Assembly: GCF_024448335.1 (NCBI RefSeq)
Contig: NZ_JAMOHM010000004.1
Span: 124,001 to 188,000 of the forward strand
Origin: Stutzerimonas frequens
GTDB lineage: Bacteria > Pseudomonadota > Gammaproteobacteria > Pseudomonadales > Pseudomonadaceae
Reading direction: 5' to 3'
DNA: 64,000 nucleotides
Shown: one piece after another, positions 1 through 64,000 of the stretch
How the letters are laid out: each line of letters starts with the position of its first letter
Position numbering within the stretch: the first letter of the stretch is position 1
Made by a program: the position numbers and the translations under genes
The notes under the pieces: model-generated
Seen by the model: the letters and a program-made list of their open reading frames with translations, nothing else
Database searches by the model: none
Told to the model about the DNA's origin: nothing

Positions 1-823
1 CAGCACGCTGGGCCTCTTGAATTCGTGCATTGAGCTCAGCCAGTTGAGGATTGCCACCGAAGATACGAGCCTGCAGCTCAGCCAAGGTCGGCACTGATGC
101 AGGCAGAGCAGGCCAACCGGCGGGCTCCGCCAGCGGCGAGTTCGCAGGGCGCGCCAAGATGCCGTTCAACCGCGCCGCCGTGCCGCGTCGGTCGCGTTCC
201 AGCGTCAGCAGCTCGCTCTGCAGACTGGTGTGCTCGGTCTGAGCCTTGATCACGTCCTGTTGCGGCGCAAGCCCCACTCTGTAGCGAGCTTGGGCAATAC
301 TCTCAAGCTCATCCACCAGCGCCCGCAGCTCCTCGGTGACCTGGATGGCTGCGTGGGCATACTGGTATTCGTTGAAGGCAAGCTTGACGAGACTCCTGAG
401 CTCGACTCGGCTCAGGCGCTCGCGGGCCGCTGCCTGCTCGGCGCCCGCCTCTGCGATCTCGCGAGCAAGCCCCCGCTTGCCGCCAATAGGAAAAGTCTGA
501 CGGAACGCGTAACGTGTGCTGCCAACGCCGCTGGGCGATAGGCTCGGGTCGTCGCGGGCGATGCCCATTTCCTCAAAAGTGAGCATCGGGTCCGGGAGCG
601 CACCGGCTACATCGGGACGCTCCCAGGCGGCCTGCCTCTCATGCCCGACAGCCCGGAGCTCTGGGCTCTGCCGTTCAAGCAGGTCTAGCAGCGGAGGCAA
701 CGTGGCGCCAAGCTCGGCTGACCCTGGCGAAGCCTGCGCGCCGCTGCTCAGAGCAAGGCCTAGGATGACGGGTGCTAGCAGCCCCCAACTGCGGACGGGC
801 AGCGGCTGAACGATCCAGTTCAT
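1..823 (-). CDS. TolC-family outer membrane efflux protein (CusC/CzcC-like), partial
   Basis: An open frame runs from the ATG at 823 to the left edge of the window without a stop, so the 3' part is missing. The start is preceded by AAGGAG. The first ~30 residues form a signal peptide (VRSWGLLAPVILGLALSSG, then AQA). The mature part has the outer membrane factor signature: an N-terminal helix (LLDLLERQSPELRAV), the GALPDPMLTFEEMG stretch, the FRQTFPIGGKR strand and long Ala/Glu/Arg-rich helices. Such proteins form the outer channel of RND metal efflux pumps of the Cus/Czc type. The RND and adaptor genes would be expected further left. The start overlaps the stop of a small upstream ORF (ATGA), which suggests translational coupling. 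Confidence 0.85.
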   Translation of the reverse strand, partial: MNWIVQPLPVRSWGLLAPVILGLALSSGAQASPGSAELGATLPPLLDLLERQSPELRAVGHERQAAWERPDVAGALPDPMLTFEEMGIARDDPSLSPSGVGSTRYAFRQTFPIGGKRGLAREIAEAGAEQAAARERLSRVELRSLVKLAFNEYQYAHAAIQVTEELRALVDELESIAQARYRVGLAPQQDVIKAQTEHTSLQSELLTLERDRRGTAARLNGILARPANSPLAEPAGWPALPASVPTLAELQARIFGGNPQLAELNARIQEAQRA

Positions 824-975
824 AGAATCTCCTTACTGCAGTGCCGGTCCCGTTGATTGCAGCAACGACAACTAGAATATTCGAGGACTTCGGCTTGCGC
901 ACCACGCCAGTCATGAGCGGAGAGCGGAAACGGGTGTGCCGACCAGGCGCGATATTTGATCAAGTCATTCATCAT
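820..975 (-). CDS. small ORF coupled to the TolC-family gene
   Basis: A 51-residue ORF begins with two successive ATG codons (975 and 972) behind a GGAG at a good distance. Its TGA overlaps the ATG of the downstream outer membrane factor gene. The product has a Cys cluster (SSCRCCNQRD) near the C-terminus and no signal peptide. I do not recognise a family. The good ribosome binding site, the ATGA overlap and the CopR-type box upstream at 1090 favour a real leader or small metal-binding peptide. The short length means it could also be only a translated leader. Confidence 0.4.
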   Translation of the reverse strand: MMNDLIKYRAWSAHPFPLSAHDWRGAQAEVLEYSSCRCCNQRDRHCSKEIL

Positions 976-1089
976 GTTTAACTCCGAAGCACGCAAATTT
1001 CGGCACAAGGGAAAGCTTGGACCCGTTTATGAGCGAGCTATTGTTTGGCTTTATTGCAGATCAGACCTGTCGTTCATATAACTTAAACT

Positions 1090-1103
1090 TTACATTTATG
1101 TCA
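1090..1103. promoter_or_regulatory. CopR/CzcR-type box TTACATTTATGTCA
   Basis: Matches TTACA-N4-TGTMA, the direct or inverted half-site layout used by Pseudomonas heavy-metal OmpR-family regulators. It lies between the divergent cusC-like operon (minus) and the Met-rich/oxidoreductase operon (plus). It could serve either. Confidence 0.55.
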
Positions 1104-1273
1104 GTTACCTAAACTAACATATTTTCAGCGTACTACTCGCAAAACACCTGCTATCTCCGCCGCCGCAAACCACAAATAACCTGCTACCTCCTCTTCAAAA
1201 TCAATACAACTATTTCACCAACAAACGTGAAAATGTAATGCACAAGTAAGGTTTACGACAGCTTCTTCTCTGT

Positions 1274-1292
1274 AGGCTATTAGTAATAGCCT
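1274..1292. promoter_or_regulatory. inverted repeat AGGCTATT-AGT-AATAGCCT
   Basis: A perfect 8-bp inverted repeat with a 3-nt centre, about 65 nt before the first gene of the plus-strand operon. It could be an operator or an mRNA hairpin in the 5' leader. The rest of 976-1358 holds the CopR-type box at 1090 and no visible gene. Confidence 0.4.
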
Positions 1293-1358
1293 GATCTGTA
1301 AGGTAGTTTTTCCTACGCCCACAGCCAAAGTCAGAAAAAAAACCATTAGGAGGTTGTC

Positions 1359-1865
1359 ATGAGACCGCACCGACGCACACCCCTCGCTCCAATTTGCTTC
1401 GTGGGAATACTCCTCGCTGGGACGACGCTCGCTGATGACGACATGCACAACAAGAACGCCATGCCTAGCCCAATTGGACAGCAGCCCACCAGCACGCCAT
1501 CGGCGCACGCTACCGATCCGAAGTCCTCTGCTCCTCAGAATACGCTTGCAACGCCCGATGCCATGGCCACGCACATGGAGGAGATGGCAGCCATGATGCG
1601 CCAAAAGGGGCAAGCCATGGAGGCCATGGGCCGACAGATGCAGGAAGGCAGCATGCAGATGCATCAACAGGCCATGGCGATGAAGACTGGCGACGCCTCT
1701 GCGCATCAGGGCATGGACATGTCTGCCACGATGCAGCACATGCAGCAGATGAATGAGGACATGAAGCACTGCGAGATGCAGATGCAGAGGGTTGACGCCA
1801 CCATGCAGAAGATGGATTCGAGCATGGGTGGCGGTATGGCTAAGAAGAAGATGGGCCACATGTAG
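1359..1865 (+). CDS. secreted Met-rich putative copper-binding protein
   Basis: A 168-residue protein with an AGGAGG ribosome binding site just before the ATG and an N-terminal signal peptide (ICFVGILLAGTTLA, cleavage near residue 26). The mature chain is dominated by Met, Gln, His and Lys: about 29 Met residues, many as MxxM, MxxxM or MH pairs (EEMAAMMRQKGQAMEAMGRQ, MQHMQQMNEDMKH), probably a helical rod. It has one Cys. This composition is typical of periplasmic Cu(I)-binding chaperones or sponges such as CopM/PcoE-like proteins. No catalytic motif is visible. It is 14 nt upstream of the membrane oxidoreductase gene, so it is most likely the first gene of that operon. Its role as the metal-binding partner of the reductase is inferred. 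Confidence 0.75.
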   Translation: MRPHRRTPLAPICFVGILLAGTTLADDDMHNKNAMPSPIGQQPTSTPSAHATDPKSSAPQNTLATPDAMATHMEEMAAMMRQKGQAMEAMGRQMQEGSMQMHQQAMAMKTGDASAHQGMDMSATMQHMQQMNEDMKHCEMQMQRVDATMQKMDSSMGGGMAKKKMGHM

Positions 1866-1879
1866 CGGAGGCCGGCGCG

Positions 1880-4072
1880 GTGCTAACGGAAGACTTCGTA
1901 CGGTGGAAGCGAGTCGCCGCTGCAGCCACGCTGGCGATGCTGCTAGCTCCCGGAACTGCTGGCGCTCAGTCGGCTGCTGATCTACACGCAGCTTATTTGC
2001 AAGGCAAGGTCGGCTACACCACGGCTGCGCAGCTGGTCGCTGCCGGCACGGCATCTGCCCAGGGCGGCGGCTCGATGGGTGGTGTGCCGATGGGCACCAC
2101 GCCGGCGGCTGGCGTGCCGATGGGCGACGACGATCACGCCGCGCATCATCCGGACAAGGCCGGAAGCATGGCGGTACCGCAGCCGGCGCCAGCCGATGGC
2201 ATGCCGGCGCAAAGCAGCAGCTCGATGAACGGCATGCCGATGAGCGCCACACCGCCGGCTGACGCATCGGCGGGCGATGACGATCACGCCGCGCATCACC
2301 CGGACGCGACTGCCAGCATGCCGGCTTCGAGTGGTGCATCGATGGCCGGTTCCATGGGCGGCATGATGGCCGGTTCCATGGGCGGCATGATGGACGACAT
2401 GATGCGCGGCTGCCGCGGAGACGAGTGCGGTCGGGATCGGCGCCTCAACAAGCTGCTGTATCCGCAGCTGATGGCGCTACCGGATCTACCGCCGGAGCGG
2501 CGCGCGAGCGTTGAGCAGCTCGCCCACCACCGGATGCACGAAGGGATCCAGCTATTGGCGTCCCTGTCGTCGGAGGCGTCGCACGCGGTCCAGCGCAACG
2601 ACTACGGCGGCCTGCAGGAAGCATCCGACCGCATGCGCGTGGCCTGGGGCGAATTCGACAGCGGCTTGTCGGCCTACCGCGCACTGGCCGAAGGACAGGC
2701 GCCGCGGGGGATCGCGCTGGCGTGGTTCCGGCGCGAGATGAACCTGACCGATCCCCTGACCACGGCCCCGGCGCACGGCGTCTTCGGCCTGTCGGGCTTC
2801 CACTACTTCACGATGGCGTTGCTGCTGGCCTTTGCGCTGCTGGCCGCCTGGATGTACGTGGCGCGAACCCGACGCACGAATGCGGTCCTCGCCACGTTGC
2901 GCACCGGGGCACCGGTGCCTCCGGCCCCCGCCGCTGCGCCTCGTTCCGGTGTGGCGCCGGTCCCCGCGGCGTCCGTGTCTCCGGGCGTGCCGGCCGAGGG
3001 CGAGCCGCAGGCACGCGCACCCGTGTCCACCATGGGCGGCTGGGTGGGCAAGTTGCGGGTCGCACGCGTCTTCCAGGAGACGCCCAAGGTCAAGACGTTT
3101 CGGCTGGCGCCAGTGGAGGGCGTGGGTGCGCTGCCGTTCGAGTTCGAGCCCGGCCAGTTCCTCACGCTTTCGGTGCATTCAGGCGGGAACCAGGTCAAGC
3201 GCTCGTATTCGATCGCTTCATCGCCATGCTGCCACGGCTGGTGCGACCTGACGGTCAAGCACGAAAGCGGCGGCATCGTCTCGGGTTACCTGCACGAGCA
3301 GGTGAAGGAAGGCGATCTCCTAGATGCGTCCGGCCCCTACGGCCGCTTCACCTTCCGCGGCGTCGAGTCCGACAGTGTCGTGTTCCTGGGCGGCGGCGTC
3401 GGCATCACGCCGCTGATGAGTTCCATCCGCTACCTGACCGACCAGAGCTGGAACGGCCGGATCGACCTGGTCTACGCCTGCAAGGACCTGGAAAGCGTGA
3501 TCTTCCGCGACGAGCTGAACCAACTCGCCCGCCGGCATCCGAACCTGCATGTGTCCATCGTGCTGAGCGACGAGTCATCGGCGGCATGGACCGGCCCGCG
3601 TGGGTTCATCACCGCCGAACTGCTGGGGCAGATTCCGCAGATCCGTTCGCGCCGCATCCACTTGTGCGGTCCGTCGGTGATGATGGACGCGGTCCGCAAC
3701 GAACTGGGCAAGCTGGGCATCGACCTGGCGTCGGTTCATTCCGAGCTGTTCCTGAGCCCCTCCAGGACAGTGCCTCCCGGCCTGGAGGTGTCGGCGGGCG
3801 ACACGGCGACGGCCGTCACCTGCAGCTTCGAGCGGTCCGGAAAAAAGGCGCCGCTGGCGGCCGGCCAGACCGTTCTCGAGGCCGCCGAAGAGGTCGGCGT
3901 TCCGATCGAATATGCCTGCCGGCAGGGTTACTGCGGCCTCTGCAAGATCAAGCTGCTGTCGGGCGAGGTCACCATGGACGTGGACGACGGTCTGACGCCA
4001 CTCGATCGTTCCTCGGGCGTGATCCTGGCCTGCCAGGCGAAAGCGTCGGCCGATATCTCGGTGGATGCGTAG
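1880..4072 (+). CDS. Met/His-repeat periplasmic domain fused to FAD/NAD(P)H/2Fe-2S reductase
   Basis: A 730-residue protein starting at GTG 1880 behind AGCGGAGG. Layout: signal-like segment 1-30; low-complexity Met/His region ~60-175 with two copies of GDDDHAAHHPD and tandem MAGSMGGM repeats; helical region ~185-285 with HHRMH; membrane helix ~306-328; Pro/Ala linker; FAD domain ~390-490 with RSYS (441-444); NAD(P)H domain with GGGVGITP (504-511) and LCGPSVMMD; plant-type 2Fe-2S ferredoxin domain with Cys 680, 685, 688 and 718. With the N-terminus in the periplasm, the flavin and iron-sulphur domains lie in the cytoplasm. They would pass NAD(P)H electrons to the adjacent b-type cytochrome. 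Stop and next start touch (TAGATG). The fusion of a metal-binding periplasmic head to a reductase is unusual. Confidence 0.8.
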   Translation: MLTEDFVRWKRVAAAATLAMLLAPGTAGAQSAADLHAAYLQGKVGYTTAAQLVAAGTASAQGGGSMGGVPMGTTPAAGVPMGDDDHAAHHPDKAGSMAVPQPAPADGMPAQSSSSMNGMPMSATPPADASAGDDDHAAHHPDATASMPASSGASMAGSMGGMMAGSMGGMMDDMMRGCRGDECGRDRRLNKLLYPQLMALPDLPPERRASVEQLAHHRMHEGIQLLASLSSEASHAVQRNDYGGLQEASDRMRVAWGEFDSGLSAYRALAEGQAPRGIALAWFRREMNLTDPLTTAPAHGVFGLSGFHYFTMALLLAFALLAAWMYVARTRRTNAVLATLRTGAPVPPAPAAAPRSGVAPVPAASVSPGVPAEGEPQARAPVSTMGGWVGKLRVARVFQETPKVKTFRLAPVEGVGALPFEFEPGQFLTLSVHSGGNQVKRSYSIASSPCCHGWCDLTVKHESGGIVSGYLHEQVKEGDLLDASGPYGRFTFRGVESDSVVFLGGGVGITPLMSSIRYLTDQSWNGRIDLVYACKDLESVIFRDELNQLARRHPNLHVSIVLSDESSAAWTGPRGFITAELLGQIPQIRSRRIHLCGPSVMMDAVRNELGKLGIDLASVHSELFLSPSRTVPPGLEVSAGDTATAVTCSFERSGKKAPLAAGQTVLEAAEEVGVPIEYACRQGYCGLCKIKLLSGEVTMDVDDGLTPLDRSSGVILACQAKASADISVDA
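2123..2305 (+). repeat. in-gene repeat pair coding GDDDHAAHHPD
   Basis: Two near-identical 33-nt copies (2123-2155 and 2273-2305) encode the same acidic/His-rich peptide within the Met/His region of the reductase fusion. The segment between them repeats the Gly-Met-Pro theme. They probably arose by internal duplication of a metal-binding unit. Confidence 0.7.
2342..2389 (+). repeat. 24-nt perfect tandem repeat coding MAGSMGGM
   Basis: Two exact head-to-tail copies of a 24-nt unit (2342-2365 and 2366-2389) encode MAGSMGGM twice. Such a repeat is prone to copy-number change in frame. Confidence 0.85.
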
Positions 4073-4762
4073 ATGCGCAACCAGGATCGCATCATCGCGA
4101 CGATCATCTTCTTGATGCTGGTGGTCCTGTGGCTGGGTTTCCTGGTGCACCGCTCTTCCTTCTTCGCCGGAAGCCTCCTGGGTGGCGTGTTCGGCGTCGT
4201 AGGCGCGGCGTTCATGCTCGTCCCGCTCACCTACACCGTAATCAAGCGCAGCGCTACGCTGCGCCGCGCATTCACCAGGAAGCATGGCTTCGGCGCATTG
4301 CTGCAGGCGCACGTCTATTTCGGCTTGGTAGGCGCGCTGTTGGCCATCCTCCATAGCGGGCACAAGTTCCAGAGTGCGCTCGGCGTCGCGCTGACGGCAT
4401 CGATGCTGCTGAGCGTGCTCACTGGGTTCATCGGCCAGCATTACCTGCGCTACGTCGCGGAGAACATCCGCGAGAAGAAGGCGCAGATCGACGGGCTGTG
4501 GCGCCTTCTGGATGGGCAGTACTGGGCCTACGCGCAAGGACCAACAGCGGGCGTTGCCGGTACGCCCAAGGCCAGCGCCGAACTGCTGCCACTGGCATCC
4601 GCCGCCGCCGATCTGCAGTACTCGATCCAGTTCCAGGAGCGGGTGCGCAGGCTGTTCAACGCCTGGCTGTCGGCACACATCGCGTTCTCGATCATCTTCT
4701 ATCTTCTGCTGGCGTTGCATATCTGGGCTGGCATCTACTTCGGGTTGCGGTGGTTCAGATGA
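4073..4762 (+). CDS. membrane b-type cytochrome (ferric-reductase-like)
   Basis: A 229-residue integral membrane protein that starts directly after the stop of the reductase gene. About five hydrophobic segments are visible (residues ~8-26, 35-57, 78-95, 103-120, 200-225). His80 and His94 in one helix pair and His202 and His216 in another have the same 14-residue spacing. This is the pattern of bis-heme b electron carriers of the ferric reductase/NADPH oxidase type. The gene order places it as the membrane relay between the cytoplasmic flavin/2Fe-2S protein and the periplasmic heptaheme cytochrome. It overlaps that next gene by ATGA. I know no gene name for it; heme binding is inferred from the His pairs. 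Confidence 0.7.
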   Translation: MRNQDRIIATIIFLMLVVLWLGFLVHRSSFFAGSLLGGVFGVVGAAFMLVPLTYTVIKRSATLRRAFTRKHGFGALLQAHVYFGLVGALLAILHSGHKFQSALGVALTASMLLSVLTGFIGQHYLRYVAENIREKKAQIDGLWRLLDGQYWAYAQGPTAGVAGTPKASAELLPLASAAADLQYSIQFQERVRRLFNAWLSAHIAFSIIFYLLLALHIWAGIYFGLRWFR

Positions 4763-5562
4763 GTCGAAAGGGAAAGATCCTCGCCGCGCTGCTCGCGGTC
4801 CTGGCGCCGGTGTCGGCAGTCGCACTGTGGACATACCTTCCGCAAATGCAGCGCGCCGCGACGTGGCAGAACATGGCCTCTCCGGGCCCCCTGTCCAGCG
4901 CACATGCGTTTCTCAAAGAGGACTGTGCGGCGTGCCACACGCCGGTGAAGGGCGTGGAGGACGCGACTTGCGTGGCCTGCCATGCAAACGAGACCGTCCT
5001 GGTCCAGCGACAACCGACGGCATTCCATGCCGACATCGCCGGCTCGAACAACTGCGTGGCCTGCCACAAGGAACACGACGCCGGCCGCAGCCTGCGTGGT
5101 ATGGACCATGCGGCTTTGACCGACATCATCGTGCGATGGCTCGATCGGGCCCCGGAGGGTCATGAGGGGGCGGTGCTGCTCGCGCACCTCAAGGCACACC
5201 GGCCCGAGGCGCTGCCGGGCAACCTCTCGCTTGCCAACGGCATGACTTACAAGGAGACGCTGCTGGACTGTGCGAGCTGCCACAAGACCACCGACCCGCA
5301 CGTCCAGGTCTTCGGAAACGACTGCGCGACATGCCACGGCACGACCACATGGTCGATTGCCGAGTACCGGCATCCACCGCCGAGTTCCACCGAGTGCGGC
5401 CAGTGCCACCTCGCGCCGCTCAGCCACTACAAGGAGCACTTCGGAATGATGTCCAAGCCGATAGCGGGTGTCAGGAATGCGGAACCTGAGCAGTGCTATC
5501 TCTGCCACCAGACCACCTCATGGAACGATATTCGGGGAATAGGCATCTATGACCACCATTGA
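4759..5562 (+). CDS. membrane-anchored heptaheme c-type cytochrome
   Basis: A 267-residue protein whose ATG overlaps the TGA of the b-type cytochrome gene. An N-terminal hydrophobic segment (ILAALLAVLAPVSAVALW) anchors or exports it. Seven CXXCH heme c motifs follow: CAACH, CVACH, CVACH, CASCH, CATCH, CGQCH and CYLCH, with many extra His residues as distal ligands. The spacing resembles multiheme cytochrome c3/c7-like proteins. Its position after an NAD(P)H reductase and a b-type membrane protein indicates the periplasmic exit of an electron transfer chain. The terminal acceptor (Cu(II), Fe(III), another periplasmic oxidant) cannot be read from the sequence. Confidence 0.85.
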   Translation: MSRKGKILAALLAVLAPVSAVALWTYLPQMQRAATWQNMASPGPLSSAHAFLKEDCAACHTPVKGVEDATCVACHANETVLVQRQPTAFHADIAGSNNCVACHKEHDAGRSLRGMDHAALTDIIVRWLDRAPEGHEGAVLLAHLKAHRPEALPGNLSLANGMTYKETLLDCASCHKTTDPHVQVFGNDCATCHGTTTWSIAEYRHPPPSSTECGQCHLAPLSHYKEHFGMMSKPIAGVRNAEPEQCYLCHQTTSWNDIRGIGIYDHH

Positions 5563-5573
5563 CGGGTGTTTCT

Positions 5574-5909
5574 ATGAACCTTGAGGCACCTCATGCAGCG
5601 ATTGAGATCGCGGTGATCGGGTTCGAGATTGCAGGGGTGCTCGCTATAACTTTCGGAAGTTTCATAGCGCTCTATCGCTTTTTTTTCAATTACAAAGGGG
5701 CCGCATTGACGGATCGCTCCCGGTCATTACGGCAAGATATTGGCGGCGCGATTGTGCTAGGACTAGAATTCCTCGTTGCTGCCGATGTCATACGAACGGT
5801 TGTAATTGAGCCCTCGCTACGAAACGTTGCAGTACTTGGTTTGATAGTACTTGTCCGAACATTTCTCAGCTACACGCTCCATATGGAAAATAAAAGCCGC
5901 GAGTCGTAG
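5574..5909 (+). CDS. DUF1622 family small membrane protein
   Basis: A 111-residue protein with three hydrophobic segments, matching DUF1622: an N-terminal helix (IAVIGFEIAGVLAITFGSF), then RSLRQDIGGAIVLGLEFLVA with the conserved Arg and Gly-Leu-Glu, then a C-terminal helix. The ATG at 5574 is chosen over an in-frame TTG at 5559 because it removes four unusual residues. The gene follows the cytochrome by 11 nt and closes the operon. The function of DUF1622 proteins is unknown. Its lower GC content than the three preceding genes suggests it may have joined them separately. Confidence 0.7.
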   Translation: MNLEAPHAAIEIAVIGFEIAGVLAITFGSFIALYRFFFNYKGAALTDRSRSLRQDIGGAIVLGLEFLVAADVIRTVVIEPSLRNVAVLGLIVLVRTFLSYTLHMENKSRES

Positions 5910-5924
5910 GCACCCCTCGCGGCT
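5895..5924 (+). terminator. hairpin at the end of the oxidoreductase operon
   Basis: AGCCGCGAG and CTCGCGGCT pair over a 12-nt loop that contains the DUF1622 stop codon. There is no T-tract, so termination is uncertain. Confidence 0.35.
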
Positions 5925-6142
5925 ATGTATGTACTACTAAGCACATCGCTCAGCTGGGCAGTTTCCCCAGACGGCCCCATGCCAGTACCCGCACCGATTC
6001 GCCATAAAAACGGCAAGGCTAGTAACGATTGTATTGCTGAAATGCTTATGACCACCGCCGCACCAGGAGCATGTCTCGGGCTGCGACTACCGCCTCGGAC
6101 TCTTACGTTTATGCAGGCTTCGATGGGTCGATAGGTGGTGTC

Positions 6143-6472
6143 TTATCTCCGACAGTTCGTTCCGGCGACCCGATACTCAACAATCGCCAAATCACCCTTA
6201 GAGTCCTCATAGGTAATTTGGGCCGGCATCACATCGTTGCAGGTCATATCGGTTCGCGTGGTACGAATTACCTTGGCGATGTCCAACTTCATCCCATAAC
6301 GATAATGGACAACTTCGGGAGGCTTCTTTCCGACAGAAGTAGCGTACTCCCGCATAGTATTTTCGTTCGCACGTATCATTTCGCCATACTCGCGATCTGA
6401 GCTACCCTCTGCCAAGGATAATGAGCTCACGCTCATAAAAAACACTGCTGCCGTAATCTTGAAAGCTTTCAT
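6143..6472 (-). CDS. DUF2790 family secreted small protein
   Basis: A 109-residue protein with an AGGAG ribosome binding site and a signal peptide (TAAVFFMSVSSLSLAEG). The body carries the DUF2790 pattern: VVHYRYGMKLDIAKVI, a conserved Cys, PAQITYEDSKGDLAIVEYRV, and a final Cys. The segment after the signal peptide (SSDREYGEMIRANENTMREY) resembles the N-terminus of the copper-induced PtrA-type proteins. Such genes are common in Pseudomonas copper clusters but have no assigned activity. A TTACA-N4-TGTTA box lies 71 nt upstream of the start, the same position as in three other small secreted protein genes in this window. Confidence 0.75.
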   Translation of the reverse strand: MKAFKITAAVFFMSVSSLSLAEGSSDREYGEMIRANENTMREYATSVGKKPPEVVHYRYGMKLDIAKVIRTTRTDMTCNDVMPAQITYEDSKGDLAIVEYRVAGTNCRR

Positions 6473-6543
6473 AACCAGCTCCTAACTTAACGTGTGTGAT
6501 GAAATTATAAGAGCGGCAAGCTGTTACTCATATGACGCGGTAA

Positions 6544-6557
6544 TTACACTGGTGTTA
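6544..6557 (-). promoter_or_regulatory. CopR-type box TTACACTGGTGTTA
   Basis: One mismatch to TTACA-N4-TGTAA, 71 nt upstream of the DUF2790 start codon. The spacing matches the boxes at 8379, 23324 and 45732. Confidence 0.5.
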
Positions 6558-6619
6558 TGAATCAAATTACCCAAGGATTAAGTGGGGCCGGTAGCATTCG
6601 AGCAAGCATAGCCATCCCG

Positions 6620-6990
6620 ATTAATTGGCTCAGTTACCTAGCGGCCACACCATATGAAAATCATTCAGCCGTTGAGCTGGGGGTCGCAGGCGCTCAAGTT
6701 TTAAATTTGAGAGGCCCATCCACGCAGCGCTTCTGGCTAGGACGGGCCGACGGGTGACAGGCGCCCCTCGGCTCTTGATGAAGGGGCATAGAACTGGCAC
6801 TGCCGGAGCAGAGAACAGCATCGGCATCGACCAGGGGCGTATTCTCGATATGCGCCGCATCAGACTTTCCCGGCTCAAAGCTGGGATACTGACCGCTGCG
6901 ATCTCAGACCAAAAGATGGGTCTCGTCGATCACATGCATCGCTTTGCGTGACGTCCGCGTTTGCAAGCTACCCGCGGCAATTATCGGTGC
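6620..6990 (-). pseudogene. decayed transposase-like remnant (IS1595/ISXO2-like?)
   Basis: The minus strand between about 6990 and 6620 contains a short stretch reading VIDETHLL. After frame changes come SRESLMRR, FSAPAVPVLCPFIKSRGAPV and LARSAAWMGLSNLKLERLRP. These echo, in order, the catalytic D-E-T, the 'IPVLVARDRQGAT' and the 'L..R.A' segments of IS1595-family (ISXO2-like) transposases. Stops and frame shifts break it everywhere. The assignment rests on motif memory only. The rest of the gene-free stretch 6473-7482 shows no convincing gene; a short ATG ORF with a good AAGGAG at 7436 ends after 12 codons. Confidence 0.3.
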
Positions 6991-7482
6991 CTTTTGGAAG
7001 ACATCACGAGGAAGACCACATACTGCTCGACAATGACAGACTCAACTTGGTAATAGCCTATGTAGGAGGCGATAGCGGCGCGGCCATAAGGGGCGGCATT
7101 CAGAATGGCAATGGAGCTTCAAAACGCTGCGTATCGTCACACTTTTGGTCAGGGCCTCATATTCGCGGCAGAGAACGCGATCGCGATCGGCGGCATATCA
7201 GAGCGGACTGGTGGTTTTCCACAGCGACTGTAGTGATTTCGTAGCAGCACCACTGGGTCCCCCACAGACATTCGCTCAACTGGTGAAGTAGACGCCAACT
7301 GAATGTAAAAATTGTATGTGCTGTGGAAAAATTAAATCACTCGCTCATGTTGCTTTGAGCTGAGCCGAGAAGGCCGACTCAGCCCATTGTTGCATGACAC
7401 GCTGTCAGGATCCTCCTCCCGTGTAAGGAGACGTTATGATCCGGCTTACCCCTGTGGCAGCTACTCAGAAATAACTTTCTTG

Positions 7483-7818
7483 TCATTTATTACCATGTGA
7501 GCGGTTGTTTATTTTGGCTGGCATTCCGCGGAACTCTACCGCGTGAAGTCGCCCGTCTGGAGTACGAATTTTTATTTCATATGGCCTAACATTTCCCTTA
7601 AGTGTGTTATTTATAGCTTTATTATCCGAACGCTCTTTATTCATAGGGGCCACACTCACCACCTCGCCGCGCTTCAGCAGATCCAGCATTACTTGGTGAC
7701 CATCCCCAACAGTGTGATCGTGCCGCATAGCACTTTCTTGTTCCGTGCCGGCGACGGCTGCGAAAGCTGCCGAAATTAGCGAAATCGTCACCAGTGCTTT
7801 ACTAATTTGGTTCATCAT
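7483..7818 (-). CDS. small secreted protein, paralogue 1 of the 'EIKxxTPDGxxHxVEF' family
   Basis: A 111-residue protein with a signal peptide (ALVTISLISAAFAAVAG). The mature part begins ESAMRHDHTVGDGHQVM and ends with RPYEIKIRTPDGRLHAVEFR, the C-terminal hallmark of a family present four times in this window. It shares with the next gene the 10-residue MRHDHTVGDG block. The His residues there and the copper gene surroundings suggest periplasmic metal sensing or binding, but no activity is known to me. It lies 195 nt after the adjacent paralogue in the same direction and has no clear box of its own, so it may be read from that gene's promoter. Confidence 0.65.
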   Translation of the reverse strand: MMNQISKALVTISLISAAFAAVAGTEQESAMRHDHTVGDGHQVMLDLLKRGEVVSVAPMNKERSDNKAINNTLKGNVRPYEIKIRTPDGRLHAVEFRGMPAKINNRSHGNK

Positions 7819-8013
7819 TTATCCCTCTTCCCCGATTTGCGTTTAAAAAACTATTGCTCGCTTTCTGTCTCAAACATCCCAAGTATAAACTGCACGTCTA
7901 GGGTTCCCTTAGCAAAGGGAAGCCTAAGCATCGATGATTGTTGCAGGGTAAGTGCTGATACCTGCAACAACCATAATCGTATTAATATCGCGGAGGTGTC
8001 CGTTAAAGTGGTA

Positions 8014-8307
8014 TCAGCCGTTTTTAACGCCTACTGGGGCACCGAGAAATTCGACCGAATGGACGACTCCGTCAGGGGTTTTAATTTTAATCTCATACGT
8101 TCTTACATCACTTCCGGACACTGGTGAATTACCCATTGGGGTCACGCTTAGCACTTGCCCGGTTTTTAGCAGATTGACCATCACTTCATGACCATCGCCA
8201 ACAGTATGGTCGTGTCTCATGGGTTGATCGCCTTTATTTGCAGCGATGAGAAAAGGAGATGTAGCGGTTAGAACAAGGGCGATAACGAGCTTTTGCATGC
8301 TTTTCAT
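8014..8307 (-). CDS. small secreted protein, paralogue 2 of the 'EIKxxTPDGxxHxVEF' family
   Basis: A 97-residue protein; the ATG at 8307 has GAGGAAAG in front. Signal peptide ~1-23 (LVIALVLTATSPFLIAA). The mature chain contains MRHDHTVGDGHEVMVNLLKT, VLSVTPMG and RTYEIKIKTPDGVVHSVEF, ending GAPVGVKNG. It is the nearest relative of the gene at 7483 and probably a tandem duplicate. A CopR-type box (TTACATTGGCGTAA) lies 71 nt upstream of the start codon. Confidence 0.7.
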   Translation of the reverse strand: MKSMQKLVIALVLTATSPFLIAANKGDQPMRHDHTVGDGHEVMVNLLKTGQVLSVTPMGNSPVSGSDVRTYEIKIKTPDGVVHSVEFLGAPVGVKNG

Positions 8308-8378
8308 TGTGCTTTCCTCAGTGTTGGGGCCTGATTTGAGTGTGGCGGGTGAATACTTACGGGATGCTGTCCCTAAAA

Positions 8379-8392
8379 TTACATTGGCGTAA
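8379..8392 (-). promoter_or_regulatory. CopR-type box TTACATTGGCGTAA
   Basis: One mismatch to TTACA-N4-TGTAA, 71 nt before the start of the small secreted protein gene at 8307. Confidence 0.5.
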
Positions 8393-8561
8393 CCTCAGTG
8401 ACAGCCAACAAACGTTCAGCTCCTGCGCTTTGGAAACTGGAAACAGGTCTGAACGACCTGATCTTCCACAAATCGCAATTACTGGTTACCGCAAGGATCT
8501 CGATGTCGCTCCTTACCCCTTAAAGGCTTACCTCTTCTACATTCGACAGCGAATATCGAGG

Positions 8562-8666
8562 AGACATCCACAGTTCGACAGGTCGTACAGCGTCACCAGG
8601 CGCGCCGTGTTCCTCACCAAATCACGGAAGCGCGTCACGCAGCCAGACTGGCGCATGGTCACTTCT
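8562..8666 (-). mobile_element. remnant of an IS5-family transposase 3' end
   Basis: About 100 nt align by eye with the C-terminal coding part of the IS5-family element at 23.7 kb (compare 23730-23835): CATCCACA-GTTCGACAGG, then GTCACCAG, GCGCCGTGTTC, CACGGAAGCG and ACTGGCGC in the same order and orientation. Numerous substitutions and small gaps make it non-coding. The rest of the gene-free stretch 8308-8911 holds the two CopR-type boxes. Confidence 0.55.
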
Positions 8667-8715
8667 ACTTGGAGCAGCGCTGCGCAAACCCGAGAGCGAG
8701 TAAACTCGGTGCAGA

Positions 8716-8729
8716 TTACATTTTTGTAA
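8716..8729. promoter_or_regulatory. CopR box TTACATTTTTGTAA
   Basis: A perfect TTACA-N4-TGTAA palindrome, identical to the box in front of copR at 20086. It lies 182 nt upstream of the DUF305 gene. Confidence 0.65.
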
Positions 8730-8911
8730 GCTTTTTAAAAAAATCGAAACCTCACAGCCTCCCGGCTTGTCCGTTCTTAGGTAACACCGAGGGCTGATTA
8801 TCAAATCTGAGCTCTCACAGTATTAGTAACGCAACTGCCCGGCATGATCGAAAAATACGCAGACTTTAGTCAATGCAATACTGTGGCAGCACATCACCAT
8901 GAGGAGTTGAT

Positions 8912-9367
8912 ATGAAAATGTCTTATTGGCGTTTCGCTGCGATGGTGGCCACATCAACCGTCATCATGTACGGCGTTATGTATTTGAATACTTACGCTTT
9001 TGAGCATGTTCTATGGAGTGAGACCCGTGCTTGGATGGCGTTAGTAATGGGAGCTGTCATGGCGATAGTCATGCTCGCCTTCATGCTCAATATGTACAAG
9101 AAAAAGCCCATGAACATAGCGATATTCGCCGGCGGAGCAGCTTCCTTTGCTATTGCCCTGTGGCTTGTTCGTAGCCAGGCAACTGTCGACGATACGGACT
9201 ATATGAAGGCCATGATTCCTCACCATTCCATAGCCATCATGACAAGTGAGCGCGCTCAGATTTCAGACCCGCGCGTTCGCAAGCTGGCAGATCAAATCAT
9301 TGAGGCTCAGCGCCGAGAGATCTCTGAGATGAAGTTCCTGATCAATGATCTAGAGAGGGCTAACTGA
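8912..9367 (+). CDS. DUF305 domain membrane protein
   Basis: A 151-residue protein with GAGGAG before the ATG. Three hydrophobic segments occupy residues ~5-95 (MVATSTVIMYGVMYLN, WMALVMGAVMAIVMLAF, NIAIFAGGAASFAIALWLV). A C-terminal DUF305 domain follows with the hallmark DYMKAMIPHHSIAIMTSERA and a helix ending EISEMKFLINDLE. DUF305 is a ferritin-like helical domain whose H-H/E pattern suggests metal binding. It is frequent in copper and silver resistance islands. An exact CopR box is upstream. The next 200 nt (9368-9569) show nothing recognisable. Confidence 0.75.
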   Translation: MKMSYWRFAAMVATSTVIMYGVMYLNTYAFEHVLWSETRAWMALVMGAVMAIVMLAFMLNMYKKKPMNIAIFAGGAASFAIALWLVRSQATVDDTDYMKAMIPHHSIAIMTSERAQISDPRVRKLADQIIEAQRREISEMKFLINDLERAN

Positions 9368-9569
9368 AAAAACGTATCGAGCAACTTTCTCGCCCCGGCC
9401 CGTTTTTCCTTCAAGCGTCACGCGATCCCGACGAGGTCATTGCGCTTATTGAGTTCGCTGACCTGAGCGGCCAGCACACGAACTAACCCGCGATGACGGC
9501 GGTGTAGCAAGACGCTCGTCGCGGTAAAAGCTCAACTACTGCTTGACCACCAAACGTGCCCCGTTGCTT

Positions 9570-10382
9570 TTAGCTGTCATGTACGTGCTCTTTGCCATCC
9601 GCATGAGTGTGAGCGTTGGACGCCGGCTCGCCATGATGGTCGCTGGCGCTACTGCCTTTCGTGCTGGAGTTACTTCCACCATGGTGATCATCGCCGTTAC
9701 TGCTCGAAGAATGGTGATCGGCCTCTGGAGCTGAGCCGCCGTGGTGGTCTGCAGCCGCTATACCGCGACGTCCAGACTCTCCTCCAGCGGCAGCATTGCC
9801 ATGATGGTCAGAATTGCTGCCATCCAAGCTTTCATGATTGTGCGTCTGGCTCTCACCGCCACCATGCTGGTGACCGCCACTCGCAGCGACGAGCGCTTGG
9901 TATTGCGTAGCGTCGATCTTGGGCAACTGGCTGATGAAGGCAACCATGCCCCAGATATATTCGTCGCCCATACTCTTACCCCAGGCCGGCATGCCTGTTG
10001 CTTTGATTCCATGCTTAATGACCCAGAAGGCGGATGCAGGGCCTGCGTCAATGCCGATCTTGGCCAGGTTAGGCGGGGCTGGATACAGCGCCTGACTCAG
10101 CTCTGTTTGTTCGACACCGGGCGCCAGATGGCACCCAACGCACATGGCGTTGTAGTTCCCGGCCCCGCCACGAATGAGAGCCTCGTCATCTAGATTGGGA
10201 ATCTCAATGTCCTTGGACCGCGCTTCGATAGAGCGATCACGCGCCATTGAAAGGAACGCATGCACGGCTGGGTAATGAGGATCGTCAGCACCAACGTTGA
10301 TCAAGCCGGAATAGGCTCCGGCTAATATTGCTGCACTACCGACAGCGCCTGCTACCACCAGGGTTGTAATTGTTTTTTTCAT
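9570..10382 (-). CDS. cytochrome c with long His/Asp-rich C-terminal tail
   Basis: A 270-residue protein; the ATG at 10382 is 8 nt after the copB stop. An N-terminal signal anchor (TLVVAGAVGSAAILAGAYSG) is followed by one heme c site (CVGCH) and downstream residues typical of small cytochromes c (APPNLAK, GMPAWGKSMGDEYIWGMVAF). After residue ~160 comes a ~110-residue tail made of His, Ser, Gly, Asn and Asp with repeated DHHG, HQHGGG and HTHADG. The cytochrome part is common at the end of Pseudomonas cop operons. The tail looks like a copper or nickel buffer. It is the last gene of the copA-peptide-copB-cytochrome operon. Confidence 0.8.
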   Translation of the reverse strand: MKKTITTLVVAGAVGSAAILAGAYSGLINVGADDPHYPAVHAFLSMARDRSIEARSKDIEIPNLDDEALIRGGAGNYNAMCVGCHLAPGVEQTELSQALYPAPPNLAKIGIDAGPASAFWVIKHGIKATGMPAWGKSMGDEYIWGMVAFISQLPKIDATQYQALVAASGGHQHGGGESQTHNHESLDGSNSDHHGNAAAGGESGRRGIAAADHHGGSAPEADHHSSSSNGDDHHGGSNSSTKGSSASDHHGEPASNAHTHADGKEHVHDS

Positions 10383-10390
10383 ATCAGGCT

Positions 10391-11551
10391 CTAAAACCAC
10401 ATTCGAATGCCGGCGACAAAGCGCGCCTCTTCAACATCTTCTCCTTCGTCGCGCAGCATGTCTGCGGTATTACCGTATGAGCGACTCCAAGAAATCCCGA
10501 TGTAGGGCGCAAACTCGCGAACGATTTCGTAGCGCAGGCGCAAACCCAGTTCGGTATTCGCCAGGCCCGAGCCCACTCCTCTTTCAGAATCATTCTTACC
10601 GTAGAAATTGGCTTCCGCAGTTGGCTGGAGGATCAGCCGATTGGTAAGCAAGATGTCATAGTCGCCCTCAAGACGCGCCGCAGTCTGGCCGTTTTCGCCG
10701 ACGAAGGCTGTGGCCTCGGCTTCAAAAGCGTAAAGCGCCATGCCTTGCACACCAAAGGCAGCCCAGGTCTGTGGAGACTCGGGTTTGAAGTCTTGGCGAA
10801 CGCCAGCAACGACGTCCCACCAGGGGCCGACCGAGCGCCCATACAACAGCTGCAGCTCGGCATCCTCGGTTACGCCGTTAGTACGCTCTCCCTCGGAACG
10901 AAACCAGACCCGATTGATATCGCCTCCCACCCAGCCTGAGGCATCCCAGGCCAGGGTGCTGCCCTCATCAGCGTCCTGATATTCAAGCTGATCGAGCAGA
11001 AAGAAGCTGTTGATGCCGCTATCGTGCACTGTGTGTCCAGGCAGAGGCGCGAAGGCCGCTTGGCGATCAGCATCCGTGAGGACGGGGATCGGTGTACGAC
11101 TGGTGGTTCTCGGGGTATCAGCGGAGCTATGGTTCATTTGGGAGTGATCCATGTTGCTGTGATCCATCCCTTTCATTTGCTCTTGCATGGCGCCGTGGCC
11201 CATCTTGCTATGGTCCATAGCCGCAGCTTTACTCTGATTTTGGCCATGGTTCATCTGGGAGTGATCCATACTGCCCATCTGGCCTTGCATGGCCTCATGA
11301 TTCATCTTGCTGTGGTCCATAGCAGGAGTCCCATCCTGCGAATTCTGGCCCTCGGGCATCTGGCTATGATCCATGCCCCCCATCTGCACCTGAGCAGCCC
11401 CGTGGTTCATCTTGCTATGGTCCATCGGCATGGAGCCGTGGTCCATAGTCGAGTGATCCATCTCTTCTGCGGCAAAGGTAAAGCCGCTACTCAGTGCGCT
11501 CATTGACACCGCCAGCGCAATGAGCGATGGACGTGAAAGCTTAATGGTCAT
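10391..11551 (-). CDS. copB: copper resistance outer membrane protein CopB
   Basis: A 386-residue protein. The start at 11551 (MTIKLSRPS) gives a proper signal peptide and a GAGGCAG ribosome binding site; it overlaps the stop of the preceding gene by 11 nt. Residues ~30-155 contain repeated MDHSxM/MNHGxM motifs that bind copper. The C-terminal ~230 residues are an outer membrane beta-barrel with [52 protein letters not shown] and the final GIRMWF. CopB is thought to exchange or sequester copper at the outer membrane together with CopA. The barrel matches the CopB family in order and length. Confidence 0.93.
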
Positions 11552-11852
11552 GGTTCGAATCTGCCTCGGCATGGTCGCTGCCATGCTCACCGGTCATTTT
11601 TTGGTGGTCCATGCCGTCATGGTCCATCGAGCCGTGATTCATCGAGCCGTGATCCATTTGCTGATTGGCGGGGCCCTGGCCTCGCACCTGAGGAGGCTGC
11701 TTCTCACTTGCAGCTTTGGAAGAGTCAACGGCGTGCCGTCCGTGATCGCTGTGATTTTCTTCGGCCAGCGACACTGGGATATACAGGGCAGCCAAAAGGC
11801 TCAACATTGCGGCACTGCAGAACAGGTGGTTTCGTTTCGGGGAATTGCTCAT
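11541..11852 (-). CDS. secreted Met/His-rich copper-binding peptide
   Basis: A 103-residue protein between copA and copB, with AAGGAGA before its ATG and a 12-nt gap to the copA stop. The signal peptide spans residues ~1-30 ([17 protein letters not shown]). The mature chain holds [20 protein letters not shown] and a closing His/Asp tail. It repeats the same Met-Asp-His units found in CopA and CopB and is probably a periplasmic copper-binding protein. Position and coupling to copB support a role in copper transfer or storage. Confidence 0.8.
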
Positions 11853-11864
11853 TAGATATCTCCT

Positions 11865-13646
11865 TTACTCATCCACACGAACTTCACGGAACATGCCCAT
11901 TTCCATGTGGAGCAGCAGGTGGCAGTGATAGGCCCAGCGCCCTAGCGCATCTGCGGTTACGCGATAGCTGCGCTTCGAGCCTGGTGGTACATCAATGGTG
12001 TGTTTGCGAACTAGGAAGTTGCCGTTCTCATCCTCCAGATCGCTCCACATGCCATGAAGGTGGATGGGGTGGGTCATCATGGTGTCGTTGACTAAGGTGA
12101 TACGAACACGCTCGCCATACTTCAATCGCAACGGTTCCGCATCAGAGAACTCAATGCCATCGAATGACCAAGAGAATTTCTCCATGTGACCTGTGAGGTG
12201 CAACTCGATGGTACGGCTCGGCTCGCGCCCATCCGGATCGAGGAAGGTGCTGTGCAGATCTGAGTAAGTCAGCACACGGCGACCGTTGTTGCGAAGCCCG
12301 ATTCCCGGGTCATTCAGCTTGGGAGTTGGCGTCATGGTCTGCATGTCGACCAGAGGGTTATTGGTTTCGGAGGCCGGATGGGGCTGCATCGCTCCACCCA
12401 TGCCTGCCATCGCTGAATGATCCATGCCAGCCATGCTGTCGTGGTCCATACCTGCCATCTTGCTATGATCCATGCCTGCCATGCCGCCCTGCATGGAGCC
12501 ATGATCCATTCCCTCCATGCTGCCGTGATCCATTCCCATATCGCTCATGGAGATCAACGGGCGAGGATCAACTTCAGGAACAGGCGCGCTCAGCCCTTCG
12601 CGAACGGCCAGGGTGCCGCGTGAATAGCCAGTGCGGTCCATGGACTGCGCGAAGATGGTGTAGGCCTGCTCGCTATCGGGCTCGACTATTACATCGAAGG
12701 TTTCAGCCGCAGTAATACGGAACTCATCGACGCTAACAGGTTTGACGTACTGCCCATCGGCCGCCACCACCGTCATCTTTAGACCGGGGATGCGGACATC
12801 GAAATAGGTCATGGCCGATGCATTGATGAAGCGCAGACGGATTTTCTCACCCGGCTTGAAAATACCAGTCCAGTTGTTATCCGGCGCCTGGCCATTCATC
12901 AAGTAGGTGTAGGTATAGCCACTGACATCGGCAAGATCAGTCGGGCTCATTTTCATCTCGGCCCACATCTTCCGATCAGCGATCGCTGCGGACCACCCCA
13001 TCTCGCTCACGTCATCGACGAAGTCGCCGACAGTACGTTTGTGGAAGTTGTAGTAATCCGATTGCTTTTTGAGCTTGGCCAGAACCCGTTCCGGATCTTC
13101 GTCAGTCCAGTCACTTAGTAGCACGACGTAGTCACGGTCGTAGCTGAACGGCTCCGGCTCTTTGGCATCGATCACCAGAGCACCATAGACGCCAGCCTGC
13201 TCCTGCAGTCCCGAGTGACTGTGGTACCAATAGGTGCCGTTCTGGTTAACCTTGAATTTGTACTCATACATGCCATCGGGGGCGATGCCGTGGAAACTCA
13301 GGCCAGGTACGCCATCCATGTTCGCCGGCAGGATGATGCCGTGCCAGTGAATCGAGGTATCTTCCTGCAGACGATTACGAACGCGCAGAGTCACGGTATC
13401 GCCTTCCCGCCACCGCAGGGTCGGCCCCGGAAGTGAGCCATTGATGGTCATCGCGGTACGAGCCGCGCCAGTAATATTTACCGGGGTTTCACCGATGAAC
13501 AGATCAAAATCGGTACCGGCCAGCACGTTGGCCTGACCGGGACTGGTCACGGCCCAGACCGGCATACGCCACATGCCTAAGCCGCCGAGAATACTGGTGG
13601 CGGCTAGCCCCTTGATGAAAGTGCGCCTTGTGGTTTTGCTTTGCAT
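11865..13646 (-). CDS. copA: CopA multicopper oxidase (periplasmic, Tat-exported)
   Basis: A 593-residue protein. The start at 13646 leaves the twin-arginine signal TRRTFIKGLAATSILGG at the N-terminus. Copper ligand motifs in family order are HWHG, HSHSG, then HPIHLHG and HCHLLLHMEMGM near the C-terminus. Between residues ~395 and 450 a Met/His block (GMDHGSMEGMDHGSM, GMDHSKMAGMDH) provides extra copper sites as in PcoA/CopA. It oxidises Cu(I) in the periplasm and binds several copper ions. First gene of the operon copA-peptide-copB-cytochrome c. An untranslated leader of about 420 nt separates it from a CopR-type box at 14070. Confidence 0.95.
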   Translation of the reverse strand: MQSKTTRRTFIKGLAATSILGGLGMWRMPVWAVTSPGQANVLAGTDFDLFIGETPVNITGAARTAMTINGSLPGPTLRWREGDTVTLRVRNRLQEDTSIHWHGIILPANMDGVPGLSFHGIAPDGMYEYKFKVNQNGTYWYHSHSGLQEQAGVYGALVIDAKEPEPFSYDRDYVVLLSDWTDEDPERVLAKLKKQSDYYNFHKRTVGDFVDDVSEMGWSAAIADRKMWAEMKMSPTDLADVSGYTYTYLMNGQAPDNNWTGIFKPGEKIRLRFINASAMTYFDVRIPGLKMTVVAADGQYVKPVSVDEFRITAAETFDVIVEPDSEQAYTIFAQSMDRTGYSRGTLAVREGLSAPVPEVDPRPLISMSDMGMDHGSMEGMDHGSMQGGMAGMDHSKMAGMDHDSMAGMDHSAMAGMGGAMQPHPASETNNPLVDMQTMTPTPKLNDPGIGLRNNGRRVLTYSDLHSTFLDPDGREPSRTIELHLTGHMEKFSWSFDGIEFSDAEPLRLKYGERVRITLVNDTMMTHPIHLHGMWSDLEDENGNFLVRKHTIDVPPGSKRSYRVTADALGRWAYHCHLLLHMEMGMFREVRVDE

Positions 13647-14069
13647 CCCGTTATGTCCATTAATCAGATGAGCCGGTGGTGAGCAATCCGGTCTCGGGTT
13701 CGTTGACTGCCCCACTATCGAGATTCCACCTTCAACCTTTCCCACTGTTGTGTGAACTCGTTCCAGCGAGCAGCGCCTCTTCAGCAGTTGGTAAGCTCAG
13801 CTTATTTGGCGTCGCAATTTGCAACAGGCGCCTCGGCTTATGCTGCTTGGAGGCGACAGATTCTCAAACCGCCACTCAGGTGCCCCATATGCCAACTGAC
13901 ACATTCGCCCCTGCCAAGTCGGAGTACTCGGCAACGCATGAAAACAGGGGCATTGTTCGATCCCCCTCGAAATACCCGTTAATTCGGTTTCCGTTTGAAC
14001 GGAGTGCTTTGTTCTTCAGGCACGACGCCAACTTAACCGCGGCATCCTGTCACAGGCCTTAGCGAAACA

Positions 14070-14083
14070 TTACAGTTCTGTCA
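14070..14083 (-). promoter_or_regulatory. CopR-type box TTACAGTTCTGTCA
   Basis: TTACA-N4-TGTCA, 423 nt upstream of the copA start, and the only box between copA and dsbD. The intervening 13647-14069 shows no convincing ORF on the minus strand. Confidence 0.55.
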
Positions 14084-14139
14084 GGTTCTAGTTTTTCTGA
14101 CTGTTAAGTTCCGGTGTGGCTGTTCAACAAATGGCTGAC

Positions 14140-14280
14140 TTCAGCCGTCACGGATTTTGAAAGTGGAGCATCGGTAAAAACGATCAAGTCATCTGCCCAC
14201 GTCTTAGCTTTCAGCCGCCGCAAGTACATGCTGCGGCGGGCTGCGATCTGCCAGCTGACGTCGACTTCCGGGAGCGACCA
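14140..14280 (-). mobile_element. internally deleted IS5-family remnant
   Basis: The first half (14140-14220) aligns with the non-coding right end of the IS5 element (23580-23655: CGATCAAGTCATC, then AGCCGCCGC). The second half (14221-14280) jumps to an internal transposase segment (23923-23975: CTGCGGCGGGCTGCGATCTG, with one C/T change). About 265 nt of the element are missing between the two. Confidence 0.6.
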
Positions 14281-14291
14281 GGTTGCATGCT

Positions 14292-16055
14292 TTACATTCG
14301 GTCGTCGGCTTGACGCAGTCGTTCCAGAAAACTCTCGGCGTCGGTTTCACCAACCGTGCGAAGGTCCTGCCACTCATCACCACTGGGGGCAAACAATTGC
14401 AGTGCCGGCGGGCCAAACAGCTGGTAGCGATCAAGCAGCGCGCGTTGCTCGGCATCGCTACGCGTCATATCGAAGCGCACCAGCCGGTAATCAGCCAGCT
14501 GTTCGCGCACAGAGGACACTTCGAGTACTTCTCGTTCGATTACTTTGCAACTGATGCACCAGTCGGCGTACCAGTCCAGCAGCAAAGGTTGGCCGGCAGT
14601 TTTCGCTGACAACAGTGCCGCATCCAGGGCTGCTGGGGTGTCCAGGGTCTGCCAGCCGACGGTTGCGCCGATTTGAGGCAAGCCTTGGGCGTCCAGGCGA
14701 CCCAGTGGGCGCAGCGGGTCGGTTTGACCTTGCAAAGCGCCCACCCAACTGCTGATGCCGTAAACCAGCAAGGCCACACCAAGCAACTGGGCAAGCTTCT
14801 GCTTGCCGGGCTTAGGAATAAATTCCAGGGCGCCCAGCCACAACGCAGTGCCAACCGCCAACAGGCCCCACAAGGCCAGCGTCACGGGAGCTGGTAACAC
14901 ACGCTCCAGCAGCCATACAGAGACACCCAGCAACATCAGACCGAAAACCTTGCGTACGCCGACCATCCAGGTCCCGGACTTGGGCAACAAGGCGGCGCCA
15001 CCAGTGGCGAACAACACCAACGGCGCCCCCATGCCCAGACCCAGCGAAAACAGCTTCAGCCCGCCGCCCAGGGCATCGCCGGTGGCGCTGATGTACAGCA
15101 GCGCACCGACCAGTGGTGCTGTCACGCAGGGTGATACAAGCAGGCTTGACAGCACGCCTAGCGTTGCGGCCCCTATCATTGAACCCCCGCGGGTTCGGCT
15201 GGCCAGGCGATCCATTCGTTCGGTAATAAAGCGCGGCATACGCAACTCGAACACCCCGAACATGGCCAGGGCAAATACCGAAAAGAACAGCGCAAAGGGC
15301 ACCAGTAGCCACGGTGACTGCAGGCGCGCCTGCAGGTTGAGGCCAGCTCCGAACATGCCCATCAGCGCTCCGAGCAGTGCGAAGCAGGCAGCCATGGGAA
15401 GTACGTAGGCAAGCGACAGGCGAAAACCTCGTAGCCCACCGAGTTGTCCACGCAGCACTACGCCGGAAAGGATGGGCAGCATCGGCAGCACGCAGGGAGT
15501 GAAAGTCAGCCCCAAACCGGCCAGAAAGAACAGTGCCAGACTTCCCCAGTCCAAGGTCGTTTCCGGTTGCGCAGGCGATACCGGGGGCGAGTTACCGATC
15601 TGAAAAGTGCGCATTTCAGGTGGGTAGCACAGTCCCAGATCGGCGCAGCCCTGGTAGCTCACCTGCAGGGTGAACGGCCTGTTCTGAGGGTTATCAATCG
15701 GTAGTTCTAAGTCCGTAATGCCGTAGAACACCTCGACATCGCCGAAATACTCATCGGTTTTCGGTTCGGCTGCAGGCCATTGCGGGGTGCCGATTGTTAC
15801 TTGCGGATGGTCGCTGTTGAAGGCGAAACGATGTTTGTAGAGGTAATAGCCATCGGCATTTATGAACCGCAGGCGAATACTGTCGGTGTCGGCTTCTATC
15901 AGATCAAGGCCAAAGGCCAGATCCACCGGCAGGAAGTCCTGGCTGTTATTCTGGGGGGCGTTGAACAGGGCCGGCTGTGAGCGAGGCAGATCAAAAATCC
16001 CAGCACTGACCGGCAGTGGGATCAGTAAAAGCAGGCACAGCAAAAGGCGGAACAT
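14292..16055 (-). CDS. dsbD: DsbD-like thiol:disulfide interchange protein
   Basis: A 587-residue protein starting at ATG 16055. Domains in order: signal peptide ~1-19; periplasmic alpha domain with a Cys pair in GCADLGLCYPP (~110-130); an eight-helix membrane domain ~180-420 with the redox Cys of FTPCVLPMLPI and SPCVTAPLVGAL; C-terminal thioredoxin domain with YADWCISCKVIE. It carries reductant from cytoplasmic thioredoxin to the periplasm. In copper islands such copies are thought to protect periplasmic thiols or serve cytochrome and copper protein maturation. It is probably additional to a chromosomal dsbD. Its stop lies just downstream of an IS5 scar. Confidence 0.92.
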   Translation of the reverse strand: MFRLLLCLLLLIPLPVSAGIFDLPRSQPALFNAPQNNSQDFLPVDLAFGLDLIEADTDSIRLRFINADGYYLYKHRFAFNSDHPQVTIGTPQWPAAEPKTDEYFGDVEVFYGITDLELPIDNPQNRPFTLQVSYQGCADLGLCYPPEMRTFQIGNSPPVSPAQPETTLDWGSLALFFLAGLGLTFTPCVLPMLPILSGVVLRGQLGGLRGFRLSLAYVLPMAACFALLGALMGMFGAGLNLQARLQSPWLLVPFALFFSVFALAMFGVFELRMPRFITERMDRLASRTRGGSMIGAATLGVLSSLLVSPCVTAPLVGALLYISATGDALGGGLKLFSLGLGMGAPLVLFATGGAALLPKSGTWMVGVRKVFGLMLLGVSVWLLERVLPAPVTLALWGLLAVGTALWLGALEFIPKPGKQKLAQLLGVALLVYGISSWVGALQGQTDPLRPLGRLDAQGLPQIGATVGWQTLDTPAALDAALLSAKTAGQPLLLDWYADWCISCKVIEREVLEVSSVREQLADYRLVRFDMTRSDAEQRALLDRYQLFGPPALQLFAPSGDEWQDLRTVGETDAESFLERLRQADDRM

Positions 16056-16145
16056 GGGTATCTCGCGGAACAAGAGTTAACGAAAGGCTCCGGACATAAT
16101 TCCGCCTCGCAAGTCAGGAAACTGTCCTGAGCAAGCGAGCCGGAC

Positions 16146-16179
16146 GGGGTGATCGCTGCGATCATCCAGTGATCACCCC
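16146..16179 (-). terminator. hairpin GGGGTGATC / GATCACCCC
   Basis: A 9-bp stem between DUF411 and dsbD on the minus strand. No T-tract follows, so it may be a weak terminator or a processing site. Confidence 0.35.
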
Positions 16180-16237
16180 CGCGTTCTCTTTGCTGCCACC
16201 CGCCTGGGAAAGCCGGTCAGCGGCACGGAGCCTGAAT

Positions 16238-16678
16238 TTACGGGTACTTGGCGAGGACCTCATCCTGCCCTGAACGGGTAAGCCCGATTACCTCGTAGGC
16301 ATGTTTGGCATCACCGTGCTCCATACCGGGCGATCCAGCCGGCATGCCGGGCACGGCAATACCTAGCAGGTCGGAACGCTTGCGCAATTCGAGTATCTGC
16401 GCCACCGGCACGTGGCCTTCAACGAACTTGCCGTTGATCACACCGGTGTGACAGGACGCCAGACGCGGCTCCACTCCTAGGTCTTGCTTCACCGAACGCA
16501 TGTTGCGTTCAACATGGTCGCGGACCGCAAAGCCGTTGTCCTCCAGATAGGAGATCCAGTCCTTGCAGCAACCACAGTTGGCGTCTCGGTGTACATCGAT
16601 GATCAAGGGTTCAGCGGCATGGATCGCCCCACTTACCAGCAGCGCCGCAAGGGCTGATATACGCAGTTTTCTAGACAT
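16238..16678 (-). CDS. DUF411 secreted metal-binding protein
   Basis: A 146-residue protein; start at ATG 16678 (MSRKLR) gives a signal peptide (ISALAALLVSGAIHAAE). The family hallmark DVHRDANCGCCKDWISYLED supplies a CxCC metal site, followed by ASCHTGVINGKFVEGHVP and LLGIAVPGMPAGSPGME. DUF411 proteins occur in copper and silver resistance clusters and are regarded as periplasmic metal-binding proteins. It follows copZ by 26 nt and shares its CueR-type promoter. Confidence 0.85.
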   Translation of the reverse strand: MSRKLRISALAALLVSGAIHAAEPLIIDVHRDANCGCCKDWISYLEDNGFAVRDHVERNMRSVKQDLGVEPRLASCHTGVINGKFVEGHVPVAQILELRKRSDLLGIAVPGMPAGSPGMEHGDAKHAYEVIGLTRSGQDEVLAKYP

Positions 16679-16704
16679 ATAAGAACCTTGTTTGCCTCTC
16701 GTTT

Positions 16705-16977
16705 TCAGTTGCAGCCGCAGCCACCGCTGCCACCGCAACCCGTCTTTTTCATGTTGTTCGTCCCGGCTGCCGGACTGGCCAGCTGCGCGGGATATCCCGC
16801 ATCAGTCAGGGAAGCAATCAGCACTTGGCTGTCGCTCTGGCCGCTAACCCGCACCCTGGCGGCTTGCAAATCGACATCCACCTTGGTGACGCCCTCGACA
16901 GTGTTGAGCGCCTCGGTGACATGCTTGACGCACGAGCCGCAGCTCATGCCTTCGACGTTCAGTTCAATGGTGCTCAT
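16705..16977 (-). CDS. copZ: CopZ-like HMA copper chaperone with Cys-rich tail
   Basis: A 90-residue cytoplasmic protein starting at 16977 (MSTIELN). HMA domain ~1-66 with the metal site GMSCGSCVKHV. After a short linker comes an extra tail GCGGSGGCGC with four Cys, an unusual addition that could bind a second Cu(I) or zinc. CAGGAG precedes the ATG. A near-perfect CueR operator lies 45 nt upstream. It would deliver Cu(I) to the adjacent P1B ATPase. Confidence 0.9.
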   Translation of the reverse strand: MSTIELNVEGMSCGSCVKHVTEALNTVEGVTKVDVDLQAARVRVSGQSDSQVLIASLTDAGYPAQLASPAAGTNNMKKTGCGGSGGCGCN

Positions 16978-17021
16978 GAGAATCTCCTGGGAAGTCACCG
17001 TAATGGTTGAGCAGATGTTCA

Positions 17022-17042
17022 ACCTTGCCAGAGCGGCAAGGT
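17022..17042 (-). promoter_or_regulatory. CueR-type operator ACCTTGCC-N5-GGCAAGGT
   Basis: A perfect 8-bp inverted repeat of the MerR/CueR copper class. On the minus strand it overlaps a TTGACC -35 element, with the long (19-20 bp) spacer expected for this class, ahead of copZ. No cueR gene is in the window, so a regulator encoded elsewhere must act here. Confidence 0.8.
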
Positions 17043-17050
17043 CAAGCGTT

Positions 17051-19405
<2,355 letters not shown>

Positions 19406-19410
19406 GCCAT

Positions 19411-19653
19411 TTACTTCCTATCTTTGTCCTTGGAGACACGGGTGGGATTGGAATGGCCACCATGGTTGTGACCAAACAAATGGAGCAACGGGCAAAGCAG
19501 CAAGATTATGTATGGCAGTCCCTGCAAGAGATGACCGTAATGCTCGCGTGCCAAGTAGAAAAAACCGATTATTGCCAGCATTAAGAGCGCTACGCCGGGT
19601 CTAGTCTTCCAAAAAGATATTTCATTATTCCGATGAAGATGGCGGTGATACAC
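19411..19653 (-). CDS. DUF2933 small membrane protein
   Basis: An 80-residue protein starting at GTG 19653 behind GGAGG. One or two hydrophobic segments ([36 protein letters not shown]) and a His-rich end (GHNHGGH) match DUF2933. These proteins regularly sit beside copper ATPases in Pseudomonas and related bacteria. Function unknown; a membrane copper ligand role is plausible. Confidence 0.8.
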
Positions 19654-19917
19654 GGCAGTGACCTCCAGTGCTGGTATTTTTAGTACGTTGCGTCAGCATG
19701 AGCCGCTCGTCCCGATAGATATAGCATGCCAACTAAGGAGATTAACGGATCCTCACCTTGCCGACCCTCCTTGCTTGATAGCCGACTGATGGATGTCGCG
19801 CCCAATCTAAGCATTGAAAGAAACTCCGTGCAGAGGAATGAATTAATTCACTTAAAGTTCAGAGGTGCGCACACTTAAATTACTATCTGTAAGGCTCGCC
19901 CGCCTGATCAGATCACC

Positions 19918-19942
19918 AAAAAAAAGGCGCCGTTGAGGCGCC
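19918..19942 (-). terminator. rho-independent terminator (minus direction)
   Basis: GGCGCC-GTTGA-GGCGCC followed, on the minus strand, by eight T. No gene is recognisable just upstream on that strand, so it is probably a relic of a lost gene or stops antisense read-through from copR. The remainder of 19654-20164 holds only the CopR box. Confidence 0.6.
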
Positions 19943-20085
19943 ATTAGGCCAAGGGAGCAATGTGGAAGGCCTGGAAAAACCAGCTGCTAGCATTCTTAGA
20001 GTCACTGCTCATATTTTGCTCGAACATAGATTCCGACTTATGTGAAACACTATCACCTCCGCCTGTCAGCGAGCTGATTTGTACG

Positions 20086-20099
20086 TTACATTTTTGTAA
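20086..20099 (+). promoter_or_regulatory. CopR box TTACATTTTTGTAA
   Basis: A perfect TTACA-N4-TGTAA box 65 nt upstream of the copR start, suggesting autoregulation of copRS. Identical to the box at 8716. Confidence 0.7.
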
Positions 20100-20164
20100 G
20101 CTTCTAGATGGCGGCCTCGTTAACCTGCACACTGAGTCGAAACAAACTTTCGGAATCTGCCTGC

Positions 20165-20842
20165 ATGAAATTACTGGTCGCTGAAGACGAACCCAAAACT
20201 GGTTCTTACCTGCAACAAGGACTTACCGAAGCTGGATTTACCGTCGACCGGGTCACGACTGGCACAGATGCGCTCCAATATGCGCTGAGTGAGGTTTATG
20301 ACCTTTTAATCCTTGACGTGATGATGCCAGGGTTAGATGGATGGGAGGTGCTACGCATGGTCAGATCAGCAGGGCACGAAATACCCGTACTGTTCTTGAC
20401 CGCACGTGATGGCGTGGAAGACCGCGTCAAAGGCCTGGAGCTGGGCGCGGACGACTACCTGATTAAGCCGTTCGCGTTCTCCGAACTTCTGGCAAGGGTC
20501 CGGACATTGCTTCGCAGGGGCAGCGGCTCCCCCACCCAAACCACCGTGAAAATTTCAGATCTCGAAGTGGACCTGCTAAAGCGCCGCGCCGTTCGTGCTG
20601 GGAAGCGAATTGATCTGACGGCGAAGGAATTTTCACTGCTGGAATTGTTGATGCGCCGACGCGGCGAGGTGCTTCCGAAGTCTCTGATTGCATCTCAGGT
20701 ATGGGATATGAACTTCGACAGCGACACCAACGTTATCGAGGTCGCGGTACGCCGTCTGCGCGCAAAAGTCGACGACGACTTCGAGCACAAACTGATCCAT
20801 ACCGTGCGTGGCATGGGCTATATGATGGATGCACCGGAGTGA
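20165..20842 (+). CDS. copR: CopR/IrlR-type OmpR-family response regulator
   Basis: A 225-residue protein starting [13 protein letters not shown]. Receiver domain 1-115 with the acidic pocket (EDE), phosphoacceptor Asp in [17 protein letters not shown] and the conserved Lys in [11 protein letters not shown]. Winged-helix DNA-binding domain ~125-222 ([48 protein letters not shown]). Family: heavy-metal regulators CopR/CusR/CzcR that respond to periplasmic copper through the partner kinase. The kinase gene overlaps its stop (GTGA). A perfect family operator lies upstream. Confidence 0.93.
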
Positions 20843-22218
20843 GACTGCGTCACCTTTCGCTGACCGCCCGAATGAGTGTCATGTTCATGTCTGTGGTGGT
20901 TGTAGTTCTCACCATAGCTGGGCTGAGCTTCAATTTGCTTAGCCAGCATCACTTCGAAGTGTTGGATCGGCAGGCCTTGGTGGAGAAGCTCGAATCGACC
21001 AAGAAAATTTTCAATAACGTACGCAGCAGCGCAAACCTTGCTGAGGAGCTACCGCAGTTGCGAGCTCTGCTAGGTGCCCATCATGATTTAGCGGCGACCA
21101 TCTTGAGCGAAGATGGCAGAGTGCTCTTTTCTGATCCCAAGACAGTCGACGTCCCGGAAAGCTATAGGGACGCAGAACAGCAGAATATGTGGGAATGGAA
21201 ATATGCCGGCCGCCTGTATAGAGGATTGACTGCCCGAATCTCGGTAGCAGACCAGCCCGAACCACTTACAGCACTGTTGATTCTTGATGTCACTAACCAC
21301 GCGCATTTCTTTCAGACTTTGCAGCGTTGGTTCGGCGTTGGATTAAGCGTCAGCGCTCTAATTAGTGCTGCGCTTGGCTGGATGGTAGTTAGAAGCGGTC
21401 TCAGGCCTCTGAGGCAAGTTACCCATCTCGCCGCATCGATGTCAGCAAGGTCGTTGCAGGAACGAATGCCGCTTGAACCGATACCGCTTGAGTTACAGCA
21501 ATTGGTTCTGTCCTTCAATGCGATGTTAGATCGCTTGGAAGATGCCTTTGTTCGGCTTTCCAATTTCTCGGCGGACATTGCTCATGAACTGCGAACCCCT
21601 GTTAGCAACCTCATGACCCACACCGAGGTGGTGCTGACCAAAAAGCGGAATATTGATGCTTATGAGGAGAATCTTTACTCCAATCTAGAGGAGTTGAAGC
21701 GTATGTCACGCATTATTGACGACATGCTCTTTTTGGCCAAATCCGACAACGGCTTGATTATTCCCGAACAAGCGTCTATCGAACTAGCTGATGTCGTTGC
21801 TAAACTGCTTGCGTATTACCACTTAGTGGCTGACGAACGCGATATCCGTCTCTCAGTCTCAGGCGCAGGAAATGTGCTGGGAGATAAATTAATGATTGAT
21901 AGAGCGGTCTCCAATTTGTTATCCAACGCGCTGCGTTACACCCCGGTAGGGGAAACTATTTCTGTAACGATTCACGAGGCGGAAAGAACGGTAACCCTCA
22001 GCGTCGAGAATCCCGGAGGGACGATCGAGCCCGAGCACCTGGACAAGCTCTTTTATCGCTTCTATCGGGTCGATCCTGCCCGGCGCGAGGGTAGTCCAAG
22101 CAACGCTGGCCTCGGCTTGGCTATTACCAGATCTATTGTTGAGGCCCATAAAGGCAGAATCTGGTGCACCTCATTAGACGGCGTGACGGGCTTTCACATG
22201 GAATTTCCCCGCCAATAA
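20839..22218 (+). CDS. copS: CopS heavy-metal sensor histidine kinase
   Basis: A 459-residue protein. The start is GTG 20839 ([17 protein letters not shown]), overlapping the copR stop. Membrane helix ~15-37, periplasmic sensor ~38-150, second helix ~155-178, HAMP ~180-235, dimerisation helix with phospho-His in [16 protein letters not shown], ATPase domain with N box [11 protein letters not shown] and G boxes [14 protein letters not shown]. It belongs to the CopS/CusS/IrlS heavy-metal kinases. The periplasmic part contains His residues ([10 protein letters not shown]) that may touch the metal. Confidence 0.92.
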
Positions 22219-22277
22219 TAAAATATCGAATAAAGGTAAATATTTTAAAATCAGCCGCATAGCGATCATAAGGGACC

Positions 22278-22291
22278 TTACACGATTGTAA
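22278..22291 (+). promoter_or_regulatory. CopR-type box TTACACGATTGTAA
   Basis: A perfect TTACA-N4-TGTAA match, 112 nt before the Csp-like gene. Confidence 0.6.
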
Positions 22292-22403
22292 TGTTAACCA
22301 TTGGAACGGACGAACTCTGAATATGTCGGATTTATGAGCTGCTAGAGGATCACCTCAGGCCAGCTCAAGACTATACGCTAAAATACGAACTTTGGAGGAA
22401 GTC

Positions 22404-22733
22404 ATGACTGAAACAATGTTCAATAGCTGCATTCAAGCTTGTTCTAACTGCGCTCTAGTTTGCGAAGCATGCGCATCTGCCTGTTTACTTGAAGACGACG
22501 TACAAACGATGGCCCGTTGCATTGAGCTCGACAGAGATTGTGCTGACATATGTGCTCTGGCAGCCAGACTCATGAGTCGCCAGAGCGAGTTGGCTAAAGA
22601 GTTCTGTGCATTGTGTGCAAAAATTTGCCGAGCCTGCGGTGAAGAGTGTGCCAAGCATCAGATGGATCACTGCCAAGAGTGCGCGAAAGCCTGTATGAAG
22701 TGCGCTGAGGAATGTGAACGTATGGCTGTATAA
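22404..22733 (+). CDS. four-helix bundle Cys-rich copper storage protein (Csp3-like)
   Basis: A 109-residue protein without a signal peptide, started by ATG 22404 with GGAGG. Cys residues recur every 3-4 positions along four helices (SCIQACSNCALVCEACASAC, CIELDRDCADICALAA, CALCAKICRACGEECAKH, CQECAKACMKCAEEC). This is the pattern of DUF326/Csp proteins, whose bundle interior binds many Cu(I) ions. Lack of a leader suggests cytosolic storage as in Csp3. It has its own CopR-type box and a strong terminator, so it is a single-gene unit in the copRS neighbourhood. Confidence 0.9.
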   Translation: MTETMFNSCIQACSNCALVCEACASACLLEDDVQTMARCIELDRDCADICALAARLMSRQSELAKEFCALCAKICRACGEECAKHQMDHCQECAKACMKCAEECERMAV

Positions 22734-22742
22734 CCAGCAAGC

Positions 22743-22795
22743 CGCTTTCCTGCCAAGATGGTATCTTATGGACTTGGTAGGAAAGCGCTTTTATT
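22743..22795 (+). terminator. strong rho-independent terminator after csp
   Basis: CGCTTTCCTGCCAAG and CTTGGTAGGAAAGCG pair over 15 bp (one G-T), followed by CTTTTATT. Confidence 0.85.
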
Positions 22796-22952
22796 CAGTG
22801 GCAAGACACCTACGCTCTACCCACTGAAATGACGCCTTGGCTTCTATTGTTACTCTTGTGCAAAAAAAAGAATGCCATTTGAAAAATCAGTCATAAGCCA
22901 ATCGTAACGATCATACAATTGGCTTATATCGTATTAATTCCCTTATAAATAA

Positions 22953-23252
22953 TTAACCGTTATTGATGCCAACTGGCGCGCTACGGAACTCCACTGAGTG
23001 GACAACTCCATCAGGAGTACGAATTTTGATTTCGTATGGCTGCGCACGATAGCTTGGCCAGCCTAGAATACTATCTTCGCCCATTGGCGTCACACTTAGT
23101 ACATCACCGCTTTCAAGAAGAACCTTTAAAGCCTGTCTACCCTCGACTGCAGCATAGTCATGCTGCATCGTTGAGTTTCTATCAACCTCAGCCATTGCGA
23201 AGGAGGAACTTACGGCTATGCCAACAGCAAGAACTGCCGCAAATTTTTTCAT
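22953..23252 (-). CDS. small secreted protein, paralogue 3 of the 'EIKxxTPDGxxHxVEF' family
   Basis: A 99-residue protein starting at ATG 23252 (MKKFAAVLAVG) with GAGG in front. Signal peptide ~1-21. The body contains ALKVLLESGDVLSVTPMGED, then QPYEIKIRTPDGVVHSVEFR and the ending SAPVGINNG, shared almost exactly with the gene at 45343. The MRHDHT block of paralogues 1 and 2 is replaced by MQHDYAAVEG. A CopR-like box (TTACATTAATGCTA) sits 71 nt upstream. Confidence 0.7.
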   Translation of the reverse strand: MKKFAAVLAVGIAVSSSFAMAEVDRNSTMQHDYAAVEGRQALKVLLESGDVLSVTPMGEDSILGWPSYRAQPYEIKIRTPDGVVHSVEFRSAPVGINNG

Positions 23253-23323
23253 CGTTAACACCTCTTGGTCATTGATGTTGGATAGTTTAAAGGTGTCAAC
23301 CTTACACAAAGCTGAGTCTTATA

Positions 23324-23337
23324 TTACATTAATGCTA
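23324..23337 (-). promoter_or_regulatory. degenerate CopR-type box TTACATTAATGCTA
   Basis: Two mismatches in the second half-site, but the same 71-nt distance from the start codon as at 6544, 8379 and 45732. Confidence 0.4.
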
Positions 23338-23536
23338 AGCGGAGCTTACGTGTGATGTGCTCTTAACCTCATCACTTGCACTGAAAAACAGCAGAAATTT
23401 TTGTTCGATGGCTGCTGCTCGTGGTCTTCAAATTCCGGCAGCAAGAAGCGGATACTCGAACAAGGCGTAGTTCCCCCAAGCGCAACAGAATCTCAAGACA
23501 ACACTAGCATTTATGCCGTGAGCCAATTTATTCTAG

Positions 23537-24726
23537 GGATGGTCTGAAGTAGCCCTGTGTTTCCGGCCGACTTCTGCCCTTGCCAATTTTAGAAGCGGCG
23601 ATTCGACCAAAATCGATCAAGTCATCCGCTCATTTCTGAGTTTTTAGCCGCCGCGAACACCTCTCAGCGGCCATTTCCCACATTACAGGCGCACCTCTCC
23701 TGCATTCGTCAGCAAATGCCGGCGCGCCATCCACAGGTTCGACAGGGCAAACAATGTCACCAGCTGCGCCGTGTTCTTCGCCAGGCCACGGAAGCGTGTC
23801 TTCACATAACCGAACTGGCGCTTGATCACCCGGAACGGGTGCTCGACCTTGGCGCGCACCTGGGCCTTGGCCTTCTCGATCTTGCGCTTGGCTTTGTACA
23901 GCGCGCTGCGCTTACTCAGCTTCTTGTACGTACTGCGGCGGGCCGCGATCTGCCAGATCACCTCCCGGCCTTCATGTTCCGGGCGCTTCTCGACGCCGGT
24001 GTAACCCGCGTCGGCACCCACCATGTTTTCCTCACCGTGCAGCAGCTTGTCGACCTGGGTAACGTCTGCAACGTTCGCTGCCGTCCCTACCACGCTGTGC
24101 ACCAGGCCGGACTCGGCATGCGCCGATGTGGGCCTTCATGCCGAAGTAATACTGGTTTCCTTTCTTCGTCTGGTGCATTTCCGGGTCGCGCTTACCGTCC
24201 TGATTCTTGGTCGAACTCGGCGCATGGATCAGCGTGGCATCGACGATAGTGCCTTGGCGTAACGACAAACCGCGGTCGCCCAGATAACCATTGATCACCG
24301 CCAGAATCCCAGCCGCCAATTCGTGTTTCTCCAGCAAGCGACGGAAGTTGAGGATGGTGGTTTCGTCGGGAATGCGTTCCAGGCTCAGCCCGGCAAACTG
24401 GCGCAGGATCGTGGTCTCGTACAACGCTTCCTCCATCGCCGGATCGCTGTAGCCGAACCAGTTCTGCATCAGGTGTACGCGTAGCATCGCCATCAGCGGA
24501 TACGCCGGACGGCCGCCTTCACCCTTGGGGTAGTGCGGCTCGATCAGGGCAACCAAACCCGTCCACGGCACCACCTGATCCATCTCGATCAGGAACAACT
24601 CCTTACGGGTCTGCTTGCGCTTACCGGCGTACTCGGCGTCGGCAAAGGTCATCTGCTTCATCGGGAAACTCCGGCAACGGGATCGGCGTATTTCACCAGA
24701 AACGGGAAGTCTTCTTCAGGATTTCC
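23537..24726 (-). mobile_element. IS5-family insertion sequence
   Basis: A ~1.19 kb element. The ends read inward GGATGGTCTGAAGTAG (left) and GGAAATCCTGAAGAAG (right), 11 of 16 identical. Flanking tetranucleotides CTAG and CTAA fit the YTAR target preference of IS5 but differ by one base. The transposase frame is broken, so this copy is probably immobile on its own. Two older fragments of the same element type lie at 8.6 and 14.2 kb. Confidence 0.75.
23683..24661 (-). pseudogene. IS5-family transposase, frameshifted
   Basis: The N-terminal part (24661 to ~24115) reads [75 protein letters not shown] and [15 protein letters not shown], an IS5-type DDE transposase with its first catalytic Asp in VDATLI. 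The frame is then lost at GGCGCATGCC (~24115). It continues in another frame to 23683 with ADAGYTGVEKRPEH (second Asp), AQVRAKVEHPFRVIKRQFGY (catalytic Glu) and ALSNLWMARRHLL. A single small deletion explains the break. Confidence 0.85.
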
Positions 24727-24989
24727 CTAAGCACCTGGCGAGCGCCGATCTCGGTATCGCAAAGGAATATCGGCATTTTCCCACCCAAGGCATCGTTAAC
24801 TGTGGTCATCCATGAGATTGCAACGGCTTTGTCTTCGAAAATTTCTTCGGCTATGACTGCTACTTGGGAAAGACGGTCTTGCTTCGTCGCGCCAAGGGGA
24901 TTCATCGAGTCGACAGATATCGGGTTTTCGGGCTTTTTGATCAGTCCTTTGAGTGCTGTGACGCTTTGATCCTCGGCCGGCTTATCCAC
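24693..24989 (-). pseudogene. DUF2384 (Xre/MbcA/ParS-like) antitoxin gene, 3' end cut by the IS5 element
   Basis: The most likely start is GTG 24989, with AAGGAG 9 nt upstream. The ~90 native residues show a DUF2384 toxin-binding domain: LSQVAVIAEEIFEDKAVAIS, W, then NDALGGKMPIFLCDTEIGAR and QVL. The last codons come from the IS end ([11 protein letters not shown]). Joining the sequences on both sides of the IS restores QVLRINWLTA and a stop, a natural-looking C-terminus. There is no N-terminal HTH and no RES-type toxin gene beside it, so the function in a toxin-antitoxin pair is unproven. Confidence 0.6.
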
Positions 24990-25053
24990 AGATGCTATCT
25001 CCTTGGGCAGAAGGAAAAACTCACCACGAATAACCCACCCTCGCATACACGAC

Positions 25054-25640
25054 CTACAGCACATAACCACTGCCTTTCAGCGAATGCCATGGCCGGCCAA
25101 GCAGTTCTGAGCACGCTGCCTGCGCGCCACCGAAGCAGAAATTCAAACTTCGAGTGAATGCTTGTGGTGATGCGTATCGCACCGACTCACCTTTCTCATT
25201 CCAGATATCGCCATTGACCGCCCGCAACAAAGCATGACCCGCAACCAGGTCATGGGGCGAAACGCTGTAGAGCGATACGGCAGCAACACCATCGCCTGCG
25301 GCAACACGCGCAAGGCGGTAAGCAATGCTTGGCATCGGGTGGAAAATAGCCGGGTGGCAAAGCAAAGCATTCTGCTTGGCTTTTTGGGTGCCCCCATAAC
25401 TGACCATTACCGCTGTCCCCGGTGCCAAGATCGCAGATTGCAGGTCATTATTCACGGGACGACCATTACGCAGTAAAGCCGGTGCACCCTCAGCCCATGC
25501 TATGCAGTCAGGACCACTAGGCGTGACGGGGGCGTAAACCACGCCCAGCACTGGCGTTGCGTTATGCAGCAATCCGATAGAAATGGCAGAGCCCGGCCGA
25601 CGATTGAGGAAGTCGCCTGTTCCATCATTGAATCGCCCCT
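25054..25640 (-). pseudogene. inositol monophosphatase/CysQ-like phosphatase, 5' end removed by IS3 insertion
   Basis: The frame ends at 25054. Upstream it can be read to about 25640, where the IS3-family element begins. The remaining part starts in the catalytic DGT motif (NDGTGDFLNRRPGSAISIGL), continues with VLGVVYAPVTPSGPDCIAWA, and has a C-terminal segment with SVSPHDLVAGHALLRAVNGD, where the family has the metal-binding W/HD-x-AA motif. The first ~85 residues, including the first metal-binding Glu, are missing. It is probably inactive. It resembles 3'(2'),5'-bisphosphate nucleotidases more than true inositol phosphatases, with low certainty. Confidence 0.65.
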
Positions 25641-26770
25641 GGTTTCGTAGACACCTCCAAGCCTCATAATGAGGCCCATCAGGAGGTGCCATGAGCAACC
25701 AGCGTTACCCCGAAGAATTCAAGATCGAAGCGGTCAAGCAAGTCACCGAGCGCGGTTTGCGCGTTGCCGATGTGGCGGAGCGTCTAGGCGTGTCCGCGCA
25801 CAGCCTGTACGCCTGGGTAAAGCGCTACAGCAAGCCCCAAGCACAGCGGCAGCAGGTAGATGATCAACAGGCCGAGCTGCGTCGCTTGCGCGCGGAACTC
25901 AAGCGGGTGACCGAAGAGCGAGACATCCTAAAAAAGGCCGCCGCGTACTTTGCCAAGGAGTCCGGCTGAAGTACGCCGTCATCAGCAAGCTGTCGGTGGA
26001 GTACCCGGTACGGCGTCTCTGCCAGACCCTCCAGGTACATCCCAGCGGTTACTACGCCTGGCTGGCCGAGCCGAAATCCGCACGCGAGAAGGAAGATCAG
26101 CGCCTGCTCGGATTGATCAAGCATGCCTGGCTGGAAAGCGGCGGGGTCTACGGCTACCGTAAGATCCACGACGACCTGCGTGAGCTGGGCGAGTCCTGTG
26201 GCCGGCACCGCGTGGCTCGCCTAATGCGGGTGGAGGGGCTGCGTTCGCAGACCGGTTATCGTCGGCGCCCCGGCTATTACGGCGGTAAGCCGACGGTGGC
26301 TTCGCCCAACCGCCTGGAGCGGCAGTTCAAGGTCAGCGAGCCGAACAAGGTCTGGGTCACCGACATCACCTACATCCGCACCTATGAGGGCTGGTTGTAC
26401 TTGGCGGTGGTGCTGGATCTGTTTTCGCGCCAGGTGATCGGCTGGTCGATGAAACCACGGATGTGCAGCGACCTGGCCATCGATGCGTTGTTGATGGCGG
26501 TCTGGCGGCGCAAGCCCAGGCAGGAGGTGATGATCCACTCCGACCAGGGCAGCCAGTTCAGCAGCTCGGACTGGCAGAGCTTCCTAAAGGCCGACAACCT
26601 AATCAGCAGCATGAGTCGACGCGGTAACTGTCACGACAACGCGGTCGCGGAAAGCTTTTTCCAGTTGCTGAAGCAGGAGCGCATCCGACGGAAAACCTAC
26701 GGCACTCGCGAAGAAGCCCGCAGTGATGTGTTCGATTACATCGAGATGTTCTATAACCCCAAGCGCCGCA
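25640..26770 (+). mobile_element. IS3-family insertion sequence, right end missing
   Basis: The left end lies near TGGTTTCGTAGACACCTCC (~25640), just inside the disrupted phosphatase gene. It encodes OrfA and OrfB. OrfB runs to FYNPKRR (~26769) and then passes straight into the 3' end of nhaP2, so the last ~25-30 codons, the right terminal repeat and any target duplication are gone. A deletion next to the insertion is the simplest explanation. Confidence 0.75.
25691..25969 (+). CDS. IS3-family transposase OrfA
   Basis: A 92-residue protein with AGGAGG before the ATG. Helix-turn-helix: YPEEFKIEAVKQVTERGLRV, DVAERLGVSAHSLYAWVKRY. A leucine-zipper-like helix LRRLRAELKRVTEERDILKK then KAAAYFAKES follows, the classical IS3 OrfA layout. 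It is joined to OrfB by programmed -1 frameshifting near its end. Confidence 0.92.
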   Translation: MSNQRYPEEFKIEAVKQVTERGLRVADVAERLGVSAHSLYAWVKRYSKPQAQRQQVDDQQAELRRLRAELKRVTEERDILKKAAAYFAKESG

Positions 26771-26859
26771 CCGCCTCGATTCCAACCGTCGTGATGCGCC
26801 CTTGCAGTTGCTCGCGAACGATTAGCCGCACTGATCCGGCCATCAATTCGTCCCCCTGA
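25996..26859 (+). pseudogene. IS3-family transposase OrfB, C-terminus replaced
   Basis: The DDE domain is intact: YPVRRLCQTLQVHPSGYYAW, SGGVYGYRKIHDDL, DITYIRTYEGWLYLAVVLDL (D), IHSDQGSQFSS (D), RRGNCHDNAVAESFFQLLK (E). It diverges after FYNPKRR, where IS3 proteins normally continue with H-x-S and about 25 more residues. The frame runs on ~30 codons into antisense nhaP2 sequence. In the element OrfB is read as a fusion with OrfA from about 25968. Activity is doubtful because the right end of the element is missing. Confidence 0.85.
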
Positions 26860-28472
26860 CGAGCGCTGCCATCGAGTGCCTCCTTTATCAACTGATCCAG
26901 GGGTTGCCCCTTTTCCGCTGCCAGGTCGATACCGTAGGAATTCCACACATCTTCAACCTTGGTGCTGCCCTTGAGCCGGAGTTCAAGGTTTGGCAGATCG
27001 GTTCTTGACGCTTCTACCGCCTGGGAAAAAACGCAGTCAACGAAAGGCTGATTGTTTGGCTTGAGGACGACAAACAGATGATCACCGGCTTCAAGCCTGG
27101 TCGACCCTCGAGGCGGTATGACGGCCGACCCTCGCGTGATCATCGCCACGACTACGCCTTCGGGCAACGCCATCTGCGAGAGCAAACGGCCGGCGGCTCT
27201 CGCATCGTTACCGAGCGTGTATTCGACGATTTCCGCGTCGACATCGTGCAGTGACGAGATTTCGAGAGTCGCGGCGGGCGTCGCTGGTGGCTTCTCCGTC
27301 AGCCCCAGCTTGCGCGCGACGAGCGGGAGCGTAGAGCCCTGCACCGTCGCCGATAGCAGAACTACGAAGAACACAACATTGAAGATCAGGGGCGCATTAG
27401 GCAGTCCGAAAAGCAACGGGAAGATTGCCAGGATGATCGGCACCGAACCACGTAGGCCTACCCAGGAAACGAGTGCCGTCTCCCTGAGATTGAAGCCAAA
27501 AAGCGCAAGCATTGGTGCGACGGCCAGCGGCCTGGCCAGCAACACCAGGACCAGTGCAATCACCAACCCCTCGACCCACACATCGAGCAGCGAAACCGGA
27601 TCGACGAGCAGGCCGAGGACTACGAACATGGTGATCTGGCTAAGCCATGCCAGGCCATCCATGAACAGGAAGGTGCTGCGCTGGAAAACGAATTTCTGGT
27701 TTCCGATCATCACGCCAGCGACGAAGATCGCCAGAAATCCGCTGCCGCCCAGATTCGCGGATACTCCATAGGCGAGCAATCCGCCGGCCGCAACAAGCAC
27801 CGGATACAAGCCGGTCGCGACCAGTTTTATCCTGCTCAGCAACCTGAGTATCGACCATCCGACACCAAGCCCGACCAGCGCACCTATCCCCATCTGCATC
27901 AAAAACATCTGAAGCAGACCCCAGCCAAGCGGCATGCTGTTAACCAGCACCTCCAACAAGCCCACCGTCAGAAAGATGGCCATGGGGTCGTTGGACGCGC
28001 TTTCAATCTCCAGCACCGACTTGAGCCGCTGATTGATGTGAATTCCGGCGTTTCGCAAGAGAGAAAATACGGCTGCAGCATCGGTCGAGCCGATGATCGC
28101 ACCCAGCAACATGCCTTCCAGAACTGGAAGCTCAAGCATCCAGGCAGCTGCGAGCCCCGCGATTGCGGCCGTTGCGAGTACCCCAACTGTTGCCAGCAGA
28201 GACGCTGGCTTCCAAACCTTCCTTATGGACGAAACGGGCGTTTGCAGGCCGCCGTCAAAAAGGATAAGCGCCAAAGCCAGGGTGCCGAGGGCATGCGCGG
28301 CAACGGCATTATCAAAAACGATCCCGCCGATACCGTTCTCACCTGCAAGCATGCCGGTGATCAGGAACAACACGAGCACCGGCAGCCCCAGACGGGCCGA
28401 CAGTTTGCTGGAGAGCACACCGAACAGGATCAGTACTGCTGCCAGCAGCAATAGCTTGTCAATTGCAAACAC
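26751..28472 (-). CDS. nhaP2: K+/H+ antiporter NhaP2/CvrA, last codons replaced
   Basis: A 573-residue protein starting at GTG 28472. It has ~12 membrane helices of the CPA1 family (ILFGVLSSKLSARLGLPVLV, ILFDGGLQTPVSSIRKVW, the ion site AIIGSTDAAAVFSLLRNAG and ALVSWVGLRGSVPIILAIF). A cytoplasmic TrkA-C domain spans ~390-470 (VVAMITRGSAVIPPRGSTRL) and a C-terminal CorC-like domain ~480-570. It expels K+ in exchange for protons. The final residues (EAVRRLGL) are encoded by the truncated IS3 element, so the native stop has been lost; the core is complete and probably works. Confidence 0.9.
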   Translation of the reverse strand: MFAIDKLLLLAAVLILFGVLSSKLSARLGLPVLVLFLITGMLAGENGIGGIVFDNAVAAHALGTLALALILFDGGLQTPVSSIRKVWKPASLLATVGVLATAAIAGLAAAWMLELPVLEGMLLGAIIGSTDAAAVFSLLRNAGIHINQRLKSVLEIESASNDPMAIFLTVGLLEVLVNSMPLGWGLLQMFLMQMGIGALVGLGVGWSILRLLSRIKLVATGLYPVLVAAGGLLAYGVSANLGGSGFLAIFVAGVMIGNQKFVFQRSTFLFMDGLAWLSQITMFVVLGLLVDPVSLLDVWVEGLVIALVLVLLARPLAVAPMLALFGFNLRETALVSWVGLRGSVPIILAIFPLLFGLPNAPLIFNVVFFVVLLSATVQGSTLPLVARKLGLTEKPPATPAATLEISSLHDVDAEIVEYTLGNDARAAGRLLSQMALPEGVVVAMITRGSAVIPPRGSTRLEAGDHLFVVLKPNNQPFVDCVFSQAVEASRTDLPNLELRLKGSTKVEDVWNSYGIDLAAEKGQPLDQLIKEALDGSARQGDELMAGSVRLIVREQLQGRITTVGIEAVRRLGL

Positions 28473-28672
28473 CGAAGGTCCTTAATTATCTATGCACCGC
28501 ATTTCTCGCGAGCAGACGCAACGTCGTGATAAGCCGGCGAGCCGACCACACCGCCGGATCAGGTCAGTTGTAGCTCAGGAGTAAAAAGCGCTCATTTTGA
28601 GCGATGTTCGATACCTAGCGGTCGAATCGATTTCATGCCAGATGTTGCGAGGCCTTTCTCGCGCAATGCCAA

Positions 28673-29164
28673 ATGGTCACCCTAGAGGTTCGACAATTGA
28701 TCTTTGAGCAAGTCGTTTTATTGATTGCCACTGGTTTCGGGCTGGGGTCTTTACCCTGGGTGCCTGGAACCTTCGGATCACTGCTGGGGATACCACTGGC
28801 GTGGTGGCTCTGGGGGCAGGCGCTGACAAGGCAACTGCTGGTCATCACCGCGCTGCTGGCGGTCGGCGTTCCGCTGTGTCACTGGGCCTCGCGTTGGCTT
28901 GGAGGCGGTGATGCCGCGCAGATCGTTGCCGACGAGTACTTCGCCTTTCCACTGGTTTTTTTGGGAGTGGCCACAACCCATCGATGGTGGCTACTAGGTG
29001 CGGGATTCGCACTGTATAGGCTTTTCGATATCACCAAACCGCCCCCCATTGATTTCGTCGAAACCATTGGTGGTGGCTTGGGTATCGTTTTTGATGACGT
29101 GCTGGCCGCGCTATTGGCTTGGCTCGTTCTGCGTGGGACACAAGCAGTTTGGAGACGCCCGTAG
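28673..29164 (+). CDS. pgpA: phosphatidylglycerophosphatase A
   Basis: A 163-residue membrane protein with the PgpA signatures: FGLGSLPWVPGTFGSLLGIP near the N-terminus, QIVADEYFAFPLVFLG, RLFDITKPPPIDFVE, and GGGLGIVFDDVLAALLA. It removes phosphate from phosphatidylglycerophosphate in phospholipid synthesis. It is not in the usual thiL-pgpA setting, so it is likely an extra copy carried with nhaP2 and the kinase-like gene. No strong ribosome binding site is visible before the ATG. Confidence 0.88.
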   Translation: MVTLEVRQLIFEQVVLLIATGFGLGSLPWVPGTFGSLLGIPLAWWLWGQALTRQLLVITALLAVGVPLCHWASRWLGGGDAAQIVADEYFAFPLVFLGVATTHRWWLLGAGFALYRLFDITKPPPIDFVETIGGGLGIVFDDVLAALLAWLVLRGTQAVWRRP

Positions 29165-29388
29165 CTCCAGCTCAAAGTCACCCCTACCGACAGTGATTCT
29201 AGGCCCAGTCACTCCGCTGCTGTCTGAAACGTTGCATAGGCCAAGATGCTCTCGGCTACAGGTCGACACCTCGTGTGCTGCTTTCTAGGACGACCCACTG
29301 GTCGGCTGTCATGAAACAGGTCCAACCTGCATCAGGTCAGTGTATACCGGTAGCGGCCGGTCGGGCCGCAGGCTCTCTGGAGATTTCG

Positions 29389-31266
29389 ATGTCGAAAAAG
29401 GCACTGACCCCGCCCTCTGCGGCCTTGCATTTCAATCCATTACGCGTGCAACTCGAACGGCTACGTAACGAGATGACGAGCGACGCCTGCCTGGCATCGC
29501 TGAAAAATATCCAGGTTCATGAGTGCTACAGGCAAAGCGCCGAGAACCTGCTGCAGTACCTATGTCTTCGTCGCCATGACCTGCGCGAGTTACAAGCGCA
29601 GCTTGCCGAGATCGGTTTGTCGTCCTTGGGCCGCGCCGAGGCGGCAATACTCGCAGCTGTGACATCGGTGATGGGCGTGTTGCAGCGGCTCGAAGAGCCG
29701 AATACCCAAGAGCCCAAGGCCCCTGAGCGTGGTCTCCACGAGGGTGAGCGTCTATTGGCGGCTCACGCCGACGCGCTGTTTGGAAAGGCCCGTGGCACGC
29801 GCTCGATTCGAATCATGGTCACCCTCCCCTCTGAAGCGGCGCACAACCGCGACCTCATCGAAGCGTTGATCAAGGAAGGCATGGATTGCGCGCGCATCAA
29901 CTGCGCACACGATGACCCAGACAGCTGGCGTGCGATGATCGAGCATGTTCGTGCAGCGGAGAAAGCGCTTGGGCGCGAATGCAAGGTAGCGCTCGATCTC
30001 GCTGGGCCCAAGTTACGCACAGGCCCTATCGCAACGGCGCCAGGTGTAAAAAAGGTACGGCCCACGCGTGATTGCTATGGGCAAGTCATCAGCCCCGCCC
30101 ACGTTCGTATTACCTGGGCGACGGCAGCCATAAACGAGTCCGATACCGACCCATGCTTGATGGTTACAAGCGATAAAGCGCTGGCAGTCCGTGCTGGCGA
30201 TACGCTTAGGTTACGCGATGCGCGCGGCTCGAAACGAAAGATGAAGGTCATCGCGTCTGATGAGGAGGGGTGCCTGGCGGAGCTGAAGAAAACGGCCTAC
30301 TTCACAGACGGCAGGCAGATCAAACAGCGTCGGGCAGGCAAGACACTGGGACGAATGCGCGTTACTGGCTTGCCGCCGCGCGAGCAGCATTTGACCCTGC
30401 GGGTTGGCGACCTGTTGGCGCTGACCGCTGACGACCAACCTATCGATCCACCGAGCAACGACAATGCCGAGACCGCAAGGATAGGCTGCACACTACCGCA
30501 CGTATTGGCGGCGGTCGCAGCGGGCGACCCTGTTTGGTTCGACGATGGCAAAATTGGGGCGCGGGTGGAGAAAGCGTCTGCCGATGCGCTGATCTTGCGC
30601 ATTACCCAAATCGCACATGCAAGCGGCCGCGCCAAGCTGGCAAGTGACAAGGGCATCAACTTCCCAGACAACGCCCTCCCAGTCCGAGCACCGACCGAGG
30701 ACGATATTGAAACACTGGCGTTTGCGGCGAAACACGCCGATATCGTTCAGATGTCGTTCGCAAACAGCGCCGAAGACGTGATTGAATTGATTGATCATTT
30801 GGAACGACTGGACGCGACGCACCTTGGAGTAGTGTTGAAAATCGAGACCCGTGCCGGATTCGAAAACCTGCCCAAGATGCTGCTCGCCGGCATGCGATTG
30901 CCACGATTTGGCGTCATGATCGCCCGGGGCGACCTGGCCGTAGAGACCGGTTTCGAACGTTTGGCCGAAATTCAGGAAGAGATGCTGTGCCTGTGTGAGG
31001 CAGCCCATGTACCAGTGATATGGGCAACCCAGGTTCTTGAAAGCCTGGCTAAGAAGGGAGCGCCGGCGCGCTCAGAAATTACCGATGCAGCCATGAGCGT
31101 TCGTGCTGAGTGCGTAATGCTCAACAAGGGGCCATACATTCTTAAGGCGGTGACAACCCTCAATGACGTGCTGCGCCGCATGCGGGAGCATCGCGCGAAG
31201 AAACGGGACTTACTTCGCTCGTTGCAAGTGGCTGGGCGGCAGGATGCAACCGGGGCGCTAAGCTGA
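29389..31266 (+). CDS. atypical pyruvate kinase with N-terminal extension
   Basis: A 625-residue protein starting at ATG 29389 (GGAG upstream). Residues 1-~150 are a helical extension of unknown function. The pyruvate kinase barrel then follows: IRIMVTLPSEA, EGMDCARINCAHDDPDSW, VALDLAGPKLRTGPI, a long insertion (~260-400) in the B-domain position, LASDKGINFPDNALPVRAPT, MSFANSAEDV, the catalytic Lys in VVLKIETRAGFENLPKM, GVMIARGDLAVETGFERLAE and IWATQVLESLAKKGAPARSE. It ends about where the A domain ends, so the allosteric C-terminal domain is absent. It would turn PEP and ADP into pyruvate and ATP, though the changed B domain leaves the substrate open. Confidence 0.75.
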   Translation: MSKKALTPPSAALHFNPLRVQLERLRNEMTSDACLASLKNIQVHECYRQSAENLLQYLCLRRHDLRELQAQLAEIGLSSLGRAEAAILAAVTSVMGVLQRLEEPNTQEPKAPERGLHEGERLLAAHADALFGKARGTRSIRIMVTLPSEAAHNRDLIEALIKEGMDCARINCAHDDPDSWRAMIEHVRAAEKALGRECKVALDLAGPKLRTGPIATAPGVKKVRPTRDCYGQVISPAHVRITWATAAINESDTDPCLMVTSDKALAVRAGDTLRLRDARGSKRKMKVIASDEEGCLAELKKTAYFTDGRQIKQRRAGKTLGRMRVTGLPPREQHLTLRVGDLLALTADDQPIDPPSNDNAETARIGCTLPHVLAAVAAGDPVWFDDGKIGARVEKASADALILRITQIAHASGRAKLASDKGINFPDNALPVRAPTEDDIETLAFAAKHADIVQMSFANSAEDVIELIDHLERLDATHLGVVLKIETRAGFENLPKMLLAGMRLPRFGVMIARGDLAVETGFERLAEIQEEMLCLCEAAHVPVIWATQVLESLAKKGAPARSEITDAAMSVRAECVMLNKGPYILKAVTTLNDVLRRMREHRAKKRDLLRSLQVAGRQDATGALS

Positions 31267-31761
31267 AGGCTGCTGAAGGAAGGTGTCGCGGTCACTGGCA
31301 ATGGTGTTCAGCAGTGCTTTTCTTCGAGTTATCACCCGTCTGCCACTCGTATCTGCAGGCCCCATCCCACCCATATGGACGGGATTTGACAGCACTTGGC
31401 TCGCCGATACTCGACAGCAACCTGCGGGCTCGTCCGGCTTTTTGGTTACGCCGCATGCGCGACCGGACCCGGTTCTCCCACCTGCGTTTTGGACTTCGCA
31501 GAGCGTGGAGACGCATCGAGCAAAAGTTGGAAGAGCGGCGTTCGAGGGTAGCCGACTGAGAGGTATGAGCGTGGCTGTGGAAGGAGCACCAGCCGGGCGA
31601 GCCGATTGACGCTGGCTTGCTTCGCTTCGAGCGTGCGGGCCCCGTCGCGACCCAGGAGACACTTATCTTTGACGCACTAAACCACAGCGCATCGCGACAC
31701 TCGCTGGTTGTCGCCCCCCTGCTTTGTAGGCGCCCCCAAATCTCAAAGTAAAACCTTGTTG

Positions 31762-31816
31762 AATGTCCGGTTCTGGCCGGGAAGCTGCCTGTCGTCATTG
31801 GCTGCAATCGGCCAAA
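31762..31816 (+). repeat. dispersed intergenic repeat, copy A
   Basis: The stretch around CTGGCCGGGAAGCTGCC, GTCGTCA and GCAATCGGCCAAAA matches the reverse complement of 39895-39950 with roughly 80% identity by eye. The whole gene-free stretch 31267-31863 looks like this kind of intergenic repeat material with no convincing gene; long minus-strand frames there are not supported. Confidence 0.6.
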
Positions 31817-31863
31817 ACCGGTCACCGATGTTAGGTTAGCCAGGCGCGCCCGAGGCTGGCTTC

Positions 31864-32778
31864 TTAAACTGAAGCATAAAAGCCATCGCTGTTGAGGCTG
31901 AAGAACTCGCGCAGATGCTCAATGAAGAAAGACACCTTCGCAGACAGGTTTAGGCGCTCAAGGTAAACGGCGTAAATATCTGCAGGCGGTGTTTCGTAGT
32001 CTGTCAGCACCTCCACCAAGCGGCCGTTGCTCAAGTAGTTGGCGAGGTTCCATTCGGCGCGCATCAGAATACCGTGTCCCTCCAACGCCCAGTTCAAGGC
32101 CACTTCCCCATCGTTTGTGCTGAGGTTGCCTCGAACCTTTATCGCTTCGCTCTGTTTCCCCCGACTGAGTCGCCACACGCCAAAAGCTGAATCATTCTGG
32201 CGCAGCACGATGCAGTTGTGCTGCATCAGATCTTTTGGGGTTAGAGGGCGACCATGGGTAGCTAGGTAAGACGGAGCAGCACACAGCTTGCGCCGGTTCG
32301 CCGCAATCTTTCGTGCGATTAGCCGGGAGTCAGGCAAGTCACCGAAGCGAATAGCGACGTCGATGGCGTCGTCCGGCAAGTTAATTGGCCGATCGCTCAA
32401 GTGGAGTTGCACCTCAACCTCCGGATAGCGCCGGACAAACGAAGAAATGGCTGGGCAGACATGCGTGCGCCCGAAACCTAGAGGTGCATTAACGCGCAGA
32501 AGGCCCTTGGGAAGGGCACGGCTGCTGGACACTTGGCGCTCCATTTCCTCGATCTCTCGAAGGATGCGCTGAGCGCTGTCCAGATACAGCTCGCCTTCAG
32601 CTGTGAGGCTAATGCTACGCGTGGTGCGATTCAGCAGCCGGACACCGAGGCGCTGCTCCAACTGTGCCAGTCGCTTTGATACCGCCGGGGGCGTCAGATT
32701 GAGCTCGCGCGCGGTTGCCGCAAGGCTGCCCAAACGGACGAGCTGTGAAAAGAAGGCGAGCTCGGATACAGGGTTCAT
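31864..32778 (-). CDS. LysR-family regulator of the tartrate cluster
   Basis: A 304-residue protein. N-terminal winged helix ~1-60 (LAFFSQLVRLGSLAATAREL, PPAVSKRLAQLEQRLGVRLL, NRTTRSISLTAEGELYLD) and a type-2 periplasmic-binding-like effector domain (LLRVNAPLGFGRTHVCPAIS, IDVAIRFGDLPDSRLIARKI). It diverges from ttdA. A CAATGAA-N6-TTCATTG palindrome lies just before its start. LysR regulators often control adjacent tartrate or dicarboxylate genes, with the substrate as inducer; that role is inferred from position. Confidence 0.88.
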   Translation of the reverse strand: MNPVSELAFFSQLVRLGSLAATARELNLTPPAVSKRLAQLEQRLGVRLLNRTTRSISLTAEGELYLDSAQRILREIEEMERQVSSSRALPKGLLRVNAPLGFGRTHVCPAISSFVRRYPEVEVQLHLSDRPINLPDDAIDVAIRFGDLPDSRLIARKIAANRRKLCAAPSYLATHGRPLTPKDLMQHNCIVLRQNDSAFGVWRLSRGKQSEAIKVRGNLSTNDGEVALNWALEGHGILMRAEWNLANYLSNGRLVEVLTDYETPPADIYAVYLERLNLSAKVSFFIEHLREFFSLNSDGFYASV

Positions 32779-32795
32779 AGTTAACTCTAAAGAAA

Positions 32796-32815
32796 CAATG
32801 AAGTTAATTTCATTG
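32796..32815. promoter_or_regulatory. LysR-type operator CAATGAA-N6-TTCATTG
   Basis: A perfect 7-bp inverted repeat 17 nt upstream of the lysR start, the usual place for the autoregulatory site of a divergent LysR promoter. The remainder of the 478-nt gap to ttdA contains a short ATG ORF with a strong GGAGGAAG at about 32966, ending after 26 codons (possible remnant of a lost gene). Confidence 0.6.
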
Positions 32816-33256
32816 TATTACACGCCTCAAAGAAAACCATTACTTTGTCCCCCACGCACCAGTGCTCAGCTCAATCGTTCTGCGAGCGAGGTGGGTCTCG
32901 ACGTGCAGCAGGCAGTTATCGGTGCTGCCCCATTCTTGCTCAAAACAATAATTTTGGAGGAAGAGCATGGCCAGACGACTTCATGCAAATCATGCGTCCG
33001 CAGTTTCTGTGCGCGGACCGCAGATATGGAGCTTGTACGCCTTGTGAGGCCAGCCTCAACCGCGCTCCGGTGAGCTCGCCGAGCTTGCCTACTCCGAGCA
33101 CGCGTTCATGGCTACGGCAAGAAGTCACACCGCGCCCCGTGCGGCGCACCACCCAGCCTTCGTGTCTAGTCCAGGCAATTCGCTTCGGATTTGTTTTGCC
33201 TAGCTACGCAACGATGCAAGCCCATTAGCCTTTGATGCAGATGAGGAAAACAAAAA

Positions 33257-34156
33257 ATGGATAACGAATTAGCTGTCCAGTCGCTGACTGACGTGATGGC
33301 AAAGTTTACCGCTTACATTGGTAAGCGGCTGCCGACTGACGTTAAAGAAAAGACTGCCAAATTGCGTTCAGCGGAGACCAATTCGCTGGCCATCGAAATC
33401 TACGACTCGATGGCCGAGAACCAAGACTATGCGGACAAGCTAGACCGTCCCAGCTGTCAGGATACCGGGGTAATCCAATACTTCATCTCTGCCGGTGCGA
33501 AGTTCCCACTCCTTGGCGAGCTGGAGGACATCCTTCAGAACGCTACCCTGGAGGCGACGAAGAAAGGGCCGCTGCGTCACAACGCCGTAGAGACTTTCGA
33601 CGAGAAGAACACCGGCACGAATACCGGCTCGAAGATTCCATGGCTGGATTGGGAAATCATCCCCGACGCCGATTACGCGCTGATTGACGTGTATATGGCA
33701 GGTGGCGGTTGCACTCTTCCAGGTTCAGCCAAGGTATTGATGCCCGGTCAGGGCTATGAGGGCGTGACCGAGTTTGTATTCGATGTAATTACCTCTCGCG
33801 GTATCAATGCTTGTCCTCCGCTGCTAGTGGGAGTCGGGGTGTCCACCTCGGTAGAGACAGCGGCTCGCCTGTCCAAGCGCGCAATTCTGCGCCCGGTTGA
33901 TTCCAGCCACCCGAATGAAAATGCCGCAATGATGGAGAAGCTCCTTGAGGAAGGCCTCAATGAGATCGGCATTGGCCCGCAGGGGCTGAGTGGTAACAGC
34001 AGCGTGATGGGCGTCAACATCGAGTCCTCTGCGCGTCACCCCTCCACAATTGGCGTCGCTGTCTCAACCGGGTGCTGGGCGCATCGGCGCGGCAAGATCC
34101 GCATTAATGCCGACCTGTCTTACGACATCCTTTCTCATGAAGGAGTAGTTCTGTGA
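33257..34156 (+). CDS. ttdA: L(+)-tartrate dehydratase subunit alpha
   Basis: A 299-residue protein of the class I fumarase/tartrate dehydratase alpha family. Signatures: [20 protein letters not shown] with an iron-sulphur Cys, [40 protein letters not shown], and [20 protein letters not shown] with a Cys ligand in [11 protein letters not shown]. With TtdB it dehydrates L-tartrate to oxaloacetate using a 4Fe-4S cluster. The length and the absence of a fused beta domain distinguish it from class I fumarases. Its stop overlaps the ttdB start (GTGA). Confidence 0.92.
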
Positions 34157-34761
34157 AAAAGATTCTTTCCACTCCGATCAAGGATGAAGACCTGGCGGCG
34201 CTCAACGTTGGCGACATCGTTTACCTGACAGGCCAGCTGGTAACTTGCCGCGATGTGGCGCATCGGCGACTGATCGAGCTCAAGCGCGAGCTGCCAGTCG
34301 ATCTGCGTGGCGGAGCGATCTTTCACGCCGGGCCGATTGTGCGTAAGAAGGACGATGGCAGTTTTGAAATGGTATCCATCGGCCCTACCACCAGTATGCG
34401 CATGGAGAAGTTCGAGAAGGCCTTCATCGAACAGACCGGAGTCAAGCTGATTATTGGCAAAGGGGGTATGGGCCCGGAAACCACAACTGGTTGCCTGGAG
34501 AACAAGGCGGTTCATGCGGTTTTCCCTGGCGGCTGCGCGGTGCTAGCAGCAACCAAGGTGGAAGAGATTGAGCGTGCCGAATGGCAGGATCTCGGCATGC
34601 CAGAAACCCTGTGGGTAAATCGCGTGCGGGAGTTCGGCCCGCTGATCATCTCTATCGACACCAAGGGCAACAACCTGTTTGAACAGAACAAGGTGCGCTT
34701 CAACGAGCGCAAGAGTTCGGTGATCGAGAAGATCAACAGCCAGGTTCGATTCATCAAGTAA
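34153..34761 (+). CDS. ttdB: L(+)-tartrate dehydratase subunit beta
   Basis: A 202-residue protein starting at GTG 34153 with AAGGAG in front, overlapping ttdA. Family motifs: [85 protein letters not shown] and a C-terminal [10 protein letters not shown]. It forms the swivelling half of the hydro-lyase active site with TtdA. Length is normal. Confidence 0.92.
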
Positions 34762-34771
34762 ACCACCCTGG

Positions 34772-34808
34772 CAGGGGCTTTCACGGCTGTCAGGCCGTGA
34801 AACCCCTG
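34772..34808 (+). terminator. long hairpin after ttdB
   Basis: CAGGGG plus TTTCACGGC pairs with GCCGTGAAA plus CCCCTG, giving a 15-bp stem with one bulge. No T-tract; it may dampen read-through or protect the ttdAB message. Confidence 0.5.
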
Positions 34809-34944
34809 GCGCCAGACCGCCGAACAGCGAATTTCATCTTCACTTATTCGTGGCATAGCCGACGGCGAACCGTTCCGGCTGCCCACACCCTTGGGCACAA
34901 GTCCTGAGGACAGTTGCCCAGCATTCGATCTGGGAAATATGACC

Positions 34945-35811
34945 ATGAGCACCTCCAGTCACCACGAGCTGCGCAATGCGTTTCGCACGCTGCTTGCTAC
35001 TCCAACATGTCATCACACTGCCTCGGTGTTCGATCCATTGTCGGCGCGTATCGCCGCTGATCTTGGTTTCGAGGTGGGAATTCTCGGTGGCTCGGTCGCG
35101 TCCCTTCAGGTTCTAGGCGCGCCTGACATCGCACTGATCAGCCTAAGCGAGTTCGCAGAGCAGGCGACGCGCATCGGCCGAGTCACACGCCTTCCAGTAA
35201 TTGCCGATGCTGACCATGGCTACGGCAACGCCCTCAACACCATGCGCACGGTTGCAGAACTGGAGCGTGCGGGCGTGTCGGCGCTGACAATCGAAGACAC
35301 GCTGCTACCTGCCCACTTCGGCCGCAAATCGTATGATCTGATTAGCGTTGAGGAAGGCATCGGCAAGTTGCGCGCAGCCCTGGCTGCGCGTGTGGATAGT
35401 GCTCTTGCGATAATCGGACGCACGAATGCCAATGCCCAGACGCAGGAAGAGGTAATTCATCGAACTCGCGCTTATCAAGACGCTGGCGTTGACGCCATAT
35501 GCTTGGTGGGCGTGAAGGATTTCGATCAACTCGAAATGATCTCCGATGGCTTGCGTATACCTTTGATGCTGGTCACCTATGGCAATCCGGATCTACGAGA
35601 CGACCGGCGCTTGGCCGAGCTAGGTGTACGTATCATCGTAAATGGCCACGCTGCATTTTTCTCGGCAGTAAAGGCGACCTATGACAGCCTTCGCGAACAA
35701 CGCGGCATTGCTGTCGACAGCAACCTCACCGCTTCGCAGTTGGTGGCTCGATACACCAACCCAGATAACTACGTGACCTGGGCGCGCGAGTACCTCAACC
35801 TCAACGAATAG
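34945..35811 (+). CDS. oxaloacetate decarboxylase (PEP mutase/isocitrate lyase superfamily)
   Basis: A 288-residue protein close to Pseudomonas aeruginosa PA4872, an oxaloacetate decarboxylase without biotin. Motifs: [60 protein letters not shown] (metal-binding DADHGYGN), [20 protein letters not shown] and [14 protein letters not shown] 34945 is preferred to 34939 because the GGGAAA site fits better. It takes the oxaloacetate formed by TtdAB to pyruvate. It follows ttdB on the same strand. Confidence 0.88.
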
Positions 35812-35860
35812 ACTTGTGCCGGCATATACGGCCTTTGCATGCCGCGCAGTTGATCCACCA

Positions 35861-35881
35861 GCGCCGCACCTCGTGCGGCGC
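35861..35881 (+). terminator. hairpin GCGCCGCAC-CTC-GTGCGGCGC
   Basis: A perfect 9-bp stem with a 3-nt loop 50 nt after the decarboxylase stop; no T-tract. Nothing else is recognisable in 35812-36172. Confidence 0.45.
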
Positions 35882-36172
35882 ATCGTCGCCCATCTTTCAG
35901 CAAAGCCCCCGGTACAGGCCGTCTCGGTCATTGTTCTCCTGACGCTGGTTCTGCTCATCGCTGGATTCCAGCTGACTTTCCCTGCTCAACGGCATCGCCG
36001 CGCTGCTAGCCAATCCAGCGGCTGGATTCCGTCATTGCTCGCCAGATATTGATAACCTGGATTCACTAAAGTTGTGATTTTAAGGCGATCAATCTGTTTG
36101 TTTTCACTGCTTATACTCGGCTCGTCGCAGCATCGCGGTCATCCTCCTACATAAAAACAAGTGGAGCGCAGC

Positions 36173-37231
36173 ATGAAGACCTACAACATCGCGGCCATCC
36201 CTGGCGATGGCATCGGCACCGAAGTAATTGCCGCAGGTTTGGAAATCCTCGAAAGCTTGGCCCAGCGCTTGGGCGGCTTCAGTTTTAATGTCACGCACTA
36301 CCCTTGGGACTCCGAGTTCTATATCGAGCATGGCCACTACATCCCTGAAGGTGGGCTGGCCGAAATCCGGAAGGCTGATGCGATCTTCTTCGGCGCCGTC
36401 GGTAGCCTAAAGGTTGCTGATCATGTTTCGCTTTGGGGGCTCCGCCTGCCCATCTGCCAAGGCTTCGATCAGTACGCCAATGTGCGTCCGGCGCGCGTGC
36501 TACCGGGTGTAAAGAGCCCGCTTAGCAATGGCCAAGCTATTGATTGGGTTATCGTGCGGGAGAACTCGGAGGGCGAGTACTCCGGCAGTGGCGGCCGGGT
36601 TCACCAGGGCCTGCCAATAGAGGTTGCCACTGAGGTTTCCACCTTCACCCGCATAGGGGTAGAGCGCATCCATCGCTTTGCCTTTGAACTTGCGCGCAGT
36701 CGTCCTGCAAAGCATTTGACTCTCGTAACCAAGTCGAACGCCCAGCGCCACGGAATGGTGCTCTGGGACGAAGTATTCGCTGAAGTGGCGAAGGACTATC
36801 CGGATGTGCGTACCAACCGCGAACTAGTGGATGCGGTTACTACCACAATGGTACTGAAGCCTGAAAAGCTTGACGTCATCGTGGCGACAAACCTTCATGC
36901 CGATATCCTCTCGGATCTGGCCGCAGCCCTTTCTGGCAGCCTGGGGATAGCGCCGACGGCCAACCTCAATCCCGACCGAACCTTCCCGTCAATGTTCGAG
37001 CCCATTCACGGCTCTGCGTTCGATATCACTGGAAAGGGCATTGCCAACCCCATCGCGACTTTTTGGACTGCGGTGATGATGCTTGAGCATCTGGGTGAGA
37101 AGAAAGCCGGTGAGCACCTGATGCGAGCAATTGAGGAGGTCACGGCCAGTGGCTTGCATACCCCCGATCTGGGTGGAACCGCCACGACTCGACAGGTGAC
37201 CGATGCTGTTCTGGCGGCACTTGCACGCTAG
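36173..37231 (+). CDS. ttuC: tartrate dehydrogenase/decarboxylase
   Basis: A 352-residue NAD-dependent beta-decarboxylating dehydrogenase; ATG 36173 has GGAG 7 nt upstream. Motifs: IPGDGIGTEVIAAGLEIL, FGAVGSLKVADHVSLWGLRL (the DHVSLWGL stretch separates tartrate dehydrogenases from isopropylmalate dehydrogenases), ENSEGEYSGSGGRVHQGLP, TKSNAQRHGM, VATNLHADILSDLAAALSGS and FEPIHGSAFDI. The enzyme acts on L-tartrate, meso-tartrate and D-malate, giving oxaloglycolate, D-glycerate and pyruvate respectively. Glycerate would then be used by the kinase at the end of the cluster. Confidence 0.9.
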   Translation: MKTYNIAAIPGDGIGTEVIAAGLEILESLAQRLGGFSFNVTHYPWDSEFYIEHGHYIPEGGLAEIRKADAIFFGAVGSLKVADHVSLWGLRLPICQGFDQYANVRPARVLPGVKSPLSNGQAIDWVIVRENSEGEYSGSGGRVHQGLPIEVATEVSTFTRIGVERIHRFAFELARSRPAKHLTLVTKSNAQRHGMVLWDEVFAEVAKDYPDVRTNRELVDAVTTTMVLKPEKLDVIVATNLHADILSDLAAALSGSLGIAPTANLNPDRTFPSMFEPIHGSAFDITGKGIANPIATFWTAVMMLEHLGEKKAGEHLMRAIEEVTASGLHTPDLGGTATTRQVTDAVLAALAR

Positions 37232-37374
37232 AAACCGAGCTTCGAAGCGTCGCGACCTCTTCCGCGCGCGTTAGTTTTCCGAAGTCACTCGCTGCTCTGC
37301 CTGGCGCTCAGATGCGCCAGGCATCCATTACAAAAATAACCATATGGAGCCTCCTGAACCAAGGAGGGAACCGA

Positions 37375-38646
37375 ATGAGCCCTATCGAAATAACCCTGGC
37401 CCTACTGCTTTTCGCAACCATCATGTTCGTCTGGGAGCGGATACCGCTGGCGTTAACCGCCATCATTGTCTGCTTGGCGCTGGTGTTGACTGGCGTGCTT
37501 GATGCGAAATCAGCGTTCAACGGCTTCATCAACACTAATGTGATTCTATTCGTCGGCATGTTTATCGTCGGCGGCGCTTTGTTCGAAACCGGAATGGCGA
37601 ACCGTATCGGAGGATTGGTCACACGTTTTGCCAAGACCGAGCGGCAGCTGATCGTTGCAATCATGGTCATTGTCGGCTTGCTCTCAGGAGTCCTCTCCAA
37701 TACTGGCACGGCAGCCATACTGATCCCGGTTGTAATCGGCATCGCCGCAAAGTCCGGGTTTTCGCGCTCGCGGCTGTTGATGCCTCTAGTGTTCGCAGCG
37801 GCGATGGGGGGAAACCTCTCGCTGATCGGCGCACCAGGAAACCTGATTGCACAGAGCGCCTTGCAGAATGTTGGTCTCGAGTTCAGCTTCTTCGAGTACG
37901 CGAAGATTGGTTTGCCGCTCTTGGCTGGCGGCATCATTTACTTCGCCTTCTTTGGCCACCGCCTGTTACCGGCGGGATCATCAAAAGCAATCGCTGGCGA
38001 AACTGAAGTCACCCGGGATTTCAGCTCCGTACCTAAGTGGAAGCAGGTCATCTCACTCATGGTGATGGTTGCGACGATTCTCGGCATGGTATTCGAGAGC
38101 GCCATTGGCATACCGCTGCATATCACTGCCTGCGTTGGCGCGGCGTTTCTGGTTCTAGTAGGTGTTTTGACCGAAAAGCAAGCCTACCGGGCAATCGACA
38201 CTCAGACGATCTTCATCTTCGGCGGCACCTTGGCCTTGGCAAGCGCACTAGAACAGACCGGTGCAGGGGCGACAGTGGCGTCGAACATCATGGCACTGCT
38301 CGGATCAGAACCCTCGCCAGTCCTGTTGCTCGTGGTGATCTTCTTCATCTCATGCGCACTTACCAACTTCATGTCCAACACGGCTACCACCGCACTGTTG
38401 GTGCCAATCGGTATGTCGATCGCTGCCAATCTCGGTGCTGACCCACGAGCTGTGCTGATGGCCATCGTGATTGGCGGTTCGTGCGCATACGCGACCCCGA
38501 TTGGCATGCCTGCGAACCTAATGGTGCTGTCTGCCGGCGGTTACAAGTTCGCTGACTATATGAAGTGCGGCCTGCCACTGATCCTCGTAGCCGGAGTCAT
38601 CGCAATTCCTTTGTTGCTGGTGTTCTTCCCATTCTTCCCGTCGTAA
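37375..38646 (+). CDS. SLC13/DASS-type anion transporter, probably for tartrate
   Basis: A 423-residue membrane protein starting at 37375 behind AAGGAGG. About eleven helices with the two substrate/sodium-binding signatures of the DASS family in their repeats: GVLSNTGTAAILIPVVIGIA and ALTNFMSNTATTALLVPIGM; also GGNLSLIGAPGNLIAQSAL. Substrates of the family are di- and tricarboxylates and sulphate. Its place between tartrate dehydrogenase and glycerate kinase suggests tartrate uptake. Confidence 0.8.
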   Translation: MSPIEITLALLLFATIMFVWERIPLALTAIIVCLALVLTGVLDAKSAFNGFINTNVILFVGMFIVGGALFETGMANRIGGLVTRFAKTERQLIVAIMVIVGLLSGVLSNTGTAAILIPVVIGIAAKSGFSRSRLLMPLVFAAAMGGNLSLIGAPGNLIAQSALQNVGLEFSFFEYAKIGLPLLAGGIIYFAFFGHRLLPAGSSKAIAGETEVTRDFSSVPKWKQVISLMVMVATILGMVFESAIGIPLHITACVGAAFLVLVGVLTEKQAYRAIDTQTIFIFGGTLALASALEQTGAGATVASNIMALLGSEPSPVLLLVVIFFISCALTNFMSNTATTALLVPIGMSIAANLGADPRAVLMAIVIGGSCAYATPIGMPANLMVLSAGGYKFADYMKCGLPLILVAGVIAIPLLLVFFPFFPS

Positions 38647-38727
38647 GCCTCGTTTGGCCACGCTCGTATTGACCAAGCGTCACTTGGAAGCCTAGGCAGC
38701 AAGGATGCTCGCTGATCGGAGATTGAT

Positions 38728-39873
38728 ATGAAAATCGTCATTGCCCCCGACTCGTTCAAAGATAGCCTGAGTGCAGCAGAGGTCGCTGATGTGATTCAGG
38801 CTGGCTTAGAGGAAGTGTTTCCCGAGGCCGAGCTGGTCAAGTGTCCGATGGCAGACGGCGGTGAAGGTACGCTGGATGCAATTCTGGCTTCTGTCGATGG
38901 TGAGCGGTGCAACAGCCTAGTCACTGGGCCGCTGGGCGATATAGTTGACGCAAGCTGGGCCTGGCTTCCGCAATCGCGCACCGCGATCATCGAAATGGCG
39001 GAGGCCAGCGGCCTTCAACTAGTCCCTGTCGCACAGCGAAATGCTTGCCTGAGCTCGAGTCGCGGCACCGGTGAGTTAATTCTCGAAGCCTTAGATATGG
39101 GTGCGCGATGTATTGTGCTTACCTTGGGCGGCAGTGCTACCAACGATGCCGGCACCGGCATGCTGGAGGCGCTTGGTGTACGTTTTCGGGATTCAGACCA
39201 GTCGCCATTGCCGCCTGGCGGGCAAGCATTGGCAAGACTGGAAAGAATCGACGTCAGCAACATGGATCCCCGCCTCGTTGAGGTGGATTTCGAAGTGATG
39301 GTCGACGTTGACAACCCGCTATGCGGCCCCACCGGAGCTTCGCATACTTACGGACCGCAGAAAGGCGCCACTCAAACGGAGTTAGCCGCACTGGACGCCG
39401 CTCTTGCTCACTTTGCTGATTGTTGCCAAGCGCTGTTCGGTAAGGACGAGCGTAATTATCCGGGCTCCGGCGCAGCAGGCGGTCTCGGCTTCGCGGCGCG
39501 CACGTTTCTCCAAGCTAGATTTCGTCCTGGTATCGAGATGGTGGCAGATCTGGTTCAACTAGCACGGCACATTGAGGATGCGGATTTAGTTATCACCGGA
39601 GAGGGCTGCTGTGACGCGCAGTCCCTGCGTGGGAAGACGCCCTTTGGGGTGGCGCGGATTGCGCGCCAATATCATGTTCCAGTTTTCGTTCTGGCCGGCA
39701 CGCTGGGAGAGGGGTACGCCGATCTCTACTCACACGGTATTGATGCCGCTTTTTCAATTGCCTCCGGTCCTATGACCCTCGATGAAGCCTGTCAGCAAGC
39801 TCCGGTGCTTTTACAAGCGTTAGCGCGAGACATTGGCAGAGTGTTTCGGTTAACCATAGAACTGCACAAATAA
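38728..39873 (+). CDS. glycerate kinase (GlxK/GarK type)
   Basis: A 381-residue protein with the type I glycerate kinase signatures: IAPDSFKDSLSAAEVADVIQ, CPMADGGEGTLDAIL, IEMAEASGLQLVP, SRGTGELILEALDMG, LGGSATNDAGTGMLEALGV, GSGAAGGLGFAA and LVITGEGCCDAQSLRGKTPF. It phosphorylates D-glycerate to 2-phosphoglycerate, which feeds lower glycolysis. It is the last gene of the tartrate cluster, 81 nt after the transporter. Confidence 0.92.
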   Translation: MKIVIAPDSFKDSLSAAEVADVIQAGLEEVFPEAELVKCPMADGGEGTLDAILASVDGERCNSLVTGPLGDIVDASWAWLPQSRTAIIEMAEASGLQLVPVAQRNACLSSSRGTGELILEALDMGARCIVLTLGGSATNDAGTGMLEALGVRFRDSDQSPLPPGGQALARLERIDVSNMDPRLVEVDFEVMVDVDNPLCGPTGASHTYGPQKGATQTELAALDAALAHFADCCQALFGKDERNYPGSGAAGGLGFAARTFLQARFRPGIEMVADLVQLARHIEDADLVITGEGCCDAQSLRGKTPFGVARIARQYHVPVFVLAGTLGEGYADLYSHGIDAAFSIASGPMTLDEACQQAPVLLQALARDIGRVFRLTIELHK

Positions 39874-39892
39874 AGCTTACGTTATTCAATGC

Positions 39893-39952
39893 TCGCTTCT
39901 GGCCGATTGCCGCCGGTGACGACTGGCAGCTACCGGGCCAGAGCGGCGTTTC
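39893..39952 (-). repeat. dispersed intergenic repeat, copy B (inverted)
   Basis: Just after the glycerate kinase stop. Its reverse complement (CTGGCCCGGTAGCTGCCAG, TCGTCA, GGCAATCGGCCAGAA) matches copy A at 31762-31816. The two copies bracket the lysR-tartrate block in opposite orientations. The rest of 39874-40107 shows nothing more. Confidence 0.6.
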
Positions 39953-40107
39953 GGTTCACGTGCTTCAGCACGGCGCCGGCTCTTCGAGCAGGCTCGCTGA
40001 GCACTCTTAAACCCCGCAGCGCTGCTTCACCAATGAATGCCCTCTCTCTGCCGCTCACGAATCAACGCACACACGAATTCCGCGTATGCGTTCTATGGGT
40101 ACATTGA

Positions 40108-41352
40108 TTGAATGGTATCGGATGGATCTCATCCAATCCAGAGCTCTGGGGTGCTTTGCTGTACGTACTGGCTGGCCAGTTTGAGCACGCTGGGGTTCTT
40201 GGGGACATCGTTGTAAGGTCTGACCAGGCGTCGGTCGCCCATGAGCTTGGCGGCAATCCAGACAGAGCTGTGGCAGCACCGCGTAACACTCTTCAGCGTC
40301 AGCTCCTCGATGGGCTGCGCTACCTGGTGAAGAACGAGCTCAAGTTGAATCAGCCAGACGCTTCCGATGGCTGGATCACGGCCGATGCGATCTGGCTGGT
40401 CAGCAAGACCGTTTCGGATCGGCTGCGTGCTCACCTCCTCAGCCAAGGGATTGAGGGTGTTCCGGACCGCAACTCCACTCTCTTCAATGTCTTTCAGGAT
40501 AACGGCCTGATTGTTGCGAATCCTGCTGGCAAAGCTATTTGGGATGCCGAAATCCTGAGCCCTACGGGATGGAAGAACGCATTCACGTTCTTGAGAGTTT
40601 CACCTTCACTCATATGGGCAGCTGGCGAAGACCGCCCGGAGCCTTTTGGCGGCTCGGTGCAAGTCCTCAACGAAGAAGCAGCCCCTGCCGCAGCTTCCGA
40701 AGCGCAGGAGGAAAAGCCCAGCCTTACTGCCGGGGGCGGCGATGCCGTTGCGGCAGAGCCTCAAGGGGACGAACCCGCAAGTGACCATGGACCGCAACCC
40801 GATGAGGTAGATGATACGGACTACCTTCTGGATCTGATGGATATGCGTGACGCGCCGACCAATTCGGTACCCGCCCCGGCGATGCCGGCGGCGTCCGAGG
40901 TCGAAGCTCAGTCAGACACTGCCGCGACCGCTACCATCGCTGGCCCGATCGGCGACACGCTAGGTCACCTTTTCATGCACTGGCTAAAAGTGGGTGTAGG
41001 AACCCACAAGATCATTATCAATGATGCAAAAGCCAAGGTTCACACCGTCAACGGCACGGCTTTTCTGGTGACTCCTGAAATATTCAGAAGGTATGCCCAA
41101 GAGCATCCGACCCTCTTCTCAGCGAGGGCTGGCGAAGGACAGCCATGGCTGCAGGTCCAAAAGTCGTTCGAAAAGCTGAAGCTTCACGTTAAGAAGAGCA
41201 ACGGACATAACATCTGGACGTGCGAAGTCTTTGGACCTCGTAAAACGAAAACACTGAAGGGTTATATGCTCAAAAAACCCGGCGACGTATTCACAACTGA
41301 GATGCTGGATAATCCCAATCTCAAACTTTGTGAGAGTCAGGATGATCACTAG
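40108..41352 (+). pseudogene. traI: TraI (MobH-type ICE relaxase) C-terminal fragment
   Basis: A 414-residue frame beginning directly after an in-frame stop, with no ribosome binding site. It matches the C-terminal half of the large relaxase of PAGI-2/clc-type integrative conjugative elements: WGALLYVLAGQFEHAGVLGD, RYLVKNELKLNQPDASDGWI, AIWLVSKTVSDRLRAHLLSQ, FTFLRVSPSLIW. After an acidic Pro/Ala linker comes the TraI_2 C-terminal domain (FMHWLKVGVGTHKIIINDAK, VNGTAFLVTPEIFRRYAQEH). The N-terminal relaxase part with the HD/His triad is missing, so it is a relic. Confidence 0.8.
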
Positions 41353-41392
41353 CTATCATTGGATAGTTGCGCTGAGGTCTGGACTACCCTAA

Positions 41393-42349
41393 TTATGGCG
41401 GATTGACTTTGTTGATGACCGCTTGTGACTGGGCAGCTAGGCCAGCCAAGTAAGCGCCTAGGTCCTGGAAATTGTTTTCCTTGAGAATCCTCGCAACCAT
41501 GGCAGAGCGCTTCTCCTTTAGCGGTAAAAAAATTGCGCAACGCTGGTGGTTGTGCGGGCGGGGCAATGTCTTCCAATAATACGTTGCCTTGAAGCGAGCC
41601 ATAGCTTCGTTGAACCCCAACCAAGCATCAGGCTCATGCGACAACACGAACATGCCGTATTCACGCCTGAGTTCTGTTATAGCCTGCTCACATAACCCGT
41701 AGATCTTATAGGTTCCGGTCAGCTCAACCGGCTGTTCAAGCCGCGCCGCGATGTACTTGGCAGCTGCGAAGTGATGCGAACCGCCGGAGTTCATCAGAAA
41801 GACGCGTCCGTCCCAAGCCCAAGTGGCGAAATAATCGTGATCGACGTGGCTGATGATCCGAATTTCATCCCAGGCCAGATTCTTCGCCAGCTTCGCCGGA
41901 GATATCTCGTCGATCATCTCGGGTGAGTTCCTTACCACCATGTCATCCATGGTGGCGAACTCCTTGAGTTCGGATTTCGACGCGGAGAAGCCATCTACCT
42001 GTTGGATATCGCACCGCCACCGTTGGATCTGCATCTCGCTGCCAACGCGCAATAGTGGGGCGCATTCGATGCTAGTCGAGCCATACCGACCATAGGTGCG
42101 GCAGTGGGTCCATCCATTCAGCTTGTCGCGATATATCCCGCGCTCATAAATAAGAGATCCGAAGTCGTGCCACCTAACAACCGCTCCTGCGCCAATACCT
42201 TTTGCTGTTTCCTGGATGGGCGAATTAAGTTTGACTGGGCTCTTAATCAGCTTCATGAGCGTTGCAGGATACCCACAGTCCTCACGCACTGAGTCCCATA
42301 GAAATGTTCCTGCTCTGCGCCAGAAAGGGAGGGGCTGATCTATCGACAT
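41393..42349 (-). CDS. conserved hypothetical protein of ICE cargo (DUF6685-like)
   Basis: A 318-residue soluble protein. Recognisable blocks are WDSVREDCGYPATLMKLIKS, IYERGIYRDKLNGWTHCRTY, RYGSTSIECAPLLRVG, WDGRVFLMNSGGSHHFAAAK and YIAARLEQPVELTG. The Cys, His and acidic residues in the GGSHHFAAA and GWTHCRTYG blocks could belong to an active site, but I do not know the function. Similar proteins accompany traI at the end of PAGI-2/clc-like elements; the DUF number is from memory. It is convergent with the traI fragment. Confidence 0.55.
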   Translation of the reverse strand: MSIDQPLPFWRRAGTFLWDSVREDCGYPATLMKLIKSPVKLNSPIQETAKGIGAGAVVRWHDFGSLIYERGIYRDKLNGWTHCRTYGRYGSTSIECAPLLRVGSEMQIQRWRCDIQQVDGFSASKSELKEFATMDDMVVRNSPEMIDEISPAKLAKNLAWDEIRIISHVDHDYFATWAWDGRVFLMNSGGSHHFAAAKYIAARLEQPVELTGTYKIYGLCEQAITELRREYGMFVLSHEPDAWLGFNEAMARFKATYYWKTLPRPHNHQRCAIFLPLKEKRSAMVARILKENNFQDLGAYLAGLAAQSQAVINKVNPP

Positions 42350-42499
42350 GCATTCACCATCGTCGGAGGCAGGCGTTCAGTATAAGGATGTACTCAGTAA
42401 GCGGGGTGCCGCGAGAGATTGTCCTAATCATAGATCCCACTCGCCAAGGCGTTGCGGGCCGCAACACCGAGCAGCACAGTGACGAATGAGAGGTGTGTT

Positions 42500-43156
42500 A
42501 TGTGCAGTCGTTACGAAGCCCCTACCCCAGAGCGTTTCCAAGAAGAGTTTGGTGTCGAGTTCGACGCTCAGGAGAAGCTCGAATTGTGGCCAGGTTATGC
42601 CGGGCCGTTCCTGCGCAAGCCTCGCAATGTCGACCCGTACGATGACGCCGTGTTGCCATTTGAAGCTGAGGTGGGAGTGTTTGGGCTCCTGCCCTTCTGG
42701 GCCGACAAAAAGCTGGCACGGTCCACCTACAACGCCCGTTCTGAGACGGCCTCGGTCAAGCGGTCATTCAGGGAGGCATGGAAGAAGGCACAGCACTGCA
42801 TCATCCCTGCGGTGGCGATCTATGAGCCCGACTGGCGAACAGGCAAGGCTATTCCTACTCGAATTTCCCGTGCCGATGGGCGGCTGCTAGGGATAGCGGG
42901 CCTATGGGAGGTAGAACGGCAACCTTTTTTGGGTCTGATGAGCGGATTGACCAACTACACCATGGCTGACGAGCTTCGCGTAAAGCAGGCACTCGACATT
43001 GCTGTCGCGACCGGTGATCTGCTGGCGGTCGACAAGAACGGCAAAACAAGGCGTCGAAAAGGCACAAGCATCAAGTCGACAGATATCCTGATAGCGCCCC
43101 CGCAAAGACCCATCTTCTTCGTGCCACCTCTGAAGAAATCCAGTTCAGAAAACTGA
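42500..43156 (+). CDS. SRAP (YedK/HMCES-like) protein with replaced C-terminal third
   Basis: A 218-residue protein starting MCSRYEAPTPERFQ, so the catalytic Cys2 that crosslinks to abasic sites is exposed after Met removal. The N-terminal two thirds follow the family: LWPGYAGPFLRKPRNVDPYD, FGLLPFWADKK, STYNARSETASVKRSFREAW, CIIPAVAIYEPDWRTGKAIP and RISRADGRLLGIAGLWE. After GLWEVE the usual SFTMLTINA / HPLMxxxH block with the catalytic His is missing. An unrelated ~75-residue tail (GLMSGLTNYTMADELRVKQA, RRRKGTSIKSTDILIAPPQR) takes its place. A gene fusion by deletion is likely; activity would be impaired. Confidence 0.75.
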   Translation: MCSRYEAPTPERFQEEFGVEFDAQEKLELWPGYAGPFLRKPRNVDPYDDAVLPFEAEVGVFGLLPFWADKKLARSTYNARSETASVKRSFREAWKKAQHCIIPAVAIYEPDWRTGKAIPTRISRADGRLLGIAGLWEVERQPFLGLMSGLTNYTMADELRVKQALDIAVATGDLLAVDKNGKTRRRKGTSIKSTDILIAPPQRPIFFVPPLKKSSSEN

Positions 43157-43211
43157 GGGGCGGCATCGCTCTTCGGGTGGTCGGTTCGCCTCCAACGGTA
43201 GTGGTACTGGC

Positions 43212-43844
43212 ATGATACAAGCAGTAGTTTTCGATGTGTTTGGCACGCTTCTCCAGATAGATGAGCGTCGCCATCCTTTCCGCCAACTGATGCAGCACCT
43301 GCGGCTTCAGGGCAGAACACCAAGGCCGGATGACGCACGGACTCTGATGACTCGAAATCTGGGTTTGGCTGGAGCTGCCGATTATTTCGGTGCGCAGTTG
43401 AGCAACTCTGAGTTAGCTAGCCTTGAAAGCGACCTTTTCACCGAGCTGGCCAGCGTTCGCCTTTTCGATGATGCGTTGGAGTCGCTAAATCAGCTAAAGA
43501 ACGCCGGCCTGAAGCTCGCGTTGTGCTCCAATCTCGCAGCCCCATATGCGATTCCAGCCAAACTGTTACTGCCGTCGTTCGATGTTTACGGATGGAGCTT
43601 TGAGGTTGGGGCAATAAAGCCTGAGCCTGCAATCTATCGTCAGATGATCGAACAGCTTGGCTGCGAAGCCTCCGCCATCGCAATGATCGGTGACACGTTG
43701 CAAGCCGATATGCTTGGTCCAATTGGGCAAGGCATGCGGGGCTACCACCTACAGCGTGAAGGAAAAGCCGATCAGTGCGGCTTCGTCTCGCTGATGGACT
43801 TTGCAGCCCACGTTCTGCAATACCCACCATCCGTTAATGGCTAA
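43212..43844 (+). CDS. HAD-superfamily hydrolase
   Basis: A 210-residue protein with motif I VVFDVFGTLL (nucleophile Asp8), motif II LALCSNLA, the Lys of motif III in VGAIKPEPAIY, and motif IV MIGDTLQADMLG. The cap is the small helical type of haloacid dehalogenase/phosphoglycolate phosphatase-like enzymes. Substrate unknown. It lies 55 nt after the SRAP gene on the same strand. Confidence 0.85.
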   Translation: MIQAVVFDVFGTLLQIDERRHPFRQLMQHLRLQGRTPRPDDARTLMTRNLGLAGAADYFGAQLSNSELASLESDLFTELASVRLFDDALESLNQLKNAGLKLALCSNLAAPYAIPAKLLLPSFDVYGWSFEVGAIKPEPAIYRQMIEQLGCEASAIAMIGDTLQADMLGPIGQGMRGYHLQREGKADQCGFVSLMDFAAHVLQYPPSVNG

Positions 43845-43930
43845 AGCTGCGTCGCCAGTTCTAGCTGTCGCCGCTAGACCCGGATGGCTTACAGGCATGA
43901 CGACACCCTTTTTCTGTAACGGGAGCTCCT

Positions 43931-44821
43931 TCAGCTCTTGAGCGCCAGAATACGCCGAGCGCCGTTGAGAACGATGAATCCCACAACAGTACCGATAATC
44001 AGGTCTGGGTAGTTGGATCCACTCCAAGCGACGAGCGCTCCGGCGACTATGACGCCCACGTTGATGACCACATCATTGGCGGAAAATATCCAGCTCGCTT
44101 TCATGTGGGCCCCGCCTTCCCTGTGTTTGGAAATCAGCAGCAAACAACCCATGTTGGCGAGCAATGCCAGGAATGCGACGGCCATCATTATCAGCGACTC
44201 GGGCTCGCTGCCGAATACAAAGCGTCTAAATACCTCTACGAGCACGCCGAGAGCCAAAATCAGCTGGAGCACACCAGCAAGGTGTGCAGCACGCACCTGC
44301 AGGCTGACGCTACGCCCCACCGCATAAAGGGCTAGGCCGTACACTGCCGCGTCAGCGAACATGTCGAGCGAGTCGGCAATCAGACCCGCGGACCTGGCGA
44401 CCAGACCAGCAGTCATCTCTACCACGAACATGAAGGCGTTGATGCCTAACAGTAAACGTAGGGAGCGGGACTCCTGTGTAGATTCCGCCGAATTCTCGAC
44501 GGCTTTAATCATCTCCGGGTCTGCAGTGACGGTTTTCTGAAGTGTGGCGCCTAGCCCTAACGCCGCCAGCTTTGTAGTTATGGGCTCAACGGCCCCGTCA
44601 TGCATGACGTCTAATCGACGGTCCGATAAATCAAAAGTCAGTTTCCGAATTCCGTCCAAACTATTCAGCGCCAAGCGGATCATTCGCTCTTCTGATGGAC
44701 AATCCATCTTGGGCACGGCGTAAACACTGACCCATTGCCCCGTCGTATCGGAATGATTTTGCACACCGGCATCGGCGGCTGGTGTCGCATCGCAGCCGCA
44801 GGGACCATCGGACTTGCTCAT
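43931..44821 (-). CDS. CDF-family cation exporter with N-terminal HMA domain
   Basis: A 296-residue protein. A Cys-rich start (GPCGCDATP) is followed by an HMA-like domain ~30-95 (VYAVPKMDCPSEERMIRLAL). Six membrane helices of the cation diffusion facilitator family then carry the metal site SAGLIADSLDMFADAAVYGLA and SANDVVINVGVIVAGALVAW. The final part is short, without the long cytoplasmic CDF tail, as if the HMA head replaces it. It exports divalent metals such as Cd, Zn or Pb. A CadR-type promoter and a divergent MerR-family gene precede it. Confidence 0.88.
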   Translation of the reverse strand: MSKSDGPCGCDATPAADAGVQNHSDTTGQWVSVYAVPKMDCPSEERMIRLALNSLDGIRKLTFDLSDRRLDVMHDGAVEPITTKLAALGLGATLQKTVTADPEMIKAVENSAESTQESRSLRLLLGINAFMFVVEMTAGLVARSAGLIADSLDMFADAAVYGLALYAVGRSVSLQVRAAHLAGVLQLILALGVLVEVFRRFVFGSEPESLIMMAVAFLALLANMGCLLLISKHREGGAHMKASWIFSANDVVINVGVIVAGALVAWSGSNYPDLIIGTVVGFIVLNGARRILALKS

Positions 44822-44862
44822 GATACGGCTCCACTTGAAATCGAAGATGGGGTCATTAAAAG

Positions 44863-44884
44863 CCCTATAGCTACTACAAGGTCA
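44863..44884 (-). promoter_or_regulatory. CadR/PbrR-type operator-promoter
   Basis: On the minus strand TTGACCTTGTAGTAGCTATA then GGGCT. A -35 TTGACC overlaps an imperfect ACCTTGTAG/CTATAGGG inverted repeat, the arrangement of MerR-family cadmium/lead promoters. It faces the CDF gene. Confidence 0.65.
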
Positions 44885-44913
44885 ATAATGCAGAGCCGAT
44901 AAGGATTCACACG

Positions 44914-45552
44914 ATGCGCATTGGTCAATTAGCAAGGCTAATAGGGATTGATACACAGACGATCCGCTTCTATGAGCAGCAGGGCTTGCTGCCACCGCCT
45001 GATCGCCAGGCGAACGGCTATCGTGTCTACACCGAGAAGCATGGCGAGCGGCTAGCCTTCATCCGGAGCTGCCGAATCCTGAATCTGTCACTTCCAGAGA
45101 TTCACGCACTCCAACGCTACCAGGATGACCCTCGCCAGCCTTGTACGGCCGTTAATGCCTTGCTCGATGAACACATTTCTCAAGTCAAGTCGCAGATAAC
45201 CGCTCTGCAGTCACTCGAACGACAACTCGTATCACTGCGGGCTAATTGCAGTGATGGGCGGGAAGTTGAGGCTTGTGGAATTCTCGCTGGCATTAGCGAG
45301 GACGCGTGCATTAAATTAATGGCGTTGGGGCTTACTGGCCTGTTAGCCGTTGTTTATACCAACCGGGGCGCTCAAAAACTCAACCGTATGGATCTTCCCA
45401 TCAGGGGTCTTAACCTTCATCTCGTACGTTTGAACTTTGCCGTTAGTTCTATAACTCTGAATCATTCCGGTCGTACCGGTCGTCCCTGCAGGTGCTATGC
45501 TCAGCACTTTACCTTCTTTAACAAGTATTTTAAGGGTGGGATTTGTTACTGA
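44914..45552 (+). CDS. MerR-family regulator (CadR/PbrR-like), C-terminus probably frameshifted
   Basis: A frame of 212 residues; the first ~130 are a complete CadR/PbrR-type protein: MRIGQLARLIGIDTQTIRFY, EQQGLLPPPDRQANGYRVYT, LNLSLPEIHALQRYQDDPRQ, the metal Cys in QPCTAVNALLDEH, and Cys residues in RANCSDGREVEACGILAG. The family ends about 10 residues after CGILAG. Here the frame runs ~75 residues further, antisense to the small secreted protein gene that starts at 45660. A stop in the +2 frame at 45312 is where a normal end would be. The core should bind DNA and metal; the tail is probably an artefact of a small indel. Confidence 0.8.
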   Translation: MRIGQLARLIGIDTQTIRFYEQQGLLPPPDRQANGYRVYTEKHGERLAFIRSCRILNLSLPEIHALQRYQDDPRQPCTAVNALLDEHISQVKSQITALQSLERQLVSLRANCSDGREVEACGILAGISEDACIKLMALGLTGLLAVVYTNRGAQKLNRMDLPIRGLNLHLVRLNFAVSSITLNHSGRTGRPCRCYAQHFTFFNKYFKGGICY

Positions 45553-45660
45553 CGCACTCTCAAGGCGCTGCATTGTTAGTTCCCCTCCGTCTTCAGCCAT
45601 AGCGAGCGAAGAAGCAGCGGCCAGAAAGAACGGCAGGATTACTTTAGCAGGGCGGTTCAT
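45343..45660 (-). CDS. small secreted protein, paralogue 4 of the 'EIKxxTPDGxxHxVEF' family
   Basis: A 105-residue protein with a signal peptide (VILPFFLAAASSLAMAE). Its mature part has LKILVKEGKVLSIAPAG, then QTYEMKVKTPDGKIHTVEFL and the ending SAPVGINNG identical to paralogue 3. The N-terminal His block of paralogues 1 and 2 is absent. A CopR/CzcR-like box (TTACAAAGCAGTAA) sits 71 nt upstream of the start. It lies in the Czc block, so the family is tied to both metal systems. Confidence 0.7.
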   Translation of the reverse strand: MNRPAKVILPFFLAAASSLAMAEDGGELTMQRLESASVTNPTLKILVKEGKVLSIAPAGTTGTTGMIQSYRTNGKVQTYEMKVKTPDGKIHTVEFLSAPVGINNG

Positions 45661-45731
45661 TTGTTACCCTCTTGGGTTAGTAGATACCTTTAGATTAAAG
45701 GGTTGACCCTTACCAGAAGATGTTCTTCGCA

Positions 45732-45745
45732 TTACAAAGCAGTAA
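45732..45745 (-). promoter_or_regulatory. CopR/CzcR-type box TTACAAAGCAGTAA
   Basis: One mismatch to TTACA-N4-TGTAA, 71 nt upstream of the start of paralogue 4. Confidence 0.5.
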
Positions 45746-45900
45746 TTAACCATCGCTTTCTGCCGATTCGGCTCTGTTTTAAAATCATCGTTTTTGTAGA
45801 CCATCCCACGCTCGATTAGGCCATGCATGCATTACATGCATGCATTAAATGTATGGCGTTGGTCTGATGGGGAGTGGGTACCAAGCCGTATCACTTTGAA

Positions 45901-47274
45901 TCAGGCGTGCCGAGGAAAGGTGAGTTCGAATGTGGTCCGACCGTCTTTGCTGGCGACGGCCACGTGGCCTTTGTGGAGGTTCATCACTGAACGGACAATA
46001 GCTAGCCCCAATCCTGCCCCACGAGGTTGTATGCCGTTAACGCGGTAAAAGCGGTCGAACAGGTGCGGGAGATGATCCGATTCGATAGTCGCGCCATGAT
46101 TGGTGACAGCCAGCGAGACGATGTCTATGTCCTTCTCAAGTATCTTAATTTCGACCGTGCTGCCAGTATTCGAATGCCGCAACGCGTTGGATAGCAGGTT
46201 GGAAATGGCCCGTTGGACCATAAGCCGATTTCCTAGAACTATGGCATCGCCCGTTACCGTCGTTGCGACTCCGGCTTCTTCGGCGAGGACTTCGAGGTAT
46301 TCACAGACGCGATTCGCCTCACTTCCCAGGGATAGTTGTTCGAGTTTCAGTGCTGGGCTGGCGTGGCTGGCCTGGGCGAGAAACAGCATGTCTGACACGA
46401 TTCGATCCATGCGTTCGAGCTCTTCGACCGACGATTCGAGCACTTCCCTATATTGCTCCTTGCTTCGCTCACGCACCAATGTCACCTGCGCCTTGCCTAT
46501 CAGGTTATTTAGGGGAGTCTTCAACTCATGGGCCACATCGTCCGAGAATTGTGACAGTTGCTGAACTCCGTCATCGAGTCGATGAAGCATTACGTTGAGG
46601 CTGTGCGCCAATTCCTGAAGCTCTAGTGGAAGCTGATCGCTGCGGATTCGGGGTGACAGATCCTGCGTCGATACCTTTGTCGCCAAGGCCCGAAACTTGC
46701 GAAGCGGTCGCAAACCGTTGTTAGCAACTAGCCATCCAGCCAACCCGATCAACATCAGCAGCATCGGCACAGTCACTAAGGCCGAGCGCAGGAATGCAGC
46801 CACTAGCAGTTGATCGGCACTGCGATCTTGCGTAAGTAAAAGCGTCATTGGAGCCAGTCCCGGGACCTGTATTTGCTTGCGCCCGGTTAGCATCTGCACG
46901 CCGTCTTCCGTGGTCCAGCCTAGGTATTCACCGTCTCTGTTCACAAGATCCATCTGCTGCGGCGCATGGGCGAACCGGCCGATACTAAAAATGGGGGATT
47001 TGGCTCTATCGCCGATGACGGTAATCGAAAGGTTGTCATGGCCGAGTACCGTATCGCTCAGTGCGTGTTGCCAGGAGCGGCCCATACGGGCTTTGGTGTC
47101 TTCTAGGAGTCCATGATCGATCTGCGAGAGCTTGGCCGTCACTTCCTCCTGGGCGCGCAGTTCCAGTTGGCGCACAAGTACCCAGTAGCTCAGTGCAATC
47201 AACAGCGCGACCAAGACGGCGCCGGTCAATGTGATTTGAAGCGCGAGACGCGATGCGAGGCTGAGTGGCTTCAA
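45901..47274 (-). CDS. czcS: CzcS heavy-metal sensor histidine kinase
   Basis: A 457-residue protein. TTG 47274 is the likely start (LKPLSLASRLALQITL): GGAGG is 6 nt upstream and the codon overlaps the czcR stop (TTGA). Membrane helices ~8-30 and ~155-178 enclose the periplasmic sensor; then HAMP, phospho-His in FSDDVAHELKTPLNNL, N box [11 protein letters not shown], and GAGLGLAIVRSVMNLHKG. It is a CusS/CzcS-type kinase that senses zinc, cadmium or cobalt in the periplasm, judged from the adjacent czcCBA and oprD. Confidence 0.9.
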   Translation of the reverse strand: MKPLSLASRLALQITLTGAVLVALLIALSYWVLVRQLELRAQEEVTAKLSQIDHGLLEDTKARMGRSWQHALSDTVLGHDNLSITVIGDRAKSPIFSIGRFAHAPQQMDLVNRDGEYLGWTTEDGVQMLTGRKQIQVPGLAPMTLLLTQDRSADQLLVAAFLRSALVTVPMLLMLIGLAGWLVANNGLRPLRKFRALATKVSTQDLSPRIRSDQLPLELQELAHSLNVMLHRLDDGVQQLSQFSDDVAHELKTPLNNLIGKAQVTLVRERSKEQYREVLESSVEELERMDRIVSDMLFLAQASHASPALKLEQLSLGSEANRVCEYLEVLAEEAGVATTVTGDAIVLGNRLMVQRAISNLLSNALRHSNTGSTVEIKILEKDIDIVSLAVTNHGATIESDHLPHLFDRFYRVNGIQPRGAGLGLAIVRSVMNLHKGHVAVASKDGRTTFELTFPRHA

Positions 47275-47945
47275 GGCCGCGCCTCCAGCACGTAGCCGAC
47301 ACCGCGAATGGTGTGTATCAGGCGATCGCCAAAGGGTTCGTCCACCTTCATCCGTAGGCGACGGATTGCAACATCCACCACATTGGTATCGCAGTCGAAG
47401 TTGATGTCCCACACCAGGGCGGTTATTTCGGTACGCGTGAGAACCTCGCCAGTCCGGCGCATGAGCAGATGCAGTAGCGCAAATTCTTTGCTGGTGAGAT
47501 CAATACGCTGACCGCTCCTGTAGGCCCGATGCCGGCCCGGGTCGAGTTCGAGGTCGGCTACACGCAGATTGCTCGGGAGTGCGACCGCCTCGCCTCGCCG
47601 CAACAATGTTCGGATACGAGCGAGCAGCTCGGGGAACTGGAACGGCTTGACCATATAGTCGTCGGCGCCCGACTCCAGGCCGCGGACCTTTTGCTCTAAG
47701 CGGCCATTGGCCGTCAGCATGATGACGCGTGTCTGCTTACGTCGCCTGATGAGTTCGAGCACCTCCCACCCGTCCATGGTTGGCAGATTCACGTCTAGCA
47801 GCACGATGTCATAGTCGTTCTGCAGTGCCAGGTGGAATCCATCGAGCCCATCACTTACGCAATCGACCGTGTAACCACACTCGATGAGACCCTGCTGCAG
47901 GTATTCCGCAGCTTTAATCTCGTCTTCTACAACCAGAATGCGCAT
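47271..47945 (-). CDS. czcR: CzcR OmpR-family response regulator
   Basis: A 224-residue protein starting MRILVVEDEIKAAEYLQQGL at 47945. Receiver domain with EDE, phospho-Asp in DIVLLDVNLPTMDGWEVL and Lys in YMVKPFQFPEL; winged helix with LTSKEFALLHLLMRRTG, DTNVVDVAIRRLRMKVDEPF and HTIRGVGYVLE. Close to CopR of the same window. A TTGCAAATTTGTAA box lies upstream. Expected targets are czcCBA and the porin gene. Confidence 0.92.
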   Translation of the reverse strand: MRILVVEDEIKAAEYLQQGLIECGYTVDCVSDGLDGFHLALQNDYDIVLLDVNLPTMDGWEVLELIRRRKQTRVIMLTANGRLEQKVRGLESGADDYMVKPFQFPELLARIRTLLRRGEAVALPSNLRVADLELDPGRHRAYRSGQRIDLTSKEFALLHLLMRRTGEVLTRTEITALVWDINFDCDTNVVDVAIRRLRMKVDEPFGDRLIHTIRGVGYVLEARP

Positions 47946-48115
47946 GTTTTCAGATGACTCAGCAATGAGGTGCGCGGTAAGCGGAACCAAAAAATTATTC
48001 ATGTAGCAACTAGGCCAAGACTAACGCGGCTTGCCCAGCATGGAAGGCTGGCCGTAAAGATCAGCCTAGGGAAGCGGGAAGCACTTTAACGCGGTAAAAG
48101 TCCTGCGGGGCTGTC

Positions 48116-48129
48116 TTGCAAATTTGTAA
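48116..48129 (-). promoter_or_regulatory. CzcR-type box TTGCAAATTTGTAA
   Basis: One mismatch to TTACA-N4-TGTAA, 170 nt upstream of czcR on the minus strand; likely czcRS autoregulation. Confidence 0.5.
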
Positions 48130-48177
48130 TCTACCTGTCATTTGGTTGGCCCGCAGCGCAAGGAGGTGCACTTAAGC

Positions 48178-48202
48178 AAAAAAAGGCGCCCTACGGGCGC
48201 CT
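48178..48202 (-). terminator. rho-independent terminator of the oprD-family gene
   Basis: AGGCGCCC-TAC-GGGCGCCT with six T following on the minus strand, about 60 nt after the porin stop. Confidence 0.85.
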
Positions 48203-48261
48203 GAAACACATCTTCAAACCAAGGGAGCACAAAAAGAAGATGTGGTGTTGCTCGTAGTGCT

Positions 48262-49581
48262 TCACAGGATCGAGAGCGGGTACTCGGCGATGAATCGAAC
48301 CTCATTGTAGTCGGACTCGAAAGCAGTCGCCCGTGTTGTAGCCTGGCGCACCCGCAGAGAGAGGTCCTTGAACGAGCCTGTCTGTACAACGTAGCGTGCT
48401 TCGACGTCGCGTTCCCAGCGCTTCTGTCCGGACAGAGGCGCGCCGTTATCGTCTTGGCGCATATATACCTCATTTGCGTTGCTGTAATCGGCGCCCCAGC
48501 CGCGGGCGTAGCGAGTCATGAACGTAAGCCCAGGTATGCCGTAACCCGCCATGTTCAGGTCATAACGCAGCATCCAGGACTGCTCTTTAGGTGAGTTGAA
48601 ATCACTGTACTGGATGGAGTTATTCAGGTAGATCGAGTCCGCTTGGCGCAAGTAGTCGAAGTCGTTGTTACCGTTGTTGCGTTGATAGGACGCCGTGACG
48701 GTGTGCGCGCCGAAGGCGACACCGAGGCTGGTACTCCAGATGTTGTTGTTAAACTCGCCAAGCAGCTCGCGACCTTCGTCGGTTGCCTTGTAGTAATTGA
48801 AGCTGGCCAGCAGCGCGACCAAATCGGAGAGCGGATAGGTGGCCGACGTACCGAAGTAATGCTGGTTCCAGGCATCTTTGAGCCGGCTGGTATACAGGCT
48901 AAGGCTGATATTTTCATTAACGCTGTAGTCGCCGCCTGCGTAGCCAAGCCAAGGCGCGTCGACACCCCCGCCGTAGAAGGTGACGAAGTCTTCGTTCATG
49001 TTGCTGGTGTTGGGCTGGCTCATCGCGTGCAGGCGCCCGCCCTGAAGAGTGAGGTCGTCTAGAGAGTTGTTCACGACGGTGAAGCCCTTGAAAGACTCCG
49101 GCAATAGTCGTGAATCCCCGAAATGCACGACGGGCGTGGTGGGAAATACGTCGCCTGCCTTAATCTCGGTATCGAGCAGCCGTGCTTTCACAGCGCCGCC
49201 CACCCGAGAGAAATCATCCTCGGCATCGCCAGCGCTGTTGTGGGGCACCAGGTCGATGCTGCCGCCCGCGCCGGAGCGCCCCGAACCAGTGTCGAGCTTG
49301 AGGCCAAGCATGGCAAAGGCGTCGACGCCGACCCCTACGGAGCCCTGAGTATATCCGGACTCGAAGAAGGCCATCAGTCCGTGGGCCCATTCCTCCGAGT
49401 AGCCATTGCCGTTGGCACTCTCACCGTCACGAAAATCCCGGTTGAAATAGAAGTTGCGATTTATCAGCGATAGCGTGCTGCCTTCGATGAAGCCCTCCGC
49501 TGTTTCCGATTGGGCAAAGACTGGGGCGCTGCCCAATGCCAGTGAAACGGCTGTCAATGAAAAAACGGCCATTTTGCTCAT
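48262..49581 (-). CDS. OprD-family outer membrane porin
   Basis: A 439-residue protein starting at ATG 49581 (MSKMAVFSLTAVSLALGSAP) with signal peptide 1-23 and GGAG upstream. OprD hallmarks: GFIEGSTLSLINRNFYFNRD, WAHGLMAFFESGYTQGSVGV, DAFAMLGLKLDTG, DDFSRVGGAVKARLLDTEIK, LPESFKGFTVVNNSLDDLTL, and final strands with VRFIAEYPLSIL. The family takes up small anions and amino acids. Divergent from czcCBA across a perfect CzcR box. In P. aeruginosa CzcR represses oprD, so co-regulation here is plausible. Confidence 0.92.
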   Translation of the reverse strand: MSKMAVFSLTAVSLALGSAPVFAQSETAEGFIEGSTLSLINRNFYFNRDFRDGESANGNGYSEEWAHGLMAFFESGYTQGSVGVGVDAFAMLGLKLDTGSGRSGAGGSIDLVPHNSAGDAEDDFSRVGGAVKARLLDTEIKAGDVFPTTPVVHFGDSRLLPESFKGFTVVNNSLDDLTLQGGRLHAMSQPNTSNMNEDFVTFYGGGVDAPWLGYAGGDYSVNENISLSLYTSRLKDAWNQHYFGTSATYPLSDLVALLASFNYYKATDEGRELLGEFNNNIWSTSLGVAFGAHTVTASYQRNNGNNDFDYLRQADSIYLNNSIQYSDFNSPKEQSWMLRYDLNMAGYGIPGLTFMTRYARGWGADYSNANEVYMRQDDNGAPLSGQKRWERDVEARYVVQTGSFKDLSLRVRQATTRATAFESDYNEVRFIAEYPLSIL

Positions 49582-49743
49582 GATAATGCTCCTTATGTAC
49601 GGCAGGTCAGTGCTCGAATGACGCCTTTCGCCTTTTTGTATTTTTAGCGCTTGGCCATGTTCTTCCCCTAAAGATGACGGCAGGATTAGCGGAAAATGAC
49701 GATCTCGTAATCTTGAGCGGTGCAATCGCAGATATTCCTTGGA

Positions 49744-49757
49744 TTACAAATTTGTAA
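49744..49757. promoter_or_regulatory. CzcR box TTACAAATTTGTAA
   Basis: A perfect palindrome in the 305-nt divergent region between the oprD-family gene and czcC. It extends by one base pair each side (A...T). Confidence 0.75.
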
Positions 49758-49886
49758 TGTCGTAGTCACCCGGCCGATATCCGCGCTTATCTAAAGTCAC
49801 GCCGCTTAGCCATCAGCTATCTGGCCGGTTTAGTGCGGCTGAGGAAACGCTATCGACGAAGGGGGCACTGCACTGCAGTGTTGCGT

Positions 49887-51128
49887 ATGTATCAAAAGAA
49901 ACGCTTGTATCTGCTTGCTAGCGGGCTGCTTGGGCTCGGGCTGGCACTAATGTCGCTCGAGGTGGGCGCGCAAGACGGTCTGACACTGGAGCGGGCCGTG
50001 TCCCTTGCGTATGAACGCAACCCAGAATTTTCCGCTGCGCGGTCGGAGATCGGCATCGCAAGCGGTCTGCGCCGCCAAGCTGGGGTTATCCCGAACCCGG
50101 AATTAGGGTTCGAGGTGGAAGACACTCAGTCCGACCGCCAGACCCGCTCAATTACAATCACCCAGTCGATCGAGTTGGGCGGCAAGCGCGGCGCTCGAAT
50201 CGGCGTGGCGGATGCTAATCGCTCGATGGTGGATGCCGATCTCGACCTTCGACGCCAAGGATTACGTGCAGATGTGATCCAGGCATTCTTCGCCGCCCTG
50301 CGCGCCCAAGAAGGCATGCGACTGGCCGAGGCCTCTCTGTCATTGGCCGAACGGGCTGCTAAGGTCGCCGATGCACAGGTCGATGCCGGAAAAGTTTCGC
50401 CAGTGGAGGCGACGCGCGCCGATATGCAACTGGCGACCGTACAACTGGACCTGCGGCGAGCACGCCAGGAATGGGACAACGCTCGACAGATGCTAGCGCG
50501 CCTGCTCGGGACCGACGCACCGGAGTTTGGCAGTTTGCTGGGCAGTTTCGAACACCTGCCAGATGTGCCTAGCGAATCTGCATTATTGGCGCGCGTGCGT
50601 GAGAGTGCCGATATGCGTAGGGCTCTGCGCCAAGTGGCCTTGAGTGAAGCCGAGCTGGGGCTTCAGCGAAGCCAGCGCTACCCGGACATAAGCGTCAGTA
50701 TCGGTAGCCAGTACGACGAAATCGAGCGTGAGCGCGTCAACCTCGTCGGCCTCTCTGTTCCGCTGCCTTTATTCGATCGTAACCAAGGCAATGTTCTGGC
50801 GGCCGCACGGCGGGCGGAGCAGGCGCGTGATCTTCGTAATGCGGCAGAGCTGCGCGTTCGTGCGGAGATCCAGCAGGCCCTTCGCGACTGGCGTACCGCA
50901 CGTGCAGACGTCGAGGAAATACGCAACCGGATACTGCCGGCAGGACAGCGAACCGTGGAAGCGGCCACACGTGGTTTCAGTCTTGGCCGCTTCGCGTTCC
51001 TCGACGTGCTCGACGCACAGCGTGCGCTGATAGATGCACGCACGCGCTATCTGCAGTCATTGCAAGCCGTGGTCGACGCCTGGGCGCGTATCGAGCGGCT
51101 GTACGGACCTACCACTACCTTCGAATGA
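49887..51128 (+). CDS. czcC: CzcC outer membrane efflux channel
   Basis: A 413-residue TolC-family protein starting at ATG 49887 (MYQKKRLYLLASG), signal peptide to GAQ. Two repeats of outer membrane factor structure: LTLERAVSLAYERNPEFSAA, VIPNPELGFEVED, ITQSIELGGKRGARIGVADA, AGKVSPVEATRADMQLATVQ, ISVSIGSQYDEIERERVNL, SVPLPLFDRNQGN and GFSLGRFAFLDVLDAQRALI. It forms the exit channel of the Czc pump. First gene of czcCBA; 41 nt to czcB. Confidence 0.93.
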   Translation: MYQKKRLYLLASGLLGLGLALMSLEVGAQDGLTLERAVSLAYERNPEFSAARSEIGIASGLRRQAGVIPNPELGFEVEDTQSDRQTRSITITQSIELGGKRGARIGVADANRSMVDADLDLRRQGLRADVIQAFFAALRAQEGMRLAEASLSLAERAAKVADAQVDAGKVSPVEATRADMQLATVQLDLRRARQEWDNARQMLARLLGTDAPEFGSLLGSFEHLPDVPSESALLARVRESADMRRALRQVALSEAELGLQRSQRYPDISVSIGSQYDEIERERVNLVGLSVPLPLFDRNQGNVLAAARRAEQARDLRNAAELRVRAEIQQALRDWRTARADVEEIRNRILPAGQRTVEAATRGFSLGRFAFLDVLDAQRALIDARTRYLQSLQAVVDAWARIERLYGPTTTFE

Positions 51129-51169
51129 CCGAAACGCCGCCATTACGTATTGGCGGTGGGGGAGCTTGC

Positions 51170-52477
51170 ATGAAAAAACAGACGGGAATCGCTCTGGCGG
51201 TCGCTTTGGTACTGCTGACCGGCGTTGGCGTAAAACAGGGCTTCGTTCTTGAGGCGCAGGCCAGCGATAACAAGGCTGAGCACGCCGAGGATGGCCACGC
51301 GCATGAGGATGGAGAAAGCGGTCACGAGGAATCTGAGAACGACCATGGGGACGAAGACGGTCATGACGCTGAAGGCGATGGCCACGGCCATGGTGACGAA
51401 AGCGGTCATGGCGGTGAGGAGGACGAGCACGGCAACGAAACGCATGCCGAAGGTGAGATTGAGCTTTCCGAAGAGCAGATACGTGCCGCAGGCATTCAGC
51501 TAAGCAAGGCCGGACCGGCTGAAATCGGCTCGTCTGTATCTTTGCCGGGCGAGCTGCGTTTCGACGAAGACCGTACCGCACATGTCGTGCCCCGTGTGGC
51601 CGGCGTTGTCGAATCGGTTTCGGTCAACCTGGGTGACCAAGTGAAGAAGGGCCAGTTGCTGGCGGTTATCGCCAGCGAGCAGCTGTCCGAGCAGCGTAGT
51701 GAGCTGGCTGCCGCCGAGCAGCGCCTCCGGCTGGCTCGCACCTTGTTCGAGCGTGAGCGCACCCTATGGCAGGAGCGTATCTCTGCAGAACAGGACTATT
51801 TGCAGGCCCAGCAGAGCCTGCGCGTAGCAGAAATCGACTTGCGTAATGCCCAAGAAAAAACACGGGCGCTGGGCGGCGGAAGTGGCGCAGGCGTAGGCAA
51901 CCGCTACGAGCTGCGCGCACCTTTCGATGCAGTGGTCGTCGAGAAGCATATTGTGCTGGGCGAGCGTGTGGATGAAACGACCAGCGTCTTCACACTGACT
52001 GACTTGTCGCGGGTTTGGGCCACGTTCAGCGTACCTGCCCGTGATTTGATGCGCGTAACCGTCGGCCGAGAAGTCGAAGTTGTTGCCGGCGAGCTAGGCG
52101 TGCGAACAATGGGGAAGGTCGCCCATGTGGGCAGCCTGCTGGGCGAGCAGACGCGTGCCGCGACAGCCCGCGTGACCCTGGCCAACCCCGATGGGGCTTG
52201 GCGTCCCGGTCTTTTCGTGACGGTCCGAGTTAGCGCCGACGGACGTAGTGTTCCGGTCACGGTTCCAGTCGAGGCGGTCCAGACCGTCGAAAACGCGCCG
52301 ACGGTTTTCGTTCGCACGCCGCACGGCTTCCAGGCGCACCCGGTTTCGCTGGGCCAGCGCGACGAAAATCGCGTGGAAATTCGTGACGGATTGCAGGCCG
52401 GCCAACAGATCGCGACCGCTGGCAGCTTCATCCTGAAATCCGAACTCGGCAAAGGCTCCGCCGAGCACGTTCACTGA
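51170..52477 (+). CDS. czcB: CzcB periplasmic adaptor with His/Asp/Glu-rich N-terminus
   Basis: A 435-residue membrane fusion protein; ATG 51170 follows GGGGGAG. Signal anchor ~1-22. Residues ~35-100 are a His/Glu/Asp/Gly region (HAEDGHAHEDGESGHEES, DGHGHGDESGHGGEEDEHG) that should bind several divalent ions. Then the adaptor core: VSLPGELRFDEDRTAHVVPR, VESVSVNLGDQVKKGQLL, a coiled-coil hairpin (LSEQRSELAAAEQRLRLART), YELRAPFDAVVVEKHIVLGE, FTLTDLSRVWATFSVPARDL and VTVPVEAVQTVENAPTVFVR. It links CzcA to CzcC. Confidence 0.93.
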   Translation: MKKQTGIALAVALVLLTGVGVKQGFVLEAQASDNKAEHAEDGHAHEDGESGHEESENDHGDEDGHDAEGDGHGHGDESGHGGEEDEHGNETHAEGEIELSEEQIRAAGIQLSKAGPAEIGSSVSLPGELRFDEDRTAHVVPRVAGVVESVSVNLGDQVKKGQLLAVIASEQLSEQRSELAAAEQRLRLARTLFERERTLWQERISAEQDYLQAQQSLRVAEIDLRNAQEKTRALGGGSGAGVGNRYELRAPFDAVVVEKHIVLGERVDETTSVFTLTDLSRVWATFSVPARDLMRVTVGREVEVVAGELGVRTMGKVAHVGSLLGEQTRAATARVTLANPDGAWRPGLFVTVRVSADGRSVPVTVPVEAVQTVENAPTVFVRTPHGFQAHPVSLGQRDENRVEIRDGLQAGQQIATAGSFILKSELGKGSAEHVH

Positions 52478-52496
52478 TCCTCCGGATACCTAACTC

Positions 52497-55400
52497 ATGT
52501 TCGAACGTATTCTTCGCTTCGCCATCGAGCAGCGCTGGCTAGTGCTGCTGGCGGTCTTGGGCATGGCGGGCGTCGGGGTTTATAGCTATCAGCGCTTACC
52601 TATCGACGCTGTGCCCGACATCACCAATGTACAGGTTCAAATTAACGCCGCAGTCCCAGGCGCGTCGCCGCTTGAAACCGAGCAACGCGTTACCTTCCCC
52701 ATCGAGACGGCGATGGCCGGCTTGCCCCACCTGCGCCAGACACGTTCATTATCGCGCTCCGGGTTCGCTCAGATCACCGTAATCTTTGATGATGGCACCG
52801 ATCTCTATTTCGCCCGGCAATTGGTGAGTGAACGGCTGCAGGCCGCGAGCAACGAGCTTCCGCAGGGCGTGGAGGTCACTCTCGGTCCCATCTCCACCGG
52901 CCTGGGGGAAATCTTCCTCTGGACGGTCGAGGCCGAGCCCGAGGCGCGCCGTCCTGATGGTCAGCCCTACACGCCGACCGACCTGCGTGAAATCCAGGAC
53001 TGGATCATCAAGCCGCAGCTGCGAAACGTTCGAGGCGTTGCCGAGATCAACACGATCGGTGGCTTCGCCAAAGAGTATCAGGTAGCGCCCGATCCGAAGC
53101 GCATGGCCGCGTACCGAATCACTCTGGAACAACTTGTAGTTGCGCTCGAACGTAACAACGCCAACGTCGGCGCCGGCTTCATCGAGCGTAATGGCGAACA
53201 ATTGTCGATCCGCACACCCGGCCAGCTCGGCTCCCCCGAGGACATTGGCAATATCGTCCTGAGCAACGCAGGCGGTGCGCCCGTGCGGGTACGCGATATT
53301 GCCGAAGTGGGGATCGGTCGCGAGCTGCGCTCTGGCGCGGCCACCGACAATGGACGCGAGGTGGTCCTTGGGACCGCGTTCATGCTGGTAGGAGAAAATA
53401 GCCGTAGCGTGTCGCAGGCCGTCGCGCAGCGCTTGGAGATTATCAACCAGAACCTGCCAAAAGGCGTAAGCGCGATAACGGTCTATGACCGGACCGACCT
53501 CGTAGACAAGGCAATCGCCACGGTTCGCAAGAACCTGATCGAAGGCGCGATCCTGGTTATCGCCGTGCTGTTTCTCTTCCTCGGCAACCTGCGTGCAGCC
53601 CTGATCACAGCAATGGTCATCCCGTTGTCCATGCTGTTCACCTTCACCGGCATGGCCACCAACAAAGTCAGTGCCAACCTCATGAGCCTAGGGGCTCTCG
53701 ACTTCGGCATCATCGTCGACGGTGCGGTGGTCATCGTCGAAAACGCCATCCGCCGGCTTGCCCACGCGCAGGAAAAACATGGCAGGATTCTGACCCGTAG
53801 CGAGCGTTTCCACGAAGTATTCGCGGCGGCCAAGGAGGCACGGCGTCCGCTCATCTACGGCCAGCTGATCATCATGGTGGTCTACCTGCCCATCTTTGCG
53901 CTCACTGGTGTCGAGGGGAAGATGTTCCACCCCATGGCATTCACCGTGGTAATCGCACTGTTGGGTGCCATGATTCTATCGGTCACCTTCGTGCCCGCTG
54001 CTGTTGCGCTTTTTGTCACCGGTAAGGTGCAAGAGAAGGACAACCGCCTGATGCGCGCGGCGCGCAATGGCTATGCGCCCGTGCTCGACTGGGTCATGCG
54101 TCATCGCACATTGGTATTCAGTGGCGCCGTCGCTAGCGTGCTGCTGTCTGCCCTGCTGGTGATGCGAATGGGTAGCGAGTTCATTCCGAGCCTTAGCGAG
54201 GGTGATTTTGCGCTTCAAGCTCTGCGCGTTCCAGGGACCAGCCTCTCCCAATCCGTGGATATGCAGCAGCGGCTGGAAAAGGCAATTGCCGAGCAGGTCC
54301 CGGAGGTCAAGCGTACATTTGCCCGAACCGGCACCGCCGAGATCGCGGCTGACCCGATGCCGCCGAATATTTCGGACAGCTATGTGATGCTCAAGCCCAA
54401 GGAAGAATGGCCAGATCCGGACAAATCCCGCGAGCAGCTCATTGAGGACATCCAAAAGGCGGCCGCATCTGTGCCGGGCAGCAACTATGAGATGTCTCAG
54501 CCGATCCAGTTACGCTTTAACGAGCTAATTTCCGGAGTTCGCAGCGATGTGGCCGTTAAGGTGTTCGGGGACGATATGGATGTTCTCAACAAAACAGCTG
54601 ATGACATCGCGGCGATATTGCAAGACGTACCAGGCGCTTCCGAAGTTAAAGTGGAGCAGACGACGGGCCTCCCATTGCTGAGCGTCAATGTGGATCGTGA
54701 CAAGGCGGCACGCTTCGGGCTCAACATCGGCGATGTGCAGGATACCGTCGCCGCCGCGATTGGCGGACGGGAAGCCGGAACCTTTTTTGAGGGTGACCGT
54801 CGTTTCGACATCGTTGTTCGTCTTTCCGATACGCTGCGTGCCGATCCGGATGTGCTGGCTCGCCTGCCGATTCCGGTGCCAGCGGTAGCGGGTGCTGCCA
54901 ACGACCGAATCGACTTTATCCCGCTGGCTGAGGTTGCCACGCTGGAATTCGTGCTGGGCCCGAATCAGATCAGCCGTGAGGATGGCAAGCGTCTGGTGGT
55001 GGTAAGCGCCAACGTTCGAGGGCGTGACATTGGCAGTTTCGTCCAAGATGCGTCTGCAGCAATCGCTGAACGAAACCCGGTACCGCCCGGTTACTGGACG
55101 ACGTGGGGTGGGCAGTTCGAGCAGCTGCAGGCTGCCGCCAAGCGCCTGCAGCTGGTCGTCCCAGTCGCCTTACTGCTGGTCTTCGTGCTGCTGTTCATGA
55201 TGTTCAACACACTGCGCGATGGGCTGGTCGTCTTCACTGGCATTCCGTTCGCGCTTACTGGGGGAATTCTTGCACTCTGGCTCCGGGACATTCCCCTCTC
55301 AATTTCCGCTGGCGTCGGGTTCATCGCGTTGTCGGGTGTGGCAGTACTCAACGGACTGGTGATGATTGCTTTCATTAAAGGATTGCTAGAGGAAGGCCGG

Positions 55401-55661
55401 CCTTTATCCGAGGCTGTGCGTGAGGGCGCACTGGTGCGATTGCGCCCAGTCCTGATGACAGCGCTGGTGGCGTCGCTCGGCTTCGTCCCAATGGCGTTGG
55501 CCACAGGGACCGGCGCGGAAGTCCAACGGCCTCTGGCGACCGTGGTCATTGGCGGCATCCTGTCCTCGACAGCACTGACGCTGCTGGTATTGCCTGCGCT
55601 CTATTACACGGCTCTGCAGCGCCGCATGAAACGCAACGAAGAGGATGAGGACGCGAGCTGA
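52497..55661 (+). CDS. czcA: CzcA heavy-metal RND efflux pump
   Basis: A 1054-residue HME-type RND protein. N-terminal helix and DAVPDITNVQVQI, the pore domains (ETAMAGLPHLRQTRSLSRSG), helix IV with the proton relay LGALDFGIIVDGAVVIVENA (the DFGxxxDGAVVxxEN signature of zinc/cobalt/cadmium transporters), the second periplasmic half from ~560 (MGSEFIPSLSEGDFALQALR), and GFIALSGVAVLNGLVMIAFI near the end. It expels divalent cations across the outer membrane with CzcB and CzcC. Full family length. Confidence 0.96.
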   Translation: MFERILRFAIEQRWLVLLAVLGMAGVGVYSYQRLPIDAVPDITNVQVQINAAVPGASPLETEQRVTFPIETAMAGLPHLRQTRSLSRSGFAQITVIFDDGTDLYFARQLVSERLQAASNELPQGVEVTLGPISTGLGEIFLWTVEAEPEARRPDGQPYTPTDLREIQDWIIKPQLRNVRGVAEINTIGGFAKEYQVAPDPKRMAAYRITLEQLVVALERNNANVGAGFIERNGEQLSIRTPGQLGSPEDIGNIVLSNAGGAPVRVRDIAEVGIGRELRSGAATDNGREVVLGTAFMLVGENSRSVSQAVAQRLEIINQNLPKGVSAITVYDRTDLVDKAIATVRKNLIEGAILVIAVLFLFLGNLRAALITAMVIPLSMLFTFTGMATNKVSANLMSLGALDFGIIVDGAVVIVENAIRRLAHAQEKHGRILTRSERFHEVFAAAKEARRPLIYGQLIIMVVYLPIFALTGVEGKMFHPMAFTVVIALLGAMILSVTFVPAAVALFVTGKVQEKDNRLMRAARNGYAPVLDWVMRHRTLVFSGAVASVLLSALLVMRMGSEFIPSLSEGDFALQALRVPGTSLSQSVDMQQRLEKAIAEQVPEVKRTFARTGTAEIAADPMPPNISDSYVMLKPKEEWPDPDKSREQLIEDIQKAAASVPGSNYEMSQPIQLRFNELISGVRSDVAVKVFGDDMDVLNKTADDIAAILQDVPGASEVKVEQTTGLPLLSVNVDRDKAARFGLNIGDVQDTVAAAIGGREAGTFFEGDRRFDIVVRLSDTLRADPDVLARLPIPVPAVAGAANDRIDFIPLAEVATLEFVLGPNQISREDGKRLVVVSANVRGRDIGSFVQDASAAIAERNPVPPGYWTTWGGQFEQLQAAAKRLQLVVPVALLLVFVLLFMMFNTLRDGLVVFTGIPFALTGGILALWLRDIPLSISAGVGFIALSGVAVLNGLVMIAFIKGLLEEGRPLSEAVREGALVRLRPVLMTALVASLGFVPMALATGTGAEVQRPLATVVIGGILSSTALTLLVLPALYYTALQRRMKRNEEDEDAS

Positions 55662-55682
55662 TATTGGTTTTCTCCCAACGTA

Positions 55683-55710
55683 GGCCAGGCTTGATGCCTG
55701 GCCTTTTTAT
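55683..55710 (+). terminator. rho-independent terminator of czcCBA
   Basis: GGCCAGGC-TTGAT-GCCTGGCC followed by TTTTTAT, 21 nt after the czcA stop. Confidence 0.92.
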
Positions 55711-55798
55711 GAATATCCAATCGAAGCTTCGAAGGGTTCACTGAAAGGATTTGTGGCCCCAATGCGCTGGTAACGACTGACGGGTACGTTATCGAGAA

Positions 55799-55825
55799 AC
55801 AAAAAAAGCGCCTCGAAAGGCGCTT
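55799..55825 (-). terminator. rho-independent terminator of the PtrA-like gene
   Basis: AAGCGCCT-CGAA-AGGCGCTT, with a run of T on the minus strand after it. Confidence 0.85.
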
Positions 55826-55888
55826 AAATACAGCTTTACCAACGGGATTCGGAAGCTATCGGAGGCGAAGATTGTTCGGGTGAAGCGG

Positions 55889-56119
55889 TTATTCAGTTTT
55901 GGATTCTTTCTTTATTTGCATATTGCTCTGATCCGGGCGCGGATTCTTAGCTTCTAGTCCGTCTATTTTTTCTTCACCAGACTCGGTTTCGTGAATCCGT
56001 TTTTGTTCTGCACGAAACTTTTCGTTAAATTTCATTGAACGATCGTAGCCGTCTCCTGCATAGGATAATGCGGAGCCGAAGATTACCGATCCAACAATAA
56101 TAGCTTTCAACAGATTCAT
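55889..56119 (-). CDS. small secreted PtrA-like protein
   Basis: A 76-residue protein starting MNLLKAIIVGSVIFGSALSY at 56119. Signal peptide ~1-22; the mature chain is charged and helical (YDRSMKFNEKFRAEQKRIHE) with the DR-x-M-x-x-N/Q pattern of the N-terminal PtrA-type domain found in copper-induced Pseudomonas proteins and in the DUF2790 gene at 6143. It has no Cys. It lies between czcCBA and czcD with its own terminator. The upstream region carries two metal-regulator-like sites. Function unknown. Confidence 0.55.
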   Translation of the reverse strand: MNLLKAIIVGSVIFGSALSYAGDGYDRSMKFNEKFRAEQKRIHETESGEEKIDGLEAKNPRPDQSNMQIKKESKTE

Positions 56120-56228
56120 ATGGGCAGTCCTCGCTAAATTCAAAGTGGCTTGTTGAGCTTTCCCGGTGAGCTCTACAGGTTCTAACGAATTTTGCGCGAC
56201 TGAAGATAACGGCAGTGTGAGCCAAACA

Positions 56229-56247
56229 TTACATTATTGAAATGTAA
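56229..56247. promoter_or_regulatory. inverted repeat TTACATT-N5-AATGTAA
   Basis: A symmetrical variant of the metal box with wider spacing, between the PtrA-like gene (minus) and czcD (plus). Confidence 0.45.
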
Positions 56248-56289
56248 TCTTCCGCTGTGCAGCTTGAACCACGAAAGATGATGTGAAGA

Positions 56290-56303
56290 TTACAAATCTG
56301 TCA
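56290..56303. promoter_or_regulatory. CzcR/CopR-type box TTACAAATCTGTCA
   Basis: TTACA-N4-TGTCA, the same variant seen at 1090 and 14070. It could drive the PtrA-like gene or czcD in this 400-nt divergent region, which has no other feature. Confidence 0.55.
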
Positions 56304-56519
56304 TATTCAGATCATGACAAGGGTTAGCCAGTTATCGGCGTATTGAAGGCAATGGCGCACGAACTCGGGCGATGATGGTCGGATTTCTGTCAACGGTTTG
56401 GAGGCTGTCTCCGTGTCAGACGGTACAAAGGCACTAGTATATTTATTTGTTGCTATAGACGACCGTTTGGCTTCCTGTGCTTAGTCTTTTTTTAGATTTT
56501 TAAGGGTGGTTAAAAACCA

Positions 56520-57440
56520 ATGGGCCACGAACATAACCATAACACCGAAGCTATAGGCGATAAGCGTCTAATTGCTGCTATAGGCGTTAACGCCGCATTA
56601 ACACTGGCACAAATAGTCGGTGGAATACTCTCTGGTAGCTTATCACTCATTGCTGACGCGCTACATAATTTGAGCGATGCCGCATCACTGGTTATTGCGC
56701 TGATCGCACGTAAGATCGGTCGCAGACCGCCAGATGCATTTAAAACCTTTGGCTATCGACGCAGTGAAACCATAGCGGCTTTGATCAACTTGGTCACCCT
56801 GATCATCGTCGGTCTCTATCTTATTTACGAGGCCATAGGCCGGTTGTTTTCCCCGCAGCCCATTGAAGGTTGGACAGTGGTCGTGGTCGCGGGAATAGCC
56901 TTGGTTGTAGATATCGTCACGGCCTTTCTCACCTACACAATGTCCAAGAACAGCATGAATATAAAGGCGGCATTCTTGCACAATGTGTCGGATGCGCTGG
57001 CCTCCGTCGGCGTTGTTATCGCCGGGACATTGATACTTCTGTATGGGTGGTACTGGGCGGATACTGTACTGACACTGATGATTGCTGGCTACGTGCTCTG
57101 GCAAGGCTTTAGCATGCTGCCTAAAACCATCCATCTGTTAATGGAGGGCGCGCCAGAAGGCGTTTCCGTCGCTGATATAATCAATGTCATGGAACAAGTA
57201 AACGACGTCGAGGGCGTTCACCACGTGCATGTTTGGGAAATCGCTGAGCATACAATTGCACTGGAAGCACATGTTGTCATCAAGAAGGCGAGTCTGCCTG
57301 GGATCGAACGAGTGAAGACTGATTTGAAACGTGTACTCCATGAGCAATTCAAAATCAGCCACTCGACACTCGAGATGGAGCTAGACGGCAGTGTTTGTCT
57401 CGACACCAAGCAGACCGACAATCACTGCAGCGAAGCATAA
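56520..57440 (+). CDS. czcD: CzcD cation diffusion facilitator
   Basis: A 306-residue protein beginning MGHEHNHNTEA. Six membrane helices with the zinc site residues of helix II (LIADALHNLSDAASLVIAL) and helix V (AAFLHNVSDALASVGVVIAG) and the cytoplasmic CDF domain (VNDVEGVHHVHVWEIAEHTI, EAHVVIKKASLPG). It exports Zn, Co or Cd from cytoplasm to periplasm, feeding the Czc pump. Complete, with normal family length. The RBS region (GGGTGG) is modest. Confidence 0.93.
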   Translation: MGHEHNHNTEAIGDKRLIAAIGVNAALTLAQIVGGILSGSLSLIADALHNLSDAASLVIALIARKIGRRPPDAFKTFGYRRSETIAALINLVTLIIVGLYLIYEAIGRLFSPQPIEGWTVVVVAGIALVVDIVTAFLTYTMSKNSMNIKAAFLHNVSDALASVGVVIAGTLILLYGWYWADTVLTLMIAGYVLWQGFSMLPKTIHLLMEGAPEGVSVADIINVMEQVNDVEGVHHVHVWEIAEHTIALEAHVVIKKASLPGIERVKTDLKRVLHEQFKISHSTLEMELDGSVCLDTKQTDNHCSEA

Positions 57441-57640
57441 GCTTACTATGCGCTACAATTAAAACAAGGTATTAACAGAGCGAATAGCCGAATATCACTT
57501 ATTGGCGCTATGCCCTCGACCTGCGACATATTTCAGGTATATAGATAAGCAGCTCGTCACGATAAAATTCAGCTAACTCAAGTGCACCTGCCGCAGGCTG
57601 ACGCGATAGCAAGTCTCCTAGCCACTACCACTGACAACGC

Positions 57641-57739
57641 TCAGATCCAGCGGCGGACGCGGGCGCGGTAGCGAACGAATGATTCGCCGAACAGCGCCTC
57701 TAGCGCCCACTCTTCGGGTGCGATCTGGAAACGGTTCAT
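57641..57739 (-). pseudogene. C-terminal fragment of an isoprenylcysteine carboxyl methyltransferase-like gene
   Basis: The last ~32 residues (RFQIAPEEWALEALFGESFV, then RYRARVRRWI) match the invariant C-terminal pattern (I-x-P-E-E-x-x-L...FG-x-x-Y-x-x-Y-x-x-R-V-R-R-W) of ICMT-type membrane methyltransferases. Upstream no membrane helices remain, so it is a relic. Such genes often accompany czcD or mer clusters. The remainder of 57441-57833 shows nothing else. Confidence 0.6.
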
Positions 57740-57833
57740 GTAGGGGTTTGGGGAGCAATGGAACCAAAAACCAACGTAAGCTCTGAATCCCACCGTAAAG
57801 GGGCTTTCCGATCTCCAGCTCACCCGCCAGGCA

Positions 57834-58232
57834 TTACTCTCTGATCAGTGCCTCGATGATCGGGCAGATCGTTCCGCCGTCTCCCGCATCACATTGCTGC
57901 ACCAGTTCGCCTAACAGTTGCTGCATGACGACCAAGTCGGCCATCTTCTGCTCGATCAACGCGAGCTTGCGTGCAGCCCGTGCTCGCGTTTCGGCACAGG
58001 CGCACGACTCATCCAGCGTCAGCAGTCCACCGACTTCCGAGAGCGTGAAACCCAGCGCCTGAGCCCGCTTGATGAAACGCAGTCGCTTCACCATGTCCAC
58101 CGGATAGCGCCGATGGCCACCCAAGGGTTTGGCTGGTTCATCCAGCAGCCCGCGTCGCTGGTAGTAGCGGATCGTCTCGACGTTCACCCCGGCGGCGTCT
58201 GCCAGCTTGCCAATGGTCAGCTCTGTGGCCAT
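57834..58232 (-). CDS. merR: MerR mercury-responsive regulator
   Basis: A 132-residue protein; ATG 58232 with AAGGAG 6-7 nt upstream. HTH: ELTIGKLADAAGVNVETIRY, YQRRGLLDEPAKPLGGHRRY. The three mercury-binding Cys positions are present: one in SCACAETRARA, then Cys-x8-Cys in QQCDAGDGGTICPII, the exact spacing of Tn21/Tn501 MerR. It represses and, with Hg(II), activates the divergent merTP promoter. The operator lies between the two genes. Confidence 0.92.
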   Translation of the reverse strand: MATELTIGKLADAAGVNVETIRYYQRRGLLDEPAKPLGGHRRYPVDMVKRLRFIKRAQALGFTLSEVGGLLTLDESCACAETRARAARKLALIEQKMADLVVMQQLLGELVQQCDAGDGGTICPIIEALIRE

Positions 58233-58248
58233 CACTTTCTCCTTGATT

Positions 58249-58264
58249 CCGTACTTTGGTACGG
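58249..58264 (+). promoter_or_regulatory. mer operator CCGTACTTTGGTACGG within the merT promoter
   Basis: A perfect 6-bp inverted repeat (CCGTAC/GTACGG). The flanking -35 TTGATT (58243) and -10 TAGAAT (58269) are 20 bp apart, the overlong spacer typical of MerR-type promoters. Confidence 0.88.
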
Positions 58265-58306
58265 AGTTTAGAATAGCACCTAGGCAATCAGGCTCAGGAG
58301 ATGGGA

Positions 58307-58657
58307 ATGGGGATGCAACTCACCGGGAAAGGCTCGCTGGTCGCGAGTTCGCTGACCGCCATCGGTGCGTCGGTGTGCTGTGTCGGGCCACTGGTGCTGT
58401 TGGCACTCGGTGTCGGCGGTACGTGGGTGGGCGCTCTGACCATGATGGAGCCACTACGCCCCCTCTTCATCGGGTTGACTCTACTGTTCCTGGGATTGGC
58501 ATTCCGCAAGCTCTACCTGGTGCCACAGGTTTGTACGCCAGGTACACCCTGCGCCGATCCGCGCACGCTCGTGCGACAGCGACTCGTGTTCTGGATCGTC
58601 AGCGTGCTGCTGCTCGGCCTATTGGCCGTGCCGTGGCTCGCCCCGCTGTTCTACTGA
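58307..58657 (+). CDS. merT: MerT mercuric ion transporter
   Basis: A 116-residue membrane protein (same length as MerT of Tn501 when started at ATG 58307, 6 nt after AGGAG). Three hydrophobic segments; the vicinal Cys pair in helix I (TAIGASVCCVGPLVLLALG) and the second pair in the cytoplasmic loop (VCTPGTPCADP). It moves Hg(II) from MerP into the cytoplasm. First gene of merTP; 12 nt to merP. Confidence 0.92.
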   Translation: MGMQLTGKGSLVASSLTAIGASVCCVGPLVLLALGVGGTWVGALTMMEPLRPLFIGLTLLFLGLAFRKLYLVPQVCTPGTPCADPRTLVRQRLVFWIVSVLLLGLLAVPWLAPLFY

Positions 58658-58669
58658 AGGAGATTAACC

Positions 58670-58945
58670 ATGCGCAAACTGCTGATCGCCGTGCTTTTCG
58701 CCTTGCCCTTCGTGGCGCTGGCGGCTCCCCCGAAAACCGTCACGCTCGACGTGCAGAACATGACGTGCGGACTCTGTCCGATCACGGTCAAGAAGTCGCT
58801 GGAGAAGGTGTCCGGCGTGAGTGACGTCCAGGTCAATTTCGACCAGAAGACGGCGACCGTCACCTACGATCCCGATAAGGCCCAGCCCGAGGCACTGACT
58901 GAGGCGACCGCGAACGCGGGATACCCCTCCACAGTGCAGAAGTGA
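58670..58945 (+). CDS. merP: MerP periplasmic mercury-binding protein
   Basis: A 91-residue protein with signal peptide 1-19 (LLIAVLFALPFVALAA) and an HMA domain with NMTCGLCPITVKKSLEKVSG. It binds Hg(II) with the two Cys and hands it to MerT. AAGGAG precedes the ATG. Length and order are normal for MerP. Confidence 0.93.
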   Translation: MRKLLIAVLFALPFVALAAPPKTVTLDVQNMTCGLCPITVKKSLEKVSGVSDVQVNFDQKTATVTYDPDKAQPEALTEATANAGYPSTVQK

Positions 58946-58952
58946 GGTCACG

Positions 58953-59165
58953 ATGAGCGCCATTGTCCTTGAGTCCGTGCTGACTTGCCCGCGCTGCGGC
59001 TTCGCCAAGCCGGAAACCATGCCCACGGACGCCTGCCAGTTCTATTACGAGTGCAGCAACTGCAAGGCGCTGCTGCGCCCCAACCCAGGGGATTGCTGCG
59101 TTTTCTGTTCGTTCGGCTCGGTGAAGTGCCCGCCGATCCAGCAGCAGCTTGGGTGTTGCTCATAG
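58953..59165 (+). CDS. GDCCxxC-type Cys-rich small protein of mer modules
   Basis: A 70-residue soluble protein with ten Cys, including zinc-ribbon-like pairs CPRCG and CSNC, then the signature PGDCCVFCSFGSVKCPPIQQ and a GCCS end. Proteins with GDCCVxCSYG occur in many mer transposons next to merT/merP. They probably bind mercury or zinc, but no function is established to my knowledge. It is 7 nt after merP and ends 12 nt from the convergent tnpA stop. merA, which normally follows, is absent. Confidence 0.75.
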   Translation: MSAIVLESVLTCPRCGFAKPETMPTDACQFYYECSNCKALLRPNPGDCCVFCSFGSVKCPPIQQQLGCCS

Positions 59166-59177
59166 CGTTTAGGGGGA

Positions 59178-62171
59178 TCACAGGTCGTCGTCTGGATTAC
59201 GCAGTGGCCGCAGCTCGCCGCGCGCAACTTCTTCCGGTACCGCAAAGGAATACCGCCCGAGCATGTTGATGTGCTCGTAGATCAGCGGCGATAGCCGGGC
59301 CAAATCCTCTTCCAGCACTGGATAGCCGTGCTGCTTGAGCCGTTCCACGGCCGCCGTCATGTAGAGGGTGTTCCACAGCACGATGATGTTCACCACCAGG
59401 CCCAGAGCACCGAGCTGGTCTTCCTGGCCTTCGCGGTAGCGCTGGCGGAGCTCGCCGCGTTTGCCGTGGAACACGGCGCGGGCCAGGCTGTGCCGGCCTT
59501 CGCCTCGGTTCAACTGGGTCAGGGTGGCGCGGCGCTTGGACTCGTCGTCGATATAGGTCAACGTGTGCAGAGTCTTTTCGATCCGCCCGAATTCGGCCAG
59601 CGCCTGGGCCAGCCGGGTGGGTCTATCTCCCGTTTGCAGCGTGCGCATGATGCCAGTCGCCGGCACCCGGCCGAGTTTGAGCGAGCCGGCCAGGCGCAGC
59701 AGGTCGTCCCAGTGCTCGGCGATCAGGTCGAGTTTGACCGACTGGCGGGCCAGCCCGTTGAGCTTGCCGTAGTCCGCGTCCGGGCGCGTGCGCCAGAAGC
59801 GGGTACCGCCGACATCGGCCAGCCGCGGACTGAAGTGGTAGCCAAGTAGGCGGAAGAGCCCGAACACCACATCGCTGTAGGCCCCGGTGTCGGTCATGAT
59901 TTGCGTCGGCTGCAACTCGGTCTGCTGTTCCAGCACGACCGCCAGCAACACCAGGCTGTCGCGCAGCGTGCCGGGCACGGTGATGGCGTTGAGGCCGGAG
60001 AATTGGTCGGAAATCAGGTTGTACCAGGTGACACCCCGGCCGGTGCCGAAATACTTCGGATTGGGGCCGGCATGCACGGTGCGCACCGGTACGACGAAGC
60101 GCATGCCATCGGCGGAGGCGACCTCGCCGCCACCCCAGACTTGGGCCAGTTCCAGTTGGCTTTGCGCTCCGACCAGGATGGCGTTAGCCGCTGACAGGGT
60201 GTCGTCGCGGATATAATTCTGGCTGACCCAGGACAGCCGGTCACGGCGCAGCGCCGGGTTGTCGGTGCGGATCAAGGGCTCCAGGCCGGTGTTGCAGGCC
60301 CCGCCCAACAGCACCGCGCAGAGGCTGGTGACCAGGTTGTCGGCGCGTGCATTGCGTTCGGAGACATGGGTGAAGGCCTCGGAAAAGCCAGTGCGGGCGG
60401 CGATTTCCAAGAGGATTTCCGGCAGATCGACACGCGGCATCAGGTCAGACACGGCCGCCCGCAGTTGCAGCAACGAGCAGGGCTCGTCCAGCTTGTCCAG
60501 CGCCCCGAGCGACAGTTCGGTCTTGCCCTCGGTGTTCTCGCTCAGTTGAATCGCCGGGTTGTCGGGCAGGCGCGCGGCTACTGCCAGCCAGGTTGCATCC
60601 AGCTCGACGGACAAGGCGTCCAGGGTGGTTTTGGCGTCGATGGTCAGGCCCAGTGACCGGCAGATGATCGGTCGCGCCGCCAGCCATTCGGCACCGTCGA
60701 GCAGGCCAAGGCGCGGGTCGGCATAGCGCCAACTGGGCGAGACGAAGACATCGCGGCGGCGCAGGGCCGTGCGCAGCGCATCGAGCGTGCAGAACACATA
60801 GGCACCCATGTCGAGGGAGCCATCTTCGCGGGTGATGTGCTTCTGCCAAGCCTTGGCCACGATCTCCTGCGGCGCGTCATCCTCTGGCTTCCGGCGCGGC
60901 AGGTTCAGTTGCAGCCACTCCAGACTAGCCGCCACGCCCTTGCCGGCCGGGCTGAAGCCGAAGCGGATGTGCTTGAGCAGGTCGGGCAGGAAGCGGCGCA
61001 CGCTGCGGTAGCGCGCTTCCAATGCAAGAAAATAGACGTCATCTACCGGGCGGATCAGCGCGTTGACCTCTTCCAGGGCCTTTTCCAGGGTGGTCCTCGG
61101 CAGGTCGTTGAACAGCCGGGCGCGCACGTTGTCATCGCTGATCGAGCTGTCCAGCACGACCTTGCACGCGGCGGCGAGCGTCGCGGCCGACCGATCCAGG
61201 TCTTTCAGGCTGCGCATGCGGGCTTTCTTGTCGGCCTTCTCCGCGTTGCTGAACAGGTCGCGCAGCAAGGCCTCCAGGACTTCCAGTGCGTCGTCGTGCG
61301 CAGTCGCCTCCAGGCAGAGTGCGAAGGCCACCAGTGTCGCCATCCGCCGCGACGCCGGCAGCCGATTAATCGCGGTGACCTTGGCCGTGTTGGCGAAGCG
61401 GGCCAGGGCGGCGATACGGCTGGGAGGGATGTGCGCCGCCGCCGGCAAGGTGATGCCGATGCCGCGCACGTCATCGAGCCGGCGCAGTGCCCGAATCAAC
61501 GCGGGGCCACTGACCATGACCGGGCCGGAGCGCAATTGATCCAGCCGGGAGCTGCGGTTGCCTTCGGCCACCGTCAGCAAGTCTTGCAGTTGCAATCGCT
61601 GTTCCTCAGTCACGCTGCGGCCCAGCGTAAACCAGAGGCGTTCTTCGACCCGACTGCGCAACTGGGCGATAAAGCGCTCTAGTTGAGACACACCAGGCAG
61701 GAGGACTTTCTGTGTGAACAGCCACGAGGTGGCTCGCTCAAACAGCACTCCCGGCCGGTCGGTGCCCGTCCAGCAGAGGGCATACAGCCAGCGGCTCAAG
61801 CGAAAGCCGATGCCCGGATCGGTGAAATGACGATAGCCAAAGCGGTTCTGAATATCGGTGGCATGTATCCAGCGGCGATGATCGCTATAGCGCTGGAGGC
61901 AGTCGGGGTCTGGAATCGCCAGTTGTCGGCAAAGCACCTGCAGGACTTCCACCGGCACGGCGGCGGGCTTGTCCGGCAGAACGCCAACGAAGCGGACGGT
62001 GGTCAGCAGAACGGCATAACCCAGACGGTTATGGTTACCCCGCAGCACCTGGATGGCTTCACGGTCTTCATCGCTCAGGTGGAAGTAACGTTCCAGCTCT
62101 TCACGGCTGGGCGAATCAACATAGCGGCCAAAACCGTCGCGTTGCTCTTGAGTCAGAAAACCGACCGGCAT
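59178..62171 (-). CDS. tnpA: Tn3-family transposase TnpA
   Basis: A 997-residue protein of full length. N-terminal DNA-binding part FLTQEQRDGFGRYVDSPSRE and LSDEDREAIQVLRGNHNRLG; a catalytic C-terminal half with LQPTQIMTDTGAYSDVVFGL (Asp) , LLGYHFSPRLADVGGTRFWR (Asp), and ALGLVVNIIVLWNTLYMTAA (Glu region). It catalyses replicative transposition. Next to it are mer genes on the downstream side and a toxin-antitoxin pair upstream. I could not find convincing 38-bp terminal inverted repeats near 57.5 or 62.9 kb, so the transposon may be truncated. Confidence 0.95.
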   Translation of the reverse strand: MPVGFLTQEQRDGFGRYVDSPSREELERYFHLSDEDREAIQVLRGNHNRLGYAVLLTTVRFVGVLPDKPAAVPVEVLQVLCRQLAIPDPDCLQRYSDHRRWIHATDIQNRFGYRHFTDPGIGFRLSRWLYALCWTGTDRPGVLFERATSWLFTQKVLLPGVSQLERFIAQLRSRVEERLWFTLGRSVTEEQRLQLQDLLTVAEGNRSSRLDQLRSGPVMVSGPALIRALRRLDDVRGIGITLPAAAHIPPSRIAALARFANTAKVTAINRLPASRRMATLVAFALCLEATAHDDALEVLEALLRDLFSNAEKADKKARMRSLKDLDRSAATLAAACKVVLDSSISDDNVRARLFNDLPRTTLEKALEEVNALIRPVDDVYFLALEARYRSVRRFLPDLLKHIRFGFSPAGKGVAASLEWLQLNLPRRKPEDDAPQEIVAKAWQKHITREDGSLDMGAYVFCTLDALRTALRRRDVFVSPSWRYADPRLGLLDGAEWLAARPIICRSLGLTIDAKTTLDALSVELDATWLAVAARLPDNPAIQLSENTEGKTELSLGALDKLDEPCSLLQLRAAVSDLMPRVDLPEILLEIAARTGFSEAFTHVSERNARADNLVTSLCAVLLGGACNTGLEPLIRTDNPALRRDRLSWVSQNYIRDDTLSAANAILVGAQSQLELAQVWGGGEVASADGMRFVVPVRTVHAGPNPKYFGTGRGVTWYNLISDQFSGLNAITVPGTLRDSLVLLAVVLEQQTELQPTQIMTDTGAYSDVVFGLFRLLGYHFSPRLADVGGTRFWRTRPDADYGKLNGLARQSVKLDLIAEHWDDLLRLAGSLKLGRVPATGIMRTLQTGDRPTRLAQALAEFGRIEKTLHTLTYIDDESKRRATLTQLNRGEGRHSLARAVFHGKRGELRQRYREGQEDQLGALGLVVNIIVLWNTLYMTAAVERLKQHGYPVLEEDLARLSPLIYEHINMLGRYSFAVPEEVARGELRPLRNPDDDL

Positions 62172-62174
62172 TGA

Positions 62175-62585
62175 TCACAGCACCTCGACGCAGAACACGG
62201 CGGGCGTGACGATCCGCGTGCGTTCGATGTGCCCGCGTTGCAGCAGGCCGGCGCGGCGATCACCGGTTACCAGGTAGTCCGCATCGCCCGCCAAGGCCAT
62301 GGCCAGCAAAAACGAGTCATCCGGATCATCGGCTTCGACCTCGATGGTCAGGCGCTCCAGTACCACAGCCCGTTGCAGGTTATTGATCATGGCGCCCACC
62401 TTGGCGGGCTGTAGGATGGCCTGAAGCTTGGGATAGCGGCTGGCTCGACGAATTTCATCGAGTTGCATCCGCGAGGTCACCACCTCGAAACGCGCCGCCC
62501 GCCAGGCACGGTAGATCGCATCGGGCGCGCCATGTGGCGAGATCAGGGCGCTGAACAGGATGTTGGTATCCAACACGACCCGCAT
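62175..62585 (-). CDS. PIN-domain toxin (PIN_3-like)
   Basis: A 136-residue protein with the PIN nuclease acidic residues: Asp in VVLDTNILFSALISPHG, Glu in RMQLDEIRRASRYPKL, Asp in ADDPDDSFLLAMALAGDADY and Asp in LVTGDRRAG. It belongs to the putative toxin PIN_3 group that cleaves RNA. It overlaps the antitoxin gene by one base and is separated from tnpA by only 3 nt, so it is part of the transposition module. Confidence 0.85.
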   Translation of the reverse strand: MRVVLDTNILFSALISPHGAPDAIYRAWRAARFEVVTSRMQLDEIRRASRYPKLQAILQPAKVGAMINNLQRAVVLERLTIEVEADDPDDSFLLAMALAGDADYLVTGDRRAGLLQRGHIERTRIVTPAVFCVEVL

Positions 62586-62824
62586 CAGCGCTTACGTGCC
62601 CAGTCGAGCGCTTCGTCAACCGCGTTGGTCAATTCTGCCTCACTCAGATGGGCGTTAGCGGCCTTGGCCTGCTCAGCGCTCAGCTCCAGGATGTGTGCCC
62701 GTACCGCTTCTTCGATGAAGCGCGACAGGTCGCCCTTACGGCCGCCGCCCTGGCTGGCCAGAAACATCCGAAGCGACTGGTCGGTGTCGGCCGAGACGGC
62801 GACATTCCAGCGAATGGTATTCAT
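62585..62824 (-). CDS. ribbon-helix-helix antitoxin (RHH_6-like)
   Basis: A 79-residue protein: an N-terminal beta strand and helix of the RHH fold (RWNVAVSADTDQSLRMFLAS) and RKGDLSRFIEEAVRAHILEL, followed by a helical toxin-binding tail (LSEAELTNAVDEALDWARKR). AACGCT precedes the ATG. It should neutralise the PIN toxin and repress the pair. The RHH-PIN pair next to a Tn3 tnpA is a known association. Confidence 0.82.
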   Translation of the reverse strand: MNTIRWNVAVSADTDQSLRMFLASQGGGRKGDLSRFIEEAVRAHILELSAEQAKAANAHLSEAELTNAVDEALDWARKR

Positions 62825-63016
62825 AGCGTTCTCCGCTAATAGGTGTTTGTGTGTTTATACGCCAATCACAAAGGGCGATGCAATGGTTCGACAAAACGAA
62901 CAGATACCTGAGCGTTGACGACGTAAAGGTGGAAACCGCTATCAAAACCAGAGCTAGATACAAACGCTCTATAGCCTAAGGAATTCATGATTGTCCGCTG
63001 AAATGACCACATCACC

Positions 63017-63910
63017 TCAGCCGTCAGCGACCTCAGTCCTACGATCCAAGTCTCGCTGATCATTAAGAGCCACGGCGTCCGCACGCATTCGAGCAGGCAC
63101 TGTATCTCTCACCTTTGAAAAGTCAGCATCGCTTGCAGGCTTAACCTTAACCGCTTCTGCACGTCCAAATCTTTTATCGCCATAGCGGCTAATCGAATCG
63201 GTAGCCTGGTGCCCCATGACGTATGCCATTTCTATTGCGGACATGCCTGAGGCTTTCAGATTTGAGCCGAACTGGTGACGAAGTGTGTACATACTCGGCA
63301 CCTTCCTCCTACCGAATAGCTCAGTAGCGACTTGGTGAAGCGCAACGCGTATTGAATCCATACTGCGCGGCTGACATTTAAAAGCAGCGAGAGCGTTTCT
63401 CAAGATATTGCAGACGTCTCCATCAGCCTCAAGCGTTCGGCTAGCGCCGCGTAAACCGTTGTGGCTAAGCTTTGCACCGGATATATGGATGCGCCGGCCA
63501 TCGATAGAAATTCCGTTAAGCTCGCATGGTCGCGCTCCGGTAAGAGATATCACCATTAAAGCTCCCGCTTCGACAGGCATATCTCGTTCAGCCAGACACC
63601 GTAGCCACGCTTCGAAATCAGCGGTAGAAAGCTTCTGCGGACGTCGCTGCTTTTTCTTTCGCGGCAGATTTAACACAGTGACCGGATTGAGCGTACGATT
63701 GATTTCTTGGGCAGCCCAGAAATTTCCTCGATGCTTTTGATCAAACGCCAAAGCGTTACGTAGGCGCCGATAATAATCCGGGCGGTAATCAGGGGCCGCC
63801 CGTAGTAAAGCACCAATAATATTGAGCTCATCAAGCTCAACGCCCTGCATCCGAGTCGCATAAAAATTACTGGCCAAACTAATATAGGCGCTTTGAGTCT
63901 CTGCATTCAT
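63017..63910 (-). CDS. tyrosine recombinase/integrase
   Basis: A 297-residue protein. N-terminal helical arm ~1-95; catalytic domain from ~100 with Arg I in ALMVISLTGARPCELNGISI, a Lys near SGAKLSHNGLRG, box II YTLRHQFGSNLKASGMSAIE (Arg present; the usual first His is Tyr), His in YVMGHQATDSISRYGDKRFG and the nucleophile Tyr in the same block. Same strand as the antitoxin, toxin and tnpA. It could be the cointegrate resolvase of the Tn3 element (TnpI-like) or the integrase of another element. The 192-nt gap to the antitoxin gene holds only a GTTCG/CGAAC hairpin at about 62888. Confidence 0.8.
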   Translation of the reverse strand: MNAETQSAYISLASNFYATRMQGVELDELNIIGALLRAAPDYRPDYYRRLRNALAFDQKHRGNFWAAQEINRTLNPVTVLNLPRKKKQRRPQKLSTADFEAWLRCLAERDMPVEAGALMVISLTGARPCELNGISIDGRRIHISGAKLSHNGLRGASRTLEADGDVCNILRNALAAFKCQPRSMDSIRVALHQVATELFGRRKVPSMYTLRHQFGSNLKASGMSAIEMAYVMGHQATDSISRYGDKRFGRAEAVKVKPASDADFSKVRDTVPARMRADAVALNDQRDLDRRTEVADG

Positions 63911-64000
63911 ATTATTCTTCTAATTATTATTTGCGTGACACATGCCACACAATCAATTATTGCAAATACGAAAACAAAAAAACAACAACCAGAGCATTAT

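Follow-up and report, generated by a model that had tools for sequence, protein, structure and literature searches.

The closest described plan for such an electron path is that of the FRE, NOX and STEAP proteins, in which a cytosolic NAD(P)H/flavin domain feeds b hemes, held by His residues in two helices, that pass electrons to an acceptor outside (PMC3591440); eukaryotic reductases of the FRE/STEAP type have a cupric role (PMC7558416). For bacteria, the available part of the latter source lists CcoG and the NDH-2 of E. coli as cupric reductase activities, and mentions an uncharacterised cupric reductase activity in extracts of copper-resistant Pseudomonas (PMC7558416), so an earlier note on this DNA went too far in limiting known copper systems to oxidation or efflux. 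CcoG is a membrane-bound Cu(II) reductase with two tetranuclear Fe-S clusters and an unknown donor, encoded with cbb3 oxidase genes; that part of the source mentions neither a b heme nor a multiheme c or NAD(P)H domain for it (PMC7558416). In MsrPQ (YedYZ), a b-type membrane protein of the FRD superfamily hands electrons to a partner in the periplasm (PMC3591440). Copper resistance of the Cop, Pco and Cus type works through oxidation of Cu(I), through binding and through efflux. We know of no Cop/Pco/Cus system with an NAD(P)H-driven transmembrane chain.

We analysed a 64,000-nucleotide stretch of a Stutzerimonas frequens contig (the window), in which five same-strand genes, P1 to P5, occupy positions 1359-5909. 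Four genes had been counted there earlier; these are present, but the interval contains a fifth, P5. The features are listed below in window positions, except where the contig (C4) is named.

C4:118781-121963, RND permease, further left of OEP
2..823, minus strand, cut by the window edge, divergent outer-membrane efflux gene OEP (Pfam OEP)
1090..1103, CopR/CusR-type palindrome TTACA-N4-TGTCA, between the divergent OEP (starts 823, minus strand) and P1
1359..1865, plus strand, P1, secreted Met-rich protein of 168 aa with 29 Met (17%)
1880..4072, plus strand, P2, 730 aa, GTG start
2057..2324, plus strand, tandem duplication in the P2 head, two 118-nt copies, 75% identical
4073..4762, plus strand, P3, predicted b-type membrane cytochrome, five membrane-type helices judged by eye
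4759..5562, plus strand, P4, heptaheme c-type cytochrome with 7 CxxCH, N-terminal membrane anchor judged by eye
5574..5909, plus strand, P5, DUF1622 membrane protein (Pfam PF07784, E 1.8e-23)
8716..19405, copper genes next to the module by Pfam (DUF305/CopM-like, cytochrome c, CopB, CopA), with a CopR-type box, DsbD-like, DUF411 and heavy-metal P-type ATPase genes
20108..22218, plus strand, CusRS/CopRS two-component system (Pfam CusS, Response_reg), with a CopR-type box at 20086

P3 starts at the base directly after the P2 stop codon and overlaps P4 by 4 nt; for P5, the ATG at 5574 is a more likely start than the TTG at 5559. Predicted sigma-70 promoters and terminators in 700-6600 were no more numerous than in shuffled sequence and are thus uninformative on operon limits.

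P2 comprises, in order, a signal peptide, HAAHH motifs, a Met-rich linker, a helical hairpin (pLDDT 73.5 in the AlphaFold model of hairpin and membrane helix), one membrane helix and a FAD/NAD(P)H/2Fe-2S reductase, an arrangement predicted to export the head and leave the reductase part in the cytosol; the signal peptides of P1 and P2 were judged by eye, without a predictor. The C-terminal part has the domains of a ferredoxin-NAD(P)H reductase plus a 2Fe-2S domain (closest solved chains 5ogx, 1krh and 2eix), with Pfam matches above cut-off to FAD_binding_6 (PF00970), NAD_binding_1 (PF00175), Fer2 (PF00111) and NAD_binding_6 (PF08030), the last being the ferric-reductase NAD domain; the Fer2 pattern C-x4-C-x2-C-x29-C runs from residue 680. 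Both DDDHAAHHPD motifs of the head sit in the tandem duplication, and the H-x2-HH pattern is kept in 30/31 lineages, against a median of 0.2% for shuffled heads. Met makes up 11.2% of the linker versus 2.3% of the reductase part. Spy-like ancestry of the head was unsupported: none of nine members matched LTXXQ or Metal_resist, and comparison with four Spy-like upstream proteins gave an hhalign probability of 0.1%. Foldseek with the head model returned nothing at E<=0.001. A P2-P3 fusion in lineage L070 was rejected, the 742-aa frame being a run-on of which the P3 part alone is real.

P3 shows one hallmark of the FRD superfamily, two membrane helices that each have two heme His residues 13-14 residues apart. 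His80/94 and His202/216 form two H-x13-H pairs, and these four residues, together with His26 and His97, are invariant in all 18 aligned rows, the window included, which bears out an earlier reading of two His pairs with equal 14-residue spacing. The pairs match the FRD/NOX plan, for which NOX2 places its heme His residues at 101/115 in TM3 and 209/222 in TM5 (PMC3591440). P3 represents a membrane cytochrome family with no Pfam or NCBIfam match above cut-off and no sequence relative in the PDB. Its AlphaFold model, built from 11 sequences (pLDDT 77.6; helices 3-25, 35-59, 73-94, 102-155 and 164-228), has two very long helices and found no fold relative by Foldseek at E<=0.001; the VIA fold list was filled by long helices, and the lack of an FRD chain among the matches listed says little for such a model.

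P4 carries the seven CxxCH motifs that had been noted earlier and matches MtrC/MtrF_II-IV and cytochrome c3/c7 families (PF22113, PF14537, PF14522). Seven hemes are kept in 32/33 lineages, and eight non-motif His and two Met residues are invariant across the 33. Since this leaves enough invariant His for bis-His ligation, P4 may be a carrier and not necessarily an open-site enzyme; compared with catalytic cytochromes of the NrfA/OTR type, its seven regular CxxCH and at least eight spare invariant His do not, as seen from sequence, require an open site. In 16/35 lineages a gene of DUF1622, the family of P5, is found no more than 10 kb from the module.

The proposed search for this gene order was fruitful: the P2-P3-P4 module was found in 35 lineages spread over Pseudomonadota, Bacteroidota and Planctomycetota, and 18 of these have a plasmid copy. 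Gene order, head and number of hemes are retained even where P3 identity falls to 32%, so the module is not a chance assembly, and the transmembrane electron-chain gene set is confirmed as a real observation. P1 itself matches no Pfam family above cut-off. In relatives, the gene immediately preceding P2 reaches 5% Met or more in 13/16 annotated records (16 of 20 annotated regions, with L030, L060, L066 and L069 omitted). A script found an upstream frame with at least 7.5% Met in 18/35 lineages, a count biased upward since it took the Met/His-richest frame near P2, which was wrong or empty in several lineages (e.g., L023, L024 and L030). In two sister lineages, L074 and L075, CusF lies directly upstream.

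The link of the module to copper is strong. In the 13 genomes that bear CopB, this gene lies within 10, 20 and 35 kb of the module in 8, 11 and 13 cases, against 0.15, 0.29 and 0.51 expected. This test, which used an external Pfam model and is stronger than marker BLAST, covered 23 genomes, 10 of them without any CopB; the 13 represent nine lineages, with CopB within 10 kb in 5/9. Genome G1303 has two modules, one of which (contig C244) was scored, while the module contig C272 has no CopB. By marker BLAST, 29/35 lineages have at least one copper marker near the module and 17/35 have two or more kinds; the analysis is partly circular, many markers having been drawn from the surveyed loci, and single-marker lineages are weak evidence. 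Six of the 35 show no marker within 10 kb, two of them with CusF upstream. The 13 control loci had no copper markers, and two of them, when read, held sister modules without the head.

A CopR/CusR-type box lies in the promoter region of the module, as looked for in a member of a copper regulon, at a predicted site common to the divergent efflux genes, which it may serve instead of the module. Our search pattern combined a Pseudomonas form of the box, TTACA..TGTAA, with the consensus TGACA-N4-TGTCA from the literature (PMC12428095) and was widened after the matches in the window had been seen. The 4.38-Mb genome holds 12 sites, all at C4 125090-210488 in one 86-kb copper region, and the reversed control gave none. 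When the 535-bp gap was shuffled, a site with at most one mismatch arose in about 3% of trials. The single box at 1090 is thus modest evidence, and the genome-wide clustering is strong evidence. With a TraI_2 relaxase, two insertion-sequence genes and a Tn3 transposase in the window, and P3 99.6-100% identical among Stutzerimonas, a Pseudoxanthomonas MAG and a Lysobacteraceae MAG, the module lies in a mobile copper-resistance island of Stutzerimonas; the NCBIfam CopM match of its DUF305/CopM-like gene is below cut-off. The 30/31 heads, the copper neighbours, the box and the two CusF partners support, across relatives and at the level of sequence, the view in the earlier note of a chain that runs from NAD(P)H to the periplasm and is coupled to copper-binding modules.

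Set against known systems, the best reading is that the module would work like FRE/STEAP but is built from different parts. The module departs from FRE, NOX and STEAP in placing the flavin domain on a protein of its own, which additionally bears a 2Fe-2S cluster and an exported head of copper type. Its b protein gives no match to the Pfam ferric-reductase transmembrane family even at E<=1, and at the exit stands an additional protein, a heptaheme c cytochrome. The two tetranuclear Fe-S clusters of CcoG have no counterpart here, as P1-P5 contain no Fer4-type domain (Pfam, E<=1). Common islands, the regulatory box type and Met-rich periplasmic proteins recall Cop/Pco/Cus. The exit protein is a heptaheme cytochrome, whereas the MsrPQ partner is a molybdoenzyme. 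Also close are the FNR/cytochrome b/octa- or decaheme modules of lineages L046 and L053, which share a distantly homologous P3, a P2-like reductase and a multiheme neighbour but differ in heme number and lack copper markers and, in both P2-like proteins read, the Met/His head; they split off on the P3 tree at support values of 100/100. Among the matches listed from open-licence literature on the module or bacterial copper reduction, we found no published description of it.

From the domains, ligands, gene order, conservation, copper co-location and CopR-type box, we infer a copper-induced inner-membrane NAD(P)H-dependent metalloreductase that would reduce periplasmic Cu(II), a proposal to which we give an even chance. 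Induction by copper, the placement of the hemes, a single complex, the direction of electron flow and, above all, the acceptor, probably Cu(II), are the inferred parts of this model. In the cytosolic part of P2, FAD would accept hydride from NAD(P)H and release single electrons to the 2Fe-2S cluster; P3 would relay them over two stacked b hemes, an inner one at His80/His202 and an outer one at His94/His216; and P4, anchored at the periplasmic face, would distribute them across its seven c hemes. The head of P2, together with its partner encoded upstream (P1 here; Spy-like or CusF in relatives), would capture oxidised copper; its reduction would yield Cu(I), to be dealt with by Met-rich sites and Cus-type efflux. 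By established potentials, electrons would run downhill from NAD(P)H to Cu(II) but not from Cu(I) to NAD+. Against the proposal stands the neighbouring CopA: it should oxidise Cu(I), and pairing it with a Cu(II) reductase would risk a futile cycle.

The module could instead be a general redox conduit or outlet that serves, under oxygen or energy stress, to reoxidise NAD(P)H or to trade electrons with a hydrogenase or oxidase of the periplasm, with the head only sensing or gating it and the copper genes sharing the same islands; we regard this as unlikely, though with appreciable weight. Ties to another acceptor, named earlier as a finding that would speak against a copper role, are partly present: a NiFe hydrogenase adjoins the module in 3/35 lineages (three changes on the P3 tree). 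Pentose-phosphate or fermentation-type genes (zwf, gnd, tal, phosphoketolase, adhP, aldehyde dehydrogenase, thymidine phosphorylase/PRPP synthetase or DUF3141) lie near it in 16/35, and both observations suggest a wider redox role, as do the headless distant sisters. But all three hydrogenase-linked lineages, L063 (the Alteromonas lineage), L071 and L074, retain the Met/His head, and L074 also has CusF upstream; copper association is commoner (29/35), and the window module has its CopR-type box.

An electron supply for repairing copper-damaged periplasmic proteins (oxidised Met, disulphides), functionally akin to MsrPQ or ScsB/DsbD, seems improbable. A DsbD-like gene lies at 14292-16073, Met-rich partners would be targets of oxidation, and the FRD superfamily includes YedZ, or MsrQ (PMC3591440), but DsbD, used as a marker, matched in the window alone, and no methionine sulfoxide reductase, MsrP included, is named near the module in 20 annotated plasmid regions, whose gene tables are incomplete. 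To our knowledge, a heptaheme relay is not part of thiol or MetSO repair, which also counts against this role. That a respiratory module with a head for some other metal simply hitchhikes on copper islands would fit the mobility of the region and the near-identity of P3 across Stutzerimonas and the two MAGs, but is very improbable given repeated co-location with CopB in divergent lineages and a Met-rich or CusF partner directly upstream. The slimmest chance goes to copper (or iron) acquisition, with Cu(II) reduced ahead of uptake as by Fre1 or Dcytb in eukaryotes: the FRE-like architecture, a module in Methylocystis with no copper markers found nearby, a divalent metal cation transporter just downstream in L065 and a CopD family gene at the L063 edge point that way, but export and detoxification genes form most of the neighbours and the box is of the CopR/CusR type.

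The metalloreductase reading can be extended, tentatively, to a new and widespread class of reductive copper detoxification, which we consider possible but doubtful. NAD(P)H, boosted by the pentose-phosphate genes, or H2 in the hydrogenase-linked relatives, would feed the heptaheme hub; Cu(II) would become Cu(I) on a Met/His sponge that is part of the reductase itself, and outside copper would directly gate or draw the electron flow from the cytosol. More generally, an NAD(P)H-driven and horizontally spread chain within a copper regulon, its reductase bearing a metal-binding head, would give copper resistance a reductive arm, link copper stress to NADPH and hydrogen metabolism, and make the matter directly testable in three genes.

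Five consecutive genes, P1 to P5, occupy positions 1359-5909 on the + strand without true gaps between them; the four described in the earlier note are P1 to P4, and its count becomes five with the DUF1622 gene P5.

Genes P1 to P5 and efflux genes around them (window coordinates, except those marked C4, the contig, of which the window covers 124001-188000)
1359-1865, +: P1, secreted, 29 Met in 168 residues
1880-4072, +: P2, with Pfam domains FAD_binding_6, NAD_binding_1 and Fer2
4073-4762, +: P3, membrane protein with His80/94 and His202/216
4759-5562, +: P4, seven CxxCH motifs
to 5909, +: P5, DUF1622
2-823, cut by the window edge: OEP of the divergent efflux cluster left of the module
C4:118781-121963: RND permease of the same divergent cluster
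49833-55661: OEP/CusB-type/RND efflux set, far right part of the window

The two His pairs, the heptaheme protein and the FAD/NAD(P)H/2Fe-2S reductase that the earlier note had read from the DNA are thus borne out in the P2-P3-P4 module. From the N to the C terminus, P2 has a signal peptide (by eye), the motifs of an exported Met/His head, a Met-rich linker (11.2% Met, where the reductase part has 2.3%), a helical hairpin, one membrane helix and the reductase domains, in which the Fer2 Cys pattern is that of plant-type ferredoxin. Both DDDHAAHHPD motifs of the head lie within a tandem-duplicated stretch; the duplication, at 2057-2324, yields two HAAHH motifs, and the repeat number varies among other Stutzerimonas and Lysobacteraceae copies.

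The P3-bearing module was found in 35 lineages, 18 of them with a plasmid record. The lineages (85% P3 identity threshold) comprise 59 P3 frames, which remain from 72 P3-type frames in the loci examined after removal of 12 distant copies and one truncated copy (L069), and which count the window's own copy twice (as the window and as locus L036). Among 72,556 PLSDB plasmid records, 52 matched P3, including records from Sphingobium, Alteromonas, Spirosoma, Legionella, Variovorax, Methylophaga and Bradyrhizobium; Planctomycetota metagenome-assembled genome (MAG) loci also carry P3. Identical or near-identical P3 proteins come, among named records, chiefly from Stutzerimonas, and also from one MAG each of Pseudoxanthomonas and Lysobacteraceae; since identity across genera is 99.6-100%, the piece has recently been transferred between genera. 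An 18-row P3 alignment (E<1e-50) matched at least 9 of 397 genomes of the phylum and at least 2 of 370 of the class (own genome included in both), at least 3 of 337 in the class of genome G350, and at least 4, 4 and 2 of 119 genomes in three families. These counts are lower bounds, because there is overlap between the sets and, for the larger sets, just part of the first-look candidates was scored. With the single P3 protein as query, 6 of 58 relatives matched, own included.

The anatomy of the module is conserved. In the 18-row alignment, His26, 80, 94, 97, 202 and 216 of P3 are invariant. The two His pairs follow the same plan as the heme ligands of NOX2, a member of the ferric reductase superfamily (His101/115 in TM3 and His209/222 in TM5, for two hemes; PMC3591440). 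P3 failed the Pfam test for the ferric-reductase family, had no above-threshold family match in Pfam or NCBIfam and had no relative among PDB sequences. A fold search with its model (pLDDT 77.6) gave no significant match, neither supporting nor refuting kinship with the ferric reductase fold, and the P2 head model (pLDDT 73.5) likewise had no significant match. P4 has seven CxxCH motifs in 32 of 33 lineages and six in the remaining one, two lineages without any frame of at least six having been left out. Because non-motif His 49, 90, 106, 117, 181, 205, 223 and 227 are invariant in 33/33 lineages and His267 is kept in 32/33, His residues would suffice to give each of the seven hemes bis-His ligands, the arrangement of electron carriers; Met115 and Met230 are also invariant (33/33). 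In Stutzerimonas stutzeri KOS6 (L013:7285-8169), P4 is in two frames, the first with 3 CxxCH, which probably reflects a broken copy or a fault in the assembly.

The P2 head could be assessed in 31 of the 35 lineages, and 30 of these have H-x2-HH (median in shuffled heads, 0.2%), the exception being locus L033. Sister proteins at L053 and L046 have just a membrane anchor before the reductase. Met makes up at least 5% of the product of the annotated gene immediately 5' of P2 in 13 of 16 plasmid records (range 4.9-17.4%, zwf in L033 excepted). In the sister lineages L074 and L075, both from one genome, the product of this gene is CusF (E 5e-13 and 7.7e-15). Small exported Met-rich proteins 5' of P2 at L034, L059, L065 and L068 have a common C-terminal tail (e.g., PMPMKDDM, PMKDM). 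Distant P3 relatives at L046-L057, 5' of 8-, 10-, 21- or 24-heme cytochromes and without copper markers, form a broad b-cytochrome/multiheme superfamily.

To the right of the module lie DUF305, a c-type cytochrome, CopB, CopA, a DsbD-like protein, DUF411, a heavy-metal P-type ATPase and CusRS, followed by two insertion-sequence genes, a TraI_2 relaxase, a second CusRS-type pair and OprD; a cation-efflux gene and a Tn3 transposase are in the far right part. The DsbD-like thiol reductase (14292-16073, -), between CopA and DUF411 inside the copper cluster, is a possible periplasmic repair partner. Two small secreted paralogues without a Pfam family (7483-7818 and 8014-8307, -) have MRHDHTVGDGH in common, and a near-match to the CopR-type box precedes the latter at 8379.

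CopB (PF05275) is present in 13 of 23 module-bearing genomes; its distance to the module is at most 10 kb in 8 of these 13, at most 20 kb in 11 and at most 35 kb in all 13 (expected from copy number and genome size, 0.15, 0.29 and 0.51); the 13 genomes represent nine lineages, five with CopB within 10 kb. By marker BLAST within 10 kb, a count that is partly circular, 29/35 lineages have at least one copper-type marker, 17/35 at least two kinds and 15/35 at least three, versus none at the control loci (13 in all: 12 with distant b-cytochromes, plus another multiheme locus from the same genome). TGACA-N4-TGTCA is bound by Pseudomonas CopR and E. coli CusR (PMC12428095). All 12 TKACA-N4-TGTMA sites of the 4.38-Mb genome fall inside C4:125090-210488, and the reversed control gave none in the same 4.38 Mb. 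Nine lie at most ~350 bp 5' of a copper/efflux gene, a response regulator or P1-P5 (measured to the gene start or, beyond the window, to the open frame); the other three, at 22278, C4:200471 and C4:201373, are unassigned. The candidate box at 1090-1103 could serve P1, at a distance of 262 bp, the divergent OEP, at 274 bp, or both. At L028, a CopR-type box at 4200-4213 precedes the gene run.

Judged by sequence, then, P2 is a predicted cytosolic NAD(P)H/FAD/2Fe-2S reductase with an exported Met/His head attached, P3 a membrane protein of b type with two potential heme pairs and P4 a heptaheme c protein, in a fixed order and a copper-related setting. The three would join as one chain, through which electrons would flow outward and reduce Cu(II) on the P2 head and partner. 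The standing objection is the adjoining CopA, which is expected to oxidise Cu(I). The putative reductase might act where CopA cannot, at low oxygen, or might pass Cu(I) to Met-rich proteins from which Cus would export it. Alternatively, the module may serve as a redox outlet, with copper just one of its clients, a reading favored by NiFe hydrogenase genes adjoining it in three lineages (Alteromonas/Salinimonas, L071 and L074), associations of separate origin on the P3 tree, and by genes for the pentose-phosphate pathway, fermentation or nucleotide salvage within 10 kb in 16/35. One unifying idea is that such neighbors would supply reductant (NADPH, NADH, H2) to the same putative periplasmic hub. 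The hydrogenase-flanked regions are L028:4200-18720, L038, L071 and L074; zwf, gnd, tal, phosphoketolase or others accompany the module at L033, L044, L045, L059, L060, L064, L066 and L067, a set that also has thymidine phosphorylase with PRPP synthetase, DUF3141 or ATP synthase genes.

The module would work like the FRE/STEAP metalloreductases, but its parts differ. The known bacterial cupric reductase activities CcoG and NDH-2 (PMC7558416) are of other makes. We rate the module as a putative transmembrane NAD(P)H metalloreductase, in a form whose description was not found in the open-licence literature searched, and it has a real chance of founding a separate class.
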